Source: Candidatus Kuenenia hertensis (GTDB taxonomy: Bacteria > Planctomycetota > Brocadiia > Brocadiales > Brocadiaceae). From it: a DNA stretch of 64,000 nucleotides. Numbering within the stretch: the first letter of the stretch is position 1; each line of letters starts with the position of its first letter. Below, piece by piece: positions 1 to 64,000 of this stretch. The notes beneath the pieces were generated by a model, which saw nothing but the letters and a program-made list of their open reading frames with translations, had not been told where the DNA came from and searched no databases. The DNA lies in contig SOET01000001.1 in NCBI GenBank assembly GCA_021646465.1, forward strand, positions 124,001 through 188,000, in the 5' to 3' direction. Both the position numbers and the translations under genes were made by a program.

Positions 1-430
1 CGTATTCAGCTAAAATTGCGTCTTTTTCTTCCAAAAACCGAAAAAGAAAATGTTCGGATTCGATTTCTTTAAACTTGCCAGCGGTCTGGTATATTGTTTG
101 TACAAAATGATAAAATTCTTCCCCTTCCGGTATGATTTCAGGGGCTTTTTGAGTTTTTTTCAAAAAATTCAGAGATTCCTCATACCTTCCCTCATAAAAA
201 CGTACTTTCCCGACGAAAAAACACACATGAGGGTCATCCGGGGCTAATAAAAGCACTTTTTCTGCTGCCTTTTTCGCCTCTTCAATCTGCCATGCATTCA
301 AACATTCCTCGCCATAAACGATTTCACCCAGAATGTCAAAAAACTCATTCGTCCGGGCATTCGCAATACTTCCCCTGAAGATAAGGAACACAAATACTAT
401 CGATATAATTATTGTTGATTTTCTTTTCAT
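1..430 (-). CDS. Secreted TPR protein, N-terminal part (runs off the window)
   Basis: The minus strand is open from an ATG at 430 to the window edge, giving about 143 residues with no stop. The protein starts with a signal peptide or membrane anchor (MKRKSTIIISIVFVFLIF, then hydrophobic to about residue 26). A TPR-like stretch follows: a helix with EEAKKAAEKVLLLAPDDPH, then a second helix with YEGRYEESLNFL. The last visible part (ESEHFLFRF, then EEKDAILAEY) resembles the start of the peptidase-MA-like domain that often follows TPRs in such proteins; this is a weak resemblance. The start lies 7 bases after the stop of the upstream gene at 438, so the two are probably co-transcribed and perhaps translationally coupled. 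The C-terminus is outside the window, so no enzymatic function can be assigned. Confidence 0.75.
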   Translation of the reverse strand, partial: MKRKSTIIISIVFVFLIFRGSIANARTNEFFDILGEIVYGEECLNAWQIEEAKKAAEKVLLLAPDDPHVCFFVGKVRFYEGRYEESLNFLKKTQKAPEIIPEGEEFYHFVQTIYQTAGKFKEIESEHFLFRFLEEKDAILAEY

Positions 431-437
431 TATGATA

Positions 438-3400
438 TCAATCTACCAATCTTTGATAATAATCTTTATTTAAATCTCTGTATTTTTCTGGCAGGCCCTC
501 TTTCAACGCATCAAGAATTTCCTCTCTGAACTTTTTCGGCACTTTATATGCATCCTCTGAGGGGATTTCTACCTTCTCAGAAGTAGAGGCAACCTGCCCC
601 TCTTCCATCCTGCCGCGGAAAGGCATAGGCATCCCTTCTCCCATCATTCCCTGTTTTATGTGTTCTTTTGCCTGCTGCACTCCTTTTTTTGCCTCAGCAA
701 GACGATACAACGATTCTCTTTCCTCAATAACAGCGCCGGGAACATCCTGGCCTTCCAGACGTTCCTTCGCACCTGACATGGAATTTGAAGCCATCTCAAG
801 TTGCCTGTTTGCTTCTTCATCCATAAATGGCGTCTGGTGAGAAAGCTGGTCTAACATTTCCATGATTTCATCTGCTTCATTTTTATACTCTCCCTGTTTC
901 TCGGCATACTGTTTCAATCTTTCCTGGTCTTCCTGATTCATACTGGCAACACGGTGTTCATCGAGAAACTTTGCCATCGATTCAAGGTCACGGGCTATCT
1001 CCTGGCTTTGCTTTGCTGCATCTTCAATCTGTTGTGTTGTTTTTTGCTCTTCCTCCGGCAGTAATTCTTTCCCCTCTTGCTTTTTCATTTCAAGAGAATC
1101 CTGCATACGGTTGTTCCAGTGGTTTGTGTTTTGTGCAACTTCCCGCGCCAATTCTAATGATTCGTTAATATCTTTCCCTTTCAGCATTTCTTCAAGATGC
1201 GAAAGGGCTTCTTCCGTCTGAGGTAATTCCTTATCGATATAAAGGAAATCCCTTAGCAGGGGGTCTCTGTTAATCTCCCGGTTCAGCTCCGCATTTTTTC
1301 TTGTCAGTTCTGACAATTTACCTGCGTCTTCCTTTGATAGCTCTGATGTATCATCCCTTCCAAACAACTCACTAAACTGGTTCAGTGGCATTGGCGTTAC
1401 TCTTTGTTCTGAAAACTGTCGCAGTTGCTGTTTTGTTTGAAGATATTCCTGCAGCAATTCATTTTTTGCCAGATATTCTTTTGTCGCTGCAATGTCCCGT
1501 TTCACCTCTTCTATCCTCTTTTCCTGTTTTTCGAAAAACGACTGCAATGTTTCGTTCATTGATTCTGAAGCACGTTCCTGAATATCTTTCTTCAAATCTT
1601 CTGTTTTCTCTGCAAGTGTTCTTTGCTTATTTTCCAGTTCTGACATGGAATCCAGCGCCTTATCCATCTTTTTCAGTGTATCAGAATAAAATGAATCCGT
1701 CAGTTCCTGTGAACTGGAATTCATCTGGTCCATCATCCTTTGTAAAGAAGAAAGCATCCTTTTTGCCGCCTGCAACGCAGTTTCGGCGTCTCCGTTTTTA
1801 AGAGCGTTTTTCATCTCATTTAAATCTTTCATAATATCATCCTGTTCTATTCCCTTCATTGCGTCTGCGTTCAGGAATTCATCCATATGCTCACTCTGTG
1901 CCATTTGCATGAGTTTCATCATCATTTGCTGAATCATGTTTTCAATATTCTTCAGTTCGGCAAGCGCTTTTTCACTCAATTCCATGTCCCCTGTTTCGCG
2001 CAGTTGATCAAGTAATTTTTCAAGAGTATTTTGGGACTGAATCAAGTCTTTTCCTGCATCAATTACTTCATCCAGTTTCTGCTTTTGTATCATTTCATTC
2101 AGGAACATAATCATATCTTCCACTTCAGTTACTTCCGCATCCTGTAATATCTGTAGTTCCGCCAACATTGTCAGAGGCACATTATCATCCGCTATGGCAA
2201 GCATCGATTTTTGTATAGTCCTTTGTTTTAGTTCCGTTACATCGCGGAACTTTTTCCTTAAATTTTCCAGCGAATAATAAACGCTATAATTTGCAACGGT
2301 ATCATCCTGCATGCCAACCAAAATGTCGGTAAAGAGGCGGTTGATCACATCCGCACGCTCTTTGACAATATCCTGCCTCATCAGCAAATATTCTTTTGAC
2401 GAGCATCTTTCATCATCAATCCTGTTCACAAGGTCGTCGGACAACAATCTCAACGCTTCTTTCACAAGTAATTCCTGCAATTGAATCAATTCCTGGTGTT
2501 TCTTTCTGGAACTATAAATCTCCAGATAATATGTTTTCGACCTGCCGGTTTTTGGCCCTGATATCGTATCGTTATCTTTTGCTTCCAGATAGTACGCAAC
2601 CTTATCGTCAGGCCGCAGGTTCAATTCGCTCAACGACCATTTATATGCTCCGTTGTACAGTATTTGTCTTTTACTGAAACGGGACAAAGCCCTTGCGTTC
2701 TTTTCATTTCCTACTTCGTATACAAGAGAAATCTCTGTCAACCCATAGTCATCTTTTGCATTATATTGAAGATTTACCGCATCTTTTTCATTTACCACCA
2801 AATCCTTAGCCGGTGCGTTAATGGACACCCCGGGCGGGTGGTCTGGAATAACTTCAACGGTATGCAATGCCTGATCCCTCGTGATATTCCCTCTTTCATC
2901 CGTTAACTCAAAACAATAAGACCCATTGTCCAGCAATGGCAATACGCCGCTCATGGTCTTTTTGTTTTCAATCGTCAATGGAATTACCGAGGATTCGTTA
3001 AAAATGATTTTTGCTGATGCCAGGGGACGATCACTCGTCGCACTGATTTGCGCTTCACTCCCTTTCAATGCTTTTACATCGCCGCTTGTGTTGTAGATTG
3101 TTTTCTTCTCCAATCCGGAATAGAGAGGATACCGATAACTCACGGTAATATCGGCTATAACAGGTGTACTGACTCCTGCAAATTGATCTCCGATGATTTT
3201 ACTCCTGTCGCTAAGATAGCTAAAGAAAAGAGGTATGTTTTTATCCAGAGAAGAACGATGAAATGCGTACACTCCTCCAAAAAGAAGCACGGTAAAAATA
3301 AGGATTGCATTGCCGAGGAAGAGAAATTTTTTGTCAACCACAGATTGAATGTCCAGTTGTTTCAACTTTTGCGAGGTATTCTCTACAAGCATGGAAACCA

Positions 3401-3857
3401 TCTGGCCGGAATATTTTATCTTTTTTGCATCCTTCCTTCCTTTCGATAATTGCAAAGAGCTGATAAGCGAATTATTTAAAGAGGGGTATTTTTGTTCTAT
3501 CAGCAGCGCGATCTTTTCTTTATTTAATACCGAAAGTAACGGCTTCAAAATTACCTTATAAAAAACGGTGCATAGCAGAGCAAGGCAAAGCAGATAAAAT
3601 GCTCCAAGGCCTCCGGGGAAACGCAAGAGGGTGGTAACAGTAAATGCCCCGATTATCGTCAGGAAGATTCCCAGTGAAAGTACTATGCCAATGCCCCCGA
3701 ACAATCTATTCACAATGGCTTGCTTGCATACGATGCGCAACGATCTGTTTATTATGCTCTCACTGCTTTGAGACTTCGCGTCCCTGAAGTTCATCAGTTT
3801 GACAATATCAATCAGATTGATGAGCAGGTTATTTGTTTTCAATAATAATTTCTTCAT
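438..3857 (-). CDS. Large membrane-anchored coiled-coil protein, DUF4175-like
   Basis: A 1139-residue protein. Hydrophobic segments lie at about residues 52-73, 84-103 and 177-199, with a short loop (SLNNSLISSLQLSKG) between the second and third. Residues 220-460 look beta-rich and Ig-like, probably on the outer side of the membrane. From about 470 to the end it is almost entirely charged helix and coiled coil rich in E, K, Q and M. This layout (paired N-terminal helices, third helix, long Gln/Glu-rich helical tail) matches DUF4175-type proteins found in planctomycetes and alphaproteobacteria, often near MoxR/BatA-type genes. The family has no established biochemical function. It is divergent from ruvC (172-bp gap) and 7 bp upstream of the TPR gene. 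The family call rests on layout only. Confidence 0.7.
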   Translation of the reverse strand: MKKLLLKTNNLLINLIDIVKLMNFRDAKSQSSESIINRSLRIVCKQAIVNRLFGGIGIVLSLGIFLTIIGAFTVTTLLRFPGGLGAFYLLCLALLCTVFYKVILKPLLSVLNKEKIALLIEQKYPSLNNSLISSLQLSKGRKDAKKIKYSGQMVSMLVENTSQKLKQLDIQSVVDKKFLFLGNAILIFTVLLFGGVYAFHRSSLDKNIPLFFSYLSDRSKIIGDQFAGVSTPVIADITVSYRYPLYSGLEKKTIYNTSGDVKALKGSEAQISATSDRPLASAKIIFNESSVIPLTIENKKTMSGVLPLLDNGSYCFELTDERGNITRDQALHTVEVIPDHPPGVSINAPAKDLVVNEKDAVNLQYNAKDDYGLTEISLVYEVGNEKNARALSRFSKRQILYNGAYKWSLSELNLRPDDKVAYYLEAKDNDTISGPKTGRSKTYYLEIYSSRKKHQELIQLQELLVKEALRLLSDDLVNRIDDERCSSKEYLLMRQDIVKERADVINRLFTDILVGMQDDTVANYSVYYSLENLRKKFRDVTELKQRTIQKSMLAIADDNVPLTMLAELQILQDAEVTEVEDMIMFLNEMIQKQKLDEVIDAGKDLIQSQNTLEKLLDQLRETGDMELSEKALAELKNIENMIQQMMMKLMQMAQSEHMDEFLNADAMKGIEQDDIMKDLNEMKNALKNGDAETALQAAKRMLSSLQRMMDQMNSSSQELTDSFYSDTLKKMDKALDSMSELENKQRTLAEKTEDLKKDIQERASESMNETLQSFFEKQEKRIEEVKRDIAATKEYLAKNELLQEYLQTKQQLRQFSEQRVTPMPLNQFSELFGRDDTSELSKEDAGKLSELTRKNAELNREINRDPLLRDFLYIDKELPQTEEALSHLEEMLKGKDINESLELAREVAQNTNHWNNRMQDSLEMKKQEGKELLPEEEQKTTQQIEDAAKQSQEIARDLESMAKFLDEHRVASMNQEDQERLKQYAEKQGEYKNEADEIMEMLDQLSHQTPFMDEEANRQLEMASNSMSGAKERLEGQDVPGAVIEERESLYRLAEAKKGVQQAKEHIKQGMMGEGMPMPFRGRMEEGQVASTSEKVEIPSEDAYKVPKKFREEILDALKEGLPEKYRDLNKDYYQRLVD

Positions 3858-4029
3858 AGTATCGATGAGAATAAGTCCTTTATTTTTAGTCTTTAAACAA
3901 TATTAAGCGTATGCACGGAACGTTAAATTGTCAAACAAAAACTTATGGTTGAAAAATTGATATCTCCCGCTAAAATAATTCAGGCTGCCTCATTAAAAAA
4001 ACCTTTCAATGAATAATCAATAACGACTT

Positions 4030-4518
4030 ATGAAAATTCTCGGAATTGATCCCGGAACGCTGGTTGTCGGGTATGGCGTAATAGAAAAATCAGGTTCGGA
4101 AGTAAAAGTAATCGATTTTGGCGCCATAAAAACCGGAAAAAACCAGAATTTTCCGGAACGCCTCAAGACAATTCATACCAGGGTAACGGAATTAATCTCA
4201 ATACACAAACCCGACCAAATGGCGGTAGAAGAGGTTTTTTACAGCAAAAACTTTAAAGCCGCCATAAAAATAGGGGAAGGCAGAGGCATCATCTTTCTCT
4301 GCGCCGCAACGTCAAACATCCCCATCACCGAATATGCCGCAAGAGTGGTAAAGAAAGCGATTGTCGGAAACGGGAACGCCCATAAAGGCCAGGTGCAGGA
4401 AATGGTAAAAGTCATCCTCGGCCTGCCGGAAATCCCTCAGCCGGAAGATGCATCCGACGCCCTAGCCATCGCCATCTGCCACAGCCATAACCTGCAAACG
4501 GGGCCGTCATACTTTTGA
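4030..4518 (+). CDS. ruvC: Crossover junction endodeoxyribonuclease RuvC
   Basis: A 162-residue protein of normal RuvC length. It resolves Holliday junctions by paired cuts and works with the RuvAB branch-migration motor. The four acidic catalytic residues of the RNase H-like fold are visible: D7 in GIDPGT, E67 in AVEEVFY, and D140 and D143 in EDASDALAIA. The glycine-rich GEGRG stretch (about 82-86) and the basic VVKKAIVGNGNAHKGQV region are also typical. RuvA and RuvB genes are not adjacent. The gene is transcribed divergently from the large membrane protein and ends before a gene-free stretch. No strong Shine-Dalgarno sequence is seen, but the start is fixed by the conserved beta-strand. 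Confidence 0.95.
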   Translation: MKILGIDPGTLVVGYGVIEKSGSEVKVIDFGAIKTGKNQNFPERLKTIHTRVTELISIHKPDQMAVEEVFYSKNFKAAIKIGEGRGIIFLCAATSNIPITEYAARVVKKAIVGNGNAHKGQVQEMVKVILGLPEIPQPEDASDALAIAICHSHNLQTGPSYF

Positions 4519-4859
4519 GGAAGAAGTTAAAAGGGGGAAAGAGTTTGCATTATTCAACATGTAACTCTTACGCTCATGTTGAATAATTTCATAGTTGTCA
4601 TTTCTGCACTTGTTTTTGCCAGGATAAACTCAGGCAGGAATTCATAGAGTGGTAAAGTCTCAACCAAATCCCCCTTAGAAAGGGGGGCGGGGGGATTGTA
4701 AAAAACTTTTTTATAATTTATTTCGTGTTCTGCAAATGTTTCGCGGTTTATTTATATTAATGTGATGTCTGCGTATTTTATTGCTTCTTGGATCTTTGGA
4801 TAATTGCTGAGAAGGAAATACATACTGCCAAGGGCTTATATTTTGGTTATTCATAATTA
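4519..4859. other. Gene-free stretch between ruvC and the integrase
   Basis: 341 bp without a convincing gene. It holds a perfect 13-bp inverted repeat (4549-4561 with 4575-4587) and, at about 4666-4700, a copy of the short motif in which AAATCCCCC is followed by a run of G. Related AAATCCCC motifs recur at about 38985, 49677 and 54318. The 3' end of this stretch is the downstream side of the leftward integrase gene. Confidence 0.6.
4549..4587. repeat. Perfect 13-bp stem, possible ruvC terminator
   Basis: ATTATTCAACATG and its exact reverse complement are separated by 13 bases, beginning 31 bp after the ruvC stop. The stem is AT-rich and only a short T run follows, so intrinsic termination is possible but not strong. 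Confidence 0.4.
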
Positions 4860-6281
4860 CTAAAAATCCAGCGGGCTTTTCGCCTCTTTCGCCGTTGTAC
4901 TTTTAATACAATGTGTATAAATCATTGTTGTCTTTACATTACTATGGCCTAACAACTCCTGGATTGTACGTATATCATAATTGGCCTGTAACAGGTGCGT
5001 TGCAAAACTGTGACGGAAAGTATGAGCGGAAACGCGCTTACAAATCTGTGATTCTTTAACCGCTTGTCTTAAGGCAACTTGTACACGCGTTTCGTGGAGA
5101 TGATACCGTTTTAACTCCTTTGTATCCGGAACAGTAGTTAGTTGTTTTGCCGGGAAATACCACTGCCATGTTAACTCTTTTGCACAGTTTTTATATTTCT
5201 TTTCCATTAGATTAAACATAAAAGCCCCGTCATAATTACATAACAAATCATCTTGATGTAGTTTCTTCACACGTTCAAGATGCGCTTTTAATTCCGGTAT
5301 AATGCTTTCAGGAAGAGGAACCGTTCTATCCTTTTTCCCCTTACCATCATGAACTGTTAAAACCCCTGCATCATAATTGAAATTGTTAACCCTCAAATTC
5401 AAACATTCGAACAACCGAAGTCCACATCCATACAAAAGTTTAACAACTAAATCATAAGGGTAGGAAAGATTCTCAAGGATCAAATTAACCTCTTCACGTG
5501 ACAAAACAACAGGTATATATTGTTTCCTTTTGGCCCGAAGATTGTCTTTCTGATCTCCAAAATCTTTTTTGATAATGTTTCTATAAAAAAACAACAGCGC
5601 ATTAAATGCCTGATTTTGCGTTGAAGCAGACACATTTCGCTTAACAGCCAAATATTCCAGGAATTCCTTAACATCTGAAGGTGTTAGGGCTTGTATATCC
5701 TTATTACGTGTAAATCCCTGAAATTTCCTTAACCAGGTTGTATATGCGCTTAAGGTTTTACGAGAGTAATGTTTAACCATAATTAAATTATTGAGATCAT
5801 TAAATGCCGCATTCCATCGTTTGGCTTTTTCAAAAGCGCCATTCTTTTTTAGATTAACGGAATCAACCTGCCTTTTGGGATTGTTGCTTTGAACTGATCG
5901 TGAAGGTTTGCTTTGCTTATTTAAATGGTTATTTTCAGCTGATAAATTTATATTATAATCAGGAACATTTTCATTGACACTAATATTTAACTCATTATAC
6001 TCAAAAGCACTTTTTTTAGAATCTGGCCGTATTAAAGAATAATAGAGAGTTATTGCATACGATGCCTGCTTCTGTTGATGAGAAGATTGATGTTTCTCCT
6101 GTAACTTTCTAATAAAAAGAGGAAGGCTTTCCTTTTTTGATTCAGAGTGGTTGTATTTTTTACAAAAATCGAGATAATACCTGAGCCATTTTCTAAAGTC
6201 ATATTGCTCGTTTTTAGGAATATCCCTATTATTTAGAAGCAGATTATAATTATTGTAAATTTTCTGTGGAATTTGCAACAT
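4860..6281 (-). CDS. intI: Integron-type tyrosine recombinase (IntI-like) with N-terminal extension
   Basis: 473 residues. The catalytic set of tyrosine recombinases is complete: R289 (YGCGLRLFE), a beta-hairpin lysine near 314-317 (DGKGKKDRT), H420 and R423 ([14 protein letters not shown]), H446 (ELLGHSN) and the nucleophile Y455 (TTMIYTH). Residues about 360-398, including WQWYFP and RYHLHET, correspond to the extra segment that distinguishes integron integrases from XerC/D. The end KSPLDF also matches IntI. A SAM-like core-binding domain lies at about 157-240. Residues 1-150 are an extension absent from typical IntI of about 320-340 residues; it has its own helical block ([15 protein letters not shown]) and then a polar linker. 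The gene reads away from the cassettes, as in known integrons. It would insert and excise cassettes by recombining attI with the folded bottom strand of attC. Confidence 0.9.
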
Positions 6282-6370
6282 AGAAAAATTTATTGCAGAA
6301 TATTGAAAAAAAATAGAAAAGTACGGTTTATTGATATCGTTCCATACACATGATAGAAGGCAAATATACC

Positions 6371-6404
6371 GCCTGATATCATTCTATATGGCACGATATC
6401 AGGC
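6371..6404. repeat. 10-bp palindromic arms in the attI region
   Basis: GCCTGATATC at 6371-6380 and its exact reverse complement at 6395-6404, with 14 bp between. The outer GATATC copies at 6333 and 6468 flank it. It could be an integrase binding site (attI sites of class 1 integrons carry extra IntI-binding repeats) or an operator for intI. The sequence alone does not decide between these. Confidence 0.55.
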
Positions 6405-6482
6405 GAAATAACACTTAATTTACCTGAAAAAGTCAAGAACTTATTTTAATTGCTAAGAGTTTCTGATGATATCGAGAAACTT

Positions 6483-6488
6483 TATAAT
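6483..6488 (+). promoter_or_regulatory. TATAAT -10-like box next to the cassette junction
   Basis: A perfect TATAAT ends 6 bp before the predicted crossover base G6494. A start site 6-7 bases downstream would make an mRNA beginning at or next to the ATG at 6497. No good -35 is present at 16-18 bp (best hexamer TTTCTG at 6460), so this is only a candidate for the cassette promoter. Confidence 0.3.
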
Positions 6489-6496
6489 AAGTTGTT

Positions 6497-7402
6497 ATGA
6501 GCAATAAGTACTTCCTCAGAATAGCTGCCCTCGGTCGATTTCCAGAGTTGGAAATCGATCAAGAACGCTTTGGGCAACTAAAAGCTTCAAGGCCAGTGTT
6601 GTCACACGCATTAGCAATAGAGGAAAAATACGAGATAATTATCAGCAACTTTCTAGAGTTAGAGCGAGAAGCAACAAATGCATCTATCTCTGAAATGGTT
6701 CGAAATCATATTGAATACAAAGATTTCTTTGATGTCCGCTTAGCTCTGAATATACGGCTAGTTAATTTGCTGACATCGGTCCGCTTATACACGGATCAGC
6801 TTTCAAGCCATTTATGCGCCTGCATCCCACAAAAAGAAAATACGAAAACTGAAGTTAAGGGACTTTTTTCAACGGAATATGATTCAAGTTTTGAATATAG
6901 GTTCATGGAGGCTTTGAGAAATTATGTTCAACACAGTGGTATTCCTGTACACCGAATTTCCACGGGAGGAAAGTGGACAAAACTCGATGATGGGTTATTA
7001 GAGTATTCCCTGTTTTTTGGCACACAGAAAAAAGAACTACTTCTGGATGGTGGCTTCAAGAAACAGGTACTTGATGAAATGCCTGATGAAGTTAATCTTA
7101 GAGCGGCTACTAGAATCTACATAGAAGCAATCAGTCGCATACACAAACAAGCAAGAGAAAAGATCGAAGAAATAGTCGATGCGTCAAGGCTTTATTTAGA
7201 TCGGGCCATTCGGGATTACATGGTAATCTACGAAAAGGAACCGATCGGTTTGTACGCGTATGAATACCAAGGCACAGAAAAAACAGATGAGGTTTTGGTT
7301 TTAACGAAATGGGATGATGTTAGACGGGAGCTAGTAAAAAGAAATAGTGAGCTTGTCAACTTGGGGAAAAGGTATGTCAGTAGCCAAGCTCATAACAAGT
7401 AG
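6497..7402 (+). CDS. Cassette 1: HEPN-like protein of unknown function
   Basis: 301 residues, largely helical, with no signal peptide. Residues 138-154 read MEALRNYVQHSGIPVHR. The R141-N142-x3-H146 spacing fits the Rx4-6H catalytic motif of HEPN ribonucleases, which act as toxins or phage-abortive effectors. A long helix with RIYIEAISRIHKQAREKIEEI follows. The ATG lies only two bases inside the cassette (crossover G6494|T6495), so any ribosome-binding site would have to come from attI; none is obvious. The coding sequence runs through the R'' core (7390-7396) and stops inside attC1. The HEPN reading is inference from one motif and fold type; otherwise the gene is unassigned. Confidence 0.7.
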   Translation: MSNKYFLRIAALGRFPELEIDQERFGQLKASRPVLSHALAIEEKYEIIISNFLELEREATNASISEMVRNHIEYKDFFDVRLALNIRLVNLLTSVRLYTDQLSSHLCACIPQKENTKTEVKGLFSTEYDSSFEYRFMEALRNYVQHSGIPVHRISTGGKWTKLDDGLLEYSLFFGTQKKELLLDGGFKKQVLDEMPDEVNLRAATRIYIEAISRIHKQAREKIEEIVDASRLYLDRAIRDYMVIYEKEPIGLYAYEYQGTEKTDEVLVLTKWDDVRRELVKRNSELVNLGKRYVSSQAHNK

Positions 7403-7474
7403 CTACAGCGGACAGCAAAAAGCGTCGCTCGTTCCTCGCTCTGCTTTTTGCTGCCCCTGAGCATGGCGTTGGGC
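7390..7474 (+). other. attC1
   Basis: 85 bp. R'' core TCATAAC at 7390-7396 and R' core GTTGGGC at 7468-7474 (fits GTTRRRY). Inner arms AGCAAAAAGC and GCTTTTTGCT form a perfect 10-bp stem. R'' is complementary to the start of cassette 1 (6494-6500). Confidence 0.85.
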
Positions 7475-7489
7475 CTAAAAGGAGAACGC

Positions 7490-8395
7490 ATGACAGCACC
7501 AATTGGAAAAGTCTTCGTTTCGCACGCAAGCAAGGACAAAGCTTTCGCTGATCGGCTTGTCGCTGATCTAGCGTCGCGGGAGATTCCAGTTTGGTACGAC
7601 AAATTTGATCTCCGCGTGGGTGACAGTGTTACTGGAGGCATAAATGAAGGTCTGTCGCAGTCGAAGTACTTTGTAATCGTTCTTTCAGAGGCTTCTGTTC
7701 TGTCACGTTGGGTTACAGAAGAACTTAACGCCGCCCTGATGCATCAAGTAGCAAAAGGAGGCACATTTCTTCTGCCAGTTCTTATCGAAGATTGTGATGT
7801 GCCACCTCTCTTGGCTCACCGTCGCTATGCTGATTTTCGTGTCAATTATGATAGTGGGTTAGCTGAATTACTAGGCGTGTGGGGAAAAGATAGAGAGGCG
7901 TCAATAGTCGCTGACAATAAGCCACTTTATCCTTGGCCTGATATTTCGAAAGAAGGCACAGACTTTATCTATTTATACTCGACTCGGTTCGATAAATTCT
8001 TTAGGTTGGATTGGGATTTGTCCGTCACCGCCAATCGAACAATAGATTATATTGTGGATACCTTAAAGCTACCGTGGAATAAGGACGTTCCTGAGTTAGG
8101 CATGAAGTGGTCATTTAGCTACAAGCTAATATTCAACGACCAAGGTATAGGATTATCAAAATCTTTATCCGAGGCTGGTGTATGCCCCGGTTCCGTTTTG
8201 AAAATGGGCATCAGTGGTACCTACGAGGATATCTGGGAAAATGAATTGAAGGAAATGTGGGATGGGTCAAAGATGTACGAAGTCATGTCTGCAATGGCAC
8301 GCGAAGCACAGCTTAAAGAAAATATTCGTAATAGAGGCCCCCTTAATTCAAACCGTTTGAGAGAACTTGCCAATGCATGTTTTTCTCACGTGTAG
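7490..8395 (+). CDS. Cassette 2: TIR-domain protein with ubiquitin-like C-terminus
   Basis: 301 residues from the ATG at 7490, chosen because AAGGAG lies just upstream and the TIR fold begins at once (KVFVSHASKDKAFADRLV). Residues 6-130 are a TIR domain, with YDKFDLRVGDS, IVLSEASVLSRW and the likely catalytic Glu at E77 in RWVTEELNAAL. Bacterial TIR domains of this kind cleave NAD+ and act as phage-defence effectors. Residues about 170-243 look like a beta-grasp ubiquitin-like domain: DWDLSVTANRTIDYIV, then KLIFNDQGIGLSKSLSEAGV, then CPGSVLKMGI. About 50 helical residues follow. The 5' end of the cassette is T7469 and attC2 follows the stop. The defence role is inferred from the domain type and from its neighbours. 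Confidence 0.85.
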   Translation: MTAPIGKVFVSHASKDKAFADRLVADLASREIPVWYDKFDLRVGDSVTGGINEGLSQSKYFVIVLSEASVLSRWVTEELNAALMHQVAKGGTFLLPVLIEDCDVPPLLAHRRYADFRVNYDSGLAELLGVWGKDREASIVADNKPLYPWPDISKEGTDFIYLYSTRFDKFFRLDWDLSVTANRTIDYIVDTLKLPWNKDVPELGMKWSFSYKLIFNDQGIGLSKSLSEAGVCPGSVLKMGISGTYEDIWENELKEMWDGSKMYEVMSAMAREAQLKENIRNRGPLNSNRLRELANACFSHV

Positions 8396-8405
8396 GAAGG
8401 CCATG

Positions 8406-8476
8406 GCCCAACAAGGCGCTCCAGCCGACCACTCAACCGCTACGCGGTTTCGCGTCGGCTGAGCTTGTCGTTATGC
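8406..8476 (+). other. attC2
   Basis: 71 bp. R'' core GCCCAAC (8406-8412) is exactly complementary to the GTTGGGC that starts cassette 2 (7468-7474). R' core is GTTATGC (8470-8476). The inner arms include CAGCCGAC and GTCGGCTG. Confidence 0.88.
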
Positions 8477-8489
8477 AAGGAAGGGAATT

Positions 8490-9878
8490 ATGATTAAGAA
8501 CGAATATCAATGGTGTTCTTGGTGCTATAGAAAGGCGACACACAGGCTTGTTAAGCGTAATTATCTTACTCGTAATGAATACATATGCTCATCATGTGGC
8601 AATTTTGCCGTTCAGTGTAGGTATTGCCAAAATATGGCAACTTTTAAACCTTCAACTAAAAAAGCTAAGGGGTTTATTAATTCAAGAAAAGAAAATTGGG
8701 CAAGCGAACTTTGTGCTGAACACGATGGAACAATTGCAGATTTTGAGAAGCTTAATAACAGGCTCAATGATTTAGCGGATTATGAAAGTATTTTTAAAAG
8801 AACAAAATGGAATTTGGCAAAAACTGGTAAAATTGCAGTTGGTGCGGTTGCTGGGTGTTCCATCATTTGCCCAGCAACATATTTAGCTGCACCAGGTATT
8901 GCATCGGCTCTGGGCGCAGCAGGATTTTTAGGTGCTGCAAGTACTGGAACTGCTATAAGTACCTTAAGTGGAGCGGCTTTAACAAGCGCATCCCTAGCAG
9001 CGTTAGGCCCTGGAGGTGTCGCCGGTGGGATTGCTGTCGTAAGTGCTGTTGGCGCAGCTTTAGGGGCAGCCCAAGGTGCCGTTGTAAGTAACAGTTATTT
9101 TGGAGCTATCAAGGACTTTAAAATAATCAAAGTAAAAGATGGTGTAGGCCCCTCTTTGATTTTTATCAATGGTTTTTTATCGCAAAAAAATCAAGATTCC
9201 AGTGATTGGGTTAGCGCGGTTTCAGAAAAATATACTACCAATCCGTATTATTATGTTACTTGGGAATCCGGTTCTTTATATAAGATGGGGAATTTAATGG
9301 GAAAAGGAGTTGGCGGAACCGCGTTTAAAAAATATATTACTAAACTTATGAAGCAAGGAAGCAGGTCATTTGTAAAAAAATTGAACCCATTGAGTTTGGC
9401 TTCAACAATTTCTGAAATAATAGGGAATCCATGGCATATTTCAATGGTTAAAGCTCAAATGACAGGTGTTTTGTTGGCTGATTTGATTGCAAGAACAAAT
9501 AATATAGATGGCTTTGTTTTAATGGGGCATTCTCTTGGCGCAAGAGTGATATACTATCTTCTTGAGGCGCTATCGACAAAAAATATTTCGCCTATTAATG
9601 ATGTATACCTATTGGGAGGGGCTGTTGATAGAAAAGATATTGATGGGTGGGAAAAAGCCCTTAAGGCAGTAAATGGTAATTTAATAAATTGTTATTCGTC
9701 AAATGATAACACACTAAAATTTTTGTATCAGGGTGCTAATGCTCTGGTAAGTCGTCCAATTGGTCTTGGTGATATTGAAGTAATAGATAATAAACTCATT
9801 AATAAAGACACGACGTCTATTATTGCTGGGCATATGAAATATAAAGAAATTTTTGATAAAATCCTTCGCGAAATCTAA
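8490..9878 (+). CDS. Cassette 3a: zinc-ribbon/transmembrane/alpha-beta hydrolase (DUF726-like)
   Basis: 462 residues. The N-terminus has six cysteines in pairs (C9/C12, C33/C36, C43/C46), as in zinc ribbons. Residues about 113-205 are Gly/Ala-rich and hydrophobic, probably membrane-inserting. The C-terminal half is an alpha/beta hydrolase with the nucleophile elbow GHSLG (S348), a likely acid in GGAVDRKD and a late His in IAGHMKY, in the arrangement of DUF726/TMCO4-type hydrolases. The substrate is unknown; a lipid is possible given the membrane segment. The start has GGAAGGGA upstream. It shares its cassette with the following gene pair, because the attC between them is damaged. Confidence 0.75.
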   Translation: MIKNEYQWCSWCYRKATHRLVKRNYLTRNEYICSSCGNFAVQCRYCQNMATFKPSTKKAKGFINSRKENWASELCAEHDGTIADFEKLNNRLNDLADYESIFKRTKWNLAKTGKIAVGAVAGCSIICPATYLAAPGIASALGAAGFLGAASTGTAISTLSGAALTSASLAALGPGGVAGGIAVVSAVGAALGAAQGAVVSNSYFGAIKDFKIIKVKDGVGPSLIFINGFLSQKNQDSSDWVSAVSEKYTTNPYYYVTWESGSLYKMGNLMGKGVGGTAFKKYITKLMKQGSRSFVKKLNPLSLASTISEIIGNPWHISMVKAQMTGVLLADLIARTNNIDGFVLMGHSLGARVIYYLLEALSTKNISPINDVYLLGGAVDRKDIDGWEKALKAVNGNLINCYSSNDNTLKFLYQGANALVSRPIGLGDIEVIDNKLINKDTTSIIAGHMKYKEIFDKILREI

Positions 9879-9884
9879 GTGTGT

Positions 9885-9942
9885 GTCTAACAATTCTTTC
9901 AACCTGTTGCGCATAGTGTGCCTGTTAGCTTAAGCATTAGAC
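9885..9942 (+). other. attC3, degenerate
   Basis: 58 bp. R'' core GTCTAAC (9885-9891) and an R'-like core ATTAGAC (9936-9942) in which the crossover G has become A. The inner arms pair poorly. R'' here does not match the cassette start at 8471 (TTATGC); the next core at 10398 does. The site looks dead, which would join the genes on both sides into one mobile unit. Confidence 0.55.
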
Positions 9943-9952
9943 AGATAAAGCA

Positions 9953-10204
9953 ATGAAATACACGCAATATTTTTTGTACACACGGAAAAGACCAGATAGA
10001 ATTCTGATCAAGAATGAATGGCTTCAAAAAGCCATTGATAATCCTATACATACACAAATACAATCAGATGGCAGGATACGAAAATGGGTGAGAATACCAG
10101 AAAAAGAAAAATACTTACGGATAATACTTTTGCCTGACGGAGAAACTGTTCACAATGCTTTCTTTGACAGGAATTTTAAGATGGAGGTAAAAGATGAAAA
10201 TTAA
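9953..10204 (+). CDS. Cassette 3b: small basic protein paired with DUF2283
   Basis: 83 residues, compact and basic (KYTQYFLYTRKRPDR, then WVRIPEKEKYLRIILLPDGE, then AFFDRNF). This type of protein is commonly encoded directly upstream of DUF2283 genes in two-gene units that resemble toxin-antitoxin modules. It overlaps the next gene by 11 bp. Its role as toxin is inference from pairing and size. Confidence 0.65.
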   Translation: MKYTQYFLYTRKRPDRILIKNEWLQKAIDNPIHTQIQSDGRIRKWVRIPEKEKYLRIILLPDGETVHNAFFDRNFKMEVKDEN

Positions 10205-10403
10205 ATATTTTAATGACACAGACACGGCTCTCCTGGAATTCACTGATAACCCCGTTGAAGAGACTAGAGAGATTTCTGAGAATATTTATATTGATCTTGA
10301 TGCTAATGGCAACTTGGTAAGCATGACGATTGAACATGCAAAAATAACAGCGCATTTGCCGGATATTGTATATCAGCAAATTGACAAGGCGGTAACTGCA
10401 TAA
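10194..10403 (+). CDS. Cassette 3c: DUF2283 domain protein
   Basis: 69 residues: MKIKYFNDTDTALLEF, then ENIYIDLDANGNLVSMTIEHA, a typical DUF2283 beta-rich fold. Start at 10194 has GGAGG at 10183-10187 and lies inside the preceding gene, indicating translational coupling. The stop TAA (10401-10403) is part of the R'' core of attC4. Probable antitoxin-like partner; not proven. Confidence 0.75.
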   Translation: MKIKYFNDTDTALLEFTDNPVEETREISENIYIDLDANGNLVSMTIEHAKITAHLPDIVYQQIDKAVTA

Positions 10404-10469
10404 CAATGCGCTGCACCTGACCGTTATTCCGCTGCGCTTCATAGCGGCAGGTGAGCTTTGTCGTTAGGT
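10398..10469 (+). other. attC4
   Basis: 72 bp. R'' core GCATAAC (10398-10404) is complementary to the GTTATGC at 8470-8476, pairing it with the start of the composite cassette 3. R' core is GTTAGGT (10463-10469). Inner arms include CACCTG and CAGGTG. Confidence 0.88.
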
Positions 10470-10482
10470 GTATTGGGGGATT

Positions 10483-10737
10483 ATGAAGTTTCGTTTAATA
10501 GTTTTGGTCATCTTGCTATTTGCTATTGGTGGCGTGACGGTGTTAGCTTTACAGCAACGGCCAAAACAGGCCCCTGCTGGTCAAGAAGGTATTAATTTTC
10601 TGAACTTTATGTTTGGTATGTTTTATGAAATTGACAAGGCTGATGGAAATATAGACGAGAATTCAGCAGGGCCCTATGTTGCAACGGGAGTTGCATTAGA
10701 ACTGTCAAAGAGTGATACTGATGAGAGAACAGAATAA
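10483..10737 (+). CDS. Cassette 4: small secreted or membrane-anchored protein
   Basis: 84 residues from the ATG at 10483, preceded by GGGGGA; an upstream GTG at 10468 is less likely because it lies inside attC4. The N-terminus (MKFRLIVLVILLFAIGGV) is a signal peptide or single anchor; the rest is short, acidic and soluble. No family recognised. The cassette runs from T10464 to attC5, and its boundary cores match (GTTAGGT with ACCTAAC). Confidence 0.6.
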   Translation: MKFRLIVLVILLFAIGGVTVLALQQRPKQAPAGQEGINFLNFMFGMFYEIDKADGNIDENSAGPYVATGVALELSKSDTDERTE

Positions 10738-10740
10738 TAC

Positions 10741-10836
10741 ACCTAACCACTCGCTGAAGCCAATCGGATACTCGCGACGGTTTTTAAATTCGCATACTAT
10801 CGCTCGCTCCCTCTGGCTTAGCTCTGTATGTTAGAC
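10741..10836 (+). other. attC5
   Basis: 96 bp. R'' core ACCTAAC (10741-10747) matches the cassette 4 start; R' core is GTTAGAC (10830-10836). The outer arms are nearly identical to attC6, while the middle differs. Confidence 0.88.
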
Positions 10837-10863
10837 GTTTAACTACAAAATGAGTGGAAAAAC

Positions 10864-11040
10864 ATGGGCGGAATCGGATTTATTGTGGTTGGCATTCTTC
10901 TTTCGCTTTATGGATTTGGGAAGCTCCAAGCGAGTAAAAACCCAGAGAAGAATGCTGAGTGGTTGTCCAAATATGGTACGTTTTTAAAGATCGCTGGTCC
11001 TATACTCATTGTGATTGGGATAATCACTTTAGTGATGTAG
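10864..11040 (+). CDS. Cassette 5: 58-residue two-helix membrane protein
   Basis: A short gene from ATG 10864 to TAG 11040. The protein has two hydrophobic helices (GGIGFIVVGILLSLYGF and LKIAGPILIVIGIITLVM) around a polar loop with KNPEKNAEWLSKYG. Another frame (ATG 10850) encodes 45 residues without such structure and is rejected. It is the only plausible gene in a cassette with matching boundary cores (TTAGAC at 10831, GTCTAAC at 11054), which supports it being real. Function unknown. Confidence 0.6.
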   Translation: MGGIGFIVVGILLSLYGFGKLQASKNPEKNAEWLSKYGTFLKIAGPILIVIGIITLVM

Positions 11041-11053
11041 AGGATCGCTTAAC

Positions 11054-11152
11054 GTCTAACCACTCGCTGAAGCCAATCAGGACTAAGGCAACATTTCGCT
11101 CGCTGTGCTCGCTGTTGCCTCAGTCCTTCTGGCTTAGCTCTGTATGTTAGAG
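11054..11152 (+). other. attC6
   Basis: 99 bp. R'' core GTCTAAC (11054-11060) matches the cassette 5 start. R' core GTTAGAG (11146-11152) departs from the consensus in its last base, but that base is matched by the CTCTAAC core at the end of cassette 6. The middle carries a longer hairpin with AGGACTAAGGCAAC and GTTGCCTCAGTCCT. Confidence 0.88.
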
Positions 11153-11165
11153 TTTAAATAGGGAT

Positions 11166-12179
11166 ATGTTTACTTACCAAATAAGACCACGTGTTTTTAG
11201 GCTAGAGGAAGGAACTACATTTACATTTCCTGCAAAAGGAAAAGTGAAATTTGTATTTCAGCCGCTGCAAACATTTGGTGTTGAAGCTGGGGGAGGACGT
11301 ACAGCAGTCAAAGCGGTTGCGGCTACAGTGTTATTCGATGCAAACACGGGGCAACACACAATAGAATCAAAAGATCCGCTTAAGCCGCTAGAGGTCATAT
11401 TAGAAGAACCAAACAGAAATGTATGTTTGCAAGGTAATGTATTAACTATCGAACAAGATTTTAAATCTAACGAAGAATTAACTCACTTGATTCAAGGGGT
11501 GTATTTTGGGCTGCCATCGCTGCTCAATGTGGAGTATGCAGATCCACCAGTTATTGAACGTGTTGATGGAGAAATTGGAAACACACCCTTTCGATGGGAA
11601 TTAGCGGGGTGGTATTCCGAATTTAGAACTACTACCCAGGAAAAGCAAGAATTAGCTTTTGTTTCGTCTTGGAAAAGAATTGGATTACTATCTGTACCAA
11701 CTAACACGAGGTTATTAGCGGCATTACATTTTTACTATGTTGCTGTTCGACTTCTAAGAAGGGCAGTTATTGCAGGAGAGTTTTTGCCAGAAGCGATTTT
11801 AAATTTCTCAAAGGTGCTTGAAGTTTTATTTCCGCCAGATGGTGACGGGAAATCGAGGGATTCTGCTAGAAAGGGACTAGAAAAATTAGGGTTTGCTGAA
11901 TTGGAAATAGAGGCAGACTATATACCGGCAATGGCTTTAAGAAATGAAATTGGGGTTGGTCATGTTGATTTAGGCTTGTTTAAGCCTGAACACCTCACAC
12001 TTATTCATGGTTATGTTCGTAGGGCAGAATTTTCTTTTCATACACTGCTCCAGCGTCTATTTGAGAAGATTAAATCTAATGAATTCGAAGTAGTTCCTTA
12101 CGAGCGAAAGCCAATAGAAGGAAGTGCGTTAGCCGTTGTAAAAAAACTTAACGAGTTCAAAGAGAGATATGAACTCTAA
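11166..12179 (+). CDS. Cassette 6: Apea-type HEPN-like protein
   Basis: 337 residues. The N-terminal half looks beta-rich (FRLEEGTTFTFPAKGKVKF). The C-terminal half is helical, with FSKVLEVLFPPDGDGKSRDS and MALRNEIGVGHVDLG. The R259-x6-H266 pattern and context resemble Apea-like HEPN domains, often found in proteins of defence islands. The reaction would be RNA cleavage if the domain is an active HEPN, which is inference. The TAA stop (12177-12179) is part of the R'' core CTCTAAC. Confidence 0.65.
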   Translation: MFTYQIRPRVFRLEEGTTFTFPAKGKVKFVFQPLQTFGVEAGGGRTAVKAVAATVLFDANTGQHTIESKDPLKPLEVILEEPNRNVCLQGNVLTIEQDFKSNEELTHLIQGVYFGLPSLLNVEYADPPVIERVDGEIGNTPFRWELAGWYSEFRTTTQEKQELAFVSSWKRIGLLSVPTNTRLLAALHFYYVAVRLLRRAVIAGEFLPEAILNFSKVLEVLFPPDGDGKSRDSARKGLEKLGFAELEIEADYIPAMALRNEIGVGHVDLGLFKPEHLTLIHGYVRRAEFSFHTLLQRLFEKIKSNEFEVVPYERKPIEGSALAVVKKLNEFKERYEL

Positions 12180-12254
12180 CAATGGCATTGTGTGGGACTG
12201 TCAACCGCACCGCTGCGCTTTGCGGTCGCCAGACCCACACGCCAGACGTTATAC
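12174..12254 (+). other. attC7
   Basis: 81 bp. R'' core CTCTAAC (12174-12180) is complementary to GTTAGAG at 11146-11152; R' core is GTTATAC (12248-12254). Inner arms TGTGTGGG and CCCACACG pair. Confidence 0.88.
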
Positions 12255-12285
12255 TTGAACAATAAAGGCACCAGATAGAATAGAT

Positions 12286-12966
12286 ATGGTTGACGAATAT
12301 ATGAATTCAATCTTGTATTTGATGACAAATCAAAGGGTCGTCTATGATCCACCCTATGACAGTCCAATAGAGGATTTGTTTGCCTACAATATGGCCAAGT
12401 ACATAGAGATGTCTGTAGAGTTGCATAGGCAATTTGAAATCAAGGCAATCTGTGGTCAGTTTCGTATCGATTTTGTTTTGGAAACAGATGACTTGAGGGT
12501 GGGGATAGAGTGCGATGGTGCCGACTATCATGACTTTAATCGTGACGAATGGCGCGATGCAATGATATTGGGGACAAACAACATTGATTTCATGTATCGG
12601 CTGAGAGGGATTGATATTTACCGTCATATCGACGACATTCTATATGTGATATCTCGAAACCATCCCAGCCTGTTTTCTCAGCGTGGTCTTTTGAACCTCG
12701 CTTCTTTGGCAAACGAAGGGGCACAGCAATACGCACCTATTACCCCATTCTCATTCCTAACCATCAGATACCGGGATGAAAACGGGAGGGCAAGCGATAG
12801 CGTTGAGATAGATGTGCGGCAACGGTGTATCCCACGCGGCATGAGGCAACCGTGGCAGACTTATTTCAATAGAGCAAGGTTGAAGCCGGGGCTTACTTTG
12901 GATGAACTCATTATGGACTATAAAGGCGAAACAGAAGGAAACACTGTCACAATAGAAAACGGCTAA
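12286..12966 (+). CDS. Cassette 7: PD-(D/E)XK nuclease of Vsr/DUF559 type
   Basis: 226 residues. The nuclease core is visible: helix with E29 (DSPIEDLF), D62 in GQFRIDFVLE, and E75-C-D77-G in RVGIECDGADYH, followed by the helix with YRLRGIDIYRH. This is the pattern of very-short-patch-repair-like and DUF559 endonucleases. The C-terminal 70 residues are unassigned. It probably cuts DNA; a role in defence is suggested only by context. A second ATG at 12301 is possible. The TAA stop is part of the R'' core of attC8. Confidence 0.75.
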   Translation: MVDEYMNSILYLMTNQRVVYDPPYDSPIEDLFAYNMAKYIEMSVELHRQFEIKAICGQFRIDFVLETDDLRVGIECDGADYHDFNRDEWRDAMILGTNNIDFMYRLRGIDIYRHIDDILYVISRNHPSLFSQRGLLNLASLANEGAQQYAPITPFSFLTIRYRDENGRASDSVEIDVRQRCIPRGMRQPWQTYFNRARLKPGLTLDELIMDYKGETEGNTVTIENG

Positions 12967-13017
12967 CAAATGCATCCAGCGTATCGCCGGGGGCTTCTGC
13001 TGATGATCACGTTAGGC
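12961..13017 (+). other. attC8
   Basis: 57 bp. R'' core GGCTAAC (12961-12967) departs from RYYYAAC and is not complementary to the cassette 7 start (expected GTATAAC). R' core GTTAGGC (13011-13017) is canonical. Arms CATCCAGC and GCTGATG pair with one bulge. Confidence 0.75.
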
Positions 13018-13064
13018 AAAATATAAAAACATGATACTTTTAAACAAAAACCGGAGGAGAAAAG

Positions 13065-13274
13065 ATGGATACACAATTGATTCAGACTAAATTAGATGAA
13101 TTATCAGAAGATTTAAAAAAAGAGGTATTAGATTACATTGATTTTTTAATTATGAAGCATCGTAAGGAAAAAAAAAGGGGGAAATTAACATTTGATTGGG
13201 AAGGTGGATTATCAGATTTAAAAGAAAAATATACATCAGTTGAATTGCAGCACAAAGCAATGGAGTGGAGATAA
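13065..13274 (+). CDS. Cassette 8a: DUF2281/VapB-like antitoxin
   Basis: 69 residues: MDTQLIQTKLDELSEDLKKE, then a helix VLDYIDFLIMKHRKEKKRG and an acidic tail with FDWEGGLSDLKEKYTS. This is the DUF2281 antitoxin type, with a helical DNA-binding or dimer part and a C-terminal tail that would wrap the PIN toxin. GGAGGAG lies upstream. The stop overlaps the toxin start (TAATG), so the pair is translationally coupled. Confidence 0.85.
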   Translation: MDTQLIQTKLDELSEDLKKEVLDYIDFLIMKHRKEKKRGKLTFDWEGGLSDLKEKYTSVELQHKAMEWR

Positions 13275-13654
13275 TGTACCTTATTGATACCAATATATTT
13301 TTAGAGGTATTGCTATCTCAAGAAAGAATGGATATTTGTAAGAAAATATTGAATTCAAATATTGGTAATCAATACCTTTCGGATTTTTCATTACATTCTA
13401 TCGGAGTTATTTTGTTTAAAAATGGTAAGGAAATTATTTTTCAAAAGTTTTCCGTTGATGTAGTGCCAAAAGTGGAAATTATTACTTTATCAAAAGATTT
13501 TTATAAAAATTTGGCTGATGCAAAATTGAATACAGGTTTAGATTTTGATGATGTTTACCAGTTTAAAATTGCTGAAGAATATGGGTTGGAAATAATCACA
13601 ATGGATAAGGATTTTAATAAAGTAAAGGATAAAATAAAAATAACGTTTATTTAA
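13274..13654 (+). CDS. Cassette 8b: PIN-domain toxin, VapC-like
   Basis: 126 residues from the ATG at 13274; a GTG at 13265 would add three residues, but the TAATG overlap with GGAG at 13267-13270 favours the ATG. PIN-fold acidic residues are visible at D5 (YLIDTNIFLE), the LDFDD cluster and the late TMDKDF. PIN toxins cleave RNA and are held by the upstream antitoxin. Cassette boundary cores match (GTTAGGC at 13011, GCCTAAC at 13661). Confidence 0.85.
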   Translation: MYLIDTNIFLEVLLSQERMDICKKILNSNIGNQYLSDFSLHSIGVILFKNGKEIIFQKFSVDVVPKVEIITLSKDFYKNLADAKLNTGLDFDDVYQFKIAEEYGLEIITMDKDFNKVKDKIKITFI

Positions 13655-13660
13655 AGTATT

Positions 13661-13720
13661 GCCTAACAAATCAATCCAGCCGACCGCAAAAAGCGCGGCG
13701 GCTGATTTCTGGCATTATGT
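13661..13720 (+). other. attC9, crossover base altered
   Basis: 60 bp. R'' core GCCTAAC (13661-13667) matches the cassette 8 start. The R' core reads ATTATGT (13714-13720): the crossover G is A, as in attC3. Inner arms CAGCCG and CGGCTG pair well, so the site is recognisable but may not recombine on this side. Confidence 0.75.
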
Positions 13721-13747
13721 GCAAAGATTAATTGGAGATTGTTTTAT

Positions 13748-14111
13748 ATGATAACGAATAGAATTCTCAGAATTAAGGAAGAAGCAGTGTGCTTTTATTG
13801 ATGTAACATCACTCTCGCAATTATCAGATAACGCAGAGGAGTTTTCAGAACAAATTTTAAATAATGTAATATATGAGTTTTTAATAGAAAAAAAGAGAGA
13901 AAACATCCCCTTTATAATTGCTCTCAATGTTCTTGAGTGCATAGTAGCGTATGAGTTTCTTGTCGTTGACGAATTAGCTACTAATGTCCTTCAAAGTACA
14001 ATTCCAGATGCTGAGTTAATTCAAAAAGTTAAAGTCCCAGAACACGTATATAACGAAGCTAATAGTAGGGTTGATGAAAATTGTATGATCCTGGCGTTAA
14101 AGAAATATTAG
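13748..14111 (+). pseudogene. Cassette 9: frameshifted gene of unknown function
   Basis: The ATG at 13748 opens a frame that stops after 17 codons. A second frame, open from about 13755 to the TAG at 14109-14111, encodes about 118 residues (including VCAFIDVTSLSQLSDN-like and IIALNVLECIVAYEFLVV) but has no start codon. One single-base change near the beginning would join the two. No family recognised. A continuation in another frame (ATG 14144 to TAG 14320, 58 residues) is not supported by anything else. No attC follows, so this last cassette is truncated. Confidence 0.5.
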
Positions 14112-14444
14112 AAAGTAGGAAAACTAGGGGCAGCAACCGTTTTATGATTTCCCCTCAAATAGAAATGGTAATTACTTTATTCAATAGTGGGGAAAATATA
14201 TTTAATTTTCAAATAATCACAGGCTGTGTGATCAACTCTTTATCGGTATTCAGAGAATTTAATCCTTTTCGTACACCAGAGAACAGGCTTCATCACTTGA
14301 GAGATAACCCAAAAGATTAGAGTGTCTTTGCGAGGCGGAACCCCCCCAGGTAATTATATTTGAATGACGGGGGAATTATTGACTTAACCACGCATTTCTG
14401 TTAGTGTCAGAAAAATTAGAGATATAATAACAGGGGCAAAAACA

Positions 14445-14714
14445 ATGATAACGGAACAGGAAAAAGAAATAATCCTGCAATGTGCCAAAAAATATAATGT
14501 TTTTGCTATTCTATTATTTGGTTCATCTATTGAAAAAGATAACGGCGCTCGTGATATAGACCTTGGGGTATTGGGAATTGAACCGAAGTTGTTTTTTAAA
14601 TTCTAGGCCGAGTTAGTCAGGCAGTTAACAAAACCTGTTGACCTTGTTGATCTCTCCCAAAAATCTCTTTTCAACGATATCATTAATCAGATACATGGCA
14701 CAAAGATTTGCTAA
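14445..14714 (+). pseudogene. MNT-type nucleotidyltransferase antitoxin remnant
   Basis: Reads MITEQEKEIILQCAKK, then VFAILLFGSSIEKDNGARDI with the GS-x-DxD-like signature of minimal nucleotidyltransferases (FGSS, RDIDLGVL). An in-frame TAG at 14604-14606 breaks it at codon 54. Sense continues after the stop (AELVRQLTKPVDLVDLSQKS) to the TAA at 14712. MNT proteins neutralise HEPN toxins by AMP transfer; the HEPN-like fragment overlaps directly downstream. Lies outside the attC-delimited array. Confidence 0.75.
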
Positions 14715-14911
14715 ACCCCTCAGTATCTCTTGGAATTATCCCGGAGAAATTGTCTGACGATCTCTATGTTTATTTGACCTTCCGACATTTTTTTGTTCAT
14801 GCATACGGATTTATGCTCAAAGAAGCACATTTGGAAACTTTGGCAAACAATATCACAAACGTTTGGCAACAGTTTCTATCGGCAATAGATGTGCCGAGTA
14901 AGAAAGTATAA
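14708..14911 (+). pseudogene. HepT-like HEPN toxin, truncated
   Basis: 67 residues from a TTG at 14708. It contains YLTFRHFFVHAYGFMLKEAH, the RxxxxH-type signature of HepT ribonucleases (R-H-F-F-V-H), followed by the usual C-terminal helix. The N-terminal two helices of a normal HepT are missing. With the broken antitoxin upstream it forms a decayed MNT/HEPN module at the distal flank of the integron. Confidence 0.65.
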
Positions 14912-14997
14912 GGTTGGGTTGAACGGAAGTAAAACCCAACAATAACCATTCGTGGCATTCGAAAAACAGTTGGGTTTCGTTCCACCCAACCCAACCT
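14911..14997. repeat. Long imperfect inverted repeat
   Basis: AGGTTGGGTT...AAAACCCAAC (14911-14940) and its near reverse complement (14969-14997) flank a 28-base spacer. It overlaps the stop of the HEPN remnant by one base and could act as a transcription stop or be a small dispersed repeat. Confidence 0.6.
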
Positions 14998-15311
14998 ACT
15001 TGGATATAAAACCTCTCGTTTTTATTAACTGTAGGTCGGGTTTCTTACCCGACATTTTCCTGTTTATCAAATTCCTCAATTATTGTTGAACATACAAATT
15101 AAATGGCATGCCTGCCGATAGCATAAACAAAGAACGAGTCATGGATAGGGTGTTACTTTTTGTTACTTTCCAACTCACGTCAGTTTTTACCGGCGAAAAC
15201 AAAAATTTACAAAAACATTAAAAAAAACTTGTAATTTTACCCGGTTCTGCTTTAATACTTGCCAAGTCCAAACACAGAAACGCTTTCTGATATTTTTAAC
15301 GACTATTATAA
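14998..15311. other. Gene-free stretch before the HDOD kinase
   Basis: Contains the hairpin GTCGGGT-TTCTT-ACCCGAC (15035-15053), a version of which recurs at about 49828, and a promoter candidate at 15229. Nothing else is recognised. Confidence 0.5.
15229..15256 (+). promoter_or_regulatory. Sigma-70-like promoter candidate
   Basis: TTGTAA (15229-15234), 16-bp spacer, TTTAAT (15251-15256), ending 55 bp before the ATG at 15312 of the HDOD kinase gene. Confidence 0.35.
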
Positions 15312-17450
15312 ATGCTGCCGACCATAGATCAAACGTCACAAAGCATTTTGAATGAGTTGCATGGATTTAAACCTCCATCGCTTCCCCACAGCCTGCTGCA
15401 ATTGCTGCGCGCCTGCCAGAAAAGCGACACATCATTTCAGGAAATAGCAGAACTTATCCGCAGAGACGCGGCTATCTGTATGAATGTAATAAATCTCGCC
15501 AATTCAGCTTTTTACGGGCATCGAAGGGGGATAACCTGTATCGATAAAGCTTTGGTAGTGCTTGGTATAGAAACGCTGAAGACGGTCGCAATGACAACTG
15601 CCGTTCATCAGTTTTTTTCAAGCTTTAATGCTGACAGAATCCTTCTTCTCAAGACATTCTGGCATCGTTCACTTACCGGCGCAATGCTCGCGAAATCCTT
15701 GTCTGCTTTGACAGGATACACCTATCCGGATGAAGCCTATCTGACGGGACTTTTGCATAACATCGGCCAACTCATTTTAATAAGTGGTTATACGGAAAGA
15801 TATGTGGAGATAGCCCTTCGTGCAAAGAGCGAGGACGAGCTTATTATTAGTGAAAAAAAAGACCTGGGCGTTACTCACAGCGAAGCGGGTTTCTGGCTTG
15901 TAAATGACTGGAATCTTGAGAGTTTTGCGGCAGATGCTATTCTTTACCACCACGAACCGGCAAATTCGGTTTTAGATGCACATCACCTTGTAAAAATCGT
16001 TAATTTAGCCAGTTTGCTCAGTAGTGAAAATGCTGAGAACCAGCAATCAACTGTTGAAACAGCAGACTGTTTATTCGGACTGACTGCTCCTATGGTCAAA
16101 GAAATTATCGAAAGAACGGAAAGGGAGGTGCAGATCATTGCAGATTCAATGGATATTGTCGGGGGAAAACATGCAAGTGCAAAAAAGGCAGAAAACACCG
16201 ACCAAAATAAGCTTGCACAACTTGCCGAGGAAGTAAAGAATTTCAGTCTTGTAAGTTCGGCCAAAAATCAGCTTCAGCAGGCCAGGAGTAAAGCAGATAT
16301 GGCGGGACACATCAAGGTTGCCCTTAAACTTCTGTTTGGATTGGACAATTGTCAACTATTTCTTTACGACGCCTCTGCCAATGCAATAAAAGCCACTCTT
16401 TACAGGAATGATAAAGAATCTGAACAAAGGAAACCTGAAGAAATCTCAATCTTTGCAGAACAGAACAGGAGCATTGTAACAAACGCACTGCTGCAAAACC
16501 GTATAACGTCATCTTTGAATGAGAATTTTTCCAATCTGAGCATTGTTGACAGACAACTTATACGATTATTACGTTCTGGCGGGATATTATGTTTGCCGTT
16601 GACAGCAAATAATGAATTCATTGGAGTGTTAGTTATTGGCATAGATAAAAACTATCAAACCCGCCATATTGGCCAGCAGCGGCTATTAGAGTTTTTTGCA
16701 GCAGAAACCGGGGTATTTATTAAAAATATTGAATCTGATCTTTCAGATAAAAATGCCGGTACAGTCATCGAATCCCATGAAATATCAAAAAAGATAAGGG
16801 AAGTGATACACGAAGCCAATAATCCTTTAAGTATTATTAAAATCTACCTGGAAATGCTGGGGCAAAAATTGGGCAACGATTCCAGTGCTCAAAAAGAACT
16901 ACAGATTATAAAAGAGGAAATTGACCGGACCGGGAAAATTCTTCTGAGATTTTCTGATAGTAACTCAAGCGCTGTTGAAAAGGGATTTATTGATGTGAAC
17001 AAATTGATTAATGACACATTTCTTATTTTTAAACAATCCTTATTTATTACCCATAACATTGAATATCAACTTGACCTTGACAAATCAATGCCTCCTGTTC
17101 AAACCGATGGCGCTGCTCTGAAACAGATATTGATAAACCTGCTGAAAAACGCTGTAGAAGCATTACAAAGAGAAGGGAAAATACATGTAACAACGAGCGA
17201 CTGCATTACTATTGACGGTAAACCTTTTATAGAAATAGTAGTGAAGGACAACGGTCCGGGCATACCTGAACACATCCATAAAAACATCTTTAAACCGGTA
17301 CAGAGTACAAAAGGGAAGAACCACTCCGGACTTGGTCTAAGTATTGTCAAAAATCTGGTCTCTTCTTCTATGAAGGGATTCATTAACCACCGAAGTTCAA
17401 AAACCGGAACGGAATTTATAATTCACCTGCCGAGAAGGACGGCCAAATAA
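15312..17450 (+). CDS. HDOD-GAF-histidine kinase
   Basis: 712 residues with no transmembrane segment, so cytoplasmic. Residues about 15-215 form an HDOD domain (FKPPSLPHSLLQLLR, then LANSAFYG, then YLTGLLHNIGQLIL), related to HD hydrolases but lacking most of their metal ligands. Residues about 305-460 are GAF-like. The kinase core follows: H-box with H500 (REVIHEANNPLSIIKIYLEM), N-box (QILINLLKNAVEAL), G1 (VKDNGPGIPEHI) and G2 (NHSGLGLSIV). It ends 22 bp before the start of the response-regulator gene, which is the likely phosphotransfer partner. The signal sensed is unknown. Confidence 0.88.
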   Translation: MLPTIDQTSQSILNELHGFKPPSLPHSLLQLLRACQKSDTSFQEIAELIRRDAAICMNVINLANSAFYGHRRGITCIDKALVVLGIETLKTVAMTTAVHQFFSSFNADRILLLKTFWHRSLTGAMLAKSLSALTGYTYPDEAYLTGLLHNIGQLILISGYTERYVEIALRAKSEDELIISEKKDLGVTHSEAGFWLVNDWNLESFAADAILYHHEPANSVLDAHHLVKIVNLASLLSSENAENQQSTVETADCLFGLTAPMVKEIIERTEREVQIIADSMDIVGGKHASAKKAENTDQNKLAQLAEEVKNFSLVSSAKNQLQQARSKADMAGHIKVALKLLFGLDNCQLFLYDASANAIKATLYRNDKESEQRKPEEISIFAEQNRSIVTNALLQNRITSSLNENFSNLSIVDRQLIRLLRSGGILCLPLTANNEFIGVLVIGIDKNYQTRHIGQQRLLEFFAAETGVFIKNIESDLSDKNAGTVIESHEISKKIREVIHEANNPLSIIKIYLEMLGQKLGNDSSAQKELQIIKEEIDRTGKILLRFSDSNSSAVEKGFIDVNKLINDTFLIFKQSLFITHNIEYQLDLDKSMPPVQTDGAALKQILINLLKNAVEALQREGKIHVTTSDCITIDGKPFIEIVVKDNGPGIPEHIHKNIFKPVQSTKGKNHSGLGLSIVKNLVSSSMKGFINHRSSKTGTEFIIHLPRRTAK

Positions 17451-17472
17451 ATAATGATTGACAGTAGCTTAT

Positions 17473-19659
17473 ATGAACCAACAACCACTATATCAAAATT
17501 TAACCGCTGAAAATGATTTTCGTGAAATGCAGGTTCTGGTAGTAGACGACGATCCCAGAATGCTGGAAAGCGTTAAGCATCTTCTGGAAAATCATCGATA
17601 TTCCGCTACCATTGCCGGGGGCGGCGCTCAAGCCTGTCAGGAACTTTTAAAAACGCAATTCGATCTTTTATTGCTTGATCTTAATCTTGATGACATATCA
17701 GGCTATGACGTAATGAATTTTATGAACGACAATTCAATTAAAACGCCTGTCATTGTGATAAGCGGAAACTCATCTTTTGCTTCTGCCAGCAAGGCAATAC
17801 AAATGGGCGCTCTGGACTATATTAAAAAGCCATATGATCCTGAGGAGCTGCTCGTTACAATCAAAAATACCACCACTAAAAAACAGCTTGAAGAGATAAA
17901 CACGAAAATGCAGCGTCAGCTGAAGAAATCTGAAGCGCTTCACCGATATATCGTCAATAATTCTCCTGACATAATTTGTGTTCTCGATCACGAAGGCCGG
18001 ATTATATTTATAAATGCTAAAGTCGAAAAGTTTTTAGAATACAAGCAGCATGAACTTATAGGAAAACTCTATTCCGAGATTGTTAACGCAGAAGACATAG
18101 AAAGGTTACATTTCTTTGTAAAAGAAAAAATTTTACACAATCCGGGAGATTGCAAACCCGATAAAATAGAGGTTCGTCTTGTTCCGAAAGGGAGTTGTTC
18201 TCAATGTCGGTTTGTTGAACTTACGCTATTTCCTGTTGAATTAAATTCTCTGGGGTTTCGGCCCAAAAAAAGGGTGACTTCCAGAGAAAAATTATTTGGG
18301 ATATATGCAATTGCCCACGACATTACGGAGAGAAACGAGGCAAAAGAATACATAAACTTTCAAGCATGCCACGACTTATTAACAAAATTACCGAACCGGG
18401 CATTTTTTGAAAACCGGGGACGTCTGGCCATAGGCAGAGCAACCCAAAATAAGTGTATTGTTGCTGTCATGTTTCTTGACCTGGACAGATTCAAAATAAT
18501 TAACGATTCGCTTGGGCACGCAATGGGAGACCGATTGCTTCAATCTGTGACGCAGAGGCTGGGAGCCTGCTTGCGTAAGCATGATACGTTGTCACGTTTT
18601 GGCGCTGATGAATTTATGCTGCTGCTTCCGGAAATAAGCACCCGCGAAAATGCCGAGATCGTTGCATCGAAAATTATTGATATAATGCATGAACCTTTTA
18701 TGCTCGGCGGTCAGGAAATATTCGTTGATGCTAGTATAGGTATTTCTGTTTTCCCGGGAAACGGGGAAACAATTGAACGACTTATTCAAAACGCCGAAAT
18801 AGCCATGTATAATGCAAAAGGCCGGGGGAAAAAGAGGGTTCAGTTTTTTGACAATAAAATGAATATTTCCAGTTCCAATCGTTTAGTGTTGGAAAGGGAT
18901 TTGAGACGCGCTTTGAAGAACAATGAGTTTGAAATTTGCTATCAGCCACAGATAGCGATTGATACCGGAAGGATCATTGGTTTTGAGGCCCTTATCCGAT
19001 GGAATCATCCGGAAAAAGGGAAAATCCGTCCCTGTGAGTTTATTCCTGTCGCTGAGGAAACAAAACTGATAGAAGATTTAGGGGAATGGGTTCTTGGGAA
19101 TGCATGTTGTGAGGTTAGGGAGTGGATAAAAAAAGGCTACGATAGAATTCGTTTGTCTGTTAACATTTCTCCCATGCAGATTGAAGATCCCCGTTTTGTG
19201 GAAAAATTCCTGCATATACTTAACATATGTGACTTTCCCGGAAGAAACATGGAAATTGAACTGACGGAAAGCATATTAATGACCGATCTTGAACGTATGG
19301 CCCAAATACTCAACCAACTTCACAAACAATCGATAACGGTTGCTATAGACGACTTTGGTATTGGATATTCATCCTTGTCGTATATACAAAAACTACCGAT
19401 CCATACGCTTAAGATTGATCAATCATTTATGCAAAGCATTCAAAGCGAAACAGATGAATCCTGTCTGGTTAATGCAATACTTGCAATGGGGAAAGGACTC
19501 AAATTGAACACCGTCGCTGAAGGTGTAGAAACCATGGCTCAGATTAAATACTTACAAAATATGGGTTGTGATGCTGTTCAGGGATATTATTTTGGAGAAC
19601 CCCGGTCTGGAGAAAAATGTTTTAACCTGCTGACAGAAACAACGTTTGTTACTGCATAA
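17473..19659 (+). CDS. REC-PAS-GGDEF-EAL c-di-GMP turnover protein
   Basis: 728 residues from the ATG at 17473; an upstream in-frame TTG at 17458 is less likely. A receiver domain at about 19-140 has D25-D27, phospho-acceptor D69 (LLLLDLNL) and K119 (YIKKP). A PAS domain lies at about 155-275. The GGDEF domain has the signature altered to GADEF (RFGADEFMLLLPE), which may weaken diguanylate cyclase activity. The EAL domain looks active: FEALIRWNHP, ELTESILM, IDDFGIGYSSLSY, AEGVE and QGYYFGEP. It could make and break c-di-GMP under control of the kinase upstream. BcsA later in the window has a PilZ domain and is a candidate target; this link is inference. Confidence 0.9.
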   Translation: MNQQPLYQNLTAENDFREMQVLVVDDDPRMLESVKHLLENHRYSATIAGGGAQACQELLKTQFDLLLLDLNLDDISGYDVMNFMNDNSIKTPVIVISGNSSFASASKAIQMGALDYIKKPYDPEELLVTIKNTTTKKQLEEINTKMQRQLKKSEALHRYIVNNSPDIICVLDHEGRIIFINAKVEKFLEYKQHELIGKLYSEIVNAEDIERLHFFVKEKILHNPGDCKPDKIEVRLVPKGSCSQCRFVELTLFPVELNSLGFRPKKRVTSREKLFGIYAIAHDITERNEAKEYINFQACHDLLTKLPNRAFFENRGRLAIGRATQNKCIVAVMFLDLDRFKIINDSLGHAMGDRLLQSVTQRLGACLRKHDTLSRFGADEFMLLLPEISTRENAEIVASKIIDIMHEPFMLGGQEIFVDASIGISVFPGNGETIERLIQNAEIAMYNAKGRGKKRVQFFDNKMNISSSNRLVLERDLRRALKNNEFEICYQPQIAIDTGRIIGFEALIRWNHPEKGKIRPCEFIPVAEETKLIEDLGEWVLGNACCEVREWIKKGYDRIRLSVNISPMQIEDPRFVEKFLHILNICDFPGRNMEIELTESILMTDLERMAQILNQLHKQSITVAIDDFGIGYSSLSYIQKLPIHTLKIDQSFMQSIQSETDESCLVNAILAMGKGLKLNTVAEGVETMAQIKYLQNMGCDAVQGYYFGEPRSGEKCFNLLTETTFVTA

Positions 19660-19847
19660 GAACGCTTCGTGAAAATTATGTAACTCTGAACGGTCCTGGT
19701 TCTTGCCTTATTTTTCTCCAGGAACAACTTTAATTTTTCCCTTCTTTATTCTTGCCATAATTCAGCAATAGACAACATCAGAGAATACATTACCGGCTTG
19801 AGAAACAAACCCTTTTGGTTGCGTTTCGCACAAGCTTTTGTTTAAAC

Positions 19848-19875
19848 TTGACACCCAAGCCTCTTTTGTTATAAT
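19848..19875 (+). promoter_or_regulatory. Consensus sigma-70 promoter of the arg operon
   Basis: TTGACA (19848-19853), 16-bp spacer, TATAAT (19870-19875): both hexamers match the consensus fully. It lies 63 bp upstream of the argB ATG, implying a leader of about 56 bases. No arginine-repressor operator was recognised. Confidence 0.75.
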
Positions 19876-19938
19876 CAGCCCCTTCTTTTTTATTTAAATA
19901 AAGCATACTTTTTTTATAAGATGAATAACTAAATATCC

Positions 19939-20826
19939 ATGGAAACTGCTATTCAAAAGGCCGGTATACTTTTAGAGGCCCTCCCTTATATTAAACGCTT
20001 CAAAGACAAAATTGTAGTAATCAAATTTGGCGGAAGCGCAATGACAGACGATAAAGTCCTTGCAAACGTATTGCAGGATACGGTTTTTATGAAAACGGTA
20101 GGCATGATGCCGATCCTTGTGCACGGAGGGGGACCCCACATTAGCAAGGAGATGAAAAAAAGAGGATTACATCCAAAATTTGTTGAGGGACACCGCATTA
20201 CAGACCATGAAACGCTTGAAATTGCAAAAGACGTCCTTGTTAACCAGATAGGGGCTTCCATGGTTAAAAAAATCTCAGAAATGGGGAACGATGCTGCATG
20301 TGTGTGGGAAGACGGATATTGCCCGATTACTGCAGAAAAACATTATATAGACGTAAAAGAAGAGGACGGTACAACAAGGCAGCTTGATATTGGTTATGTC
20401 GGAAAAGTAGTATCGATTGTCAGGGAAAAATTTTTAAGCTTATGCAGCGAGTGCACAATACCAATAGTTCCCCCTTTGGCAAAAGGGAACGACGGAGAAA
20501 TATATAACATTAATGCCGATAGCGTTGCGGCATTTATTGCAAAGGCGCTTGGGGCGGAAAAACTCGTTTTTTTGTCGGATACCCATGGTATTATGACGAG
20601 GCCAAACGATGAATCTTCTTTTGTTTCTACTTTACACGAGGATGAGGCGCATAGGCTTATTGATAAGAAAATTATCAACGGAGGAATGCTTCCCAAGGTA
20701 TTTGCCTGTATTGCAGCAGTAAAAGCAGGAGTAAAGAAGGCGCATATTATTAACGGACAAATTCCCCATGCACTCCTGCTGGAAATTTTTACCGATAAAG
20801 GAGTAGGGACTCAGATTATTGTATAG
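19939..20826 (+). CDS. argB: Acetylglutamate kinase
   Basis: 295 residues, normal length. It phosphorylates N-acetyl-L-glutamate in the second step of arginine synthesis. The amino-acid kinase fold is clear: VVIKFGGSAM (about 27-36), VHGGGPHISKEM with the substrate-binding GGG, NADSVAAFIAKALGAEKLVFLSD, and GGMLPKVFACIAAVKAGVKK. First gene of argB-argD-argF-rph-rdgB, driven by the consensus promoter at 19848. Feedback inhibition by arginine is common in this family, but the N-terminal regulatory helix cannot be judged by eye. Confidence 0.96.
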   Translation: METAIQKAGILLEALPYIKRFKDKIVVIKFGGSAMTDDKVLANVLQDTVFMKTVGMMPILVHGGGPHISKEMKKRGLHPKFVEGHRITDHETLEIAKDVLVNQIGASMVKKISEMGNDAACVWEDGYCPITAEKHYIDVKEEDGTTRQLDIGYVGKVVSIVREKFLSLCSECTIPIVPPLAKGNDGEIYNINADSVAAFIAKALGAEKLVFLSDTHGIMTRPNDESSFVSTLHEDEAHRLIDKKIINGGMLPKVFACIAAVKAGVKKAHIINGQIPHALLLEIFTDKGVGTQIIV

Positions 20827-20887
20827 TCGCTGTATTTGTAATTTTTTATTTTCCATTTATAGACCTTTATGAAATAATTTTATTGTA

Positions 20888-22069
20888 ATGAACACGCAAG
20901 AAATCCAAAAAATTTATGAACGCTACGTCATTCCCAATTACATCAGAAATCCGATACTGCTGGTAAAAGGAAATGGAGTGGAAATTTGGGATGCCGAAGG
21001 GAAACGTTACCTTGATCTTTTTTCAGGGTGGGCAGTCAGTTTGCTGGGCCATTGCCATCCAGAAACGGTAAAAGCCATTCAAAACCAGGCCGCAAAACTG
21101 CAGCATGCCCCCAATATTTATTACACAGAACCTCAAGGCATACTGGCAAAACACATTTCTGAAAAATCGTTTGGAGGGCAATGCTTTTTTTGCAACAGCG
21201 GCGCTGAGGCAAATGAAGCTGCTATTAAACTTGCCCGTATTCATGGCTCGGTTAAAGGAAAATACAAAATCATCACTTTTTCCGACTCATTCCACGGCAG
21301 AACGATTGCTACGGTAACGGCTACCGCACAGCCAAAATATCATAAAGGATTTGCACCCCTTGTTGAAGGATTTTCTTACGTTCCATTTAACGATCTTGAG
21401 ACATTAAAAAAGACTATTGATGACAAAACCTGCGCAATTATGCTGGAAACAATCCAGGGCGAAGGAGGCATCAATATTGCGGCAAAAGAATTTTTGAAAG
21501 GCATAAGAAATCTTTGTGATGAAAAAGGGCTGCTGTTAATCCTTGATGAAGTACAATGCGGAATGGGAAGGACGGGTAAATACTTTGCTTATCAACATTA
21601 CGATATCGAACCGGATATTATGACATTAGCAAAGGCGCTTGGAGGAGGTGTTGCAATTGGAGCAATGACGGCAAAAAAAGAAATTGCCAAAGACCTTGTA
21701 CCAGGAAGCCACGCTTCCACCTTTGGAGGAAATCCACTCGCATGTGCAGCGGGTATTGCCGTATTTGAAACCATCGATAAAGAAAACCTGCTGGAGAATA
21801 CAAGAAAAATGGGGGATTACGCCCTGGAACAATTACGTTCTCTGAAAACACAATGCAGTGTTATAAAAGAAATACGAGGTATCGGTCTTATGATAGGAAT
21901 CGAACTTGCTATAAACGGAGCCGATATTATTAAAGATTGTATCAAGGCAGGTCTCTTCCTAAACTGTACCCATGATACGGTTATCCGATTCATGCCCCCT
22001 CTCAACGTAAAAAAAGAAAATATTGATGAGGGTTTGGGTATTTTAAAAACAGTTCTGTCTAACTATTAA
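20888..22069 (+). CDS. argD: Acetylornithine aminotransferase
   Basis: 393 residues. A class III PLP-dependent aminotransferase making N-acetylornithine from N-acetylglutamate semialdehyde. Visible features: FFCNSGAEANEAAIKLAR near residue 100, the HGRTIATVTATAQPKY stretch, ILDEVQCGMGRTGK (aspartate that contacts PLP), and the lysine of LAKALGGGVAIGA that forms the Schiff base. A gap of 61 bp separates it from argB and 15 bp from argF. Members of this family can also act on succinyl-diaminopimelate, so a role in lysine synthesis is possible. Confidence 0.95.
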   Translation: MNTQEIQKIYERYVIPNYIRNPILLVKGNGVEIWDAEGKRYLDLFSGWAVSLLGHCHPETVKAIQNQAAKLQHAPNIYYTEPQGILAKHISEKSFGGQCFFCNSGAEANEAAIKLARIHGSVKGKYKIITFSDSFHGRTIATVTATAQPKYHKGFAPLVEGFSYVPFNDLETLKKTIDDKTCAIMLETIQGEGGINIAAKEFLKGIRNLCDEKGLLLILDEVQCGMGRTGKYFAYQHYDIEPDIMTLAKALGGGVAIGAMTAKKEIAKDLVPGSHASTFGGNPLACAAGIAVFETIDKENLLENTRKMGDYALEQLRSLKTQCSVIKEIRGIGLMIGIELAINGADIIKDCIKAGLFLNCTHDTVIRFMPPLNVKKENIDEGLGILKTVLSNY

Positions 22070-22084
22070 TCGGTAAGAATATTC

Positions 22085-23008
22085 ATGAAAAACAAGGATT
22101 TAATTTCTATTGCCGACCTCTCACGATCTGAAATAGAAGAAATTTTTCAGGTGACCAGAGAATTGAAAGATCAACATATAAGAGGTTTTGAGGAAAAATG
22201 CCTGAGTGGAAAAATTCTCGGGTTAATTTTTGAGAAAAGTTCCATGCGCACGCGGGTTTCCCTGGAAGTGGCAATTGTGCAATTGGGCGGTTACGCTATC
22301 TATCAAACCCAATCTGAAATTAATCTTGGCAAGAGAGAATCGATTAAAGACGTTGCCAAAGTGTTGTCACGTTATCTAAACGGGATAGCCATCCGTACAT
22401 TCGGACAGGATACGGTTCAGGAATTGGCAAAGTATGCGACTATTCCCGTCATAAATGCCTTGTCGGATCTTTATCATCCATGCCAGGCGTTAACCGATGT
22501 ATACACGATTCTGGAAAAATTCAATACCCTGGATAATGTAAAGATAGTTTTTATCGGAGACGGAAATAACGTCGCAAAATCTCTTGCACAAACCTGCGTG
22601 AAGCTGGATATCAGTTTCCACATTGCTTCACCAAAGGGATACGAATTCGATGCAGATTTCATTTCCGAACTTAAACAATTGGCTGATGGAAAAGACTTGA
22701 TTCACCTCTATCAGAATCCGGAAGAAGCGGCAGAGAACGCAAACGTCATTTATACGGATACCTGGACCAGCATGGGACAGGAAACAGAAGCAGAAATACG
22801 CAGACAGGCTTTTAAAAATTATCAGGTCAATGTTAATCTTTTGAAAATCTGTGCGAACGATGTAAAAGTAATGCACTGCCTTCCCGCCCATCGGGGAGAA
22901 GAAATCACCGATGAGGTGATTGACGGCAGGTGTTCGGTCGTATATGATCAGGCTGAAAACAGGCTTCACGTTGAAAAAGCAATTTTAAAACTTTTATTAC
23001 TCAGATAA
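22085..23008 (+). CDS. argF: Ornithine carbamoyltransferase
   Basis: 307 residues. It joins carbamoyl phosphate and ornithine to make citrulline. The carbamoyl-phosphate site reads [14 protein letters not shown] (usual form FEKxSTRTR, here SMRTR). [27 protein letters not shown] and the ornithine-binding loop [17 protein letters not shown] are all present. The stop lies 4 bp before the rph start, a tightly packed operon. Confidence 0.95.
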
Positions 23009-23012
23009 ACCC

Positions 23013-23729
23013 ATGAGAGTTGACAACCGCAAATATGATGAATTACGACCTTTAACCATCACAAGAAATTTTACCAAATATTCTCCTGGCTCTATTCTTA
23101 TAGAATCGGGCAATACAAAAGTTATTTGTACTGCTTCAATAGAGGAGAGCGTACCACCCCACATTAAAAATACCGGAACGGGTTGGGTTACTGCTGAATA
23201 TTCACTATTGCCCGGTGCAACGCCTACAAGAACGGCAAGGGAATCCTCAAAGGGAAAAGTGTCCGGCAGGACGCACGAAATCCAACGCCTGATAGGACGC
23301 TCTTTACGGGCAATTTGTGATCTTGCTTTGTTGAAAGAGCGAACGATCTGGATCGATTGTGACGTAATACAGGCTGACGGCGGCACCCGCACCGCTGCAA
23401 TTACAGGGAGTTATGTAGCATTGGCAGACTCAGTACAATGGTTAATAGACAAAAATGTAATCAAGGAAAATCCTCTTCTTAACAGTGTCGCAGCGGTAAG
23501 TGCGGGAATTGTAAATAATGTTGCATTGCTGGATCTTTGTTATGCGGAAGATGCTACCGCACAGGTAGATATGAACTTTGTAATGACAGGCAATGGCAAA
23601 TACGTTGAAATACAGGGCACCGGCGAAGAATACGCTTTTGACGAAGAACAATTGGCAAAAATGTTAAAGTTAGCCAACAAAGGAATTTGTGAAATAACGG
23701 AAATTCAAAAAAAGGCATTGGAAACGTAA
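23013..23729 (+). CDS. rph: Ribonuclease PH
   Basis: 238 residues. A phosphorolytic 3'-5' exoribonuclease that trims tRNA 3' ends. Family hallmarks: [32 protein letters not shown], the [20 protein letters not shown] helix, [20 protein letters not shown] and the C-terminal [20 protein letters not shown]. Directly after argF and followed by rdgB; rph-rdgB neighbourhood is common in bacteria. Confidence 0.95.
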
Positions 23730-23779
23730 TGATATGCAAATGCTGATAATTATCCACACGGAGAATGCAGGAGGTTGAA

Positions 23780-24421
23780 ATGGATTCAATTGTAAACGAA
23801 ATTCATGCGAAGACAATTCTTATTGCCACGCAAAATCAGAAGAAAAAAGAGGAAATATTAGCTATTATGGGGAATACACCGGGCATCATTTTTCGGGATA
23901 TCGAAGATTTTCCCTTTATTCCTGCTGTAGAAGAAGACGGTAAAACTTACAGGGAAAACGCGATAAAAAAAGCAACCATCATGGCAAAGGCATGTAATAC
24001 ATGGGCAATGGCTGATGATTCGGGGCTTGAAATAGAAGCGCTAAAAGGTCGTCCCGGTGTTTTTTCAAACAGGTATGCAGGTCCTGGTGCCACAGATCAG
24101 GCAAATATCCAAAAAGTACTTTCGGAATTATATGACGTGACTGATGACAAACGCGCTGCCAGATTTGTTTGTTCCATTGCATTGGCAGACCCCCACGAAT
24201 TGCTTTTTGTGGTAGAGGATTATTGTGAAGGGTTTATTACAAAAGAAGCAAGAGGCACTGGAGGTTTTGGATACGATCCTGTTTTTTACATACCGTATTA
24301 CAACCAGACACTTGCCGAGCTTTCCCAATTTTCGACGTCGGTTAAGAACAAAATCAGCCATCGGGCAAAGGCATTGCAGCAGTTTAAAGAACGTATAATG
24401 CCTCTTTTGCGCAACAAATAA
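23780..24421 (+). CDS. rdgB: XTP/dITP diphosphatase (non-canonical purine NTPase)
   Basis: 213 residues from the ATG at 23780, preferred over the ATG at 23765 because AGGAGG (23769-23774) is correctly spaced before it. It hydrolyses XTP and ITP to monophosphates, keeping deaminated purines out of nucleic acid. Motifs: ILIATQNQKKKEEI at the start, MADDSGLEIEALKGRPGVFS with the catalytic acidic residues, GGFGYDPVFYIP and SHRAKALQQF. Last gene of the arg block; convergent with the oxidoreductase genes at a 9-bp gap. Confidence 0.93.
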   Translation: MDSIVNEIHAKTILIATQNQKKKEEILAIMGNTPGIIFRDIEDFPFIPAVEEDGKTYRENAIKKATIMAKACNTWAMADDSGLEIEALKGRPGVFSNRYAGPGATDQANIQKVLSELYDVTDDKRAARFVCSIALADPHELLFVVEDYCEGFITKEARGTGGFGYDPVFYIPYYNQTLAELSQFSTSVKNKISHRAKALQQFKERIMPLLRNK

Positions 24422-24430
24422 CATACATAT

Positions 24431-25360
24431 TTAATTCTGAATTTCCTTCCAATACCGATCAACGAATGACTGTATTTGGCAGAGCGCATCTTCCTGTCTC
24501 ACAGGTTTAAAAAGATGCGCAAATCTTCCCTGTTCCTTCAAATATACCTCAACAGGTTTAAATTTTCTTGGGATAACCGTGTGCCTTATTTCACCATAAA
24601 CAGCCTCTTTTAATACCCAAATACCCGTGTCAACCGCAAGTTTCGCAAGCTTTGCCGAGTGAGACGGGTCGGTATTCCATCCCGGAGGACATGGAGAAAG
24701 ATTGATAAACAGTTTCGGTCCTTTATAGTGTTTCGCCTTTTCAAATTTGTTTATCAAATCCACTGGATGAGACGGAGAAATGGTTGCAAGATACGGGGGT
24801 TTATGGCTTCTCCATATCTCAAAAAGATCTTTTTTATAAAACAACTCTCCCAAAGGATTCATTTCTCCCACCGGAGTGGTGCCCGTTTTTGACGCAAATG
24901 GCGTTGCGCCTGAAGCTTGAAAACCGGTATTACCATATGCCTCATTATCTGAACATATGTAATAAAAATCCACATTCCGGTAAAGAGCGCCTGAAGTTGA
25001 CGCAAGTCCAATATCATATGCAACACCATCGCCTGTTAATACGACTACCTTCAAATCTTCTTCCGGGAGTAACTTCCCTTTTTTAATCAAAACATCAAGA
25101 GCATCCCTTATGCCTTGCGCCCCGGCAGGGGCACATGCCATTGCAGTATAAAGCCATGAACTCCTGAAAGGAGTGTAAGGATAGACTGACAAAAGAGTAA
25201 AACAACCCGCTGCATTGACAATGACAATATTTTCTCCCAGCGCCTTCAGGCAATGCCGCAGCGACAAGAGCCCGCCACAACCAGCACATGCAGGAGTTCC
25301 CGGATAAATATTTTCATGCGAAGGGATATCGCGAATGGATTTAATGGTACTATCACTCAT
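24431..25360 (-). CDS. 2-oxoacid:ferredoxin oxidoreductase, beta subunit
   Basis: 309 residues. The TPP-binding subunit of a pyruvate/2-oxoacid:ferredoxin oxidoreductase, an oxygen-sensitive enzyme converting a 2-oxoacid and CoA to acyl-CoA, CO2 and reduced ferredoxin. PGTPACAGCGGLLSLRH carries one cysteine pair expected for the [4Fe-4S] cluster. VVVLTGDGVAYDIGLASTSG is the GDG TPP/Mg site, and YICSDNEAYGNTG follows. It lies 22 bp downstream of the alpha subunit gene. The window shows no gamma or delta subunit, so they are encoded elsewhere or absent. Confidence 0.85.
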   Translation of the reverse strand: MSDSTIKSIRDIPSHENIYPGTPACAGCGGLLSLRHCLKALGENIVIVNAAGCFTLLSVYPYTPFRSSWLYTAMACAPAGAQGIRDALDVLIKKGKLLPEEDLKVVVLTGDGVAYDIGLASTSGALYRNVDFYYICSDNEAYGNTGFQASGATPFASKTGTTPVGEMNPLGELFYKKDLFEIWRSHKPPYLATISPSHPVDLINKFEKAKHYKGPKLFINLSPCPPGWNTDPSHSAKLAKLAVDTGIWVLKEAVYGEIRHTVIPRKFKPVEVYLKEQGRFAHLFKPVRQEDALCQIQSFVDRYWKEIQN

Positions 25361-25382
25361 GCAAAATCATACTCTTTTTAAA

Positions 25383-26618
25383 TTAAGGATTTCTGCCGGC
25401 GATTTTCTTCAAATTCTCCATTCCATGCCATTCTTCTCTGGTATAAAGAAGGCAAGGCGCTGAAGTTGCACCGGTTTTATCTGCCTTTTGCAAATTTTCA
25501 AAAATAAATTCAAACTCTTGCGGACTGACGTTTTTGCCTCCAAGTCCGCCAATAAAGGAAAGCAAGGAGGGCCTTTCTCTTTCGTTATACATACAACCAG
25601 CAATTTCTGAAAATAAAATACCTCCTTTTCCTACACTGATATTTTGATCTAATACTGCTACCGCCTTCTTGCCTCTTAAAACCTCTTGAATGTCAGTTTC
25701 AGGGAACGGCCTTATAACCCTGATTCTCAGGAGTCCGATGCGGAGTCCTTTTGCCCTGGCTTTTTTTACTGCTGCTTTCCCAATGGTTGAAAAGGAATTT
25801 GTCATGATTAATACATATTCCGCATTATCCATCATAAATTCCTCTACAACACCATAAAATCTTCCAAACAATTCTCCAAATTCTTTGGCAGTTTCTTTAT
25901 ATACACTTAGGCCATTTCTGCTTGCCAAATGCATCTGGTATTTGAAATAGGTATATACAGATCCTCCCAGTACCGCAACGCCTTGAGACAACGGCTGGTT
26001 CGCCCTGAAAAACGCATGCCTGGAATCATACGCGGGTAAAAAACGCCTCACTTCGTTTATATCGGGTATTTCTACCGGTTCTCTTGTAAAGGAAAGATAA
26101 AAACCATCCATATTAACAATTACCGGTAAAAGAACCCGCTCATCTTCAGCCAATTTATATGCAATCAAAATCGAATCTAAAATTTCCTGACATGTCTCAC
26201 AGTGAATCTGTAAAAAACCTGTATCACGCGTGGCGAGAATGTCATTATGATCCGGCTCAAGGGTTATTGGGGCGGATAACCCCCGTGATACATTTACCAT
26301 AACAAAAGGTGCACGCCACCCTGCTACGGTGTAAAGCATTTCGAAACCATACATAAGACCCTGACTGGATGTTGCGGTAAAAACCCTAACCCCCGTTACA
26401 TTAGCAGCACCTGCGGCAGTAATCATTGAATGTTCTGATTCCAGCGCAACAAACTTAGCATCCATTTCTCCATTGTTTATCCAATGCACCAATTTTTCAA
26501 TTATTTCCGTTTGTGGAGTTATCGGATATGTTGGAATATAGTCAACTTCCGCCAATCTCGCACCCCAGGCTGCGGCAGCATTGCCGGTAAGCATTTTCCT
26601 TTTATTGTCCATATGCAT
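25383..26618 (-). CDS. 2-oxoacid:ferredoxin oxidoreductase, alpha subunit
   Basis: 411 residues from the ATG at 26618; an upstream TTG at 26657 would overlap the rubrerythrin stop. Typical alpha-subunit features: MLTGNAAAAWGARLAEVDYI, YPITPQTEIIE, FVALESEHSMITAAGAANVTG and FTATSSQGLMYGFEMLY, then VMVNVSRGLSAP. The C-terminal transketolase-like part contains ADVLDQN-type AVLDQNISVGKGGILFSEI. Acts with the beta subunit downstream. The substrate (pyruvate, oxobutyrate or branched oxoacid) cannot be told from the sequence by eye. Confidence 0.85.
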   Translation of the reverse strand: MHMDNKRKMLTGNAAAAWGARLAEVDYIPTYPITPQTEIIEKLVHWINNGEMDAKFVALESEHSMITAAGAANVTGVRVFTATSSQGLMYGFEMLYTVAGWRAPFVMVNVSRGLSAPITLEPDHNDILATRDTGFLQIHCETCQEILDSILIAYKLAEDERVLLPVIVNMDGFYLSFTREPVEIPDINEVRRFLPAYDSRHAFFRANQPLSQGVAVLGGSVYTYFKYQMHLASRNGLSVYKETAKEFGELFGRFYGVVEEFMMDNAEYVLIMTNSFSTIGKAAVKKARAKGLRIGLLRIRVIRPFPETDIQEVLRGKKAVAVLDQNISVGKGGILFSEIAGCMYNERERPSLLSFIGGLGGKNVSPQEFEFIFENLQKADKTGATSAPCLLYTREEWHGMENLKKIAGRNP

Positions 26619-26650
26619 GTTTTCTTTCTTCTTGCAAAACAGAAAGTGTT

Positions 26651-27142
26651 TTAACAAATCAACTTAAATTTATCTTTGGGGGCGCCACATATCGGGCATG
26701 AACCAGGGGCTTCCTTTTCAACGGTATTGCCGCAAACCTGGCACACATAATAATCAACTACTTCGTTCTTCCCCAAACCGTCCAAAGCTTTTTGGTACAG
26801 ATTTGCATGAATACTTTCTACCTTATTGGCAAAGGTAAAACTCTGTTCCGCTTTTTTATTTCCTTCTTTTTGCGCATTTTCAATCATTGCCGGGTACATT
26901 TTTGTAAACTCGTGCGTTTCACCGTTTATTGCTTCCTGAAGATTTTCTTTCGTGCTGCGAATTCCGTCTAAAACACGGAGGTGATTGTGGGCATGTACGG
27001 TTTCCGCTTCAGCAGCGGCGCGAAAAAGCTTTGCTACCTGGCCATGTCCCTCTTCTTCAGCCTTTTTTGCAAAAGCAAGATACTTTCTATTTGCCTGTGA
27101 TTCTCCCGCAAATGCATCTTTCAAATCATCCGTAGTTGCCAT
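26651..27142 (-). CDS. rbr: Rubrerythrin
   Basis: 163 residues. A four-helix ferritin-like domain with di-iron Glu/His ligands (DAFAGESQANRKYLAFA, AEAETVHAHNHLR, TFANKVESIHANLYQ) is followed by a rubredoxin-like domain with CQVCG and CPICG. It reduces hydrogen peroxide in anaerobes. A GGGGAA ribosome-binding site precedes the start. It is upstream of, and only 32 bp from, the oxidoreductase alpha gene, suggesting co-expression of an oxygen-labile enzyme with its protector. Confidence 0.95.
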   Translation of the reverse strand: MATTDDLKDAFAGESQANRKYLAFAKKAEEEGHGQVAKLFRAAAEAETVHAHNHLRVLDGIRSTKENLQEAINGETHEFTKMYPAMIENAQKEGNKKAEQSFTFANKVESIHANLYQKALDGLGKNEVVDYYVCQVCGNTVEKEAPGSCPICGAPKDKFKLIC

Positions 27143-27337
27143 AATTATTTCCCCTTTAAAAATGATTATTGTATCAAAAAAACACTATTTCATATGACTG
27201 TATATTAGCAAAATATTATGTTCTTTTTCAACTTTTGAATAAATAACTATTTTGGGGGAAACCTGATAGAAATATCTAACAAGAAGTGATAATTCTTATT
27301 CCGGGAGATTTTCGGAGAAAGGAGAAGGGATTGAAAA

Positions 27338-28096
27338 CTACTTAAGGGCAATTTTGTTTATTTTTGAACGAAGCATGTATAAGCCCTGATGGTGAAGCTG
27401 AGAAACCCGTGATTCTGAAATATCCAATAATTGGCTAATTTCCTTTAACATCAGACCTTCATAATAATAAAGAGTTATTACTAATTTTTCCCGTTTCGGC
27501 AATTCTTTAATTGCTTCAACCAAAAGTTCTTTTTCTTCTTCGGTCTCTAAATTACTTAATGGATCACACATTTTTAAATCTGCGAATTGTTTTCCTCCCC
27601 CCTCTTTATTGCTATCCTCTGATTTTGCATTTATTTCTTCAAGGGAAAGAAACATACCAAAATTAATTTCTGTCAATAATTTTTCCCATTCAGCAGTATC
27701 AATTTTCAACTCTTCCGCAATTTCTTCGGGAAGGGGCGGTCTGTTTAATCTTTGCTCCAGTGTTGCATATACTTCTCTTGCTAATGAAACTTTGTCACGA
27801 ACAGAACGCGGCAACCAGTCTTGTGCCCGTAAGTAATCCAATATTGCCCCACGAATTCTGGAAACGGCAAATGTTCCGAACTTCGTGTCCATACAGGGAT
27901 CAAATCTTTCCGATGCCTCCAGCAAACCTATAACGCCATACTCAACAAGATCCTCTTTCTCCACAAAAGATGGCAAATAAATGGTAAATTTATTTACCAC
28001 ATACTTTACCAATGAAAGATTTTCAATAACCAGTCTTTCTCTATCGGGTATTTCATTATTCTTGTAATTTGACTTTTCCTTGTTTTTTTTAAGCAT
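27338..28096 (-). CDS. fliA: Flagellar/motility RNA polymerase sigma factor (sigma-28)
   Basis: 252 residues. Region 2 has DLVEYGVIGLLEASERFDP and FGTFAVSRIRGAILDYLR; the RAQDWLPRSVRDK linker is typical of FliA/WhiG. Region 4 ends with ISQLLDISESRVSQLHHQGL, the helix-turn-helix that reads the -35 element. It would transcribe late flagellar genes. Distal member of the flagellar block. No anti-sigma gene (flgM) is seen. Confidence 0.9.
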   Translation of the reverse strand: MLKKNKEKSNYKNNEIPDRERLVIENLSLVKYVVNKFTIYLPSFVEKEDLVEYGVIGLLEASERFDPCMDTKFGTFAVSRIRGAILDYLRAQDWLPRSVRDKVSLAREVYATLEQRLNRPPLPEEIAEELKIDTAEWEKLLTEINFGMFLSLEEINAKSEDSNKEGGGKQFADLKMCDPLSNLETEEEKELLVEAIKELPKREKLVITLYYYEGLMLKEISQLLDISESRVSQLHHQGLYMLRSKINKIALK

Positions 28097-28200
28097 TACA
28101 CTTTTTCACATTAAAAAAAGTTTTTTTGTATCCGGGAGTTCATCGAACATAAGTTTTACGGGTTCGATAATGTCTCAGTTTAATGAAAATCAAAAAGGAA

Positions 28201-28488
28201 TCACTTGCCCACGTCACCGTTTGTTTCATTATTGCTATTGGCCTCTGACCCATCGATTTGGGATTGTTCGGTCGCACCGTTTGCATTTTCTTTCTGCAGG
28301 GCCGTAGTGAATACACTTAGGAGATATTTTAAAAAAAAATGACTTATAATACCGGTAATTCCCGCAATCAGAATGCTTCTGATTGCCAGGGTTGGTAATG
28401 ATACTCTTGAGTGTAATCCGAGAAAACAAGAGGCAAAAAACACCAGTATTATAAGATAGATTCGTGCACGAGCCAAAACTTGTTCCAT
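28201..28488 (-). CDS. Small two-helix membrane protein
   Basis: 95 residues with hydrophobic segments at about 10-27 (YLIILVFFASCFLGL) and 37-60 (SILIAGITGIISHFFLKYLL), then a polar tail rich in N, E and G. No family recognised. It sits between flhG and fliA on the same strand, so a link to flagellar assembly is possible but unproven. Confidence 0.6.
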   Translation of the reverse strand: MEQVLARARIYLIILVFFASCFLGLHSRVSLPTLAIRSILIAGITGIISHFFLKYLLSVFTTALQKENANGATEQSQIDGSEANSNNETNGDVGK

Positions 28489-28578
28489 GCAACCAATGCT
28501 CCCATCAGGACTATTTTATTTAACTCTACAATAGTATTTCAATTTTTTTTCTTCTAAAGAAATATTTAACTTTGAAAA

Positions 28579-29445
28579 TTATTCATTAAGGGTTGATGAA
28601 TTAGTAATCCTTCTGAAGTAGTCTCCAACACCAAGGGATTGGGCCGAATCGCTGTTTTTTAAAAGCGTAGCAACCAATTTATTAAGACAACTGGCAGCCT
28701 TTGTGCTGGGATAAACAGTCGTAAAGGGTTTTTGCATACGCGTTGCAATGGAAACATTCTGATCGTGAAGCATGTAGCCTGCGTATTCCAGTTTTACATC
28801 AAGAAATCGCTGGGACACTAAGGCTATTTTTTTCATTGTGGAATCGGCTTCTTCCTTACTATCCGAATGGTTTACAAATAACTTTATCGTTGCATTCTTC
28901 CTTTTCCTCGAAAGAACTTTTATCATAGCATATGCATCTGTTATTGCCGTTGGCTCGGGTGTTGTAATAAGCAATATTTCATTTGACGCCAATACAAAAT
29001 TCAATACATCAGAAGAAATGCCGGCGCCTGTATCTACAAGCATAATATCCACTTCTTCGTCTAATCCGCTGAAGCTTTTATAAAGCTGTTCTTTCTGGTC
29101 ATTATTTAGGTTTGCTAACCCTTCAATACCTGAACTTGCAGGCACAATCCTTATACCCTCAGGGCCTTCAACAATTATTTCTTTTACTTCTTTGCGTCCT
29201 TCAATAACGTCCTGCAACGTATATTCAGGATGTATTCCTAATAAAATATCAACATTGGCAAGGCCTAAGTCCAGGTCTATCAACAAAATCTTTTTTTTGT
29301 ATTTCCTCATAAGTATCGCAATATTTGTGGCGATGTTTGTTTTTCCAACGCCTCCCTTACCGCTTGTAATTGCTATAGTTCTTACGGCAGAAAGACCTGC
29401 CGCCACATTTTGGTTTTCTTCTATCACGTTGTGCACTACCTCCAC
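28579..29445 (-). CDS. flhG: MinD-like flagellar number regulator FlhG
   Basis: 288 residues. A deviant Walker A (SGKGGVGKTN, about 28-37), LLIDLDLGLANVDILLGI and VDTGAGISSDVLNF mark a MinD/ParA-type ATPase of the FlhG (YlxH) branch, controlling flagellar number and site. The annotated start is GTG at 29445; a later GTG at 29427 with GGAGGT about 10 bp upstream is an alternative. FlhG usually works with the GTPase FlhF encoded between flhA and flhG, but here only 43 bp separate them and flhF is absent. Confidence 0.87.
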   Translation of the reverse strand: MEVVHNVIEENQNVAAGLSAVRTIAITSGKGGVGKTNIATNIAILMRKYKKKILLIDLDLGLANVDILLGIHPEYTLQDVIEGRKEVKEIIVEGPEGIRIVPASSGIEGLANLNNDQKEQLYKSFSGLDEEVDIMLVDTGAGISSDVLNFVLASNEILLITTPEPTAITDAYAMIKVLSRKRKNATIKLFVNHSDSKEEADSTMKKIALVSQRFLDVKLEYAGYMLHDQNVSIATRMQKPFTTVYPSTKAASCLNKLVATLLKNSDSAQSLGVGDYFRRITNSSTLNE

Positions 29446-29488
29446 GGGTAAAACTTATTTAACGGCTCAAGTAAAAAAATAAAATGTA

Positions 29489-31576
29489 CTACAGTTTAAC
29501 AACTCCTACCGAATCAATCATAACACCGGGAGAAATTTCCTTATACGATAATACCGCCAGTTGCGGCAACGCATTTTCTATAAGACGGCGAACATGGCTT
29601 CTCACCGAAGAAGAGGTTAATAAGACCACCTCGTATCCTGAAGAGAGAGAACCTCTCACTAGTTCCACTAATTTATCAATTAGTTTATGCGCCATATTGG
29701 GGTCTAAAGCCAGCAGGTTTCCCTTTTCCGTCTTATGAATTGCATTTGCTATGGTCTGTTCCAACTGAGGGTCAAAAGAAATCACGCCGATTTTGCCTTC
29801 CATACTCTGGTATCTTTTACAGATTGTCCTGGAAAGCCTCTGCCTTACATATTCAGTTAATAATTCAGTATCTTTTGTTGCAGGTGCATAATCCGCTATC
29901 GTTTCAAGAATAGTTGCAAGGTCGCGAATAGGCACTTGCTCCTTTAAAAGATTTTTAAGTATCTCCTGGATACTGCCAAGTGAAATGGTATTTGGTGTTA
30001 ATTCTTCAACAACAGTCGGAGAATCCTTTTTTAATGTTTCAAGTAGTTTCTGGACGTCTTCACGGCAAAGGATCTCATATGCGTGTGTTTTTATAATTTC
30101 AGTCAGATGTGTTATCATCACAGATGAAGGATCAACTACCGTATATCCCAGTGCTTCAGCATCTTCCTTTACTGCATCGGTAACCCAAAGAGCCGGGAGT
30201 CCATATGCAGGGTCTAAGGTTTCTATCCCGTTTACTTTTTGAGTAACTGCACCAGAGTCTATTGCAAGGTAACTGCCAGGCAATAATTCTCCGTGAGCAA
30301 TTTCCTGTCCCCGTATTTTCACCACATATTTATTTGTTTCCAGTTGCAGATTATCTCTTACTCTGATCGGAGGAACAATCATACCCATTTCCCGCGCAAT
30401 TTGCATGCGTAAGGTATTAATTCTCTCAAGAATACCTCCATTTTTATTCGGATCGACCAGTGGCACAAGCTTATAACCAACCTCAAGCTCCATTCGGTCA
30501 ACACGAAGCATGCCTTCTACACTTTCCTCTTTACTCGGTTCCCGCACCATACCTTCAGACTCTTTTTCAAGCGATTCCGCCAGTTCAGTTTCCTTCGCAG
30601 ATCTCCTGAGAATAAAGAACATTATCCAGAAGAAACCGGAAAGAATCATAAACGGTATCTTCGGCAGTCCCGGAACAATGCTAAACAACGCAAGAATTCC
30701 CCCTGCAAAAGCAACTGCATTCGGCTGGCTTAACAACTGCCCTGTGACATCTGTTCCCAGATTTTCACCGGTGGAAGAGGTTTTGGTGACAATAACAGCA
30801 GAGGCAGTGGCTATAATAAATGAAGGAATCTGGGAAACAAGACCGTCTCCAACGGTCAAAAGAGTATAATGTTGCATAGCTTCAGAAACAGACATTCCTC
30901 CCCGCATCCCCATAATAATTCCACCAACAATATTTATTAATACAATGACGATACCGGCAACCGCATCACCACTAACAAATTTACCTGCACCATCCATTGC
31001 GCCATAAAACTCCGCTTCCCTGGAAAGCTTTTCTCTTCGCTCGCGGGCCTCTTTTTCCGTAATGAGTCCGGCATTTAAGTCCGCATCAATACTCATCTGC
31101 TTTCCGGGCATTGCGTCAAGAGTGAACCTTGCGGCCACTTCTCCAATTCTCGTTGCGCCTTTCGTGATGACAATGAACTGTATGACAACAATAATTAAGA
31201 AAATAACTAAACCCACAATCATATTGCCGCCAACTACAAAATCTCCAAATGCGCCAATTACCTTTCCTCCGTATCCCTGCAATAATATCTGCCTGGTAGA
31301 GGCAACGTTAAGCGCCAGGCGGAAAAGAGTCATAAACAACAAAATTGAGGGAAAAGAAGATAAATCCAATGCCCCTTTTATATGAAGAGAAACCAGCAAC
31401 AGCAATAGAACCAATGAAATATTTGTCGTAACCAGTAAATCAATAAGAAAGGGAGGTACCGGTATAATAAGCACGATAAAAATACTTATCACACCTATAA
31501 TTAATGCCATATCCCCTTTAAAAAGGAATTTAAAAAACGAACTTTTTTCCTGAGAATTTATTCTGTCAGTCGCCAT
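29489..31576 (-). CDS. flhA: Flagellar biosynthesis protein FlhA
   Basis: 695 residues, normal length. It forms the nonameric export gate of the flagellar type III system. The N-terminal half is membranous; the FHIPEP signature region ARFTLDAMPGKQMSIDADLN is present near residue 145-165, and the acidic/basic cytoplasmic loop follows. The C-terminal half is the cytosolic ring domain with LVPLVDPNKNGGILERI and VIDPSSVMITHLTEIIK-like text (YTVVDPSSVMITHLTEII). Confidence 0.96.
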   Translation of the reverse strand: MATDRINSQEKSSFFKFLFKGDMALIIGVISIFIVLIIPVPPFLIDLLVTTNISLVLLLLLVSLHIKGALDLSSFPSILLFMTLFRLALNVASTRQILLQGYGGKVIGAFGDFVVGGNMIVGLVIFLIIVVIQFIVITKGATRIGEVAARFTLDAMPGKQMSIDADLNAGLITEKEARERREKLSREAEFYGAMDGAGKFVSGDAVAGIVIVLINIVGGIIMGMRGGMSVSEAMQHYTLLTVGDGLVSQIPSFIIATASAVIVTKTSSTGENLGTDVTGQLLSQPNAVAFAGGILALFSIVPGLPKIPFMILSGFFWIMFFILRRSAKETELAESLEKESEGMVREPSKEESVEGMLRVDRMELEVGYKLVPLVDPNKNGGILERINTLRMQIAREMGMIVPPIRVRDNLQLETNKYVVKIRGQEIAHGELLPGSYLAIDSGAVTQKVNGIETLDPAYGLPALWVTDAVKEDAEALGYTVVDPSSVMITHLTEIIKTHAYEILCREDVQKLLETLKKDSPTVVEELTPNTISLGSIQEILKNLLKEQVPIRDLATILETIADYAPATKDTELLTEYVRQRLSRTICKRYQSMEGKIGVISFDPQLEQTIANAIHKTEKGNLLALDPNMAHKLIDKLVELVRGSLSSGYEVVLLTSSSVRSHVRRLIENALPQLAVLSYKEISPGVMIDSVGVVKL

Positions 31577-31627
31577 AATTTTTCTTTTTTTAATTCAAAA
31601 AATACATTTTCTACCAGGATTTTTTCT

Positions 31628-32680
31628 CTACTTCTTTTTTAATCCATATACATATGACAATACCTTTGCAACTGCATAGTACAGTTTTTGGGGTATTTCT
31701 TTTCCGACATCCACCGTTTTGTATAATGTCCTTGCAAGTGACCGGTCTTCAACCATGGGAATTTTATGTTTTTTTGCAATTTCCCGAATCTTTAAGGCAA
31801 GATAATCCGCTCCTTTTGCAACCACTTTGGGGGCGAGCATTGTTTTACGGTCATATTTTAAAGCTATTGCATAATGCGTAGGATTCGTTACAACAACATC
31901 CGCTTTTGGGATCGCAGAAGCCATGCGTTTCAATGCCATCTGAATTTGCGCTGACTTAATTTTTGATTTTATTAATGGGTCTCCGTCCGCTTGTTTCCTT
32001 TCGTCCTTTACCTCTTTTTTTGACATCTTCATTCCGCGTTTGTACTGCCATTTTTGATAGATGTAGTCTACTATTGCCAAAATCACCAGCGCTATTGATA
32101 CGCGCATTACTAATCCGAATGTTAACTTTGTGGTAAGAATGAAAAATTGCGCAATTCCTATGTCTATCAGGTTGTCCAGTTTGGCAAGTTCTTTTTTAAT
32201 ATAAAGAATGCCAATGCCTCCGATTATCAGAAGCTTTGCAACAGAAAACAGGAGCTTTACAAATGATTTAACATTAAAGAGTTTTTTTACGCCGCTTACT
32301 ATATTAAGCTTTGTTAAATCAGGTTTTATCGTCTGGGTGGTAAACAAAAAACCTATCTGAATATATGATACAATCAATCCAACAACCAATAGGCCGCCAA
32401 GAATAGGAAGTAAAATTTTTGCGCTTAAATAGACATAATTAATAATTGTTTCTACAATAATGTCCGAGGTAAAATCTTTTTGCGACAAATTTGCAAGAGT
32501 AAAGGCTGTCACCTCTTTTAAACTATTGTAGAGAATTCTTCCCATGGCATATAGGAGCAGAAAACCTACCAAAATAGTAATTGCACTGCTGAGATCCGGG
32601 CTTTTTGCTACGTTTCCTTTTTGACGTGCTTCGCCTAAACGTTTGCCGGTGGGTTGTTCGGTCTTTTCTGTATCGGACAT
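31628..32680 (-). CDS. flhB: Flagellar export switch protein FlhB
   Basis: 350 residues. N-terminal SDTEKTEQPTGKRLGEARQKG, four hydrophobic segments, and the cytoplasmic domain with the autocleavage site NPTH (ADVVVTNPTHYAIALKYD). Self-cleavage between N and P switches export from hook to filament substrates. The stop of fliR is followed after 6 bp by this start region, indicating an operon. Confidence 0.96.
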   Translation of the reverse strand: MSDTEKTEQPTGKRLGEARQKGNVAKSPDLSSAITILVGFLLLYAMGRILYNSLKEVTAFTLANLSQKDFTSDIIVETIINYVYLSAKILLPILGGLLVVGLIVSYIQIGFLFTTQTIKPDLTKLNIVSGVKKLFNVKSFVKLLFSVAKLLIIGGIGILYIKKELAKLDNLIDIGIAQFFILTTKLTFGLVMRVSIALVILAIVDYIYQKWQYKRGMKMSKKEVKDERKQADGDPLIKSKIKSAQIQMALKRMASAIPKADVVVTNPTHYAIALKYDRKTMLAPKVVAKGADYLALKIREIAKKHKIPMVEDRSLARTLYKTVDVGKEIPQKLYYAVAKVLSYVYGLKKK

Positions 32681-32686
32681 CTTATC

Positions 32687-33469
32687 TCACATTGCCGACA
32701 GTAACGACATTAATCCCTTTTCGAAACCAACTATATATGACCTCATTGCACCAATTATCAATGAAAACGAAACAAAGATCACAATAAAACCTATTATTAT
32801 TTTTATTGGGAAGGCAATAACAAATATATTAATTTCCTGTGCGACTTTCGCCATCAGCGCCATTGCAACAACAGAAAGCATCAAAACCACGAAAGCCGGT
32901 ATCGATATTTTAATTCCTATGATAAAAAGCGTTTTAAAAAGGGTGAGTATTTTTGCAAATACTGACGCTGTATAATCAAAGCGGCCAATCGGTACCGCAT
33001 GAAAGCTTTGTGCAATCGCATTTATAAAATAATGATGGCCGTTAATTGCCAGCAATAGTAATATCGCAATCATGTTATAAAACACGGAAACGGTTGTTTC
33101 TTCCTCACCGGTCAAAGACGAAGGATCCGCAATAACAGCCATATCCAGTCCCATTTGATTACTTAACAAATACCCTGCCATACTAAACGCGGCAAACAGT
33201 ATTGATGCTGCAAAACCAACAATAGCACCAATCGCAATCTCTTTCAGAACGATTAAAGCAAAAGGGATCAGTTCGGAAGGCAGTGTGTATAAATTTTTAT
33301 CCAGATTAGGATAAAGAATAAATGCCAGTATCAAAGCAATAGCAATACGCAAAAGTAGTGGGATATGGGTATTGCTAAAGACCGGAGCAAACATGAGAAT
33401 CCCGCCTACACGAAAAAAAATCAGCATAAAAAAGGGCAGGTCATTAATGAAATCTACCAAATATTCCAT
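32687..33469 (-). CDS. fliR: Flagellar biosynthesis protein FliR
   Basis: 260 residues, mostly hydrophobic, with five or six membrane segments. The start (PFFMLIFFRVGGILMFAPVF) and the LLSNQMGLDMAVIADPSS loop are family features. Part of the FliPQR export channel. Six bp separate it from fliQ. Confidence 0.94.
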   Translation of the reverse strand: MEYLVDFINDLPFFMLIFFRVGGILMFAPVFSNTHIPLLLRIAIALILAFILYPNLDKNLYTLPSELIPFALIVLKEIAIGAIVGFAASILFAAFSMAGYLLSNQMGLDMAVIADPSSLTGEEETTVSVFYNMIAILLLLAINGHHYFINAIAQSFHAVPIGRFDYTASVFAKILTLFKTLFIIGIKISIPAFVVLMLSVVAMALMAKVAQEINIFVIAFPIKIIIGFIVIFVSFSLIIGAMRSYIVGFEKGLMSLLSAM

Positions 33470-33475
33470 ATGTAC

Positions 33476-33745
33476 CTACTTACTGTATTTTGCCAGTTCA
33501 CCTAACAGATTTATCGTGTATGATGTCATAATTCTCAACATCCAGGGCAAACAAAACAAAAACATTCCCAGAACAGCAAACACCTTCGGCAAAAACGTCA
33601 GCGTTTGTTCATGAATGCTCGAAACCGCCTGGAATATACCGATAGCCAGCCCAACTATCATTGCAACGCCAAGCAAGGGCGCCATCATAAGAAACGTCGT
33701 TTGTAAAAAATCCTTTCCGATAGTTGTTATTACTTCCGGGGTCAT
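33476..33745 (-). CDS. fliQ: Flagellar biosynthesis protein FliQ
   Basis: 89 residues with two hydrophobic hairpin helices around AVSSIHEQTLTFLPK, the conserved loop of FliQ/SctS proteins. Subunit of the FliPQR export channel. Confidence 0.95.
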   Translation of the reverse strand: MTPEVITTIGKDFLQTTFLMMAPLLGVAMIVGLAIGIFQAVSSIHEQTLTFLPKVFAVLGMFLFCLPWMLRIMTSYTINLLGELAKYSK

Positions 33746-33800
33746 ACGATATTCCTCAATTACGTTTTTTTAAATATTTCAGAGGCTCTTTCAGACATTT

Positions 33801-34565
33801 TTACGCGATACTTGTGATTAAAGACTGAATGATCAACTGCCAGCCATCGACCAAAACGAAAAGAATTAATTTAAAAGGCATTGAAATCATAACCGGCGGC
33901 AACATAAACATCCCCATAGACGTGAGAACACAAGCAACCACCAGATCAATTACAAGAAAAGGAAGAAACAAAAGGAATCCCATCTGGAATGATGTCTTCA
34001 GCTCGCTTGTTACAAATGCAGGAATCAATATATGCATAGGAATGTCACTTGCGGAAAAAGGTTTTTCCGCTTTTGCAATACCTGAAAACAAAGCGATATC
34101 TTTTTTCCGTGTCTGTTTCAACATAAAATTCCGAACAGGTTCAACACCCTTTTTCAATGCTTCGTCCTGCGTAATTTCCTCTTTAATATACGGTTGCAAA
34201 GCCTCTGAATTAATTTTATTCCAAACAGGCGCCATAACAAAAAAAGTCAAAAAAAGAGCAATACCAATAAGAATCTGATTTGGCGGAAGCGTGTGAAACG
34301 ACAACGCCTTTCTCACAAATGACAAAACAATGATAATCCTTGTAAATGAAGTCATTACCAGCAAAAGGCCAGGCAACAAAGTAAGCCCGGTTAAAAAAAA
34401 GACTATCTTTAATACCCCTGCCATTTCCTTTGGGTTTTTCATACTATCCAGACTCATTGTTAGTTTCAGCGGAGAATCTGCTTCGCTTGCAGCATCAGCA
34501 ATCCCTGCAAAACTTAATACCACCGTTATTCCGCCAAAGATAGAAAACCAAACCCATTTTTTCAT
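33801..34565 (-). CDS. fliP: Flagellar biosynthesis protein FliP
   Basis: 254 residues from the ATG at 34565; an upstream TTG at 34580 is less likely because GGGGA precedes the ATG. A cleavable signal peptide (KKWVWFSIFGGITVVLSFAGIADA) is usual for FliP. Core motifs: LLPGLLLVMTSFTRIIIVLSF, LPPNQILIGIALFLTFF and LLFLPFLVIDLVVACVLTSMGM. Forms the export channel with FliQ and FliR. Confidence 0.95.
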   Translation of the reverse strand: MKKWVWFSIFGGITVVLSFAGIADAASEADSPLKLTMSLDSMKNPKEMAGVLKIVFFLTGLTLLPGLLLVMTSFTRIIIVLSFVRKALSFHTLPPNQILIGIALFLTFFVMAPVWNKINSEALQPYIKEEITQDEALKKGVEPVRNFMLKQTRKKDIALFSGIAKAEKPFSASDIPMHILIPAFVTSELKTSFQMGFLLFLPFLVIDLVVACVLTSMGMFMLPPVMISMPFKLILFVLVDGWQLIIQSLITSIA

Positions 34566-34598
34566 ACGTATTTTCCCCAAGATTTCACCGATAGAGTC

Positions 34599-35081
34599 CT
34601 ACCGCTCGGAATTATTTTTAAAAAACTTCATAAACTCACCGCTCCGTACTTCTGTATCCACCGAATCAACAACCTCTTTTTCCGTAATTTCCGCAAGAGT
34701 TTGCATCTTTTCATTTGAAGCACCGATAAGCAATAATTTCCCCGGTATTTTAATGAAATAGAGATATCTCTTTGCCCCCAACGAAGATGTTTCTATTATT
34801 GAGATATAACGCTTTTTTTTATTAATACTTGTTTTAATTCCTAATTTTTTGCGTAAAAAGTACATCATAACGACAATAATAATAATTATGATCCCTAATG
34901 ATTCCATTATTTTTGTGACTCTCGGGAAATTAATCGGAGAGGTAACCCCGATATCTTCATCTTCTATTGTTGTAATCTTTTCTTGTTCTTCTGCTGTATT
35001 TACTGCATCTCCCGAAGAATATGCAAAAGTATTACATAAGAAAAACAATAAAAAGAATACAATAGGTAAATGTCTGTTCAT
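34599..35081 (-). CDS. fliO: Flagellar biosynthesis protein FliO
   Basis: 160 residues. A signal peptide or first helix (about 3-20), a second helix at about 63-80 (IMESLGIIIIIIVVMMYFL), then a basic, beta-strand-rich cytoplasmic part (ISIIETSSLGAKRYLYFIKI, LLLIGASNEKM) as in FliO. First gene of the block, 18 bp before the fliP TTG. Sequence conservation in FliO is low, so the call leans on position and topology. Confidence 0.85.
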   Translation of the reverse strand: MNRHLPIVFFLLFFLCNTFAYSSGDAVNTAEEQEKITTIEDEDIGVTSPINFPRVTKIMESLGIIIIIIVVMMYFLRKKLGIKTSINKKKRYISIIETSSLGAKRYLYFIKIPGKLLLIGASNEKMQTLAEITEKEVVDSVDTEVRSGEFMKFFKNNSER

Positions 35082-35456
35082 TTCGTTTTAGATATTAAAG
35101 TTGTTAATAGAAAAAAGCGAATTCGCCAAGAGAAAAAGTAATTCCATATTATGACAACCACGATTCGCAAATTATATGCCTTATACCTCTTTATCAATGT
35201 ATGGCATTAATTAACGATCTGAAGCCAGAGATAAGTACATACCTTGGTAAGATATACAACTTCATTTTTTTAAAAACTAATTAATTTTACATAACTGATT
35301 TTATACCATTAGTATACAACACAATCTTACCAGAAATGTATTCGTGGATTTTTTCCACTAGGCGTGGTGTTTTTATACAGACGGGGATTAGGGTAGAATG
35401 GTTATTGACGTATTCTGTTTGTTGATTTCCTATGCAATTGGAATCATACCGAAGGT
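35082..35456. other. Gene-free stretch upstream of the flagellar operon
   Basis: 375 bp, AT-rich. It must hold the promoter for the leftward fliO-led operon. No clean sigma-54 or sigma-28 promoter was found by eye; a TATAAT on the minus strand near 35170 lacks a good -35. The 3' end of the glycosyltransferase-like gene lies to the right. Confidence 0.45.
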
Positions 35457-36593
35457 TCAAGGGTTTTCCAAAGGAAACAGCTTTATACGTTTACACATGT
35501 CGATGATGTGTTTCCATGTTTTTTTGAGTCTTTGGTATTCGCTAATACTTACAGAAATTTCATTAATAAGGGTGGTTATATATTCTCTGTCCTGTATTTT
35601 TTCCCCAATGGATTTGCAGTATTGATTTTCTAAAGTAAAGAGAATGTTTCCGTAACGTAAAATGTTTTTTATTGTGTTTTCATAATCCATTCCATGATAA
35701 AGCGATTCAAAGGAAATCGTTCTTGCCCAGGATTCTAAATATGCGAGAATGGAAATTTTATTGCTTTTACATTGAAAATGTTCGTGGATAACCGATTTCC
35801 GACTCTTAACTACCTGATGGCCTTTTTCGATAACCCTTCGTGCGACAAAGGTATCATCGATACCAGGCGTTTGTTTTGTTGTTGGGCAAACAATATCCTC
35901 GTAAATATTATCAATAACAAAGTTTCCTCCCCGTATGTTTTTTACGGTTTCAAGACTATACATGCCTTCGCCCATGAAATTCTCTGCTGCTGCGTCCTGA
36001 TTCGTTAGATAGTATAATGAGCTTTCACCGTGGTGTCCCAATGCCTCCAGAAATCTTTTTTGGTCTTCCCGGTTTTCTATAAAGGTAAAATTTATACCCC
36101 GTATTCCCGTATACGGTCCACTTACGATTGATATTTTTTGCGAATCCTTTTCCCTGCCGAGTATTTCGAAATGAGTTTTAAATATTGTGCCATTTGGTCT
36201 GGTATCGTCATCGAAGAAAAATATTGATTCTGCCCCCAAACTCTTTGCAATAAGAAAGCATTTATTTCTTGATGCTCCATAACCTGATGAGGATTTGAGT
36301 AATTCAATTGATTCACGGTCAATTCCCTTTTTTGCAAGTTCGCAGAAGAAAATTTTTTGCTCTTGTTTCCCAAAATGATAAAGCGTAATATCCTTTTCGA
36401 AGCAATTCTTTACTTTTTCAAGGTATATTTTGTTTTTTTCACAGATATGATTTTCGGAATTATCGACAATGCAAATTGGCATGACAAAGTCTTCAATCTG
36501 CATTTGTTGTAAGTAGCACTCAATTGATTTTGTTTGTGAAATATTATGTATGGTAGGTATGATGGTCACACATTTATTTTTTTTGGAACTCAT
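35457..36593 (-). CDS. GT-A-type glycosyltransferase-like protein
   Basis: 378 residues. The N-terminal half looks like a nucleotide-sugar transferase of the GT2/GT-A fold: CVTIIPTIHN strand, PICIVDNSEN, a SGYGASRNKCFLIAKSLGAE helix and the metal-binding DDD at 128-130 (FFFDDDTRP). IDDTFVARRVIEKGHQVVKS later is consistent with the acceptor side. No transmembrane segment, so cytoplasmic or peripheral. Acceptor and sugar unknown. It stands alone between the flagellar block and the decayed CotH gene. Confidence 0.65.
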   Translation of the reverse strand: MSSKKNKCVTIIPTIHNISQTKSIECYLQQMQIEDFVMPICIVDNSENHICEKNKIYLEKVKNCFEKDITLYHFGKQEQKIFFCELAKKGIDRESIELLKSSSGYGASRNKCFLIAKSLGAESIFFFDDDTRPNGTIFKTHFEILGREKDSQKISIVSGPYTGIRGINFTFIENREDQKRFLEALGHHGESSLYYLTNQDAAAENFMGEGMYSLETVKNIRGGNFVIDNIYEDIVCPTTKQTPGIDDTFVARRVIEKGHQVVKSRKSVIHEHFQCKSNKISILAYLESWARTISFESLYHGMDYENTIKNILRYGNILFTLENQYCKSIGEKIQDREYITTLINEISVSISEYQRLKKTWKHIIDMCKRIKLFPLENP

Positions 36594-36775
36594 TTTGTTT
36601 CAGGTATATAGGAGAAAAATGGATGAAATTATTGCTGCCTGAAAATCCCACTTGTTACCATATTTAATTATATTTAACAATAATATTTTTGCCTGGAGAC
36701 TATTTAATTTTTCGAAAAAGCAGGGGAGTAAAGCATGCATTATGGTTATCGGTAAGCTTATTAAGGAGGTAAAAA

Positions 36776-36841
36776 ATGACAAAAGGTTGGATTGGCAGAA
36801 AAGACTGGGTTACTCAATCATATGGTTTATTCGGAGAATAA
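36776..36841 (+). CDS. 21-residue leader-like ORF
   Basis: ATG at 36776 preceded by a very strong ribosome-binding site (AAGGAGGT, 36763-36770); encodes MTKGWIGRKDWVTQSYGLFG plus E, then TAA. Its stop overlaps the ATG of the next frame (TAATG at 36839-36843), an arrangement for translational coupling to the CotH-type gene. It may be a real leader peptide or the start of an older, now broken frame. Confidence 0.4.
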   Translation: MTKGWIGRKDWVTQSYGLFGE

Positions 36842-38871
36842 TGAAAAAAACATATTCTGGTAGTATTTATTATTCTATGCCTTAGCATATTACTAATTGC
36901 TAATAATTCATACGCAAAAAACAAAGAACAACCCTACGAACTCTCCGTTCAAATCCTGCAAGATGCCGGTAAAATGGCTGAGATTGTCATTACAATTACC
37001 GTGACCAAAGACGGCTATTCAGCCCCTACTACCGCAAAACGGATTAAGCTGAAATCATTATCGAGGGAGGAAATTTTTAAGAATGCCAAATTGACGTCCA
37101 ATACATACGGTTCAGAAAGTTCCGCTGTATTGCAATATAACAACAATAAAAATGCAGAATCAATTAAGGTGATCGTAAAAATTAAAGAAGGAAAAGAGAC
37201 TATAAAGCTGAATACAACGGGCGATGTACTTTTATTGCCGGATGCTGCTGTAAGCAGCATTGATGTGTACGATAATATAACGCAAAGACAGGAAACTACG
37301 ATTACCGCAAAGTTCAGCGAATTGAATGGCGACACAGAGGCATCGGCAGATATTTCTTTTTTGGTTGGTTACACCGTCATTGAAAGGTCTTCGATTATTG
37401 TAAAACCGGGGGAAACGACCGATGTTGCTTTCAATACCACTTTTGATACTGCCGGAACGCACAATGTAATTGTTAACGCAGACCAATGTACAGCCCGGAG
37501 ACTATGATCAGACAAATAATCTACTCTCCACAACCGTTACTGTTTCCGCTTCTTCTGAAGAAACACTGGTGCTGAGTGAAGATTAAAACTATGTATTTGA
37601 TATCAACGCATTACCTGTCATCACCATCACTATTAGCACGGATGAGTGGAATAATCAATTGCTTTACTATGACTCAAATCCCAGGCATGAAGAATATTCG
37701 GTAGCGGATTTTGAATTTGAGAAAGATGGTGAGGTTGAAAATATGGAAGGTATCGGCTTCAGGATCAGGGGGAATACTTACAGCAGGGAGCGTCTGAAAG
37801 GAGAAAAAGGTGAACTTCATGATCCGGAATCTCCTGACTGGCACAAGTCTCACTTGAAAATTGATTTTGCTGAATATAATACTGAATATAATAAAGATGT
37901 GCGTTTCCACGGTTTCCGTGGATTAAATTTAAAATACTTCAAGGATGATGATGCTTACGTTCGTGAAATTTACTGCTTTGACTTGTTTAAAAAATTCGGC
38001 GTATGGACTGCCCCGTTTTCAAGTTATGTCCGGTTGTATATAACGTAAAAGAATACTATGTACCTGCATACTATAGTGTATATTGTATGCTGGAACATAT
38101 CGATAAAGAGTTTATTCAGGAGCGGTTTGGCAAAGATTAATGATGAGGGGTATTTATGGAAGTGTCTGTATCCCGCTGACTTGACCTATTTCAATCTGGA
38201 TACTTACAGGATAGGGGTAGAAGATATATCAGTAAATGAAGAGGAAAGTTACCGACCTGCTTATGACCTTAAAACCAACAAATCCGAACTAGAAACAGCA
38301 AAGGAACAGTTAATTCAGTTTATAGAAGATCTGAATGCGAAGGAGGGTGATGAATTTGTCAATTGAATACAATCCGCGATGGATTCGCTCTTTTTCTTAA
38401 ATTTCTTGCGGTCAATGTGTTGGTTGGTTCGTGGGATGGTTACTGGGTAAATATCAACAATTACTATTTGTATTTTGACGAATGCGGAATGGTTTACTTT
38501 AATCCCTATGATTATGACAATACGCTGAGAATTTCTTAATTTAATGGGTTCTATGAATGACTTGGCGGCAGAGGATGAATATAAATTTACGGATAATGAG
38601 GGGCTCTATACGCTTGAGGTCCGCCTCTCCGCAGATAACAACTATACGTTTCGCATTGCCGATGCATCATGGAATGATGCACACAAACTTCGGCGTACCG
38701 AATTATAGGAAAAGTCTAACTACCGGCAAAAAACATTACCTTTACAGCGATTATTCGGATCCCATCCTTGCCGATATAGAATGGTCTGCCGGAGAGGCAG
38801 GTATGTATCATTTTGAATTCGATGCCACAGACAGCGAAAACCCGACGCTGCTGGTTACCCTTCTTGAGTGA
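36841..38871 (+). pseudogene. Decayed CotH-family secreted protein gene
   Basis: A chain of sense segments in changing frames. ATG 36841 is followed by seven A; with six, a signal peptide (HILVVFIILCLSILLIA) would join the long frame at 36974-37507. Further breaks: a frameshift near 37490, an in-frame TAA near 37584, frameshifts near 38045, 38135 and 38365, a stop near 38540, and another near 38700. The segments spell a CotH-like protein: NIGFRIRGNT-type GIGFRIRGNTYS, HDPESPDWHKSHLKIDF, RGLNLKYFKDD, AYVREIYCFDLFKKFGVWTA and SWDGYWVNINNYYLYFDE. CotH proteins are atypical protein kinases. With at least six lesions it cannot be one protein. Confidence 0.8.
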
Positions 38872-39506
38872 GTGTATCAGGAGCATCCCTGCTCCTGACT
38901 CTTCATCGATAGTAATTCCAGGCAGGCTTTCGTGCGGGTTCAGGTTTGTAACCCAATGTCATTAAGTTAAGGATAATTGGTTAAAACAACCCCCTGAATC
39001 CTCCTTTTCTAAAGGGGACTTTTGAGACAGGTAGCTTAACTTAAATGAATTGTAACAGTATTTATGCAAAGGATGGTTATATACTGCCGCAAGTATAATT
39101 CTCTAAAAAGGTTTATATAATCAGGTATGTTGCCGGTGATTAATGACAAAATTGACAGTATAAAACACAGGTTCAAGTTATAAACTTGAACCCGCGGAGA
39201 GGATTTAGGGGTGGGTAATAGGCATAACGACAAACTTTGAAATTCCTAAACGTTTAAATTATTTCTGAAATCTAAAATGTTACCAAAAAACGGATTGTTT
39301 GTTATCGGCGAAAGCGGAGACGCTGCATTAATACTGAATGATGAAAAGTTTAAAACCTAAAATTTGGTAAGGCATATAGAATATACCTCACGGGTTTACA
39401 AATTACGAAATGTTGGGCGAAATGTTACTTCGCCAGTACCACCAGGTATAGATAGAGCGAAGAGACTCTTCGCTCTACAAGTGCAAACTTTAAAAAACCA
39501 CAAATT
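38872..39506. other. Gene-free stretch with short hairpins
   Basis: 635 bp with no gene seen. It has CAGGAGCA/TGCTCCTG (38878-38897) just after the CotH remnant, a G/C-run motif near 38985 with AATCCTCC and AAAGGGGA, the hairpin GGTTCAAGTT-ATA-AACTTGAACC (39170-39192), and a stem TAGAGCGAAGA/TCTTCGCTCTA at about 39450-39476. These resemble the dispersed repeats elsewhere in the window. Confidence 0.55.
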
Positions 39507-42500
39507 ATGAATCCGTACATTATAATTCGTATATTTGTTGCATTGATTTCGCTATTAATACTGCAACGATGTCTTATTTGCATAAATCATACAGATTGTT
39601 ACGCCGGAATGAAAATCAGCAATGATGAAAACGGCCAGGATACCTATGTACAATTGACGGTAGATATCTCACGGGACAGAAGAGAGATAAGCGATTACCT
39701 TTACGGTGTTAATGTTGCCAACTGGTGTCAGGGGTATTATTTTGATCTGTGTGCGCCGAAGCTGAAAGAGGCAAATGTTTCAGTCGTCAGGCTGGGCGCA
39801 ACAAATATGGAACGGTACAATTACACTAATAACCGCATGTACAATGCATTATCCCGTGAAAATCAGTATGTTTCTATGAGCTGGGAAAGTTTTGTTAAGT
39901 GGTGCCGTGATGATGTAAATGCCGAGCCATTTCTTCTTGTGTCGGTGTATGGTTATGTAGCCGGTGATGGGAATGCTATCGATGGTGAAGATTTTTACCG
40001 CATACAGACCACGGATGAAGTCAAGTCATGGATTTCTTAGGCAGGTGAAGATGTGCAATTCTGGGAAATCGGAAACGAGCCATGGATCGCATGGAAACGG
40101 CATGACTATCCTGGACTTTACGAAGACAGCGCCCACGGAGATCTGGTGCTCAATTCAGACACTGCCTTTGATAACTATTTTAACCGCTTATTAACTCTCG
40201 CAGATGCAATAAAACAGACAAATCCATCAGCTTCAACCTTTGGTCCCACTTCCGCCAACTGGTGGTTATACTGGAATAACGACTATTCTTCCTATTGCCC
40301 CGTCACTGAAATCAACGGACCATCTCTGTCTGACGATGCCGGGTGGCAGATAATGATAGACGAAGAAAATGTATGGAATAATTATGTATTCCCTGACAGG
40401 GGTGATGACTCGCAACTCGTTGGATGGGAAACGGATGAAAATCGTATTTTATGTCAGTATCTTATCCGCGCAAAAAAACATGAAGAAGACACAGGAATAA
40501 GGGTGATTGATTTTTTAAATGTCCACAGGTACATTAGGGCTTTGACGGAATATGACGCTGCCCAGGAAACCAGAGGTTTATGGCAGAATGGCTTTTATTC
40601 CCAGGATGCCGAAGTTGCGACTTCCTTTGCTATCGAACCAAAAATACTGAAGCGGTTTCAGGATATGATTGCAAATTATTATCCTGGGACGGAAATGTCT
40701 TTTTCGGAGTATGATTATTTTTACTGGAGCGGACACCCGGAAAATCCTCAAATTGCGGCAATAGGGCAAATGGACTATCTGGGGTCTTTTGCCAGAATGG
40801 GAGTGAAACATACTTGCAACTGGTATATAGGCGAGCCGAATCAGGCAGGGAGCAGTTACGGGAGGGAAGCTGATTCGGCAAGACAGGCAATGTTCAATGA
40901 AAAAGGCGAGCCGAATCCGAAATACTGGGCATTCCGCCTTATGAGTACTTATTTCAGGGGGGACGTTGTTTATGCAGAATCAGGCGATTGGGAAAAGTTT
41001 TCCGTCCATGCCTGTGTGCAGTCTGATAATGATATTGTTATATTTGCTGCGTACAAAGGGGAATATGATGAATCGGGCGATTTTGTGCATGGCCAGCCGG
41101 CAAAGACCGCTCAGGTGCAGGTAAGCGGTTTTAACGAGACTCTCTATGTGAAACAAATACTGCGTTTCGGCATGGACGATCCCTACATTGTAGAAATGGA
41201 AACAGCAGGGGTTGCTATGAACAACGGCACATTGACGTATGAATTCCAGCCGCTGGCAATATATGCCTTCATCCTTTCTGAAAAAGACGCACAAGCAAAG
41301 CCTTCCACATATCTTCATGTAAACCCGGCACTGATGAATTTTGGCCATTACGAAACGGGTGTCCTCGAAAGCGGCGAAGAAACAGAATATACAATGCCAA
41401 TTTATATAACAAATGCACGGCAGGGTGGCACAACATGGTTGGTTTCGGAGAACGCCTCATGGTTGGATATTGCGGGTGAGACATCAGGGAAGGCAGTTGT
41501 AACCGATGTTGTGTATGTAGCCGTTGACCGTTCGGATTTGACCAAGGGTATTTACGAAACAACAATAGATGTAAGTACACCGGAAGGTGCAGTTCAAATA
41601 CCGGTGACGATGGAAGTAGTATCCCTTGAATCGGAAGGGGTAAAAAGAAATTGCGACTTTGAAACGGGTTCATTGGCGCATGCATGGAATGAATCCGAGC
41701 CGTATTCCGTGGGCTGGTGGGATGCTCATGGCAACCCCGAAGACAGGAATAGTCCTTATATCTACCGCTTTTCTCTGGATCATGAAGAAAAACCATCCAT
41801 GGGCGGCATTGCCTCGATGAAGATAGAGTTTGACCGTTCAAACGGGGATACTGGTAATGGCAAAAAATACATGCCATTCGGCACGTATGGTCATAAAACA
41901 GTAGTTTCTGATGATGGGCAATCTTCGGTAACATACAATGCTACCGGGAACTGGGAGGGATATGAATATCTTCAGTTTGATATTAAGACAGATACGAACG
42001 GCAATTCCACAACAGAACTTTTGCTGACAATTACTGATGAACACGGTAACAAGGGAAAGCCGGATGTGGGAATAAAGAAGTATAACAGGCTTCCTAAGAT
42101 AGAAGATGGCAATTGGCAAACTTTTACCATACCGCTTAAAGGGAGATTTTATGATTGGCGTTACCCTGAAGGGCAGGACGGTTCAACCACAGAACTCGAT
42201 TTCAGCCGCATATCACAATTAGAGTTTACGCCATGGTATGGCGACAAAAATGCATCCGGAGTTATGTATCTTGACAACATACTCTTAACCTCCGATGCTG
42301 AGAACTGGGGGAGATTAGACGGTACTGTGGTAAATAAAAAAACAGGTGAACCGGTTGAATCTGTAAAAATAACCCTGAATAAAATCTCCGGAGGTATTAA
42401 ATGGAAGACATCCTCTGATAAAGATGGTTCTTTTGCATTTGAGAGTCTGGAGAATGGCACATACAAAATAAAAGCAAAAAAAAGCGGATATCAAAAAGTT

Positions 42501-42563
42501 AATACCAAAATAGAAATACAAGGCGAGACGGAAATTACGATTGAAATGAAGAAGACAAATTAG
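39507..42563 (+). pseudogene. GH44-like secreted glycosidase, interrupted by one in-frame TAG
   Basis: Two open segments in the same frame, 39507-40040 and 40041-42563, are separated only by TAG at 40038-40040. Together they encode about 1017 residues: signal peptide (MNPYIIIRIFVALISLLIL), a (beta/alpha)8 glycosidase with YLYGVNVANWC, VSVVRLGATNMERYNYTN, the acid/base motif WEIGNEPW and the nucleophile motif SFSEYDYF, matching the GNEP and EYNY motifs of family GH44. Then come a BACON-like Ig domain (about 610-710), a carbohydrate-binding-like beta domain, and a CarboxypepD_reg-like repeat (GTVVNKKTGEPVESVKITL). GH44 enzymes cleave beta-1,4-glucans or xyloglucan. The catalytic Glu of GNEP lies just after the stop, so a restart at GTG 40053 would lack the first strands. 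Either a one-step pseudogene or a read-through gene. Confidence 0.7.
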
Positions 42564-42575
42564 TTGCAGGAAAGT

Positions 42576-43006
42576 CTATTTTTTGAAAAAAGCAATGAGG
42601 ATGCCGATGATGGTTACGACCTGGCCTGCCCAGAAGATGAACATCCACTTTATGAGATCTGCCTTGACGTTAGCAATATCTGTTTTTAATTCCGATTTGG
42701 TTTGTTCCAGGCGCTTATCGACCTTACTAATTTCGTCTTTAAGTTCCGACCTTACTGTGCTAATTTCGTCTTTGAGTTCCGACCTTACTGTGTTAATTTC
42801 GTCTTTGAGTTCAGACCTTACTGCGTTAATTACATCTTTAAGTTCAGACTTTGCTTGTTCCACTTTTTTCTCAAAACGTTCTTCTGCTACTTTGAGCGTG
42901 TGCGCCTCGCTTCGGTCCTCGACCTTATAAGGACTCCGACAAGCGCCTCGGCGCCCTCTTCGGTAAGCTTTTCACGGAGAATTTTAGGAATGGTTATAAT
43001 AGTCAT
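42576..43006 (-). pseudogene. Frameshifted hendecad coiled-coil membrane protein
   Basis: ATG at 43006 gives MTIITIPKILREKLTEEGAE and stops after 39 codons. Another frame continues (KVEDRSEAHTLKVAEERF) into 95 residues ending at 42576. A missing base near the LIRSR codons would join them into about 143 residues. The distal part repeats an 11-residue unit of the form SELKDEINTVR at least three times (33-bp repeats, about 42730-42855), a hendecad coiled coil, and ends in a membrane helix (WMFIFWAGQVVTIIGILIAFF). This resembles DUF1640/CCDC90-type proteins. Function unknown. Confidence 0.65.
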
Positions 43007-43119
43007 AGTAGAGGAAAATTACCATATTTACAAAAAACCGTCAATGAAATTGTTTTTCATGGTGCTGGGTGGATGATACCCATCCGAAAAATTGCTTCCT
43101 GCAAATCCCAATTTTTAGT

Positions 43120-43165
43120 GGTGTATATGCCATAGAAATTTCTTATTATGGTGTCAATGCCATAG
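43120..43165 (+). repeat. Paired 16-bp direct repeats upstream of bcsA
   Basis: GGTGTATATGCCATAG (43120-43135) and GGTGTCAATGCCATAG (43150-43165) differ at two positions and are exactly 30 bp apart, close to three helical turns. They lie about 135 bp upstream of the bcsA promoter candidate, so they could be a paired operator; this is inference. Confidence 0.4.
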
Positions 43166-43298
43166 TTTTTTGCCTATTTTTTATTTCTTCAATCCCAAAG
43201 TAAAAAATAAATTTCCTATGCTATTTGTATATAAGGAGATAGAATAGAGAACTCGATTTTAAGGAATTGTCTCAAAATGTGGAATGTCTTTAGCTATA

Positions 43299-43326
43299 TT
43301 GTTAAGGAATAAAGATTTAATATAAT
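43299..43326 (+). promoter_or_regulatory. Sigma-70-like promoter candidate for bcsA
   Basis: TTGTTA (43299-43304), 16-bp spacer, TATAAT (43321-43326), 69 bp before the ATG at 43396. Confidence 0.45.
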
Positions 43327-43395
43327 TAATGCAATAGGTTAAGGAAATTATTGCTTAAAGCGATAAATCGCAAAATTTAAGCCATAGTCGTAATT

Positions 43396-45687
43396 ATGAT
43401 TACTATTGAGAATCTGAGAAAAATACATACCAGAAAGCTTGATAGCGAGAGATTCATTTTTCTTCTGATGTGTATTCTTGCGAGTATTGGAGCTTTTTGT
43501 TTTATTTATATGGCGGGATTTTATTTGGAAATTTTCCGCCAGATATGGATATTTTGGGGACTTGTAGTCTTTATAATTATTGCGAATAAAATCGAGGTAT
43601 TTAAACGTCCTCCCTTACGAATCCTGTTCATTCTGATCATTGTGTTTATTACCCTGCGGTATTTGCACTGGCGCACTTTCCAGAGTTTGGTGTATACGGG
43701 ACCGATAGATTTTGCGGCAACCATTTTACTTTACGGGGCTGAGGCATATGCAGTTGCCATTCATTTTTTCGGCTTGTTTGTTAATGTATGGCCCCTCAAT
43801 CATAAGATTGCGCCGTTGCCTGCTGATCCCCGGTTGTATCCCACGGTAGATATTTTTATTCCCACATATAGTGAGCCTGAAGACGTTATCAGGACTACTG
43901 CCATTTCTTGTACACAAATTGATTATCCGAAAGACAAATTTAATGTTTATATACTGGATGACGGCGGTACTGTTGCAAAAAGGAACCATCCTGAAAAAGG
44001 AATGGAAGCATGGAACAGGTATTATTCCCTAAAGAGAATGGCCAAGGAACTGGGCGTCCGGTATATCACCCGGCAACAAAACATACATGCCAAAGCGGGA
44101 AATCTGAATCATGCATTGCAGCACACAAATGCGGAACTTGTTCTCGTATTGGATTGTGACCATGTGCCAACAAGAGATATTTTGCGGAATACCGCCGGAT
44201 GGTTTTTAAAAGATGAAAAGCTTTTTCTTGTGCAGACGCCTCATTTTTTTATCAATCCTGACCCTTTTGAAAAAAATCTCGCGATATTTGGTGATGCCCC
44301 CGGCGAGAATGAAATGTTTTATCACAGTATCCATCATGGCCTGGATTTCTGGAATGCTACGTATTTTTGCGGTTCTGCTGCTGTTTTACGGAGAAAATAT
44401 TTGATGGAGGTTGGGGGTATTGCCGGTGAAACTATAACGGAGGATGCGGAAACAACTGTTGCTTTGCACAAAAAAGGTTACAACAGTGTGTATATCGACA
44501 GGCCAATGGTATGCGGATTATCGCCGGAAAGTTTTGATGACTTGCTGTTGCAAAGAAGTCGTTGGGCGCAGGGTATGATACAGATTTTTATTTTGAAAAA
44601 CCCGTTATTCGCAAAAGGGATGAAACTGTACCAACGTTTCTGTTATCTGAGTTCTTCTTTATTCTGGTTTTTCGGATTTTCCCGGTTTATTTTTTATATA
44701 GTTCCTGCGGCCTTTTTATTGTTTGGATTAAAGGTATACCATGCGTCGTTTCTTGAGATAATGGCATATGCATTGCCCCATGTTGTGGGGTGTGTTATTG
44801 TGACGGATTTTCTCCATGGCAAATTCAGATGGCCGTTCTTTTCCGAGATATATGAAAGCGTGTTGTCTATATTCCTTCTCCCCGTTATATATTCAGTTAT
44901 CAGGAATCCACGGAAACCTACCTTTAAGGTTACACCGAAAGGAACGAGCCTGGAGGAAACAGTTCTTACCCGGCAGGCAATACCATTTCTTCTTATGGTA
45001 ATTACCATTGTTGCATGTGTTCCTATGGCGATAATAAAGTGGATCCAGTATCCATTGTTTCGGGATATTATTCTCATTACCCTATCGTGGACAGTATTTA
45101 ATCTCTTTATTGCTATGGCGTCACTGGGGGCATTTGTGGAGAGAAGGCAGATACGCCGCCATCATCGTATGTGGGCCAGGGGCAAGGTTAATGTGTATTT
45201 TCCGCGCATGAGGTATGTTGCTCAGGGGGGAATAATGGATATCTCATATTCAGGTATGGGGGTAGAGCTAAAAACGCCGTTTCAAATAAAACAGGAAGAG
45301 GACGTTGTGTTAAACGTGAGAGATATTTACGGGGAAAAGTATGAATTTGAGGCAAGAATATTCAGGCAGATAAAAAAGAAAGAGGAAGTTTTTTGCGGGT
45401 GTGATTTTGTTACAAAGGATAAAGCAACAAAATTGCGCCTGATAAAATATGTCTATGGTGATAGCCAAAGGTGGGAGGATTTTTTACAAAAGCGGTTTAA
45501 GCGCGCAAGCCCGTGGGTCATTTTTTACTTTCTAATACGAATGGGGACAAAAGGAAGCAAGGACTGTGTTGTGCTCTCCTCAAAATTGTTGTATAGTACG
45601 CTGAAAAAAGCTTTTTTTGTAATGTATAGAGGCATGCAATCCTTGTGGCTAAAAACGGCGAAAGGTGACGTTACGCTGGATGGGTGA
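43396..45687 (+). CDS. bcsA: Cellulose synthase catalytic subunit with PilZ domain
   Basis: 763 residues. An inner-membrane family GT2 enzyme that polymerises UDP-glucose and passes the chain through its own membrane channel. Membrane helices lie at about 20-62, 74-92 and 105-130, then the catalytic domain with D188-D189-G (YILDDGG), D253-C-D255 (VLDCDH), TED at 348-350 (TITEDAE) and QRSRW at 386-390, then further helices at about 415-575. The C-terminal PilZ domain keeps both c-di-GMP contacts: the RRQIRR arginine motif (583-588) and D615-x-S-x-x-G620 (DISYSGMG). The product could be cellulose or a related beta-glucan. A 770-bp repeat-filled gap separates it from bcsB. Confidence 0.93.
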   Translation: MITIENLRKIHTRKLDSERFIFLLMCILASIGAFCFIYMAGFYLEIFRQIWIFWGLVVFIIIANKIEVFKRPPLRILFILIIVFITLRYLHWRTFQSLVYTGPIDFAATILLYGAEAYAVAIHFFGLFVNVWPLNHKIAPLPADPRLYPTVDIFIPTYSEPEDVIRTTAISCTQIDYPKDKFNVYILDDGGTVAKRNHPEKGMEAWNRYYSLKRMAKELGVRYITRQQNIHAKAGNLNHALQHTNAELVLVLDCDHVPTRDILRNTAGWFLKDEKLFLVQTPHFFINPDPFEKNLAIFGDAPGENEMFYHSIHHGLDFWNATYFCGSAAVLRRKYLMEVGGIAGETITEDAETTVALHKKGYNSVYIDRPMVCGLSPESFDDLLLQRSRWAQGMIQIFILKNPLFAKGMKLYQRFCYLSSSLFWFFGFSRFIFYIVPAAFLLFGLKVYHASFLEIMAYALPHVVGCVIVTDFLHGKFRWPFFSEIYESVLSIFLLPVIYSVIRNPRKPTFKVTPKGTSLEETVLTRQAIPFLLMVITIVACVPMAIIKWIQYPLFRDIILITLSWTVFNLFIAMASLGAFVERRQIRRHHRMWARGKVNVYFPRMRYVAQGGIMDISYSGMGVELKTPFQIKQEEDVVLNVRDIYGEKYEFEARIFRQIKKKEEVFCGCDFVTKDKATKLRLIKYVYGDSQRWEDFLQKRFKRASPWVIFYFLIRMGTKGSKDCVVLSSKLLYSTLKKAFFVMYRGMQSLWLKTAKGDVTLDG

Positions 45688-46457
45688 ATAGTACAAGACG
45701 CATTGCAATGCGTCTCTACAAAGTGTGTGGGCGTTGTTTTGGTGGGCAATGCCCACACCTACATTGTTAAAAGCAGCCGAAGGCCTAATTTAACGTTTAG
45801 GAATTTTCATTTTTTTAATGAGGGTTTGCGGGGAGGTGTAGTTGTAATAAGTGTAACTACAATCAGATATGACAAAAGTTGCAGGATGTAGGACAAGCGT
45901 TCTGTCTTGGTCCTGCTCGTTCCCAAACTCTGTTTGGGAATGTAATGGGTGAGAAACTCTGTTTCTCTCTTGCCTGTGCGCTGCACGCAGACAGGCAACC
46001 AACCGATAGGGTTTTCGGCAATTAATGGGACATCCGTGAAACAAAGTTTCACGGCAACATGGTATTCCGAAACAGAGTTTGGGAACAAGCAGGTATATGT
46101 TGCTGCCGAAGGTAGCCTATTTTAATGTTTAGAATTTCAAACTTTTTTTCTTCTCGTTCCAAAGCTCTGGCTTTGGAACGCAATTGCAAAGGAAGCTTTG
46201 CTTCCTGTTATGAGAAGCAGGAGCTTCTCGAACACGTGCGTTCCCAAGTCGGAACTTGGGAACGAGCCGTGTAAAAAAATGTGTTCCTGGGGAGGAACGG
46301 AGACGCGAATTTTCGTGTATCTGATTAAGGGGGGGAGGCTTCGCAGGCCTGATTAATGAGAAATTTCAATCTTTGTAGGGGCTGAAGACTTCGTCGTGAG
46401 CTCAGTCGAACGATTTTCAGCCCCTACGTTGAATGTTTTATCCCATAAAGTTGCCGG
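45688..46457. repeat. Cluster of short palindromic repeats between bcsA and bcsB
   Basis: No gene. Palindromes in order: GACGCATTGCAATGCGTC (45698-45715), GTGTGGGC with GCCCACAC (45723-45759), CCCAAAC/GTTTGGG pairs near 45930, GTGAAAC/GTTTCAC near 46037, TTCCAAAG/CTTTGGAA near 46158, GGAAGC/GCTTCC near 46190, and GTTCCCAAGT/ACTTGGGAAC near 46240. The first 75 bp recur at 63466-63540 with few changes. These look like dispersed repeats rather than regulatory sites of the cellulose genes. Confidence 0.7.
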
Positions 46458-48611
46458 ATGCCTGATTTAAAATTGAAAAAATTATTATATTCTATAATAG
46501 TCATCTTTTGTTTCGCAAATTTGGTACATGCGGCAGTAATAGAAGTACCTTTATACAAACTTACCCCTGCAAAAACCATTGATTTAAAATGTATCAGTTC
46601 TGAATACGCTATCCCGCTCAGCGTTCCGGAACGATGGGAAATTGAAAAAGCAGTCATGCGCTTTAAATATGTAAACTCATCTTCTCTACTGGAAGACAAG
46701 TCTACCCTTGTAGTGAAAGCAAACGGATATCCGATCGCACAAATCAAACTGAGTCCCATCGTTCCGGAGGGGGAAGTAAAGGTGGCGATTCCTGCGATTT
46801 TACTCGATCCGGGTTATAACACTATCAGTTTTGCAGTTACGCAGCATTATACCGATGAGTGTGAAGACCCGTGCGCTCCTGATCTCTGGACGACAATTAA
46901 AGTTGACGAATCTCTTTTGCGTGTGGAATACAGCCTGAAACCAATTCCTTTACAGTTGTCGGCGATTCCTGAATTGATATTTGACCCTAAAATATTTCCT
47001 CATGGAAAGGTAAATTTTGTAGCGGATGGGCTCACCTCTGAGGAATTAATCAATTATGCAGGGGTCGTTGCTTCCGGAATCGCGCTGCGATATGATTACC
47101 GGCAGGTATTTTTCAGCCTGAGTAAAGATATCAAGCCCAATGTGGATAATATCCTGTTGGGAAAAAGGGAGTTTATAAGTGATTTCTTAAGAAAAAAAGG
47201 CATCGAAATACATGAAGATGCCAGGCCCCTTTTAAAAATAACGCATCTTCCATTGGAAAAAACTATACGCGATCCTTATCATGCCTTAATAATTATTTCC
47301 GGGGAGAATATTGATCAGGTAAAATTAGCCGCTGACACGTTCGCCATTATGTCTTTTCCTTTTCCCGATAGCGACGAAATGACGCCGGTCAAGTTTGAAC
47401 TTCCGGACGTTTCACAATACAGCGGCAGGCTTATGCTGGTTCCCGATAAAAAATATACCTTTAAAACGCTTAATCTTGAAACGTATACTTTTAAAGGGAT
47501 AACTCCCAATCCGGCAGAAATTACCTTTCGTCTGCCTCCCGATTTTCTGGTGAAACAAAATCAATACGCAAATATTTCTTTACACTTTGCGTATGGCGCC
47601 GGTATGAGGGATTTTTCGGTGCTGAATGTATTGCTGAATGGAAAACATATCAGGGCGGTTCGTCTTGACAATGAGTATGGGAATATTGTGGAAGGATACA
47701 ACCTCTCAATCCCTACCCATTTGTTTCGGGCGGGAACGAACGTTATTACATTTGCGCCGGTGTTAATCCCGACAATGAGCAGCAACTGTGAACCGATACC
47801 GATAGATAATCTTTTCTTTACCCTGTTTGATAATTCTACGTTTATTTTTCCTCCAATGCCTCATCTTGTAGAATTGCCCAAGCTGGAACTGTTTTTTTTA
47901 AATGGGTTTCCTTTTACCCGCTGGCCTGATGGACACGAAACGATTATCTTTATTACCCATCCAACTTCCAGCACGATTGCTTCCGCCTTTAACATTATGG
48001 GGTCGATTACCCAAAAAAACGGATTTCCCCTTTTGGAAATGAAAATTGGTTTTCGCAAACCTGATGAATGGGATGGTGAAATTATTACTCTGGGCAGTAT
48101 CGAAAGTATTCCTGACGATTTAAAAGAACTGGCTCCTTTGAAACTTACAAAAAAGACATCCGTTCCTTATCCTGTGGTGAAAAGCTGGCGGGATGAAAAA
48201 ACCCTTGCCTTCAGCGGACAAATAAGCGATTTTGGCAAAGGGAAAGGTGCAGTTATGCAATTTAAATCACCTTACAAGGTAGGACGTACGATATTAATGG
48301 TTACCGCATTTTCTCCGAAAGAGTTGAATATTTTTAGCAGGACGCTTCTGGAACCTGCCGTAGAGGGTGCATGCAAGGGTGATCTGGCATTAGTTGACCT
48401 TACTTCCGCTCCCGATTATAAAGTGTTTGCCTTTGATATAGGGAAAAAATATTTCAGCGGCAAAGGCGGGAAAATATCCCGAATAAAGGCGTATTTATAT
48501 TCCATAAGCAAGTATTATGTTTATGTTTTGATTTTTGTCCTTCTGTTTTTGGGAATAACTGTTTTCTATCTGTTACATCGCTTTAGAAAGAGGAGGCTGA
48601 AAAGTGCATAA
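46458..48611 (+). CDS. bcsB: Cellulose synthase periplasmic subunit
   Basis: 717 residues with a signal peptide (LYSIIVIFCFANLVHA), a long periplasmic region of alternating beta-sandwich carbohydrate-binding and flavodoxin-like domains, and a C-terminal membrane anchor (YVYVLIFVLLFLGITVFYLL) followed by basic residues. This is the BcsB layout. The anchor helix supports BcsA, and the periplasmic domains guide the glucan. Conserved-looking spots include VTQHYTDECEDPCAPDLWT near 120 and FLRKKGIEI. The stop overlaps the start of bcsZ by 8 bp. Confidence 0.88.
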   Translation: MPDLKLKKLLYSIIVIFCFANLVHAAVIEVPLYKLTPAKTIDLKCISSEYAIPLSVPERWEIEKAVMRFKYVNSSSLLEDKSTLVVKANGYPIAQIKLSPIVPEGEVKVAIPAILLDPGYNTISFAVTQHYTDECEDPCAPDLWTTIKVDESLLRVEYSLKPIPLQLSAIPELIFDPKIFPHGKVNFVADGLTSEELINYAGVVASGIALRYDYRQVFFSLSKDIKPNVDNILLGKREFISDFLRKKGIEIHEDARPLLKITHLPLEKTIRDPYHALIIISGENIDQVKLAADTFAIMSFPFPDSDEMTPVKFELPDVSQYSGRLMLVPDKKYTFKTLNLETYTFKGITPNPAEITFRLPPDFLVKQNQYANISLHFAYGAGMRDFSVLNVLLNGKHIRAVRLDNEYGNIVEGYNLSIPTHLFRAGTNVITFAPVLIPTMSSNCEPIPIDNLFFTLFDNSTFIFPPMPHLVELPKLELFFLNGFPFTRWPDGHETIIFITHPTSSTIASAFNIMGSITQKNGFPLLEMKIGFRKPDEWDGEIITLGSIESIPDDLKELAPLKLTKKTSVPYPVVKSWRDEKTLAFSGQISDFGKGKGAVMQFKSPYKVGRTILMVTAFSPKELNIFSRTLLEPAVEGACKGDLALVDLTSAPDYKVFAFDIGKKYFSGKGGKISRIKAYLYSISKYYVYVLIFVLLFLGITVFYLLHRFRKRRLKSA

Positions 48612-49635
48612 GATATTGAGTAGAGTTGCTATCTGTTTTATTTTTATGATAGGAATAAGCAAAATAGTGTGCGGGAAAGAGCCGGCTGTTTGGGAAGAAT
48701 TTAAGTCGAACTTTGTCAGTCAGGACGGCAGGGTGATTGATTATTACAACGGCCATGTCAGCCATTCTGAAGGGCAGGGATATGGAATGTTATTGGCGGT
48801 AAAATATGATGATAAAGCTGTCTTCGATAAACTATGGCAGTGGACGCAGGATAATATTGCAGTAAGGAACGATCATCTGTTTGCATGGAAATGGGGGGAG
48901 CGAACGAGCGGAAGTTGGGGGGTGGTTGATTATAATAATGCAACGGATGGAGATATTTTAATTGCATATGCCCTGCTCAGAGCCGATGAACAATGGCCAG
49001 ACAATAAATATAAAAATACGGCATTGAGGATTATCGGGAGTGTAAGAGAAAATCTTGCAGTGGAATGGAATGGTTACCAATTCCTTTTGCCGGGATATCA
49101 CGGATTTATAAGGGATAACCGTTTTATATTAAACCCTTCCTATATCATTTTTTCAGCGTATCGCACATTTGCAAAGATTGACAACGAAGTTTTCTGGCAG
49201 AAGGTTTACAAAGACAGTATGTTGCTCATAGCAAAATCCTGTTTCGGATCGCTTAAAATGCCTGCGGACTGGGTAATGCTGGATGGTAAAAACATTTCTC
49301 TTTGTGATGAAAGAAAGCCTTATTTTGGTTACGAAGCAATCCGCGTATTTCTCTATCTCTCCTGGGAAGAAAATCCTCAATTCCCTGAAGGGCTTGAGAA
49401 GATGCTGGATATGTATAATAAGCTGGGCTTTATCCCCCTTTGGGCAGATCTTGCAAATGACAGCATTTCACTGCAAAATGCCCCTCCGGGTTTTTACGCC
49501 GTGTTTGCCCGTGCAGCAGAAAAGGCCGGTGAAAAAACGTTAAGTAAGAAATTATTCAAAGAGGCAAGTGAAAGGTTGATGTATGATAAAAAAGATTATT
49601 ATTCTTTTTGTTTATATCTCTTAGCCGAAGAGTGA
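48604..49635 (+). CDS. bcsZ: GH8 endo-1,4-beta-glucanase of the cellulose cluster
   Basis: 343 residues from a GTG that overlaps the end of bcsB, with AGGAGG at 48591-48596. A signal peptide (about 1-24) precedes the GH8 (alpha/alpha)6 barrel. Catalytic residues: E56 in SHSEGQGYGM and D115 in NNATDGDILIAYAL. GGERTSGSW-type text (WGERTSGSWGVVDY) precedes it. It trims or edits nascent cellulose in the periplasm. Co-translated with bcsB. Confidence 0.92.
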   Translation: MHKILSRVAICFIFMIGISKIVCGKEPAVWEEFKSNFVSQDGRVIDYYNGHVSHSEGQGYGMLLAVKYDDKAVFDKLWQWTQDNIAVRNDHLFAWKWGERTSGSWGVVDYNNATDGDILIAYALLRADEQWPDNKYKNTALRIIGSVRENLAVEWNGYQFLLPGYHGFIRDNRFILNPSYIIFSAYRTFAKIDNEVFWQKVYKDSMLLIAKSCFGSLKMPADWVMLDGKNISLCDERKPYFGYEAIRVFLYLSWEENPQFPEGLEKMLDMYNKLGFIPLWADLANDSISLQNAPPGFYAVFARAAEKAGEKTLSKKLFKEASERLMYDKKDYYSFCLYLLAEE

Positions 49636-50403
49636 ATATAGTCAAAAGCGTCTGGTTTTCGAAAAATAAACAAACCCTAAATCCCCTCTTGATAGAGGGG
49701 ACTTCCTGTTTTTTCCCCTCTAAAAAGAGGGGTGGCAGCATAGCTGACGGGGTGTGTATTTAAACATTGAATAGCACCATGAATTTTTAAAATCTGATTT
49801 GTTTGACTATGTGTTGTGCGGCGTTTTTCACCGCAAGGTCGGATTTCTTACCCGATTCCTCACGGCGGGTTTAGCAAGTAGGGTAGGCAATTCCCTTCCC
49901 TACTTCTTCTGGTTCAATCCGCAAGATTGAACCAGCAAGAGTTTGTAATTCGCAGGGGGGATTCAAATTGGCACGTTATTAAAAAAATTTTCTTGATAAA
50001 TTAAATTAAGTAGTGTAGAAAACGCAAGTTAGAATCATTTTTTTTCGGGGGAGACAGCATTTATTTTGGTATTTGGGAATTGTAATTTGCCTGAACAAGA
50101 CATGGTAATTCATATACAACAAACAAATCCCAAATCCCAATATCCAAACAACCAATAAATTCCAGTAAACAAAACCCAAATCTTTGCATAAATATCAGTG
50201 AACGAAAATTGAAACTTCAAACAATACGATCTTGAAAAAAGAGCGTTTCAATTTGCAAAGAATGTTGCTCTATACATAAAGCAATTATCCAAAAATGTTT
50301 CAAATATAGAATATGGAAAACGAATTGGCAAAGTTTGGATTTTGGAAATTTGTTATTTATTTGGTATGTGGGAATTGTAATTTGTGATTTATCTGTAATT
50401 AAG
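49636..50403. other. Repeat-rich stretch before the first SPOR-TPR gene
   Basis: 768 bp. It contains repeat copy A (49677-49757), a version of the GGTCGG/CCCGAT hairpin near 49828, the perfect stem TGGTTCAATC/GATTGAACCA (49910-49934), and a very AT-rich part. A 28-bp phrase including GGGAATTGTAATTTG occurs at about 50061 and again at about 50356. No gene is seen. Confidence 0.55.
49677..49757 (+). repeat. Dispersed repeat, copy A
   Basis: Runs from CTAAATCCCCTCTTG to GCTGACGGGGTGTGT and contains CCCCTCTAAAAAGAGGGG. An inverted copy (B) lies at 54237-54323, so the two copies flank the first SPOR-TPR gene in opposite orientation. Confidence 0.75.
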
Positions 50404-53400
50404 ATGAAAGTAGTCTATAACTTTATAATTTTTATATATATTTTTTTGTTGATAAGTGACGCCACTGCATATTCAGCCGGTAGTTCCAGCGAATCACGTT
50501 TATACACCATTCAGGTTGCCCATGTCACTGATTTGGAAGAAGCAAAGAAGCGTGCGAAGCAGTTATCGCAACTCATATTTCTTCCTATCCGCGTAAAAAA
50601 AACCATGCAGGATTATTTTGTTATTCTTGCAGGAGAAGCGGAAAGGCGTTCTGATCTGACACGTTTTGAGAGTGTTATCAGGGAGAATGGATATTCCCAG
50701 GCTTTTATTGTGAATGATTCGTATGGTGCGGTTCCTGCTATTCTGGAAATATTGCCAACTCAAACCAACGCGAAGCTGGCAGTATCAAAAAATAAACCGG
50801 AGAAAACGAATGATTCCGCCCCTCTCTATACCATCCAGGTTGCCCACATTACCAACAGGGAAGAAGCAAAAAAACGCGCAAAACACCTTTTCCGTGTTGC
50901 CCATCTTCGCACACGGATAAAAGAAAAGGATCAATATTACATCCTGCTTGCCGGCAGGGCAGGGAGGCGTTCTGATTTGCTGGACGATATTGGAATTATA
51001 CGGGAAAACGGATATCCCCAGGCAGTGATTATTAAAAGTGGTCGCCTGGAATCACCGGAAGTTTTAGATGATTTGCCTGTTACAGAGGTAACGAAGGAAA
51101 GGCAGTCGAACCTGCTGTCACTCGTTCAGAAAACTCATTATGGTGCGGATGATTCTGGTGTATTTGAAACTGATGATACTTTGTTTCATTCAACGGAAGG
51201 AGGAACAGGATATTCCGGGGATGACAGATGCAATGAGAAAAATGATACTGTCGTGCAGGCATGGGACTATTATCGGGAAAAACGATTTGATGAAGCCCTT
51301 GAGTTGTGCGACAGAATGTTGTTTTTCGATCCGTTCGATATCGATATTTTATATTTGAAGTTAAATATCCTTGTGCATACACAAAAATATATGGAAGCGA
51401 GGATGATACTGGTCAACATACCGGAGGAAAAAAGCACATTGAAATTGTTGCAGCTACGCGCGGATCTGGAGTTTTGGCTGGAAAATTATGACAATGCTAT
51501 TGCTCTGTATCAGGATTTGCTCAGGAGATGGCCGGAAAATGGTGATATCTGGTTTGGGTATTTGAAAACACTTTCAGTGGCACAGGAATGGCCGTTGCTG
51601 TCAAAAGCGATAAAAGAAGGAATAGACAAAATAGAAATGTCCGATGATAGACTGGATTTCCTGGTCGAGATGTATTTATCTTTGGCGGAGACGGAAAAAG
51701 CGCTTTGTATATGGAGAGGAATGGAGGCAGCCTCGGCCCATTGGAACAAAACTCTTTTTGCAATAGTCAATAAATTAACTGCTGATAAGAAACTGGAAAT
51801 GGCTGCTCAGGTTCTGGAGGAGGCATTGGAAATGGACGGAACGAATGGCCTCGTTGCCGGGGAATTGGCCCTTAAATACGCTTCCCTTGGTATTCCGGAG
51901 AAAGGGCTGGAAACTTTACGTTACATTGAAAAAATGCCGGAAACCAAAAATATTGTGAATAGAGCAAAAGCCGAAATATTTTCTCTTATAAAAAATTATG
52001 AAACTGCATTATCAATGTTACAGACAGTTGAGCAGGATAACCATGATAACCACAGGGCTCTTCTTGTTGAACTGGAATGCTGTTATGGTTTGGAAGATTA
52101 TGAATCGCTTATTACAAAATCATCTTTATTATTGCAAGAATGTAACAAGGAAGACTCTTCTCTGCGATCAAGGGTATTAGTCTTGCGGATACTTTCGCAG
52201 ATCAAAGTAGGATTGCATAGAGAAGCGGAAAGAGAGATCGTATTATTGAATGAAACGAAGGAAGATAAATATGCAGCCGCAATCCTTTCTGTTTTACTTT
52301 ACGCGTATGAAGGTGTTGAATTGTTATCGGCGCTGGAAAATACCGATTACGGTTCCGCAGTCTTTTCCCTTTCATTATTCGCTTCCAGCGGACAACTGGA
52401 AGAACATTACAAGTCTATTCAGGTTCTCGGGGAAGTTTTGAAGGAACCTTCTTCATGGTCAAATACGATACAATCACAACTTCTTGAAGATGAATTATTG
52501 TTCGATACGTCAAAGGTAATCGCCCTCCGCATGCTTCATGCCTGGAAGATTGCGGATGAATTATCCGGGCATAATAATGCAAACATAATGGCACAGTTAG
52601 CGATGGCCGAATACAGGGCAGGGAATTTTCAGGAAGCATTAGAGTTGTATGAGCAATTATGCAGAAAACAGGAAAATAGTGATATATATAAGCTGGGAGC
52701 GATGGAATGTTTTCTGGCAATGAACAATAAAAGCAAAGCGGCAGAAGTGTGTAATGAAATACAACTATTGAACTTGCCCTGGCAGGAAATACCCCGTTAC
52801 CTGGAAAATTTGGTGAAATTGGAAATAGAAAGAGAGGCGCTTTATAAGATAATCTCCGAATTGCCGGAAGATTTGGCAAAAAACACACATATAATAGCAA
52901 CCGTTGCAATAGCAAATATTCAATATGGTGATTACTTTCTTGTAAATGAAATGTTAGCGGAATATCTCTTAAATAATCAGTCGTATATTTCCTTCTTTCA
53001 AGTAATCATGGATCAGGTTGGGGATCTTGATAAGGGGTTGAGAGGAAAATACTATCGATTTGTGAAAAATTGGTTAAGCAATGCAGTAGAGTTATATCCT
53101 GAGAATACAAGCCTTCAGTATCAGTATGCAAGGTATCTGGCTTTGCACGACGAATACGAATTGGCAAAGAAACAGTTTTTGGCGATGTGGGAATTTAATC
53201 CCAATGATACCCGTGTAATGCGATGGATGGGAAGATTACATAGCCGGACACAACAATTTGAGACTTCGTTAAAATGGTATGATCTGTATGTGAAAACCAG
53301 GCCTTCGGACGTTTTTGTCTACCGTGAACGGGAACACGTCAATCATTGGGTGCTATGTAAAAAACAATCTGACATGGTATACGCAATGGTTTGTCAGTTT

Positions 53401-54120
53401 ATGCCGGGAGATTACAACAGTTGCTGGGAGTGGCAGGCAAAGAGGAGCGACTTAAACGCGAACCAACAGTCCGTGTTTCTGCAGGATATGTTTGCCACGC
53501 ATTATCAGAAAAGACGCCATTTCCCCCTTACTCAATTAAAACAAGCTGCTTTTTACAATGATTCAGACAGTGAACGGGGAACTATCTATAGTGGTATGTT
53601 TGGAAACAATTATGATGATAACGGGTATTCTTTTGATCGGAACGCGGGAAAATGGAAAAGAAACCAATCGTTTGTTTTTTTCGTTTATAATGGGGAGAGT
53701 GCTGATAGTGAAAGAGGAGATTCTCCGTATCCTTTATCCATGCGGATTAATAAATATTTTGCTATGGGTTTACCGGCGACAATGGACCCTTCTCTCAGTT
53801 TTGAGGAAAAACTTATGGATTTAAAAAAAATTGACAGTTCAATACCTGATCGCTTCATGGTAACTTTGAATGAAAGTTTTGAAGAGAGATTAAAGAATTA
53901 TATAGAAGAAAAGATATTACAGTATCCGGGAGAGAATGAAAAAGGGGAGAGATTTGAGATAATCAGAGATAATAAAATGAATGCTTATTTTGATTTATCA
54001 TTGCGGTGTGAGAAAAAAGGAATTCAGGAAGGTTTAAATGCCCTGCCTTCTTATGAATTGAAGAATGTTTCAACTGCATTGGGAAGAATTTTTCTGAGTA
54101 GTTTATTAGACGAAGGATGA
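50404..54120 (+). CDS. Large secreted SPOR-TPR protein without a barrel
   Basis: 1238 residues from the ATG at 50404, chosen because a signal peptide begins there (MKVVYNFIIFIYIFLLISDA); an in-frame ATG at 50335 would bury it. Two SPOR-like repeats follow (LYTIQVAHVTDLEEAKKRAK and LYTIQVAHITNREEAKKRAK, each with a GENGY- or REN-GYSQA-type end), about residues 30-105 and 140-215. SPOR domains usually bind peptidoglycan. From about 265 to 1010 it is TPR-like helical repeats. The C-terminal 200 residues are unassigned and not beta-barrel-like. Paralogous to the next gene, with which it shares the same order of parts and phrases such as EWQAKR. Probably part of glucan export or its cell-wall scaffold. 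Confidence 0.7.
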   Translation: MKVVYNFIIFIYIFLLISDATAYSAGSSSESRLYTIQVAHVTDLEEAKKRAKQLSQLIFLPIRVKKTMQDYFVILAGEAERRSDLTRFESVIRENGYSQAFIVNDSYGAVPAILEILPTQTNAKLAVSKNKPEKTNDSAPLYTIQVAHITNREEAKKRAKHLFRVAHLRTRIKEKDQYYILLAGRAGRRSDLLDDIGIIRENGYPQAVIIKSGRLESPEVLDDLPVTEVTKERQSNLLSLVQKTHYGADDSGVFETDDTLFHSTEGGTGYSGDDRCNEKNDTVVQAWDYYREKRFDEALELCDRMLFFDPFDIDILYLKLNILVHTQKYMEARMILVNIPEEKSTLKLLQLRADLEFWLENYDNAIALYQDLLRRWPENGDIWFGYLKTLSVAQEWPLLSKAIKEGIDKIEMSDDRLDFLVEMYLSLAETEKALCIWRGMEAASAHWNKTLFAIVNKLTADKKLEMAAQVLEEALEMDGTNGLVAGELALKYASLGIPEKGLETLRYIEKMPETKNIVNRAKAEIFSLIKNYETALSMLQTVEQDNHDNHRALLVELECCYGLEDYESLITKSSLLLQECNKEDSSLRSRVLVLRILSQIKVGLHREAEREIVLLNETKEDKYAAAILSVLLYAYEGVELLSALENTDYGSAVFSLSLFASSGQLEEHYKSIQVLGEVLKEPSSWSNTIQSQLLEDELLFDTSKVIALRMLHAWKIADELSGHNNANIMAQLAMAEYRAGNFQEALELYEQLCRKQENSDIYKLGAMECFLAMNNKSKAAEVCNEIQLLNLPWQEIPRYLENLVKLEIEREALYKIISELPEDLAKNTHIIATVAIANIQYGDYFLVNEMLAEYLLNNQSYISFFQVIMDQVGDLDKGLRGKYYRFVKNWLSNAVELYPENTSLQYQYARYLALHDEYELAKKQFLAMWEFNPNDTRVMRWMGRLHSRTQQFETSLKWYDLYVKTRPSDVFVYREREHVNHWVLCKKQSDMVYAMVCQFMPGDYNSCWEWQAKRSDLNANQQSVFLQDMFATHYQKRRHFPLTQLKQAAFYNDSDSERGTIYSGMFGNNYDDNGYSFDRNAGKWKRNQSFVFFVYNGESADSERGDSPYPLSMRINKYFAMGLPATMDPSLSFEEKLMDLKKIDSSIPDRFMVTLNESFEERLKNYIEEKILQYPGENEKGERFEIIRDNKMNAYFDLSLRCEKKGIQEGLNALPSYELKNVSTALGRIFLSSLLDEG

Positions 54121-54490
54121 GTTACAAGAAATCGGGAATGCTCCCCAAGATTATTCCGCATGTTTCCGCCCCTTAACCCACCGAATATTTCTGTCATTCT
54201 TTTTGTAAATAATTTGTATCTATTCAGCGTGTTAAGACACACCCCGTCAGCTACGCTGCCACCCCTCTTTTTAGAGGGGTAGTAGAGACGCAATGCATTG
54301 CGTCTCTACAAGAGGGGATTTAGGGGTGTGTTATAAATTACGCTGAATAGATACTACAAAACAAGTTAAAATTGCTCATTTGACCCAGTCTGAGGAGCTT
54401 GGAGACAAGAATGGGGATTTACAAAAACTTGGGAATGCTCCTGTTGCAATTGAGAACATTTTCTAAAAACCATTAAAAGAAAAAACCGGC
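54121..54490. other. Gap between the two SPOR-TPR genes
   Basis: 370 bp. It holds the MITE-like element (54216-54354) and a short copy of the phrase TTTGACCCAGTCTGA near 54377, which recurs near 63645 (inverted) and 63780. No gene. Confidence 0.55.
54216..54354. mobile_element. 139-bp MITE-like element (repeat copy B inside)
   Basis: Perfect 15-bp terminal inverted repeats: GTATCTATTCAGCGT (54216-54230) and ACGCTGAATAGATAC (54340-54354). Inside lies the inverted counterpart of repeat copy A (54237-54323), and inside that a 28-bp perfect palindrome with GAGACGCAATGCATTGCGTC (54282-54309) replaces the matching part of copy A. Similar 28-bp palindromes occur near 45695 and at 63465-63492. No coding capacity and no clear target-site duplication. 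Confidence 0.65.
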
Positions 54491-57400
54491 ATGAAAAAGT
54501 ATTATTTACGATTATTGGCAGTGAATAGTTGCTTCTTTCTGGTTATTCTCATTTTTAATTGTTCCACTGCAATACATAACAATTGGGCCGCAGATAACGA
54601 ACTTCGCCAGGAAAATATTATTGAAAAGAATTATTATAAAAACAGGAAATGGTTTGCGGGACTGAATAATTACCTTTTAGCGGAAAATACCTCAAAGGGT
54701 TTGGTTGCTAAACTGGGTATGTTAAAAGGCAAAGCGATGGCAAAAGAGATGAAAATGTTTACTATTGTGGTGGCAGATTTTACTGATTGGGAAGAAGCGA
54801 AACAACACACGATGCGTGTCTCGCGTATGGTTCCTTTTCCGGTATGGTTAGAACAGACGGATCACACGTATAGTATCCGAGCAGGATATTCTGCAAGACA
54901 GGAGGATTTATTACCATATGTAAAGACAATTAAAGAAAATGGCTATCCCAAGGCGTCTTTAAGTATTTTTTCTTTTAAGGAGAGAAAGGTTGTTTTAGAA
55001 GTGTCTCCTTCTTTGGAAATAAAAAGGAAAGAAGGGGAACAATTTTTGGAAATTAAGAGGAAGAAGCAGGTCGGTACGGGGAGGGTTGATCTTTCTGATG
55101 TAGAAGAGAGGTTGATTGAAAGTGAAGAAGAGGCTACGGAATTTTTTCGAACATACGAAGGAGATTATTACATTGGCAAGGCATGGAGGAGTTATCATGC
55201 GGGCAATTTTGATCAGGCAATTGAATTTTTTAATTTTGCAGGGACATTTGCCGAAACCGAGCAGGATGCCAGACTTGGAGTAGCGTATTGTTATATTGAA
55301 CTGGGGAAGAAGGAAGAGGCGCTTTCTTTGTTTGATGAATTAGTGGCGGAAAGATATAAGGTAAAAGAGATAGCGGATGTTCTTGTAAAAATAGAATGTT
55401 TTGACAAAGCCCTTGAATTGTGTAATAAGGTCCTGTTTACTGACCCGTTTAATATAGATTTTCTGATACTGAAGATAAACATTCTTGTACAAGGAAAAAA
55501 TTTTGATGCAGTCAGGTTAATCCTGGCGAGTATCCCAAAAGATAAAAATACCCTCGAATTGTCACTCCTTGCGGCAGATATAGAAGCGTGGGCGAAAAAC
55601 TATGAGAAGGCGATAGAAAAATATCAGAAATTGATTCGACAATTCCCGGAAGAAAGCGATGTATGGTTAGGCTATCTAAGGACAGTGACGTGGGCAAAAA
55701 ACTGGTTGTTATTGTCAGACATTTTACCGCAAGGGTTTGAAAAGGTTGAAATGAATGATGAAAATCGTCTTTTTTTTGTGGATGCTTACCTTGAATTGGG
55801 CGAGATTGAAAAAGCCCTTGATGTGTGGGATAAAATGGATGCGGATGCAAAGGACTGGAGCAAGTCTTTATTGAAAATAGTTGATAAATATATGGCATCC
55901 GGAAAACTGGAGGAGGCGACAAATTTATTGAAAAAAACATTAGCAACAAAGAAAAAAGATATTCACATTGCAGAACGGCTGGCGATAAATTATTTGTACT
56001 CAGAGGTGCCGGAAAAAGGTTTTGAAGCGATTGGCCAGTTTCAGCGTAGTCCGGAGACGCAGCTCAACATTGACCTCACCAGGGCAGAACTCTTTGCATT
56101 GTTAAAAAATTATGAAGCATCTTTGTCCCTCCTGCAAACAATTGACGTATCAAAAGATGAAGGAAACCGTGCTGAAATGGTGGAACTGGAGTGTTATTAC
56201 GGGCTGGAAAAAGATGAAAAGCTTGTGGAGCGTGCGGCTCTTTATTTGGAAAAATTATCGGAAAACGATACGGTTGACAGGGCTAAAATGTTGACCCTGT
56301 CTGTTCTTTCCCGGATGAGAATAGGGCAATACAAAGAAGCGGAGAAAGAAATTGAAATATTAGAAGACACACTGCCGGAAGATTACGGTCCTGCAATTCT
56401 CAGGGTGTTATTAAAAAATGCCAGCAAGCGGTTGACCGAACATGATGGATCGATTCAGGCATTAGGTGAGAAATTGGCAGGGTACTCAAAAAATGCAACA
56501 ATGGTGCGGCTTCAGCTCCTTGGTGATGAAATGTTGTATGATCAGACAAAGGTTTTGGCAATACATATTCTTGAGGCATGGAGAATTGCCGGTGAAGTGT
56601 CAAGGCATAAGAACAAAGACATCATGTACCAATTAGCACGGGCGGAATATAAAGCAGGTAATTATCAACGTTCCATTGATATGTATAAACAATTATATGC
56701 GGAGGAGAAAAACAACACCTATAAAATAGGGATGGTGGAGTGTTTTTTGGAATTGGACGACATTGAAAAGGCGAACGAATTATTTGATGAGATACATTTG
56801 CCTGATTTAATGGCGAGGGATATTTCACGGTATTTTGAAGGTATGCTGCGATTAGGGAGGGAGAAAAAGGTATTTTATGAGGCGTTATCGTTAATTCCCC
56901 CTGGTGTCATGGATATGGTGGCGATGAAAACAATAATCCTCGTTGCTCAATTATATTATGATAATTATGAAATTGCGGAGAGCAGCATAAAGCAATACCT
57001 TACGGACAAACAGGAAGATGTCTCTATTTTCAGATTGATCATGGCACGAATAGGGTATTTTGAGAAGGGTGAAAAAGGGAAATGCTATGAATTTGTAAAT
57101 GACCAATATCAATATGCAACGGAACGTTTTCCGAAGGACACGGGTATTCGGTACGAATATGCAAAACATCTTGCTTCGCATCGGGAGTATGAACCGGCGA
57201 TAGAGCAGCATTTGGTGTTGTCTGAACTTGTTCAGGATGACTATAGAGTCATTCGTTGGCTGGCACGTCTTTTTAGCTGGACAAAGCAATTTGATAAAGG
57301 GTTGATATGGTATGATAAATATACAGAGTTAAGACCACAAGATATTGTGGTGCGTCATGAAATCGCGAGGGTCTGTGGATGGGCGCTAATGCTTGAGGAG

Positions 57401-58576
57401 GCAAATGAGGCATATGAAAAGTTATGTGAAGACTTTCCTGATAATTATGAACTTTACTGGGAGTGGCAGGCGAAGAGGAATAACTGGTTAAAGCGTAAGC
57501 GATTGGCGGTTTTATATTATGAGAAACTGGTGGAACGCCACCCGGAAGACGCGGAACTTGTGTTTGATCTGGGGCAGTTGTATTCGCAGCTTAATTTCAG
57601 CAAAGAATCCGAAGATACATACAGAAAACTGCTTGTTTACGAACCAGATAACACTCGCGCAACATTTGCCGCGGAATCTGAAAAATGGAGAAGGACGCAA
57701 TCTTTGGGGCTGAAACAAACGTATATCCATCAGGAAGGAACGGGAGACAGTTTTGGCAATTTTGAAATAACGCGGTTTAGAACGGATTTAAATTATATTC
57801 CAGCAAGGTTATCGGAAGCAACGGATATTTCTATGAGTCTGGGGCATACGATATTCAATTTCACGAAACATACCGGATCGATGGCAGAACATGTTTTGCT
57901 CAAGGGAAGCAAAAATTTCCGGAATGGGATCAGGACGTATTTAAATGGTGAATTGTCGGCGTACACGGAAAACAATGAAGAAACGATTCAGTTTGAAACG
58001 GGAATAAATTATCAAATAGCTGAAATGTTTGATACAACAATGTTTACAGGGAGAGAGGATGTTCTGGAGAATTTTGTTACCTTAAGGAATCACAGGGCGC
58101 GCTATTATACCGGCGGACGTTTTATGTGGGATATAAATGAACATGTTGACGTGTATGCTCAGGCGAAACAGTACTGGTATAATGACGGGAATAACGGATT
58201 TGAGTATGATGCGTCTGTCGGGTATAAATTTTTTGTGTACCCGAGGATTTTGAAATTTTCGGTGGGGTTGTTTGGTTATGATGTACGAACAAATACCGAT
58301 GAATATTGGTCTCCCAATGCGTATCAAAAATATTCAGCGAGTCTGAGTTGGCGGCATTATTTGGGGAAAGAGCATTACGCGGGGGCGCCCGAATTTTTTT
58401 ATGAAATTGCCATGAAGCAAAGTATTGACAACGACAGTATTGATTTTGCGGAACCGTCTCTCGCCTGGGGATGGGATAACAAAAGGCGCATGAATGCAGG
58501 GTTTGAAATAAAGCCCATGAGATCGGTTGTATATGATGAAGAACGGATACATTTCTTTTTTAACGTGCGGTTTTGA
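54491..58576 (+). CDS. BcsC-like SPOR-TPR outer-membrane protein
   Basis: 1361 residues. Signal peptide (LLAVNSCFFLVILIFNC), one SPOR-like domain at about 93-165 (MFTIVVADFTDWEEAKQHTM), TPR-like repeats from about 220 to 1060, and a C-terminal region of alternating beta-strands (about 1075-1361) ending in phenylalanine (HFFFNVRF), as outer-membrane barrels do. TPR plus barrel is the plan of BcsC, which carries cellulose through the outer membrane, so this is the likely exporter of the bcsA-bcsB-bcsZ system. The N-terminal SPOR domain is not part of the enterobacterial BcsC. Its stop directly abuts the stop of the convergent cyclase gene. Confidence 0.75.
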   Translation: MKKYYLRLLAVNSCFFLVILIFNCSTAIHNNWAADNELRQENIIEKNYYKNRKWFAGLNNYLLAENTSKGLVAKLGMLKGKAMAKEMKMFTIVVADFTDWEEAKQHTMRVSRMVPFPVWLEQTDHTYSIRAGYSARQEDLLPYVKTIKENGYPKASLSIFSFKERKVVLEVSPSLEIKRKEGEQFLEIKRKKQVGTGRVDLSDVEERLIESEEEATEFFRTYEGDYYIGKAWRSYHAGNFDQAIEFFNFAGTFAETEQDARLGVAYCYIELGKKEEALSLFDELVAERYKVKEIADVLVKIECFDKALELCNKVLFTDPFNIDFLILKINILVQGKNFDAVRLILASIPKDKNTLELSLLAADIEAWAKNYEKAIEKYQKLIRQFPEESDVWLGYLRTVTWAKNWLLLSDILPQGFEKVEMNDENRLFFVDAYLELGEIEKALDVWDKMDADAKDWSKSLLKIVDKYMASGKLEEATNLLKKTLATKKKDIHIAERLAINYLYSEVPEKGFEAIGQFQRSPETQLNIDLTRAELFALLKNYEASLSLLQTIDVSKDEGNRAEMVELECYYGLEKDEKLVERAALYLEKLSENDTVDRAKMLTLSVLSRMRIGQYKEAEKEIEILEDTLPEDYGPAILRVLLKNASKRLTEHDGSIQALGEKLAGYSKNATMVRLQLLGDEMLYDQTKVLAIHILEAWRIAGEVSRHKNKDIMYQLARAEYKAGNYQRSIDMYKQLYAEEKNNTYKIGMVECFLELDDIEKANELFDEIHLPDLMARDISRYFEGMLRLGREKKVFYEALSLIPPGVMDMVAMKTIILVAQLYYDNYEIAESSIKQYLTDKQEDVSIFRLIMARIGYFEKGEKGKCYEFVNDQYQYATERFPKDTGIRYEYAKHLASHREYEPAIEQHLVLSELVQDDYRVIRWLARLFSWTKQFDKGLIWYDKYTELRPQDIVVRHEIARVCGWALMLEEANEAYEKLCEDFPDNYELYWEWQAKRNNWLKRKRLAVLYYEKLVERHPEDAELVFDLGQLYSQLNFSKESEDTYRKLLVYEPDNTRATFAAESEKWRRTQSLGLKQTYIHQEGTGDSFGNFEITRFRTDLNYIPARLSEATDISMSLGHTIFNFTKHTGSMAEHVLLKGSKNFRNGIRTYLNGELSAYTENNEETIQFETGINYQIAEMFDTTMFTGREDVLENFVTLRNHRARYYTGGRFMWDINEHVDVYAQAKQYWYNDGNNGFEYDASVGYKFFVYPRILKFSVGLFGYDVRTNTDEYWSPNAYQKYSASLSWRHYLGKEHYAGAPEFFYEIAMKQSIDNDSIDFAEPSLAWGWDNKRRMNAGFEIKPMRSVVYDEERIHFFFNVRF

Positions 58577-60121
58577 TTACTCTTCGTTATCAAATACAAT
58601 AATAATGGGATGTTCCAGCGACTGGTTTACCTCCCCGACTGAAATATCTGCGGAGAGAGAACGTCGTTCCGTTTTTGAGGCGGTTGAGGAGATAAACGGG
58701 TTGGGCACGACTCCCCCCAGCATGAGCAAATAGGTGATCATGAACGGAATTGAAACTGCCATTGAGACCTTTACGAAAGGAAAACGTTTTTTTGCAACAA
58801 CTTCTTCTTCCTTTGTGCCGAATTTATCTAATTCTATTTCTTTTTCATCCCAAAAGGCTTTGTAAAGTCTGAATTCACCTTTTTTGCCTTTTAACGTTGT
58901 GGATTTTATATATCGGATATATATTTCAGACTTATCTGTTAATGCGTTGTATGTATCTTCTGTGAGGTAGATTTCTCCGGGATTGGAGGCAGATTCAATT
59001 CTTGATGCGACATTTACCACGTCTCCAAAAATATCATTTTCTTCTACTACACCTTCTCCGGTATGCAAACCCATGCTGACAAGAAGGAGGGTTTTGGGTT
59101 TTTTTTCTACATTGTAACTGTCAAAACCGATTTGTGCCTCGACTGCGGCAAGAACGGCCTTTTGTGCGTCTTCGAAGTAAGATAATGTTCCGTCTCCCAT
59201 GGTCTTAACCAATACGCCGTCATATTTTTTGATAATGGGGAAGAGCACGTCATTATGTTGTTTCATGATAGTTCGGCTTGCGATATCGCCTTCCGCGTCA
59301 GCAATGGAGGTTGAACCTTTGAGGTCGGTAAACATCACCGTCATGCGTTTGGTGAATTTTTCCTTAAGGAGGTTTTCCAGGTATTCCCTTTGTTCGATAA
59401 GTTTTTCTATGTCGCTTGGTTGGGGAGAGTTGTGTTTGACCTTTTCAATCGTTTGTGATATTTTTTCTTTTACTTTTTCTTCATCCTTCTTCCCCTGATG
59501 GCTTTCTTCCTGTTTTTCGTCCACAGTGTTTTTTACTCTAGTTTCAGGTCTGAAATATTCTGGTTTTTCTGCTTCAATCATTGTTGTGGCTGGCGAGTTA
59601 TATGTTATGTTATTGTTTTGATTTTCTTCTGGTATTGCGTCAGTTTGAGTGTTTTTTCCACAGGTTTTGACTGTTGTGTATGCTTTCGGCATTTCTGCAA
59701 TCTTGTCTGCGGTGTTCTCTGTTGCAGCATGTGCTTCAGTGATTTGGTCTTTATCAAATGTATCATGAGCGGTAATGTTTTCGCTTCGTATTTCTTCGCT
59801 ATTTTCCGGACTGATTTCTCTTTGTGCAGGATTTATAGTAGCATTTATTTTTTCTTCGGGAAAAATGTGGTTTTGCACCTCTTGAACGGTAACAGTTGTT
59901 TCTTCGAAAGTATTATCACGCAATGTATCATCGGCCTTTTTGGGGAACGGTTGATTGTATTCCTGGTTATCTTCTGCCGGAGAATTATTTTTGTGCGTTT
60001 CTAAGAGTTCGTTATTGCTGTTTGTTTCTTCAGGTGTTTGTGTTGCTTTGTTTTCTTCTTTGTTGTTTGTTTCAAGAAATGAATCCAAGAAATTGGTAAA
60101 TTTCTTATTGAAAAAAGACAT
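58577..60121 (-). CDS. Class III adenylate/guanylate cyclase
   Basis: 514 residues. Residues 1-230 are a low-complexity acidic linker rich in N, E, T and K. The cyclase homology domain spans about 258-425: metal ligands D266 (FTDLKGST) and D310 (VKTMGDG), and the transition-state pair N370 and R374 (GDVVNVASRIE), all present, so it should be active. A membrane helix lies at about 453-472 (VSMAVSIPFMITYLLMLGGV), placing the domain before, not after, the helix. Makes cAMP or cGMP; which one is not clear. The gene ends with zero bases between it and the convergent SPOR-TPR gene. Confidence 0.88.
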   Translation of the reverse strand: MSFFNKKFTNFLDSFLETNNKEENKATQTPEETNSNNELLETHKNNSPAEDNQEYNQPFPKKADDTLRDNTFEETTVTVQEVQNHIFPEEKINATINPAQREISPENSEEIRSENITAHDTFDKDQITEAHAATENTADKIAEMPKAYTTVKTCGKNTQTDAIPEENQNNNITYNSPATTMIEAEKPEYFRPETRVKNTVDEKQEESHQGKKDEEKVKEKISQTIEKVKHNSPQPSDIEKLIEQREYLENLLKEKFTKRMTVMFTDLKGSTSIADAEGDIASRTIMKQHNDVLFPIIKKYDGVLVKTMGDGTLSYFEDAQKAVLAAVEAQIGFDSYNVEKKPKTLLLVSMGLHTGEGVVEENDIFGDVVNVASRIESASNPGEIYLTEDTYNALTDKSEIYIRYIKSTTLKGKKGEFRLYKAFWDEKEIELDKFGTKEEEVVAKKRFPFVKVSMAVSIPFMITYLLMLGGVVPNPFISSTASKTERRSLSADISVGEVNQSLEHPIIIVFDNEE

Positions 60122-60268
60122 CTCTTCTACTCCATAAAGTTAAAAAGAAAGTTACATTGTGGGAAGGTTTTCTTACTATACAACTCCTTTTTTTAAAAGC
60201 AATCGTTAAAATAACTTTTTTACGAAAAGAAACGAATTATTTGTTATTTTCTCCCTCTCGAAAATAAT

Positions 60269-60296
60269 TTGAATATTATAACATGTCTGCTATAAT
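60269..60296 (+). promoter_or_regulatory. Sigma-70-like promoter candidate for argG
   Basis: TTGAAT (60269-60274), 16-bp spacer, TATAAT (60291-60296), 63 bp before the argG ATG at 60360, in the divergent gap with the cyclase gene. Confidence 0.45.
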
Positions 60297-60359
60297 TTCA
60301 TTTTGAAATACTTGAATCGGATTAATTAAGCAATTTAACGCTTGGAGTTTAATAATTTT

Positions 60360-61634
60360 ATGACTAATCAACAAAGAAAAAAGGTAATTTTAGCATATTC
60401 CGGTGGCCTCGATACTTCCGTAGCCATTAAATGGATTCCGGAAAAATATGATATGGACGTTATTACGGTAACGATGGATCTTGGCGCCGTAAAGGATCTT
60501 GAAGCAATACGCCAGAAGGCATTAAAAATAGGGGCAAAAAAAGCCATTGTTATAGATGCGAAAGAAACGTTTGTTAAGTATTTTGTTATGCCGGCATTGC
60601 AGGCAGGCGCATTATACGAAGGGGTATACCCCCTTGCAACCGCCCTGGGCAGGCCGCTTATCGCAAAATTATTGGCGGATGTAGCTGAAGAGGAGAAAGC
60701 CGATGCCGTAGCCCATGGTTGTACGGGGAAGGGGAATGATCAGGTTCGTTTGGATGTTTCGTTGCAGGTATTAAACCCAAAATTACAGATCATTGCCCCG
60801 TTGCGGGAGTGGAAGATGTCTCGTGAAGAAGAAATTCAATACGCGGAAGAACATGGCATTCATGTCGAGGCAAAAGTAAGCAGCCCGTACAGCACTGATG
60901 AAAATCTTTGGGGAAGAAGTATTGAGTGCGGCGTATTGGAAGATCCATGGATGGAACCTCCTGTCGATGTTTATAGATGGACGAAAAATTGCAAAGATAC
61001 TCCCGACGAACCGGGATATATAGAAATTGATTTTGAAAAAGGTATCCCCGTTGCTTTAAATGGCGAAGAAATGGAAGGCGTCTCGCTTATTAATACATTA
61101 AATACACTGGGAGGAGAGCACGGCGTTGGCCGCATCGACCATATAGAAAATCGGTTGGTGGGGATAAAATCGCGTGAAATTTATGAAGCGCCGGCCGCCA
61201 TTATACTCCATGCCGCTCATAAGGCGCTTGAAGGAATGAATATGACAAAGGATGCTTTGCGTTTTAAAGAAATAGTTTCAAGCCATTATGCAGATTTGAT
61301 TTACAATGGTCTTTGGTTTTCAGCATTTCATCAGGACCTTGTTGCCTACGTTTTGAGCAGTCAGAGAATTATGAACGGAACGATTCGCGTAAAGTTGTTA
61401 AAGGGGACTTGTACCGTTGTGGGGAGAAAATCGCCCCATGCGCTTTATAGTGAAGAGCTTGCTACGTATCAGAAAACAGATGTTTTCGATCATGCGGCTT
61501 CTCTCGGATTTATTAAGATTTATGGTTTGCCTACGAAAACTCAATCGCAGAAGCAAATGAATGTTTTGAGCGGCAGGGAGGTACTTCATTTGGAATCTAT
61601 AATGCCGCCTAAGGCGGAAACGGTGAGTGAATAA
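60360..61634 (+). CDS. argG: Argininosuccinate synthase
   Basis: 424 residues from the ATG at 60360; a TTG at 60342 would add six residues and is less likely. It joins citrulline and aspartate with ATP, the step after argF in this window. ILAYSGGLDTSVAIKW is the ATP pyrophosphatase P-loop; VAHGCTGKGNDQVRLD, YSTDENLWGRSIECGVLEDP and GRIDHIENRLVGIKSREIYEAPAA are family signatures. Separated from argB-argD-argF by about 37 kb. argH is not in the window. Confidence 0.96.
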   Translation: MTNQQRKKVILAYSGGLDTSVAIKWIPEKYDMDVITVTMDLGAVKDLEAIRQKALKIGAKKAIVIDAKETFVKYFVMPALQAGALYEGVYPLATALGRPLIAKLLADVAEEEKADAVAHGCTGKGNDQVRLDVSLQVLNPKLQIIAPLREWKMSREEEIQYAEEHGIHVEAKVSSPYSTDENLWGRSIECGVLEDPWMEPPVDVYRWTKNCKDTPDEPGYIEIDFEKGIPVALNGEEMEGVSLINTLNTLGGEHGVGRIDHIENRLVGIKSREIYEAPAAIILHAAHKALEGMNMTKDALRFKEIVSSHYADLIYNGLWFSAFHQDLVAYVLSSQRIMNGTIRVKLLKGTCTVVGRKSPHALYSEELATYQKTDVFDHAASLGFIKIYGLPTKTQSQKQMNVLSGREVLHLESIMPPKAETVSE

Positions 61635-61663
61635 GCAAGCTAATACGAAGAAAGGTGAATGTT

Positions 61664-63421
61664 ATGAAAGTATTGTTGCTTTTCCCCCCTTCATGGCATC
61701 CTTCTCAACCCTATCTCAGTTTGCCTTCCTTAACGGCTTTTTTGAAACAAAATGGCGTTAACGATGTTGTACAAAGAGACCTGAATATTGAATTGCTGGA
61801 TATTCTTCTGACGCAAAAAACGTGCGGCGAATTTTACCATAGAATTACTGATAAATTAAGATGTTTAGAGGGATATTTAACAACCAGTTCCGATTATCAG
61901 GATGAAAGAAAGACCTTGATAGAGGCGGTGGAATCGCTTCCATGGCTCATGAATCAGGTAGAACGTGCAAAAAACATTTTACGGTCGGATGCTTTCTACA
62001 ATCTTGATAACTATATGGAAGCTGTCCATATAGTGAACGAAAGCCTTCGTCTCATGTCCTCCCTCTTTTATCCTTCGACAATGACGGCGGTAAGTAATGC
62101 TATGCGTTTTTCTGTATATTCTTCAAACGATATTATGCAGGCAATACATTCGGAAAGAGAAAACATTTTCCTTTCTCTTTATAAAGAATATGTTCTTTCT
62201 TCTCTTTTGGAATGGACTCCGAAAATAATAGGCATTTCTATTACAAACACGTCCCAAATAATACCTGGCCTTACCCTTGCAAGATTGATAAAAGAACAAA
62301 ACAAGGAAACACACATTACCATTGGTGGAAGTGTCTTTACAAAACTCATAGAAGAGTTAAGAAGGGTTGATTCAATATTCTCATTGGCAGACAGCTTTAT
62401 TGTCTTTGAGGGAGAACACGCACTGTTGGAATTGTGTGCTCAGGTTGATGGCAAAAACGATTTGAAAAAGGTGCCAAATCTTGTTTATAGGGAGAATGGT
62501 GTTACAAAAGTAAATGATAACTTCTTTTCGGAAGACCTGAATATCTTGCCAACCCCTGATTTTAACGGTTTTCCTCTGAATTTATATTTTGCGCCCTCTC
62601 TTGTTTTACCCATACAAACATCCCGCGGCTGTTATTACAGGAAGTGTGCTTTTTGTAACTTGCATTTAGACCACAGAAATTTTCGGTTGCGCCGCACGGA
62701 TTTGATAATGGAAGACATACGAAAACTTTCCCGTGAATATAAAACGAATTTTTTCTTCTTTACTGATGAGTCGGTGCCGATTAACAAATTGCGTGAAATT
62801 TCTCAATGTTTATTGGAAAATCGAGACGAAATAAAATGGATGGGAGGTGTGCGATTTGAAAAAGCACTGACTGGTGATGTCCTGGAGAAAATGGCGAAAG
62901 CAGGGTGTCTAAAACTGGTATTCGGATTGGAATCCTATAATCAACGCGTGCTTGATAAAATGAAAAAGGGGACGAGGTCTGATGTGGTAAAAAAAGTGCT
63001 GGACGAATGTTTGAAAGCAGGGATTTCGTTCCATCTATACGTTATCGTGGGATTTCCCACAGAAACCGAAGGTGAAGCGTTAGAGACGCTTCACTTCGTG
63101 ATGAATGAAAAGTATATAAATTCGGCAGGTTATTCTTGCTTGCCATCGTTGTTTGGCATGGAAAAGGATTCGCCAATCGTGAATAATCCCTCCGAATATG
63201 GTTTGACAAGTATTAGGGCGCCAAAAGGCGAGGATATGGGTCTAGGGTATTTATATGAGGTGAAGGAAGGAATGTCTCCTGGAAAAGCTGAAGAAATGTA
63301 TCGTCATATGATAAGTAAATTAAGCGAAACATTGTGTCCCTTCCCTTACAATTATTCAATGGCGGATGGGTTATTGTATCTTGCGCATAGAAATACAGTT
63401 CTTAACCCTGACAGGGTTTAA
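61664..63421 (+). CDS. B12-binding radical SAM protein
   Basis: 585 residues from the ATG at 61664; a GTG at 61655 is an alternative. The N-terminal half is Rossmann-like, as in cobalamin-binding domains (KVLLLFPPSWHPSQPYLSLP, then ITIGGSVFTKL and ADSFIVFEGEHALLEL). The radical SAM core has its cluster cysteines at C323, C328 and C331 (RGCYYRKCAFCNLH), a CX4CX2C spacing seen in a branch of these proteins instead of the usual CX3CX2C. LVFGLESYNQRVLDKMKKGT and FHLYVIVGFPTETEGEALETL are typical later barrel motifs. No cobalamin-binding DxHxxG is visible. The reaction is unknown; methyl transfer or ring/peptide modification are the usual roles. It lies 29 bp after argG, probably in the same transcript. 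Confidence 0.8.
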   Translation: MKVLLLFPPSWHPSQPYLSLPSLTAFLKQNGVNDVVQRDLNIELLDILLTQKTCGEFYHRITDKLRCLEGYLTTSSDYQDERKTLIEAVESLPWLMNQVERAKNILRSDAFYNLDNYMEAVHIVNESLRLMSSLFYPSTMTAVSNAMRFSVYSSNDIMQAIHSERENIFLSLYKEYVLSSLLEWTPKIIGISITNTSQIIPGLTLARLIKEQNKETHITIGGSVFTKLIEELRRVDSIFSLADSFIVFEGEHALLELCAQVDGKNDLKKVPNLVYRENGVTKVNDNFFSEDLNILPTPDFNGFPLNLYFAPSLVLPIQTSRGCYYRKCAFCNLHLDHRNFRLRRTDLIMEDIRKLSREYKTNFFFFTDESVPINKLREISQCLLENRDEIKWMGGVRFEKALTGDVLEKMAKAGCLKLVFGLESYNQRVLDKMKKGTRSDVVKKVLDECLKAGISFHLYVIVGFPTETEGEALETLHFVMNEKYINSAGYSCLPSLFGMEKDSPIVNNPSEYGLTSIRAPKGEDMGLGYLYEVKEGMSPGKAEEMYRHMISKLSETLCPFPYNYSMADGLLYLAHRNTVLNPDRV

Positions 63422-63857
63422 CGTTCAGGAATTTCAATCTTTGTAGGGTGGGCATTGCCCACCGGTAGAGACGCATTGCAATGCGTCTCTACAAAGTGTG
63501 TGGATGTTGTTTTGGTAGGCAATGCACACCTACACTGTTACGGCTCGTTCCCAAATTTTATTTGGGAACGTAATGGTCGAGAAACTCTGTTTCGAGGGTA
63601 TACACGAAACAGAGTTTCGTTTGATATCGTGTTCCCAAACTGACAGACTGGGTCAAATGAACAATTTTTCCCTATTTTGCGATATTCATTCCCCACTTTA
63701 ACGGGTGAAAAGCATTATACTTAGAATAAGGCAGGCTATTAGCAAAATTTATTCCCCACTTTTAAAATAAAAAAGTTCATTTGATCCAGTCTGAAAGTTT
63801 GGGAACAAGTAGTCGGAAAGTTGCTGCCGAAGAGCCTGATTACTATACGGAGAAATT
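63422..63857. repeat. Second cluster of palindromic repeats
   Basis: No gene. GTGGGCATTGCCCAC (about 63448), a 28-bp perfect palindrome (63465-63492) and about 75 bp shared with 45700-45775, then a TTCCCAAAT/ATTTGGGAA stem near 63547, a GAAACTCTGTTTC pair near 63580-63620, and two oppositely oriented copies of a phrase with CAGACTGGGTCAAATGAAC (about 63640 and 63775). Confidence 0.65.
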
Positions 63858-64000
63858 ATGTTTTTGTTTAAATCCATAAAAAAAAGTTTCATTTTAATAT
63901 TGCTACTGTGTTCGTTCATGCCGTTGTTGCTGCTTCTTTTTTTTGCATTTCCAAAGGCCAAGACCGATCTGGAAAACGTGTTGGTGCGAAATCTGGAGGG
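63858..64000 (+). CDS. Start of a membrane sensor-like protein (runs off the window)
   Basis: ATG at 63858 with GGAG at 63849-63852. The 47 visible residues begin MFLFKSIKKS, followed by a hydrophobic helix (FILILLLCSFMPLLLLLFF) and then an amphipathic stretch with KAKTDLENVLVRNLEG, as at the start of periplasmic sensor domains of kinases or chemoreceptors. Too little is visible to name it. Confidence 0.55.
   Translation, partial: MFLFKSIKKSFILILLLCSFMPLLLLLFFAFPKAKTDLENVLVRNLE

Follow-up and report, generated by a model that had tools for sequence, protein, structure and literature searches.

How is a cellulose-type polymer led out of the cell when its synthase genes are followed by two giant paralogous proteins, each with a SPOR fold ahead of a TPR solenoid and only one with a predicted outer-membrane barrel? 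This question is raised by five genes in the window, i.e., the 64,000-nucleotide stretch of Candidatus Kuenenia hertensis DNA that we analysed. Here, we describe these genes, their relatives in other genomes, and the readings that they allow.

The synthase genes and their neighbours

An earlier note on this DNA had described bcsA (with a PilZ domain), bcsB and bcsZ, followed by a paralogous pair of SPOR-TPR proteins of 1238 and 1361 residues; coordinates, sizes and families all proved correct. The five genes lie on the plus strand. The first, bcsA (43396..45687; 763 aa), encodes the UDP-forming catalytic subunit of cellulose synthase, scoring 821 bits against the TIGR03030 CelA model (curated cut-off, 699), with a C-terminal PilZ domain (Pfam, 8e-9). 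Alignment to E. coli BcsA shows that the DDG, DCD, TED and QxxRW motifs are kept, as are the RxxxR and DxSxxG c-di-GMP motifs of PilZ. The second, bcsB (46458..48611; 717 aa), encodes the periplasmic synthase partner (PF03170, 2.9e-106), and the third, bcsZ (48604..49635; 343 aa), a periplasmic GH8 glucanase (PF01270, 4.8e-62). Alignment with E. coli BcsZ shows that the catalytic acid is conserved as E56 (equivalent to E. coli E55). The position of E. coli D243, which we take to be the base of that enzyme, is occupied by glutamate (E244) in all four genomes that carry bcsB, i.e., that of the window (G000), G019, G020 and G024. Each of these genomes has 20–40 GGDEF matches.

The two giant proteins, which we call STPR1 and STPR2, are about 31–33% identical, and the earlier note was right to call them paralogous. 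STPR1 (50404..54120) has a signal peptide, two SPOR domains, a TPR solenoid and a tail that appears to be a decayed half-barrel; its length of 1238 aa is counted from an ATG, with an alternative, longer TTG start at 50335. STPR2 (54491..58576; 1361 aa) has a signal peptide, one SPOR domain, a TPR solenoid and a predicted C-terminal barrel. An adenylate/guanylate cyclase-domain gene on the minus strand (58577..60121; PF00211, 2.8e-18) is convergent with STPR2, and the two genes also adjoin in G019 and G024.

A predicted exporter, its duplicate and their SPOR domains

The TPR solenoid of STPR2 (approximate limits 55172..57670, plus strand; Pfam TPR_19, 9.7e-35, and other matches) is followed by a putative outer-membrane beta-barrel (57680..58573, plus strand), and the protein ends in NVRF. 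Searches of Pfam and the PDB with the barrel sequence gave TPR matches and a weak match to PgaA_barrel (E 0.014) only, so the assignment rests on structure prediction and profile comparison. For residues 1075–1361, where the earlier note had placed the barrel, structure prediction did yield one. The model of residues ~1064–1361 has ten long antiparallel strands within its first two thirds, although its confidence is low (mean pLDDT 49) and its last third, with values <40, is unreliable. Its structural matches in VIA-align are outer-membrane barrels: OmpG (Z 14.5), PelB (Z 12.0) and PgaA (Z 11.1). In hhalign comparisons, the close barrel set alone gave 3.5% with BcsC and 0.2% with PgaA, and a profile widened with distant planctomycete exporters gave 97.4% with BcsC barrels and 88% with PgaA; controls for the widened profile reached at most 4.6% (OmpF, OmpC and OmpG) and 0.2% (reversed). 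When 13 barrels were compared with Pfam, BCSC_C was absent from the matches up to E 10. Given the barrel matches, the profile link and the absence of BCSC_C, we class STPR2 as a predicted BcsC-like TPR-porin that is not BcsC under the Pfam definition.

The earlier note had confined the BcsC-like barrel to the second protein. This holds: a barrel is predicted, at low confidence, for STPR2, and STPR1 has a decayed half-barrel only. Over its opening ~150 residues, the STPR2 barrel aligns with the STPR1 tail (53614..54063, plus strand; blastp 2e-7, 18% identity; hhalign 95.8%), which is probably a remnant of this part. Judged by its sequence, STPR1 is an exporter duplicate that has lost its barrel, the first half having decayed; in G019, there is a further deletion within the tail. 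In three species, the STPR1 frame nevertheless runs open for about 1200 codons, with all domains under purifying selection (dN/dS 0.20–0.46). For the protein as a whole, dN/dS is about 0.25, compared with 0.06–0.10 for BcsA, BcsB and BcsZ and 0.12–0.15 for STPR2, meaning that constraint is two to four times weaker than on its neighbours. In a tree with distant exporters as the outgroup, STPR1 and STPR2 join (98/97), apart from the Brocadia exporters, and the STPR2 of G024 falls inside the STPR2 group; the long STPR1 branch calls for caution in reading this tree. On this tree, the duplication would be old, and G024 would have lost STPR1.

SPOR domains had been reported on both proteins. They are present in each, with the count refined to two in STPR1 and one in STPR2. 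Those of STPR1 (50497..50712 and 50824..51036, both plus strand) score above the Pfam gathering threshold (PF05036 8e-11, 42.6 bits vs 21), and each has the motif YTIQVA. The SPOR region of STPR2 (54755..54970, plus strand; FTIVVA) has no Pfam sequence match. It is homologous to the STPR1 SPOR domains in sequence comparison, and its AlphaFold model has the order b-a-b-b-a-b. Foldseek aligned this model to the SPOR domains of RlpA (6i09; TM 0.80 by target length, rmsd 2.0) and CwlC (1x60; TM 0.76); VIA-align matches were filled by the TPR part of the model and are uninformative on SPOR. The earlier note had allowed that the SPOR-like regions might fold as something else; prediction gave a SPOR fold for STPR2, and the STPR1 domains are recognised at the Pfam level. 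A SPOR fold ahead of the STPR2 solenoid also departs from the enterobacterial exporter design, as had been proposed.

Amidase_3 enzymes are the usual source of denuded glycan. Pfam Amidase_3 was not found in G000, G020 or G024, which puts the source of denuded glycan in these genomes in question. The SPOR domains studied to date bind denuded glycan, and in RlpA the glycan is contacted by Q270, at position 8 of the SPOR profile (PMC6895207). The equivalent glutamine is kept in the first SPOR domain of STPR1 in all three species and in the second in two of three (arginine in G020); the STPR1 domains look binding-competent. It is missing from the SPOR domain of STPR2 in all four species, with valine or glutamate instead. 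In K. stuttgartiensis, peptidoglycan lies beneath the outer membrane (PMC4432595).

Distribution of the cluster and a disrupted exporter

The suggestion of a version of glucan secretion for a planctomycete envelope was too broad. Of 392 Planctomycetota genomes sampled, only four, each of an anammox bacterium, have BcsB (PF03170). Pfam SPOR matches are more widespread (119 of the 392 genomes), but the SPOR-bearing ORFs listed across these genomes are ≤811 aa, save those of the bcs cluster, and no SPOR domain was found on an ORF of >1000 aa outside the bcs cluster.

We compared gene order across 33 Brocadiaceae genomes. The earlier note had looked to other Brocadiales for the same arrangement; it recurs in G019 (A-B-Z-STPR1-STPR2, as in the window) but is not general, with bcsB not found in Brocadia, Jettenia-like genomes or the remaining genera. 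In G024, the order is A-B-Z-STPR2, with STPR1 absent. In G020, A-B-Z-STPR1 forms a tight operon of overlapping or abutting genes, and STPR2 lies about 263 kb away. Brocadia and G030 have SPOR-less exporter relatives, 47–50% identical, that are accompanied by one or two PilZ glycosyltransferases and a GH8 enzyme, without BcsB; in Brocadia, there are GGDEF regulators nearby. In distant planctomycetes, an exporter relative lies beside a GT2-PilZ-TPR fusion, with GH5 too in one case examined. One possible reading is that bcsABZ was acquired and then joined to a native exporter.

The STPR2 of G020 is interrupted near residue 1258–1260 by an element of ~1.7 kb. G020 carries this element in 21 full-length copies; G000, G019 and G024 have none. 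The element has no match to Pfam or NCBIfam transposases. A search of the G020 genome for the final ~100 residues of the barrel, which lacked a dedicated positive control, gave nothing; a longer query from the barrel did recover G019 and G024. Despite the break, bcsA-bcsB-bcsZ-STPR1 is undamaged, and G020 is possibly a natural exporter knock-out. G020 may be MBR1, a planktonic strain of K. stuttgartiensis. The IS1634 group is reported with 20 full copies in MBR1 only (PMC7709395), and the 21-copy element may or may not belong to it. The MBR1 authors suspected that a floc-to-planktonic switch selected MBR1 over the floc-forming KUST. CSTR1, too, turned planktonic, in its case after transfers, so this mode of growth does not necessarily require the STPR2 break. 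If G020 is MBR1, the broken exporter makes a link between the cluster and planktonic growth testable by strain comparison.

Possible mechanism and comparison with known systems

With confidence slightly better than even, we read the locus as a secretion cluster of Bcs type in which the exporter has been modified and is probably anchored to peptidoglycan, with STPR1 as a scaffold. The cluster would be under c-di-GMP control, and we infer that its product is cellulose or a close glucan. BcsA and BcsB would polymerise the glucan and extrude it into the periplasm, BcsZ would trim it, and STPR2 would conduct it along the TPR solenoid and out through the barrel in the outer membrane. In E. coli, BcsC bridges the periplasm with its solenoid and binds BcsB through the first (N-terminal) TPR (PMC11379886). 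Since the SPOR domain of STPR2 is at the N-terminus of the solenoid, i.e., the BcsB-contacting end in E. coli, it would tether the conduit to the peptidoglycan by its inner end. STPR1, which occupies the bcsC position of the operon, is most likely a peptidoglycan-bound periplasmic scaffold or guide, and the conduit would be held at the wall mainly through it. We infer both the peptidoglycan binding and the partnership of STPR1 with STPR2; the division of labour would most likely resemble that of AlgK plus AlgE. SPOR domains are not normally seen on such exporters, and their presence suggests that cellulose secretion may be coupled to the cell wall here. The loss of the STPR2 glutamine, the lack of Amidase_3 in G000, G020 and G024, and the weak barrel model count against this reading. 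So do the looser constraint on STPR1, the G019 tail deletion and the working of G024 without STPR1, if it does work.

Some of the same observations suit other readings. The SPOR domains might have been repurposed to bind BcsB, nascent glucan or each other, making this a Bcs exporter to which a docking module has been added. The STPR2 domain is placed where E. coli BcsC touches BcsB (PMC11379886) and has lost its glutamine; in addition, three of the four carriers have no Pfam Amidase_3, and the only Pfam SPOR matches in G000 are those of the bcs cluster. We nevertheless consider such docking rather unlikely, given the glutamine kept in the first STPR1 SPOR domain (3/3 species) and mostly in the second (2/3; arginine in G020), and given that denuded glycan is what SPOR domains studied to date bind (PMC6895207).

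We think it improbable that STPR2 suffices by itself and that STPR1, as a duplicate in decay, no longer has a role. The decayed half-barrel, a dN/dS of 0.25 against 0.06–0.15 for its neighbours and the absence of STPR1 from G024 would fit such decay. However, about 1200 codons have stayed open in three species, with domain dN/dS values of 0.20–0.46, and STPR1 sits in the tight G020 operon. Moreover, because the tree puts the duplication before the split between G024 and genus g1, it has been long-lasting. We regard as very improbable that the exporter serves another polysaccharide, or several synthases, with the bcsABZ neighbourhood one use among others. The relatives in Brocadia and G030, with PilZ glycosyltransferases and GH8 and no BcsB, point that way, as do the GT2-PilZ-TPR fusions, once with GH5, of distant planctomycetes; against this, the exporter shares a gene run with bcsABZ in the window, G019 and G024.

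If the SPOR domains do bind the wall, as in the peptidoglycan-anchored reading that we prefer, they would be a means of holding polysaccharide secretion machinery in place within the envelope, and would offer an entry into how the anammox matrix is made. In the literature searched, we did not find BcsC together with a SPOR domain, or anammox, Brocadi and cellulose synthase in one paper; anammox with BcsA appeared only in a soil metagenome study.

Among known systems, the Bcs systems of E. coli and Komagataeibacter share with this cluster the synthase core, the GH8 enzyme, the A-B-Z-exporter order and the c-di-GMP motifs, and BcsC shares with STPR2 a TPR solenoid followed by a C-terminal outer-membrane barrel. 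Unlike them, the cluster has an N-terminal SPOR domain before the solenoid, a barrel unmatched by the Pfam BcsC model, a further exporter copy, without a barrel, where bcsC would lie and a D-to-E change at the presumed GH8 base. The PNAG and Pel exporters, PgaA and PelB, likewise combine TPRs with a barrel, and both are among the matches of the STPR2 barrel (Z 11.1 and 12.0, with PgaA_barrel at 0.014). Here, however, the synthase is of cellulose type, GH8 takes the place of PgaB or PelA, and SPOR domains are present. SPOR domains have been described in cell division and on enzymes of the cell wall. FtsN, DedD, DamX and RlpA have the same fold, and STPR1 shares the glutamine at model position 8, but here the domains are N-terminal on giant exporters rather than on division proteins or a lytic transglycosylase. 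In alginate export, AlgK is a barrel-less periplasmic TPR protein beside the barrel protein AlgE. STPR1 would similarly be a separate, barrel-less TPR protein beside STPR2; it differs from AlgK in its pair of SPOR domains and its lack of an evident lipobox, and STPR2 differs from AlgE in retaining its own TPRs.

Spacing and integrity of bcsA and bcsB

In the Brocadiaceae genome G020, bcsA and bcsB overlap by 4 bp; in the window they are separated by a 770-bp gap (45688-46457) that contains inverted GTTCCCAA/TTGGGAAC-type repeats. In a further genome, G019, bcsB (locus L035, 4599-6814) is split into two frames of 609 and 118 aa, reflecting either a frameshift or an assembly error.

Genes upstream of bcsA

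Upstream of bcsA lies a GH44 glycoside hydrolase-like gene (39507-42563), whose reading frame is continuous apart from one in-frame TAG (codon 178, 40038-40040). In G019 the homologue, 79% identical, has an open, full-length frame of 1017 aa. Approximately 24 kb upstream of bcsA, the window also encodes a protein with response regulator-PAS-GGDEF-EAL architecture (17458-19659).

An element interrupting STPR2

In G020, the gene for STPR2, the BcsC-like SPOR-TPR exporter, is interrupted by a multi-copy element (locus L036, 14006-15708) with a 518-aa ORF. This genome carries 21 full-length copies of the element, for which Pfam and NCBIfam searches returned no transposase match.

Related clusters and exporters

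A related cluster, found in the genus Brocadia and in the Brocadiaceae genome G030 (loci L042, L041, L039 and L044), combines a SPOR-less exporter and a GH8 with one or two PilZ GT2 synthases, and lacks BcsB; the Brocadia locus examined (L042) additionally encodes a hybrid kinase, a GGDEF-HD protein and an HDOD protein. In other planctomycetes (L097, L098, L101, L102 and L103), a TPR-barrel exporter adjoins a GT2-PilZ-TPR fusion of ~1180 aa, accompanied at L097 by a GH5.

What the first reader, a model, noticed from the sequence alone, without database searches (positions are those of the whole stretch)
54216..54354. Nested MITE-like element with 15-bp perfect terminal repeats
Terminal repeats GTATCTATTCAGCGT are exact. 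Inside is an inverted copy of a repeat found at 49677, and inside that a 28-bp palindrome that also occurs in two other repeat clusters. This nesting suggests successive insertions of at least two small element families.
Basis: seen in the sequence. Interest (0 to 1): 0.5.

Follow-up and report, generated by a model that had tools for sequence, protein, structure and literature searches.

The report
Tiny IS66-type jumping DNA element
A 139-base mobile DNA fragment carries no gene but has the end repeats of a known bacterial transposon family (IS66); it belongs to a set of dozens of such fragments in this bacterium and holds a smaller hairpin repeat inside it, a new example of an ordinary kind of genome parasite.

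Summary
In detail: 54216-54354 has exact 15-bp terminal inverted repeats (TIRs), contains an inverted relative of the repeat near 49677, and carries a 28-bp palindrome seen in two other window clusters. It is a MITE, most likely moved by an IS66-family (ISBst12-like, single-ORF) transposase. The genome has 33 exact TIRs (control 0). Of 52 two-ended copies in hand, 39 carry an 8-bp target-site duplication (at least 7/8 matching; shuffles average 1.1). A decayed IS66 element in the same genome, and intact copies in relatives, share these ends and 8-bp duplications. The window copy itself has no duplication. A same-genus relative lacks the element between the same two genes, though the site cannot be aligned to the base. 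'Nesting' is only partly right. The repeat near 49677 is the same hairpin core inside another MITE frame (TATAGTCAAAC... ends). The palindrome did not simply insert: it replaced one arm of an internal hairpin, and palindrome-bearing copies then moved as units. Verdict: a new member of a known kind (IS66-type MITE), probably in an anammox bacterium of Brocadiaceae. The modest surprise is hairpin cassettes shared between two unrelated MITE end types.

The parts
54216..54354 (+). 139-bp MITE (family A), intergenic between two TPR-protein genes
   Evidence: exact TIRs and genome-wide copies
54216..54230 (+). left TIR GTATCTATTCAGCGT
   Evidence: IS66 ends
54340..54354 (-). right TIR, exact inverted copy
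54237..54245 (+). inner inverted repeat ACACACCCC, left arm of the hairpin core
   Evidence: read; paired in the fold
54323..54331 (-). inner inverted repeat, right arm (GGGGTGTGT)
   Evidence: read; paired in the fold
54262..54279 (+). internal hairpin CCCCTCTTTTTAGAGGGG
   Evidence: read; folds
54282..54309 (.). 28-bp perfect palindrome GTAGAGAC...GTCTCTAC, replacing the 5' arm of the second internal hairpin
   Evidence: alignment with palindrome-free copies; genome count
54311..54317 (+). orphan 3' arm (AGAGGGG) of the second hairpin whose 5' arm was replaced
49637..49811 (-). different MITE frame (ends TATAGTCAAA.../...TTTGACTATG) holding the same hairpin core, in opposite orientation, with one eroded IS66-type end inside
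45692..45721 (.). partial copy of the palindrome in another repeat cluster
63465..63492 (.). palindrome variant (2 mismatches) in another repeat cluster

Best explanation
The element is a non-autonomous miniature inverted-repeat transposable element whose 15-bp ends are those of IS66-family (ISBst12-group-like, single transposase ORF) insertion sequences. An IS66 transposase encoded elsewhere binds the two TIRs and inserts the 139-bp unit at new AT-rich sites, duplicating 8 bp of target. Its body is a compact array of hairpins, including a 28-bp palindrome that replaced one hairpin arm before palindrome-bearing copies spread. The window copy most likely arose this way and later lost or rearranged one flank, because it has perfect TIRs but no duplication. 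Shown: copies, TIR identity, 8-bp duplications, IS66 elements with the same ends. Inferred: that this transposase moves it, that it is now inactive here (the only IS66 locus found in this genome is broken), and the history of the window copy.
For: 33 exact TIRs in the 4.17-Mb genome, 128 with up to 1 mismatch to GTAWCTATTCAGCRT; reversed-pattern controls 0. Of 52 copies with both TIRs at up to 3 mismatches, 39 have duplications with at least 7 of 8 matching and 28 are exact; 5,000 shuffles give mean 1.13, maximum 6; no exact repeat at 5, 6, 7, 9 or 10 bp. The 52 come from 65 candidate pairs; the 13 dropped had an end with 4 mismatches, and none of those 13 has a duplication of at least 7/8. 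Counting by core and not by TIR: of 35 examined of 36 copies, 26 have both TIRs and 18 of those 26 have duplications of at least 7/8. The decayed IS66 element at G000:C78 is 1,721 bp with matching ends and an exact 8-bp duplication. Of 33 own and relatives' loci examined, 17 have both ends and 10 of those have exact 8-bp duplications. The intact transposase hits NCBIfam IS66 (E 8.6e-93) and Pfam PF03050 (E 4.7e-51).
Against: The window copy has no duplication (3 of 8), so its own insertion is not shown directly. No intact IS66 transposase was found in this assembly (one broken locus). MITE and IS share only the ends, not subterminal sequence (by inspection), so descent by internal deletion of this IS is not shown. 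A joined-flank search for exact empty sites gave nothing convincing.
Confidence: 0.92

Rival explanations
1. A REP/REPIN-like palindromic repeat spread by a RAYT (Y1, HUH) transposase through single-stranded DNA; the TIRs are incidental.
For: The palindrome begins with GTAG like GTAG-tagged REPs (PMC3733652, passages seen); the genome has 9 Y1_Tnp matches; one (L217) has a related palindrome beside it.
Against: Y1 transposases leave no 8-bp duplications (recalled), yet 39 of 52 two-ended copies have them. 8 of 9 Y1 loci carry none of the modules searched, by this scan. This may still apply to the inner palindrome alone.
Confidence: 0.04
2. A conserved regulatory RNA or DNA hairpin (attenuator, terminator) kept by selection at this intergene, not a mobile element.
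For: The strand folds far better than shuffles (RNA z -13.1, DNA z -13.1) and lies between two same-strand TPR genes.
Against: Dozens of copies at unrelated sites with target duplications; absent from the syntenic intergene of same-genus G002; no Rfam match up to E 0.1 in 49500-54600. A side effect on transcription is not excluded.
Confidence: 0.03
3. Clean successive insertions: a small element carrying the palindrome jumped into the element shared with 49677, which jumped into a TIR element.
For: Three layers can be seen, and the layers occur apart from each other.
Against: Palindrome-free copies show an arm replaced, with no target duplication. The core-sharing copy at 49637-49811 has other ends. 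The core in the IS66 frame is the family's normal body: 26 of 35 core copies have both TIRs.
Confidence: 0.1

Closest known systems
IS66 family, ISBst12 group (single-ORF), e.g. ISDge4 of Deinococcus geothermalis
   Same: ISDge4 has TIRs GTGACTACTCAGCA / GTAACTGCTCAGCA, an 8-bp direct repeat and one 449-aa transposase (PMC12898284, passages seen); here TIRs are GTAWCTATTCAGCGW, duplications are 8 bp, and the transposase is a single ORF of about 473 aa
   Different: the window element has no transposase ORF and is 139 bp
Bacterial MITEs such as MITEPsy1 of Pseudomonas syringae
   Same: about 100 nt, TIRs matching a resident IS, target duplication, no gene (PMC3189936, passages seen)
   Different: MITEPsy1 is tied to ISPsy2 with a 4-nt duplication; here the family is IS66 with 8 bp
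GTAG-tagged REPs / REPINs
   Same: the inner palindrome starts with GTAG and is dispersed (PMC3733652, PMC3116915; passages seen)
   Different: a fully symmetric palindrome; no consistent Y1 neighbour found

Membership tests
MITE | short, no coding capacity, TIRs, many dispersed copies | tested here: met
   100-285 bp two-ended copies, 52 of them; only an 80-aa antisense ORF overlaps the window copy at the 80-aa limit used
MITE | target-site duplication of fixed length | tested here: met
   family level: 39 of 52 at 8 bp; the window copy itself: not met (3 of 8)
IS66-derived MITE | TIRs match an IS66 element with the same duplication length | tested here: met
   17 of 33 loci have both ends, 10 of those 17 with exact 8-bp duplications
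IS66-derived MITE | mobilised by that transposase | not testable with these tools
   needs a transposition assay
IS66-derived MITE | subterminal sequence shared with the parent IS (descent by internal deletion; not required of every MITE) | tested here: not met
   identity stops after the TIR by inspection
IS66 ISBst12 group (for the partner IS) | single transposase ORF with IS66 DDE domain, ISDge4-like TIRs, 8-bp direct repeat | tested here: met
   group features from PMC12898284
REP/REPIN with RAYT | Y1 transposase gene flanked by the repeat | tested here: not met
   1 of 9 Y1 loci has a related palindrome, beside a truncated match

The most novel reading that the evidence does not exclude
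Hairpin cassettes (the ACACACCCC...GGGGTGTGT core, GTAGAGAC...GTCTCTAC palindromes with different centres, GGCGGCAGGAG hairpins) are exchanged between unrelated MITE end types, IS66-type with 8-bp duplications and a TATAGTCAAAC-type with TA-like ends, so the end pairs act as vehicles and the hairpins as interchangeable cargo. Exchange would go through arm replacement at shared hairpin arms (template switching or recombination), not through transposition.
Probability: 0.35. Interest if true: 0.5.

Novelty: new member of a known kind. Interest (0 to 1): 0.3.

Why it matters
It gives a transposase family, copy number and target duplication for a MITE family in what is probably an anammox bacterium. 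It also shows a genome where one set of hairpin repeats rides in two different MITE frames. That makes it possible to ask how small palindromes get into MITEs: 100-bp, 133-bp and palindrome-bearing versions of the same unit coexist as natural intermediates.

Tried and rejected
Palindrome targeting of hairpin tips: individual cases look striking (L008, L061, L184, L186), but 5 of 50 contexts score 8 or more against 5.5% of shuffled pairings and 1.9% of random window positions, so it is not supported.

Reciprocal recombination explaining the missing duplication: no other copy's flank pairs convincingly with both of the window copy's flanks (best 7 of 8 on one side only, AT-rich).

Exact empty sites by joined flanks: 39 queries against the loci in hand gave 3 spanning rows, two of them the same site in two overlapping loci, none convincing.

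Presence in plasmids: no match in the plasmid collection. An exact two-TIR scan of the named genome collection found nothing; that collection may leave out the window's own or very near genomes. Rfam: no match up to E 0.1 in 49500-54600. Open frames of at least 150 codons near TATAGTCAAAC-type ends were listed but not assigned to a transposase. A BLAST printout meant to show the core in both frames printed nothing, so that comparison rests on reading.

Literature: searches for the TIR letters found 0 papers. Searches for palindrome or core letters found 46 papers; the 12 listed are not about bacterial repeats by title (listing only). MITE plus Brocadia plus transposase found 0. IS66 plus MITE found 8, listing seen, one read in passages. 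One further paper (PMC4853749, passages) on Thiomargarita MITEs holds no mention of IS66.

Full report
Observation. The window copy (54216-54354) lies in the 370-bp gap between two same-strand genes whose products carry TPR repeats (50335-54120, also a SPOR domain; 54491-58576). Its 15-bp ends are exact inverted copies. Inside are an inner inverted repeat ACACACCCC/GGGGTGTGT, a hairpin CCCCTCTTTTTAGAGGGG and the 28-bp palindrome. A single strand folds into one branched stem (RNA -79.2 kcal/mol, z -13.1; DNA z -13.1).

Copy number. The window is C79:124001-188000 of a 4.17-Mb, 89-contig assembly. The exact TIR occurs 33 times, 0 times in the reversed control. A relaxed TIR (GTAWCTATTCAGCRT, up to 1 mismatch) occurs 128 times, control 0. 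The full element finds 53 matching places, with only 40 of 192 first-look candidates scored, so the true number of copies is probably higher.

Target duplications. I scanned the own-genome loci then in hand for facing TIR pairs 80-340 bp apart: 65 candidates. After dropping 13 with an end at 4 mismatches, 52 remained: 39 have 8-bp duplications with at least 7 matches, 28 exact; 5,000 shuffles of left against right flanks gave mean 1.13, maximum 6. Exact repeats at 5, 6, 7, 9 or 10 bp: 0 of 52 each. These loci were fetched mostly through TIR, palindrome or whole-element hits. As a check free of TIR bias, the core sequence alone was searched: 36 places in this genome. Of 35 examined (one place was not fetched), 26 have both TIRs, 5 one, 4 none, and 18 of the 26 have duplications of at least 7/8. 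The window copy has 3 of 8.

Bodies. The same ends bracket at least three bodies: family A (this one, 100-179 bp), family B (CTCGTTCCCAAAC hairpins, 105-106 and 253-285 bp) and one copy of a third body (L155, 145 bp). The script split the 52 into 37 'A' and 15 'B'; its 'A' includes L155 by a loose rule, so read 36 A, 15 B, 1 other. Family A's core is a lineage-specific burst: 36 places here against 1 each in the two same-genus relatives searched; 8 of 39 genomes (own included) have any.

Transposase. The genome holds one IS66 transposase locus with a Pfam match, broken into pieces; a further 34-residue fragment lies at C58. The broken locus has ends GTCTCTATTCAGCGA and GAATCTATTCAGCGT, spans 1,721 bp and is flanked by GTTTATCA on both sides. 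Relatives occur in 17 of 39 genomes at E up to 0.001 (own included; some matches are weak); same-genus G001 has copies 91% identical to the query piece with long open frames. Of 33 loci checked for ends, 17 have a full pair and 10 of these have exact 8-bp duplications; L118 and L190 are probably one record seen twice. NCBIfam calls the 473-aa protein IS66 transposase. A paper on ISDge4 of the single-ORF ISBst12 group gives TIRs GTGACTACTCAGCA/GTAACTGCTCAGCA and an 8-bp direct repeat (PMC12898284, passages), a close match to these features.

Organism. Contig lengths of relatives' loci (3,681; 16,827; 3,503 bp) equal those of named records of Ca. Jettenia ecosi, Ca. Brocadia sapporoensis and a Planctomycetota MAG. 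These genomes are listed as same family as the window. By inference the window comes from an anammox bacterium of Brocadiaceae; it is not named directly.

The palindrome. It occurs at 49 places with up to 3 mismatches (each counted on both strands; control 0). Of 37 distinct contexts in hand, 9 have TIR-like sequence on both sides within 320 bp (one of them weak), 6 on one side, 22 on none, so it is a repeat in its own right. In family A the alignment shows ...AAG|TCCCCTCTATC|AAGAGGGG... in palindrome-free copies and ...AAG|TAGAGAC...GTCTCTAC|AAGAGGGG... in palindrome copies: the 5' arm of a hairpin was replaced. A different palindrome (GTAGAGACAGGTTT...) sits at the same spot in long-linker copies. 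Palindrome-bearing copies at C61 (7/8) and C3 (8/8), and C42 and C61b with the other palindrome (8/8, 7/8), have their own duplications, so the composite moved as a unit. The other palindrome-bearing family-A copies with both ends, at C49 (4/8), C75 (5/8) and the window (3/8), do not. The window copy also lacks about 8 bp of linker present in its siblings. Targeting of hairpin tips in general was tested and not supported.

The repeat near 49677. It is 49637-49811, bounded by TATAGTCAAAAGCGTCTGGTTTT and ...CTGATTTGTTTGACTATG. This end type (TATAGTCAAACAAATCTGGTTTTCGAAA) occurs 47 times with up to 3 mismatches, control 0. Of 16 distinct two-ended elements in the loci scanned, 9 contain the family-A-like core by a strict pattern; the window's own copy has it in a degenerate form that the pattern missed. 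All but one start, and all but two end, with TA, with no longer duplication apparent, as expected of a TA-targeting transposase (inference; no such transposase was identified). Inside the 49637-49811 copy one eroded IS66-type end remains, so it looks like a family-A unit lodged in, or fused to, the second frame; the arrangement recurs in L247 of this genome and, at least in part, in G001 (L250) and G023 (L253, L256).

Empty site. In same-genus G002 the same two genes are adjacent and the gap lacks the element; the gap sequence has diverged, so the insertion point cannot be aligned to the base. In G001 the gap upstream of the downstream gene's homologue carries a core copy without IS66-type ends.

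Reading. Everything at family level fits a non-autonomous unit moved by an IS66 transposase. The weak points are the window copy's missing duplication, the absence of an intact IS66 in this assembly, and the lack of shared subterminal sequence. The novelty is modest: a new family of a known kind. The exchange of hairpin cassettes between end types is the more novel reading, and it is neither proved nor excluded.

Noticed in passing
window 54345-54392, 63644-63691, 63769-63807: The sequence to the right of the element (CTCATTTGACCCAGTCTG) recurs inverted at 63644 and again near 63769-63807, another short dispersed repeat abutting the MITE.
   Followed up: partly
window 45696-45965 and 63427-63600: Two long repeat clusters share the same order of modules (palindrome, then CTCGTTCCCAAA hairpin), 93% over 61 nt and 84% over 58 nt.
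   Followed up: partly
L271 1286-1528: A TATAGTCAAAC-type MITE carries a palindrome variant exactly at the tip of a GGCAGGAG/CTCCTGCC hairpin.
   Followed up: partly
L217 about 1676-1719: A truncated Y1 transposase match has a GTAGAGACAGGTTTC palindrome and a half copy right beside it, a possible RAYT remnant.
   Followed up: no
L020 3551-4383 (G000:C42:54350-55182): Two TIR-like ends (GTATCTATTCAGCGA) about 830 bp apart, facing each other, could bound a longer IS66-type derivative.
   Followed up: no
L201 1275-3000: Ktedonosporobacter rubrisoli, a distant host, has an IS66 element with GTAACTATTCAG ends and an exact 8-bp duplication, so this end motif is old or widely transferred.
   Followed up: partly
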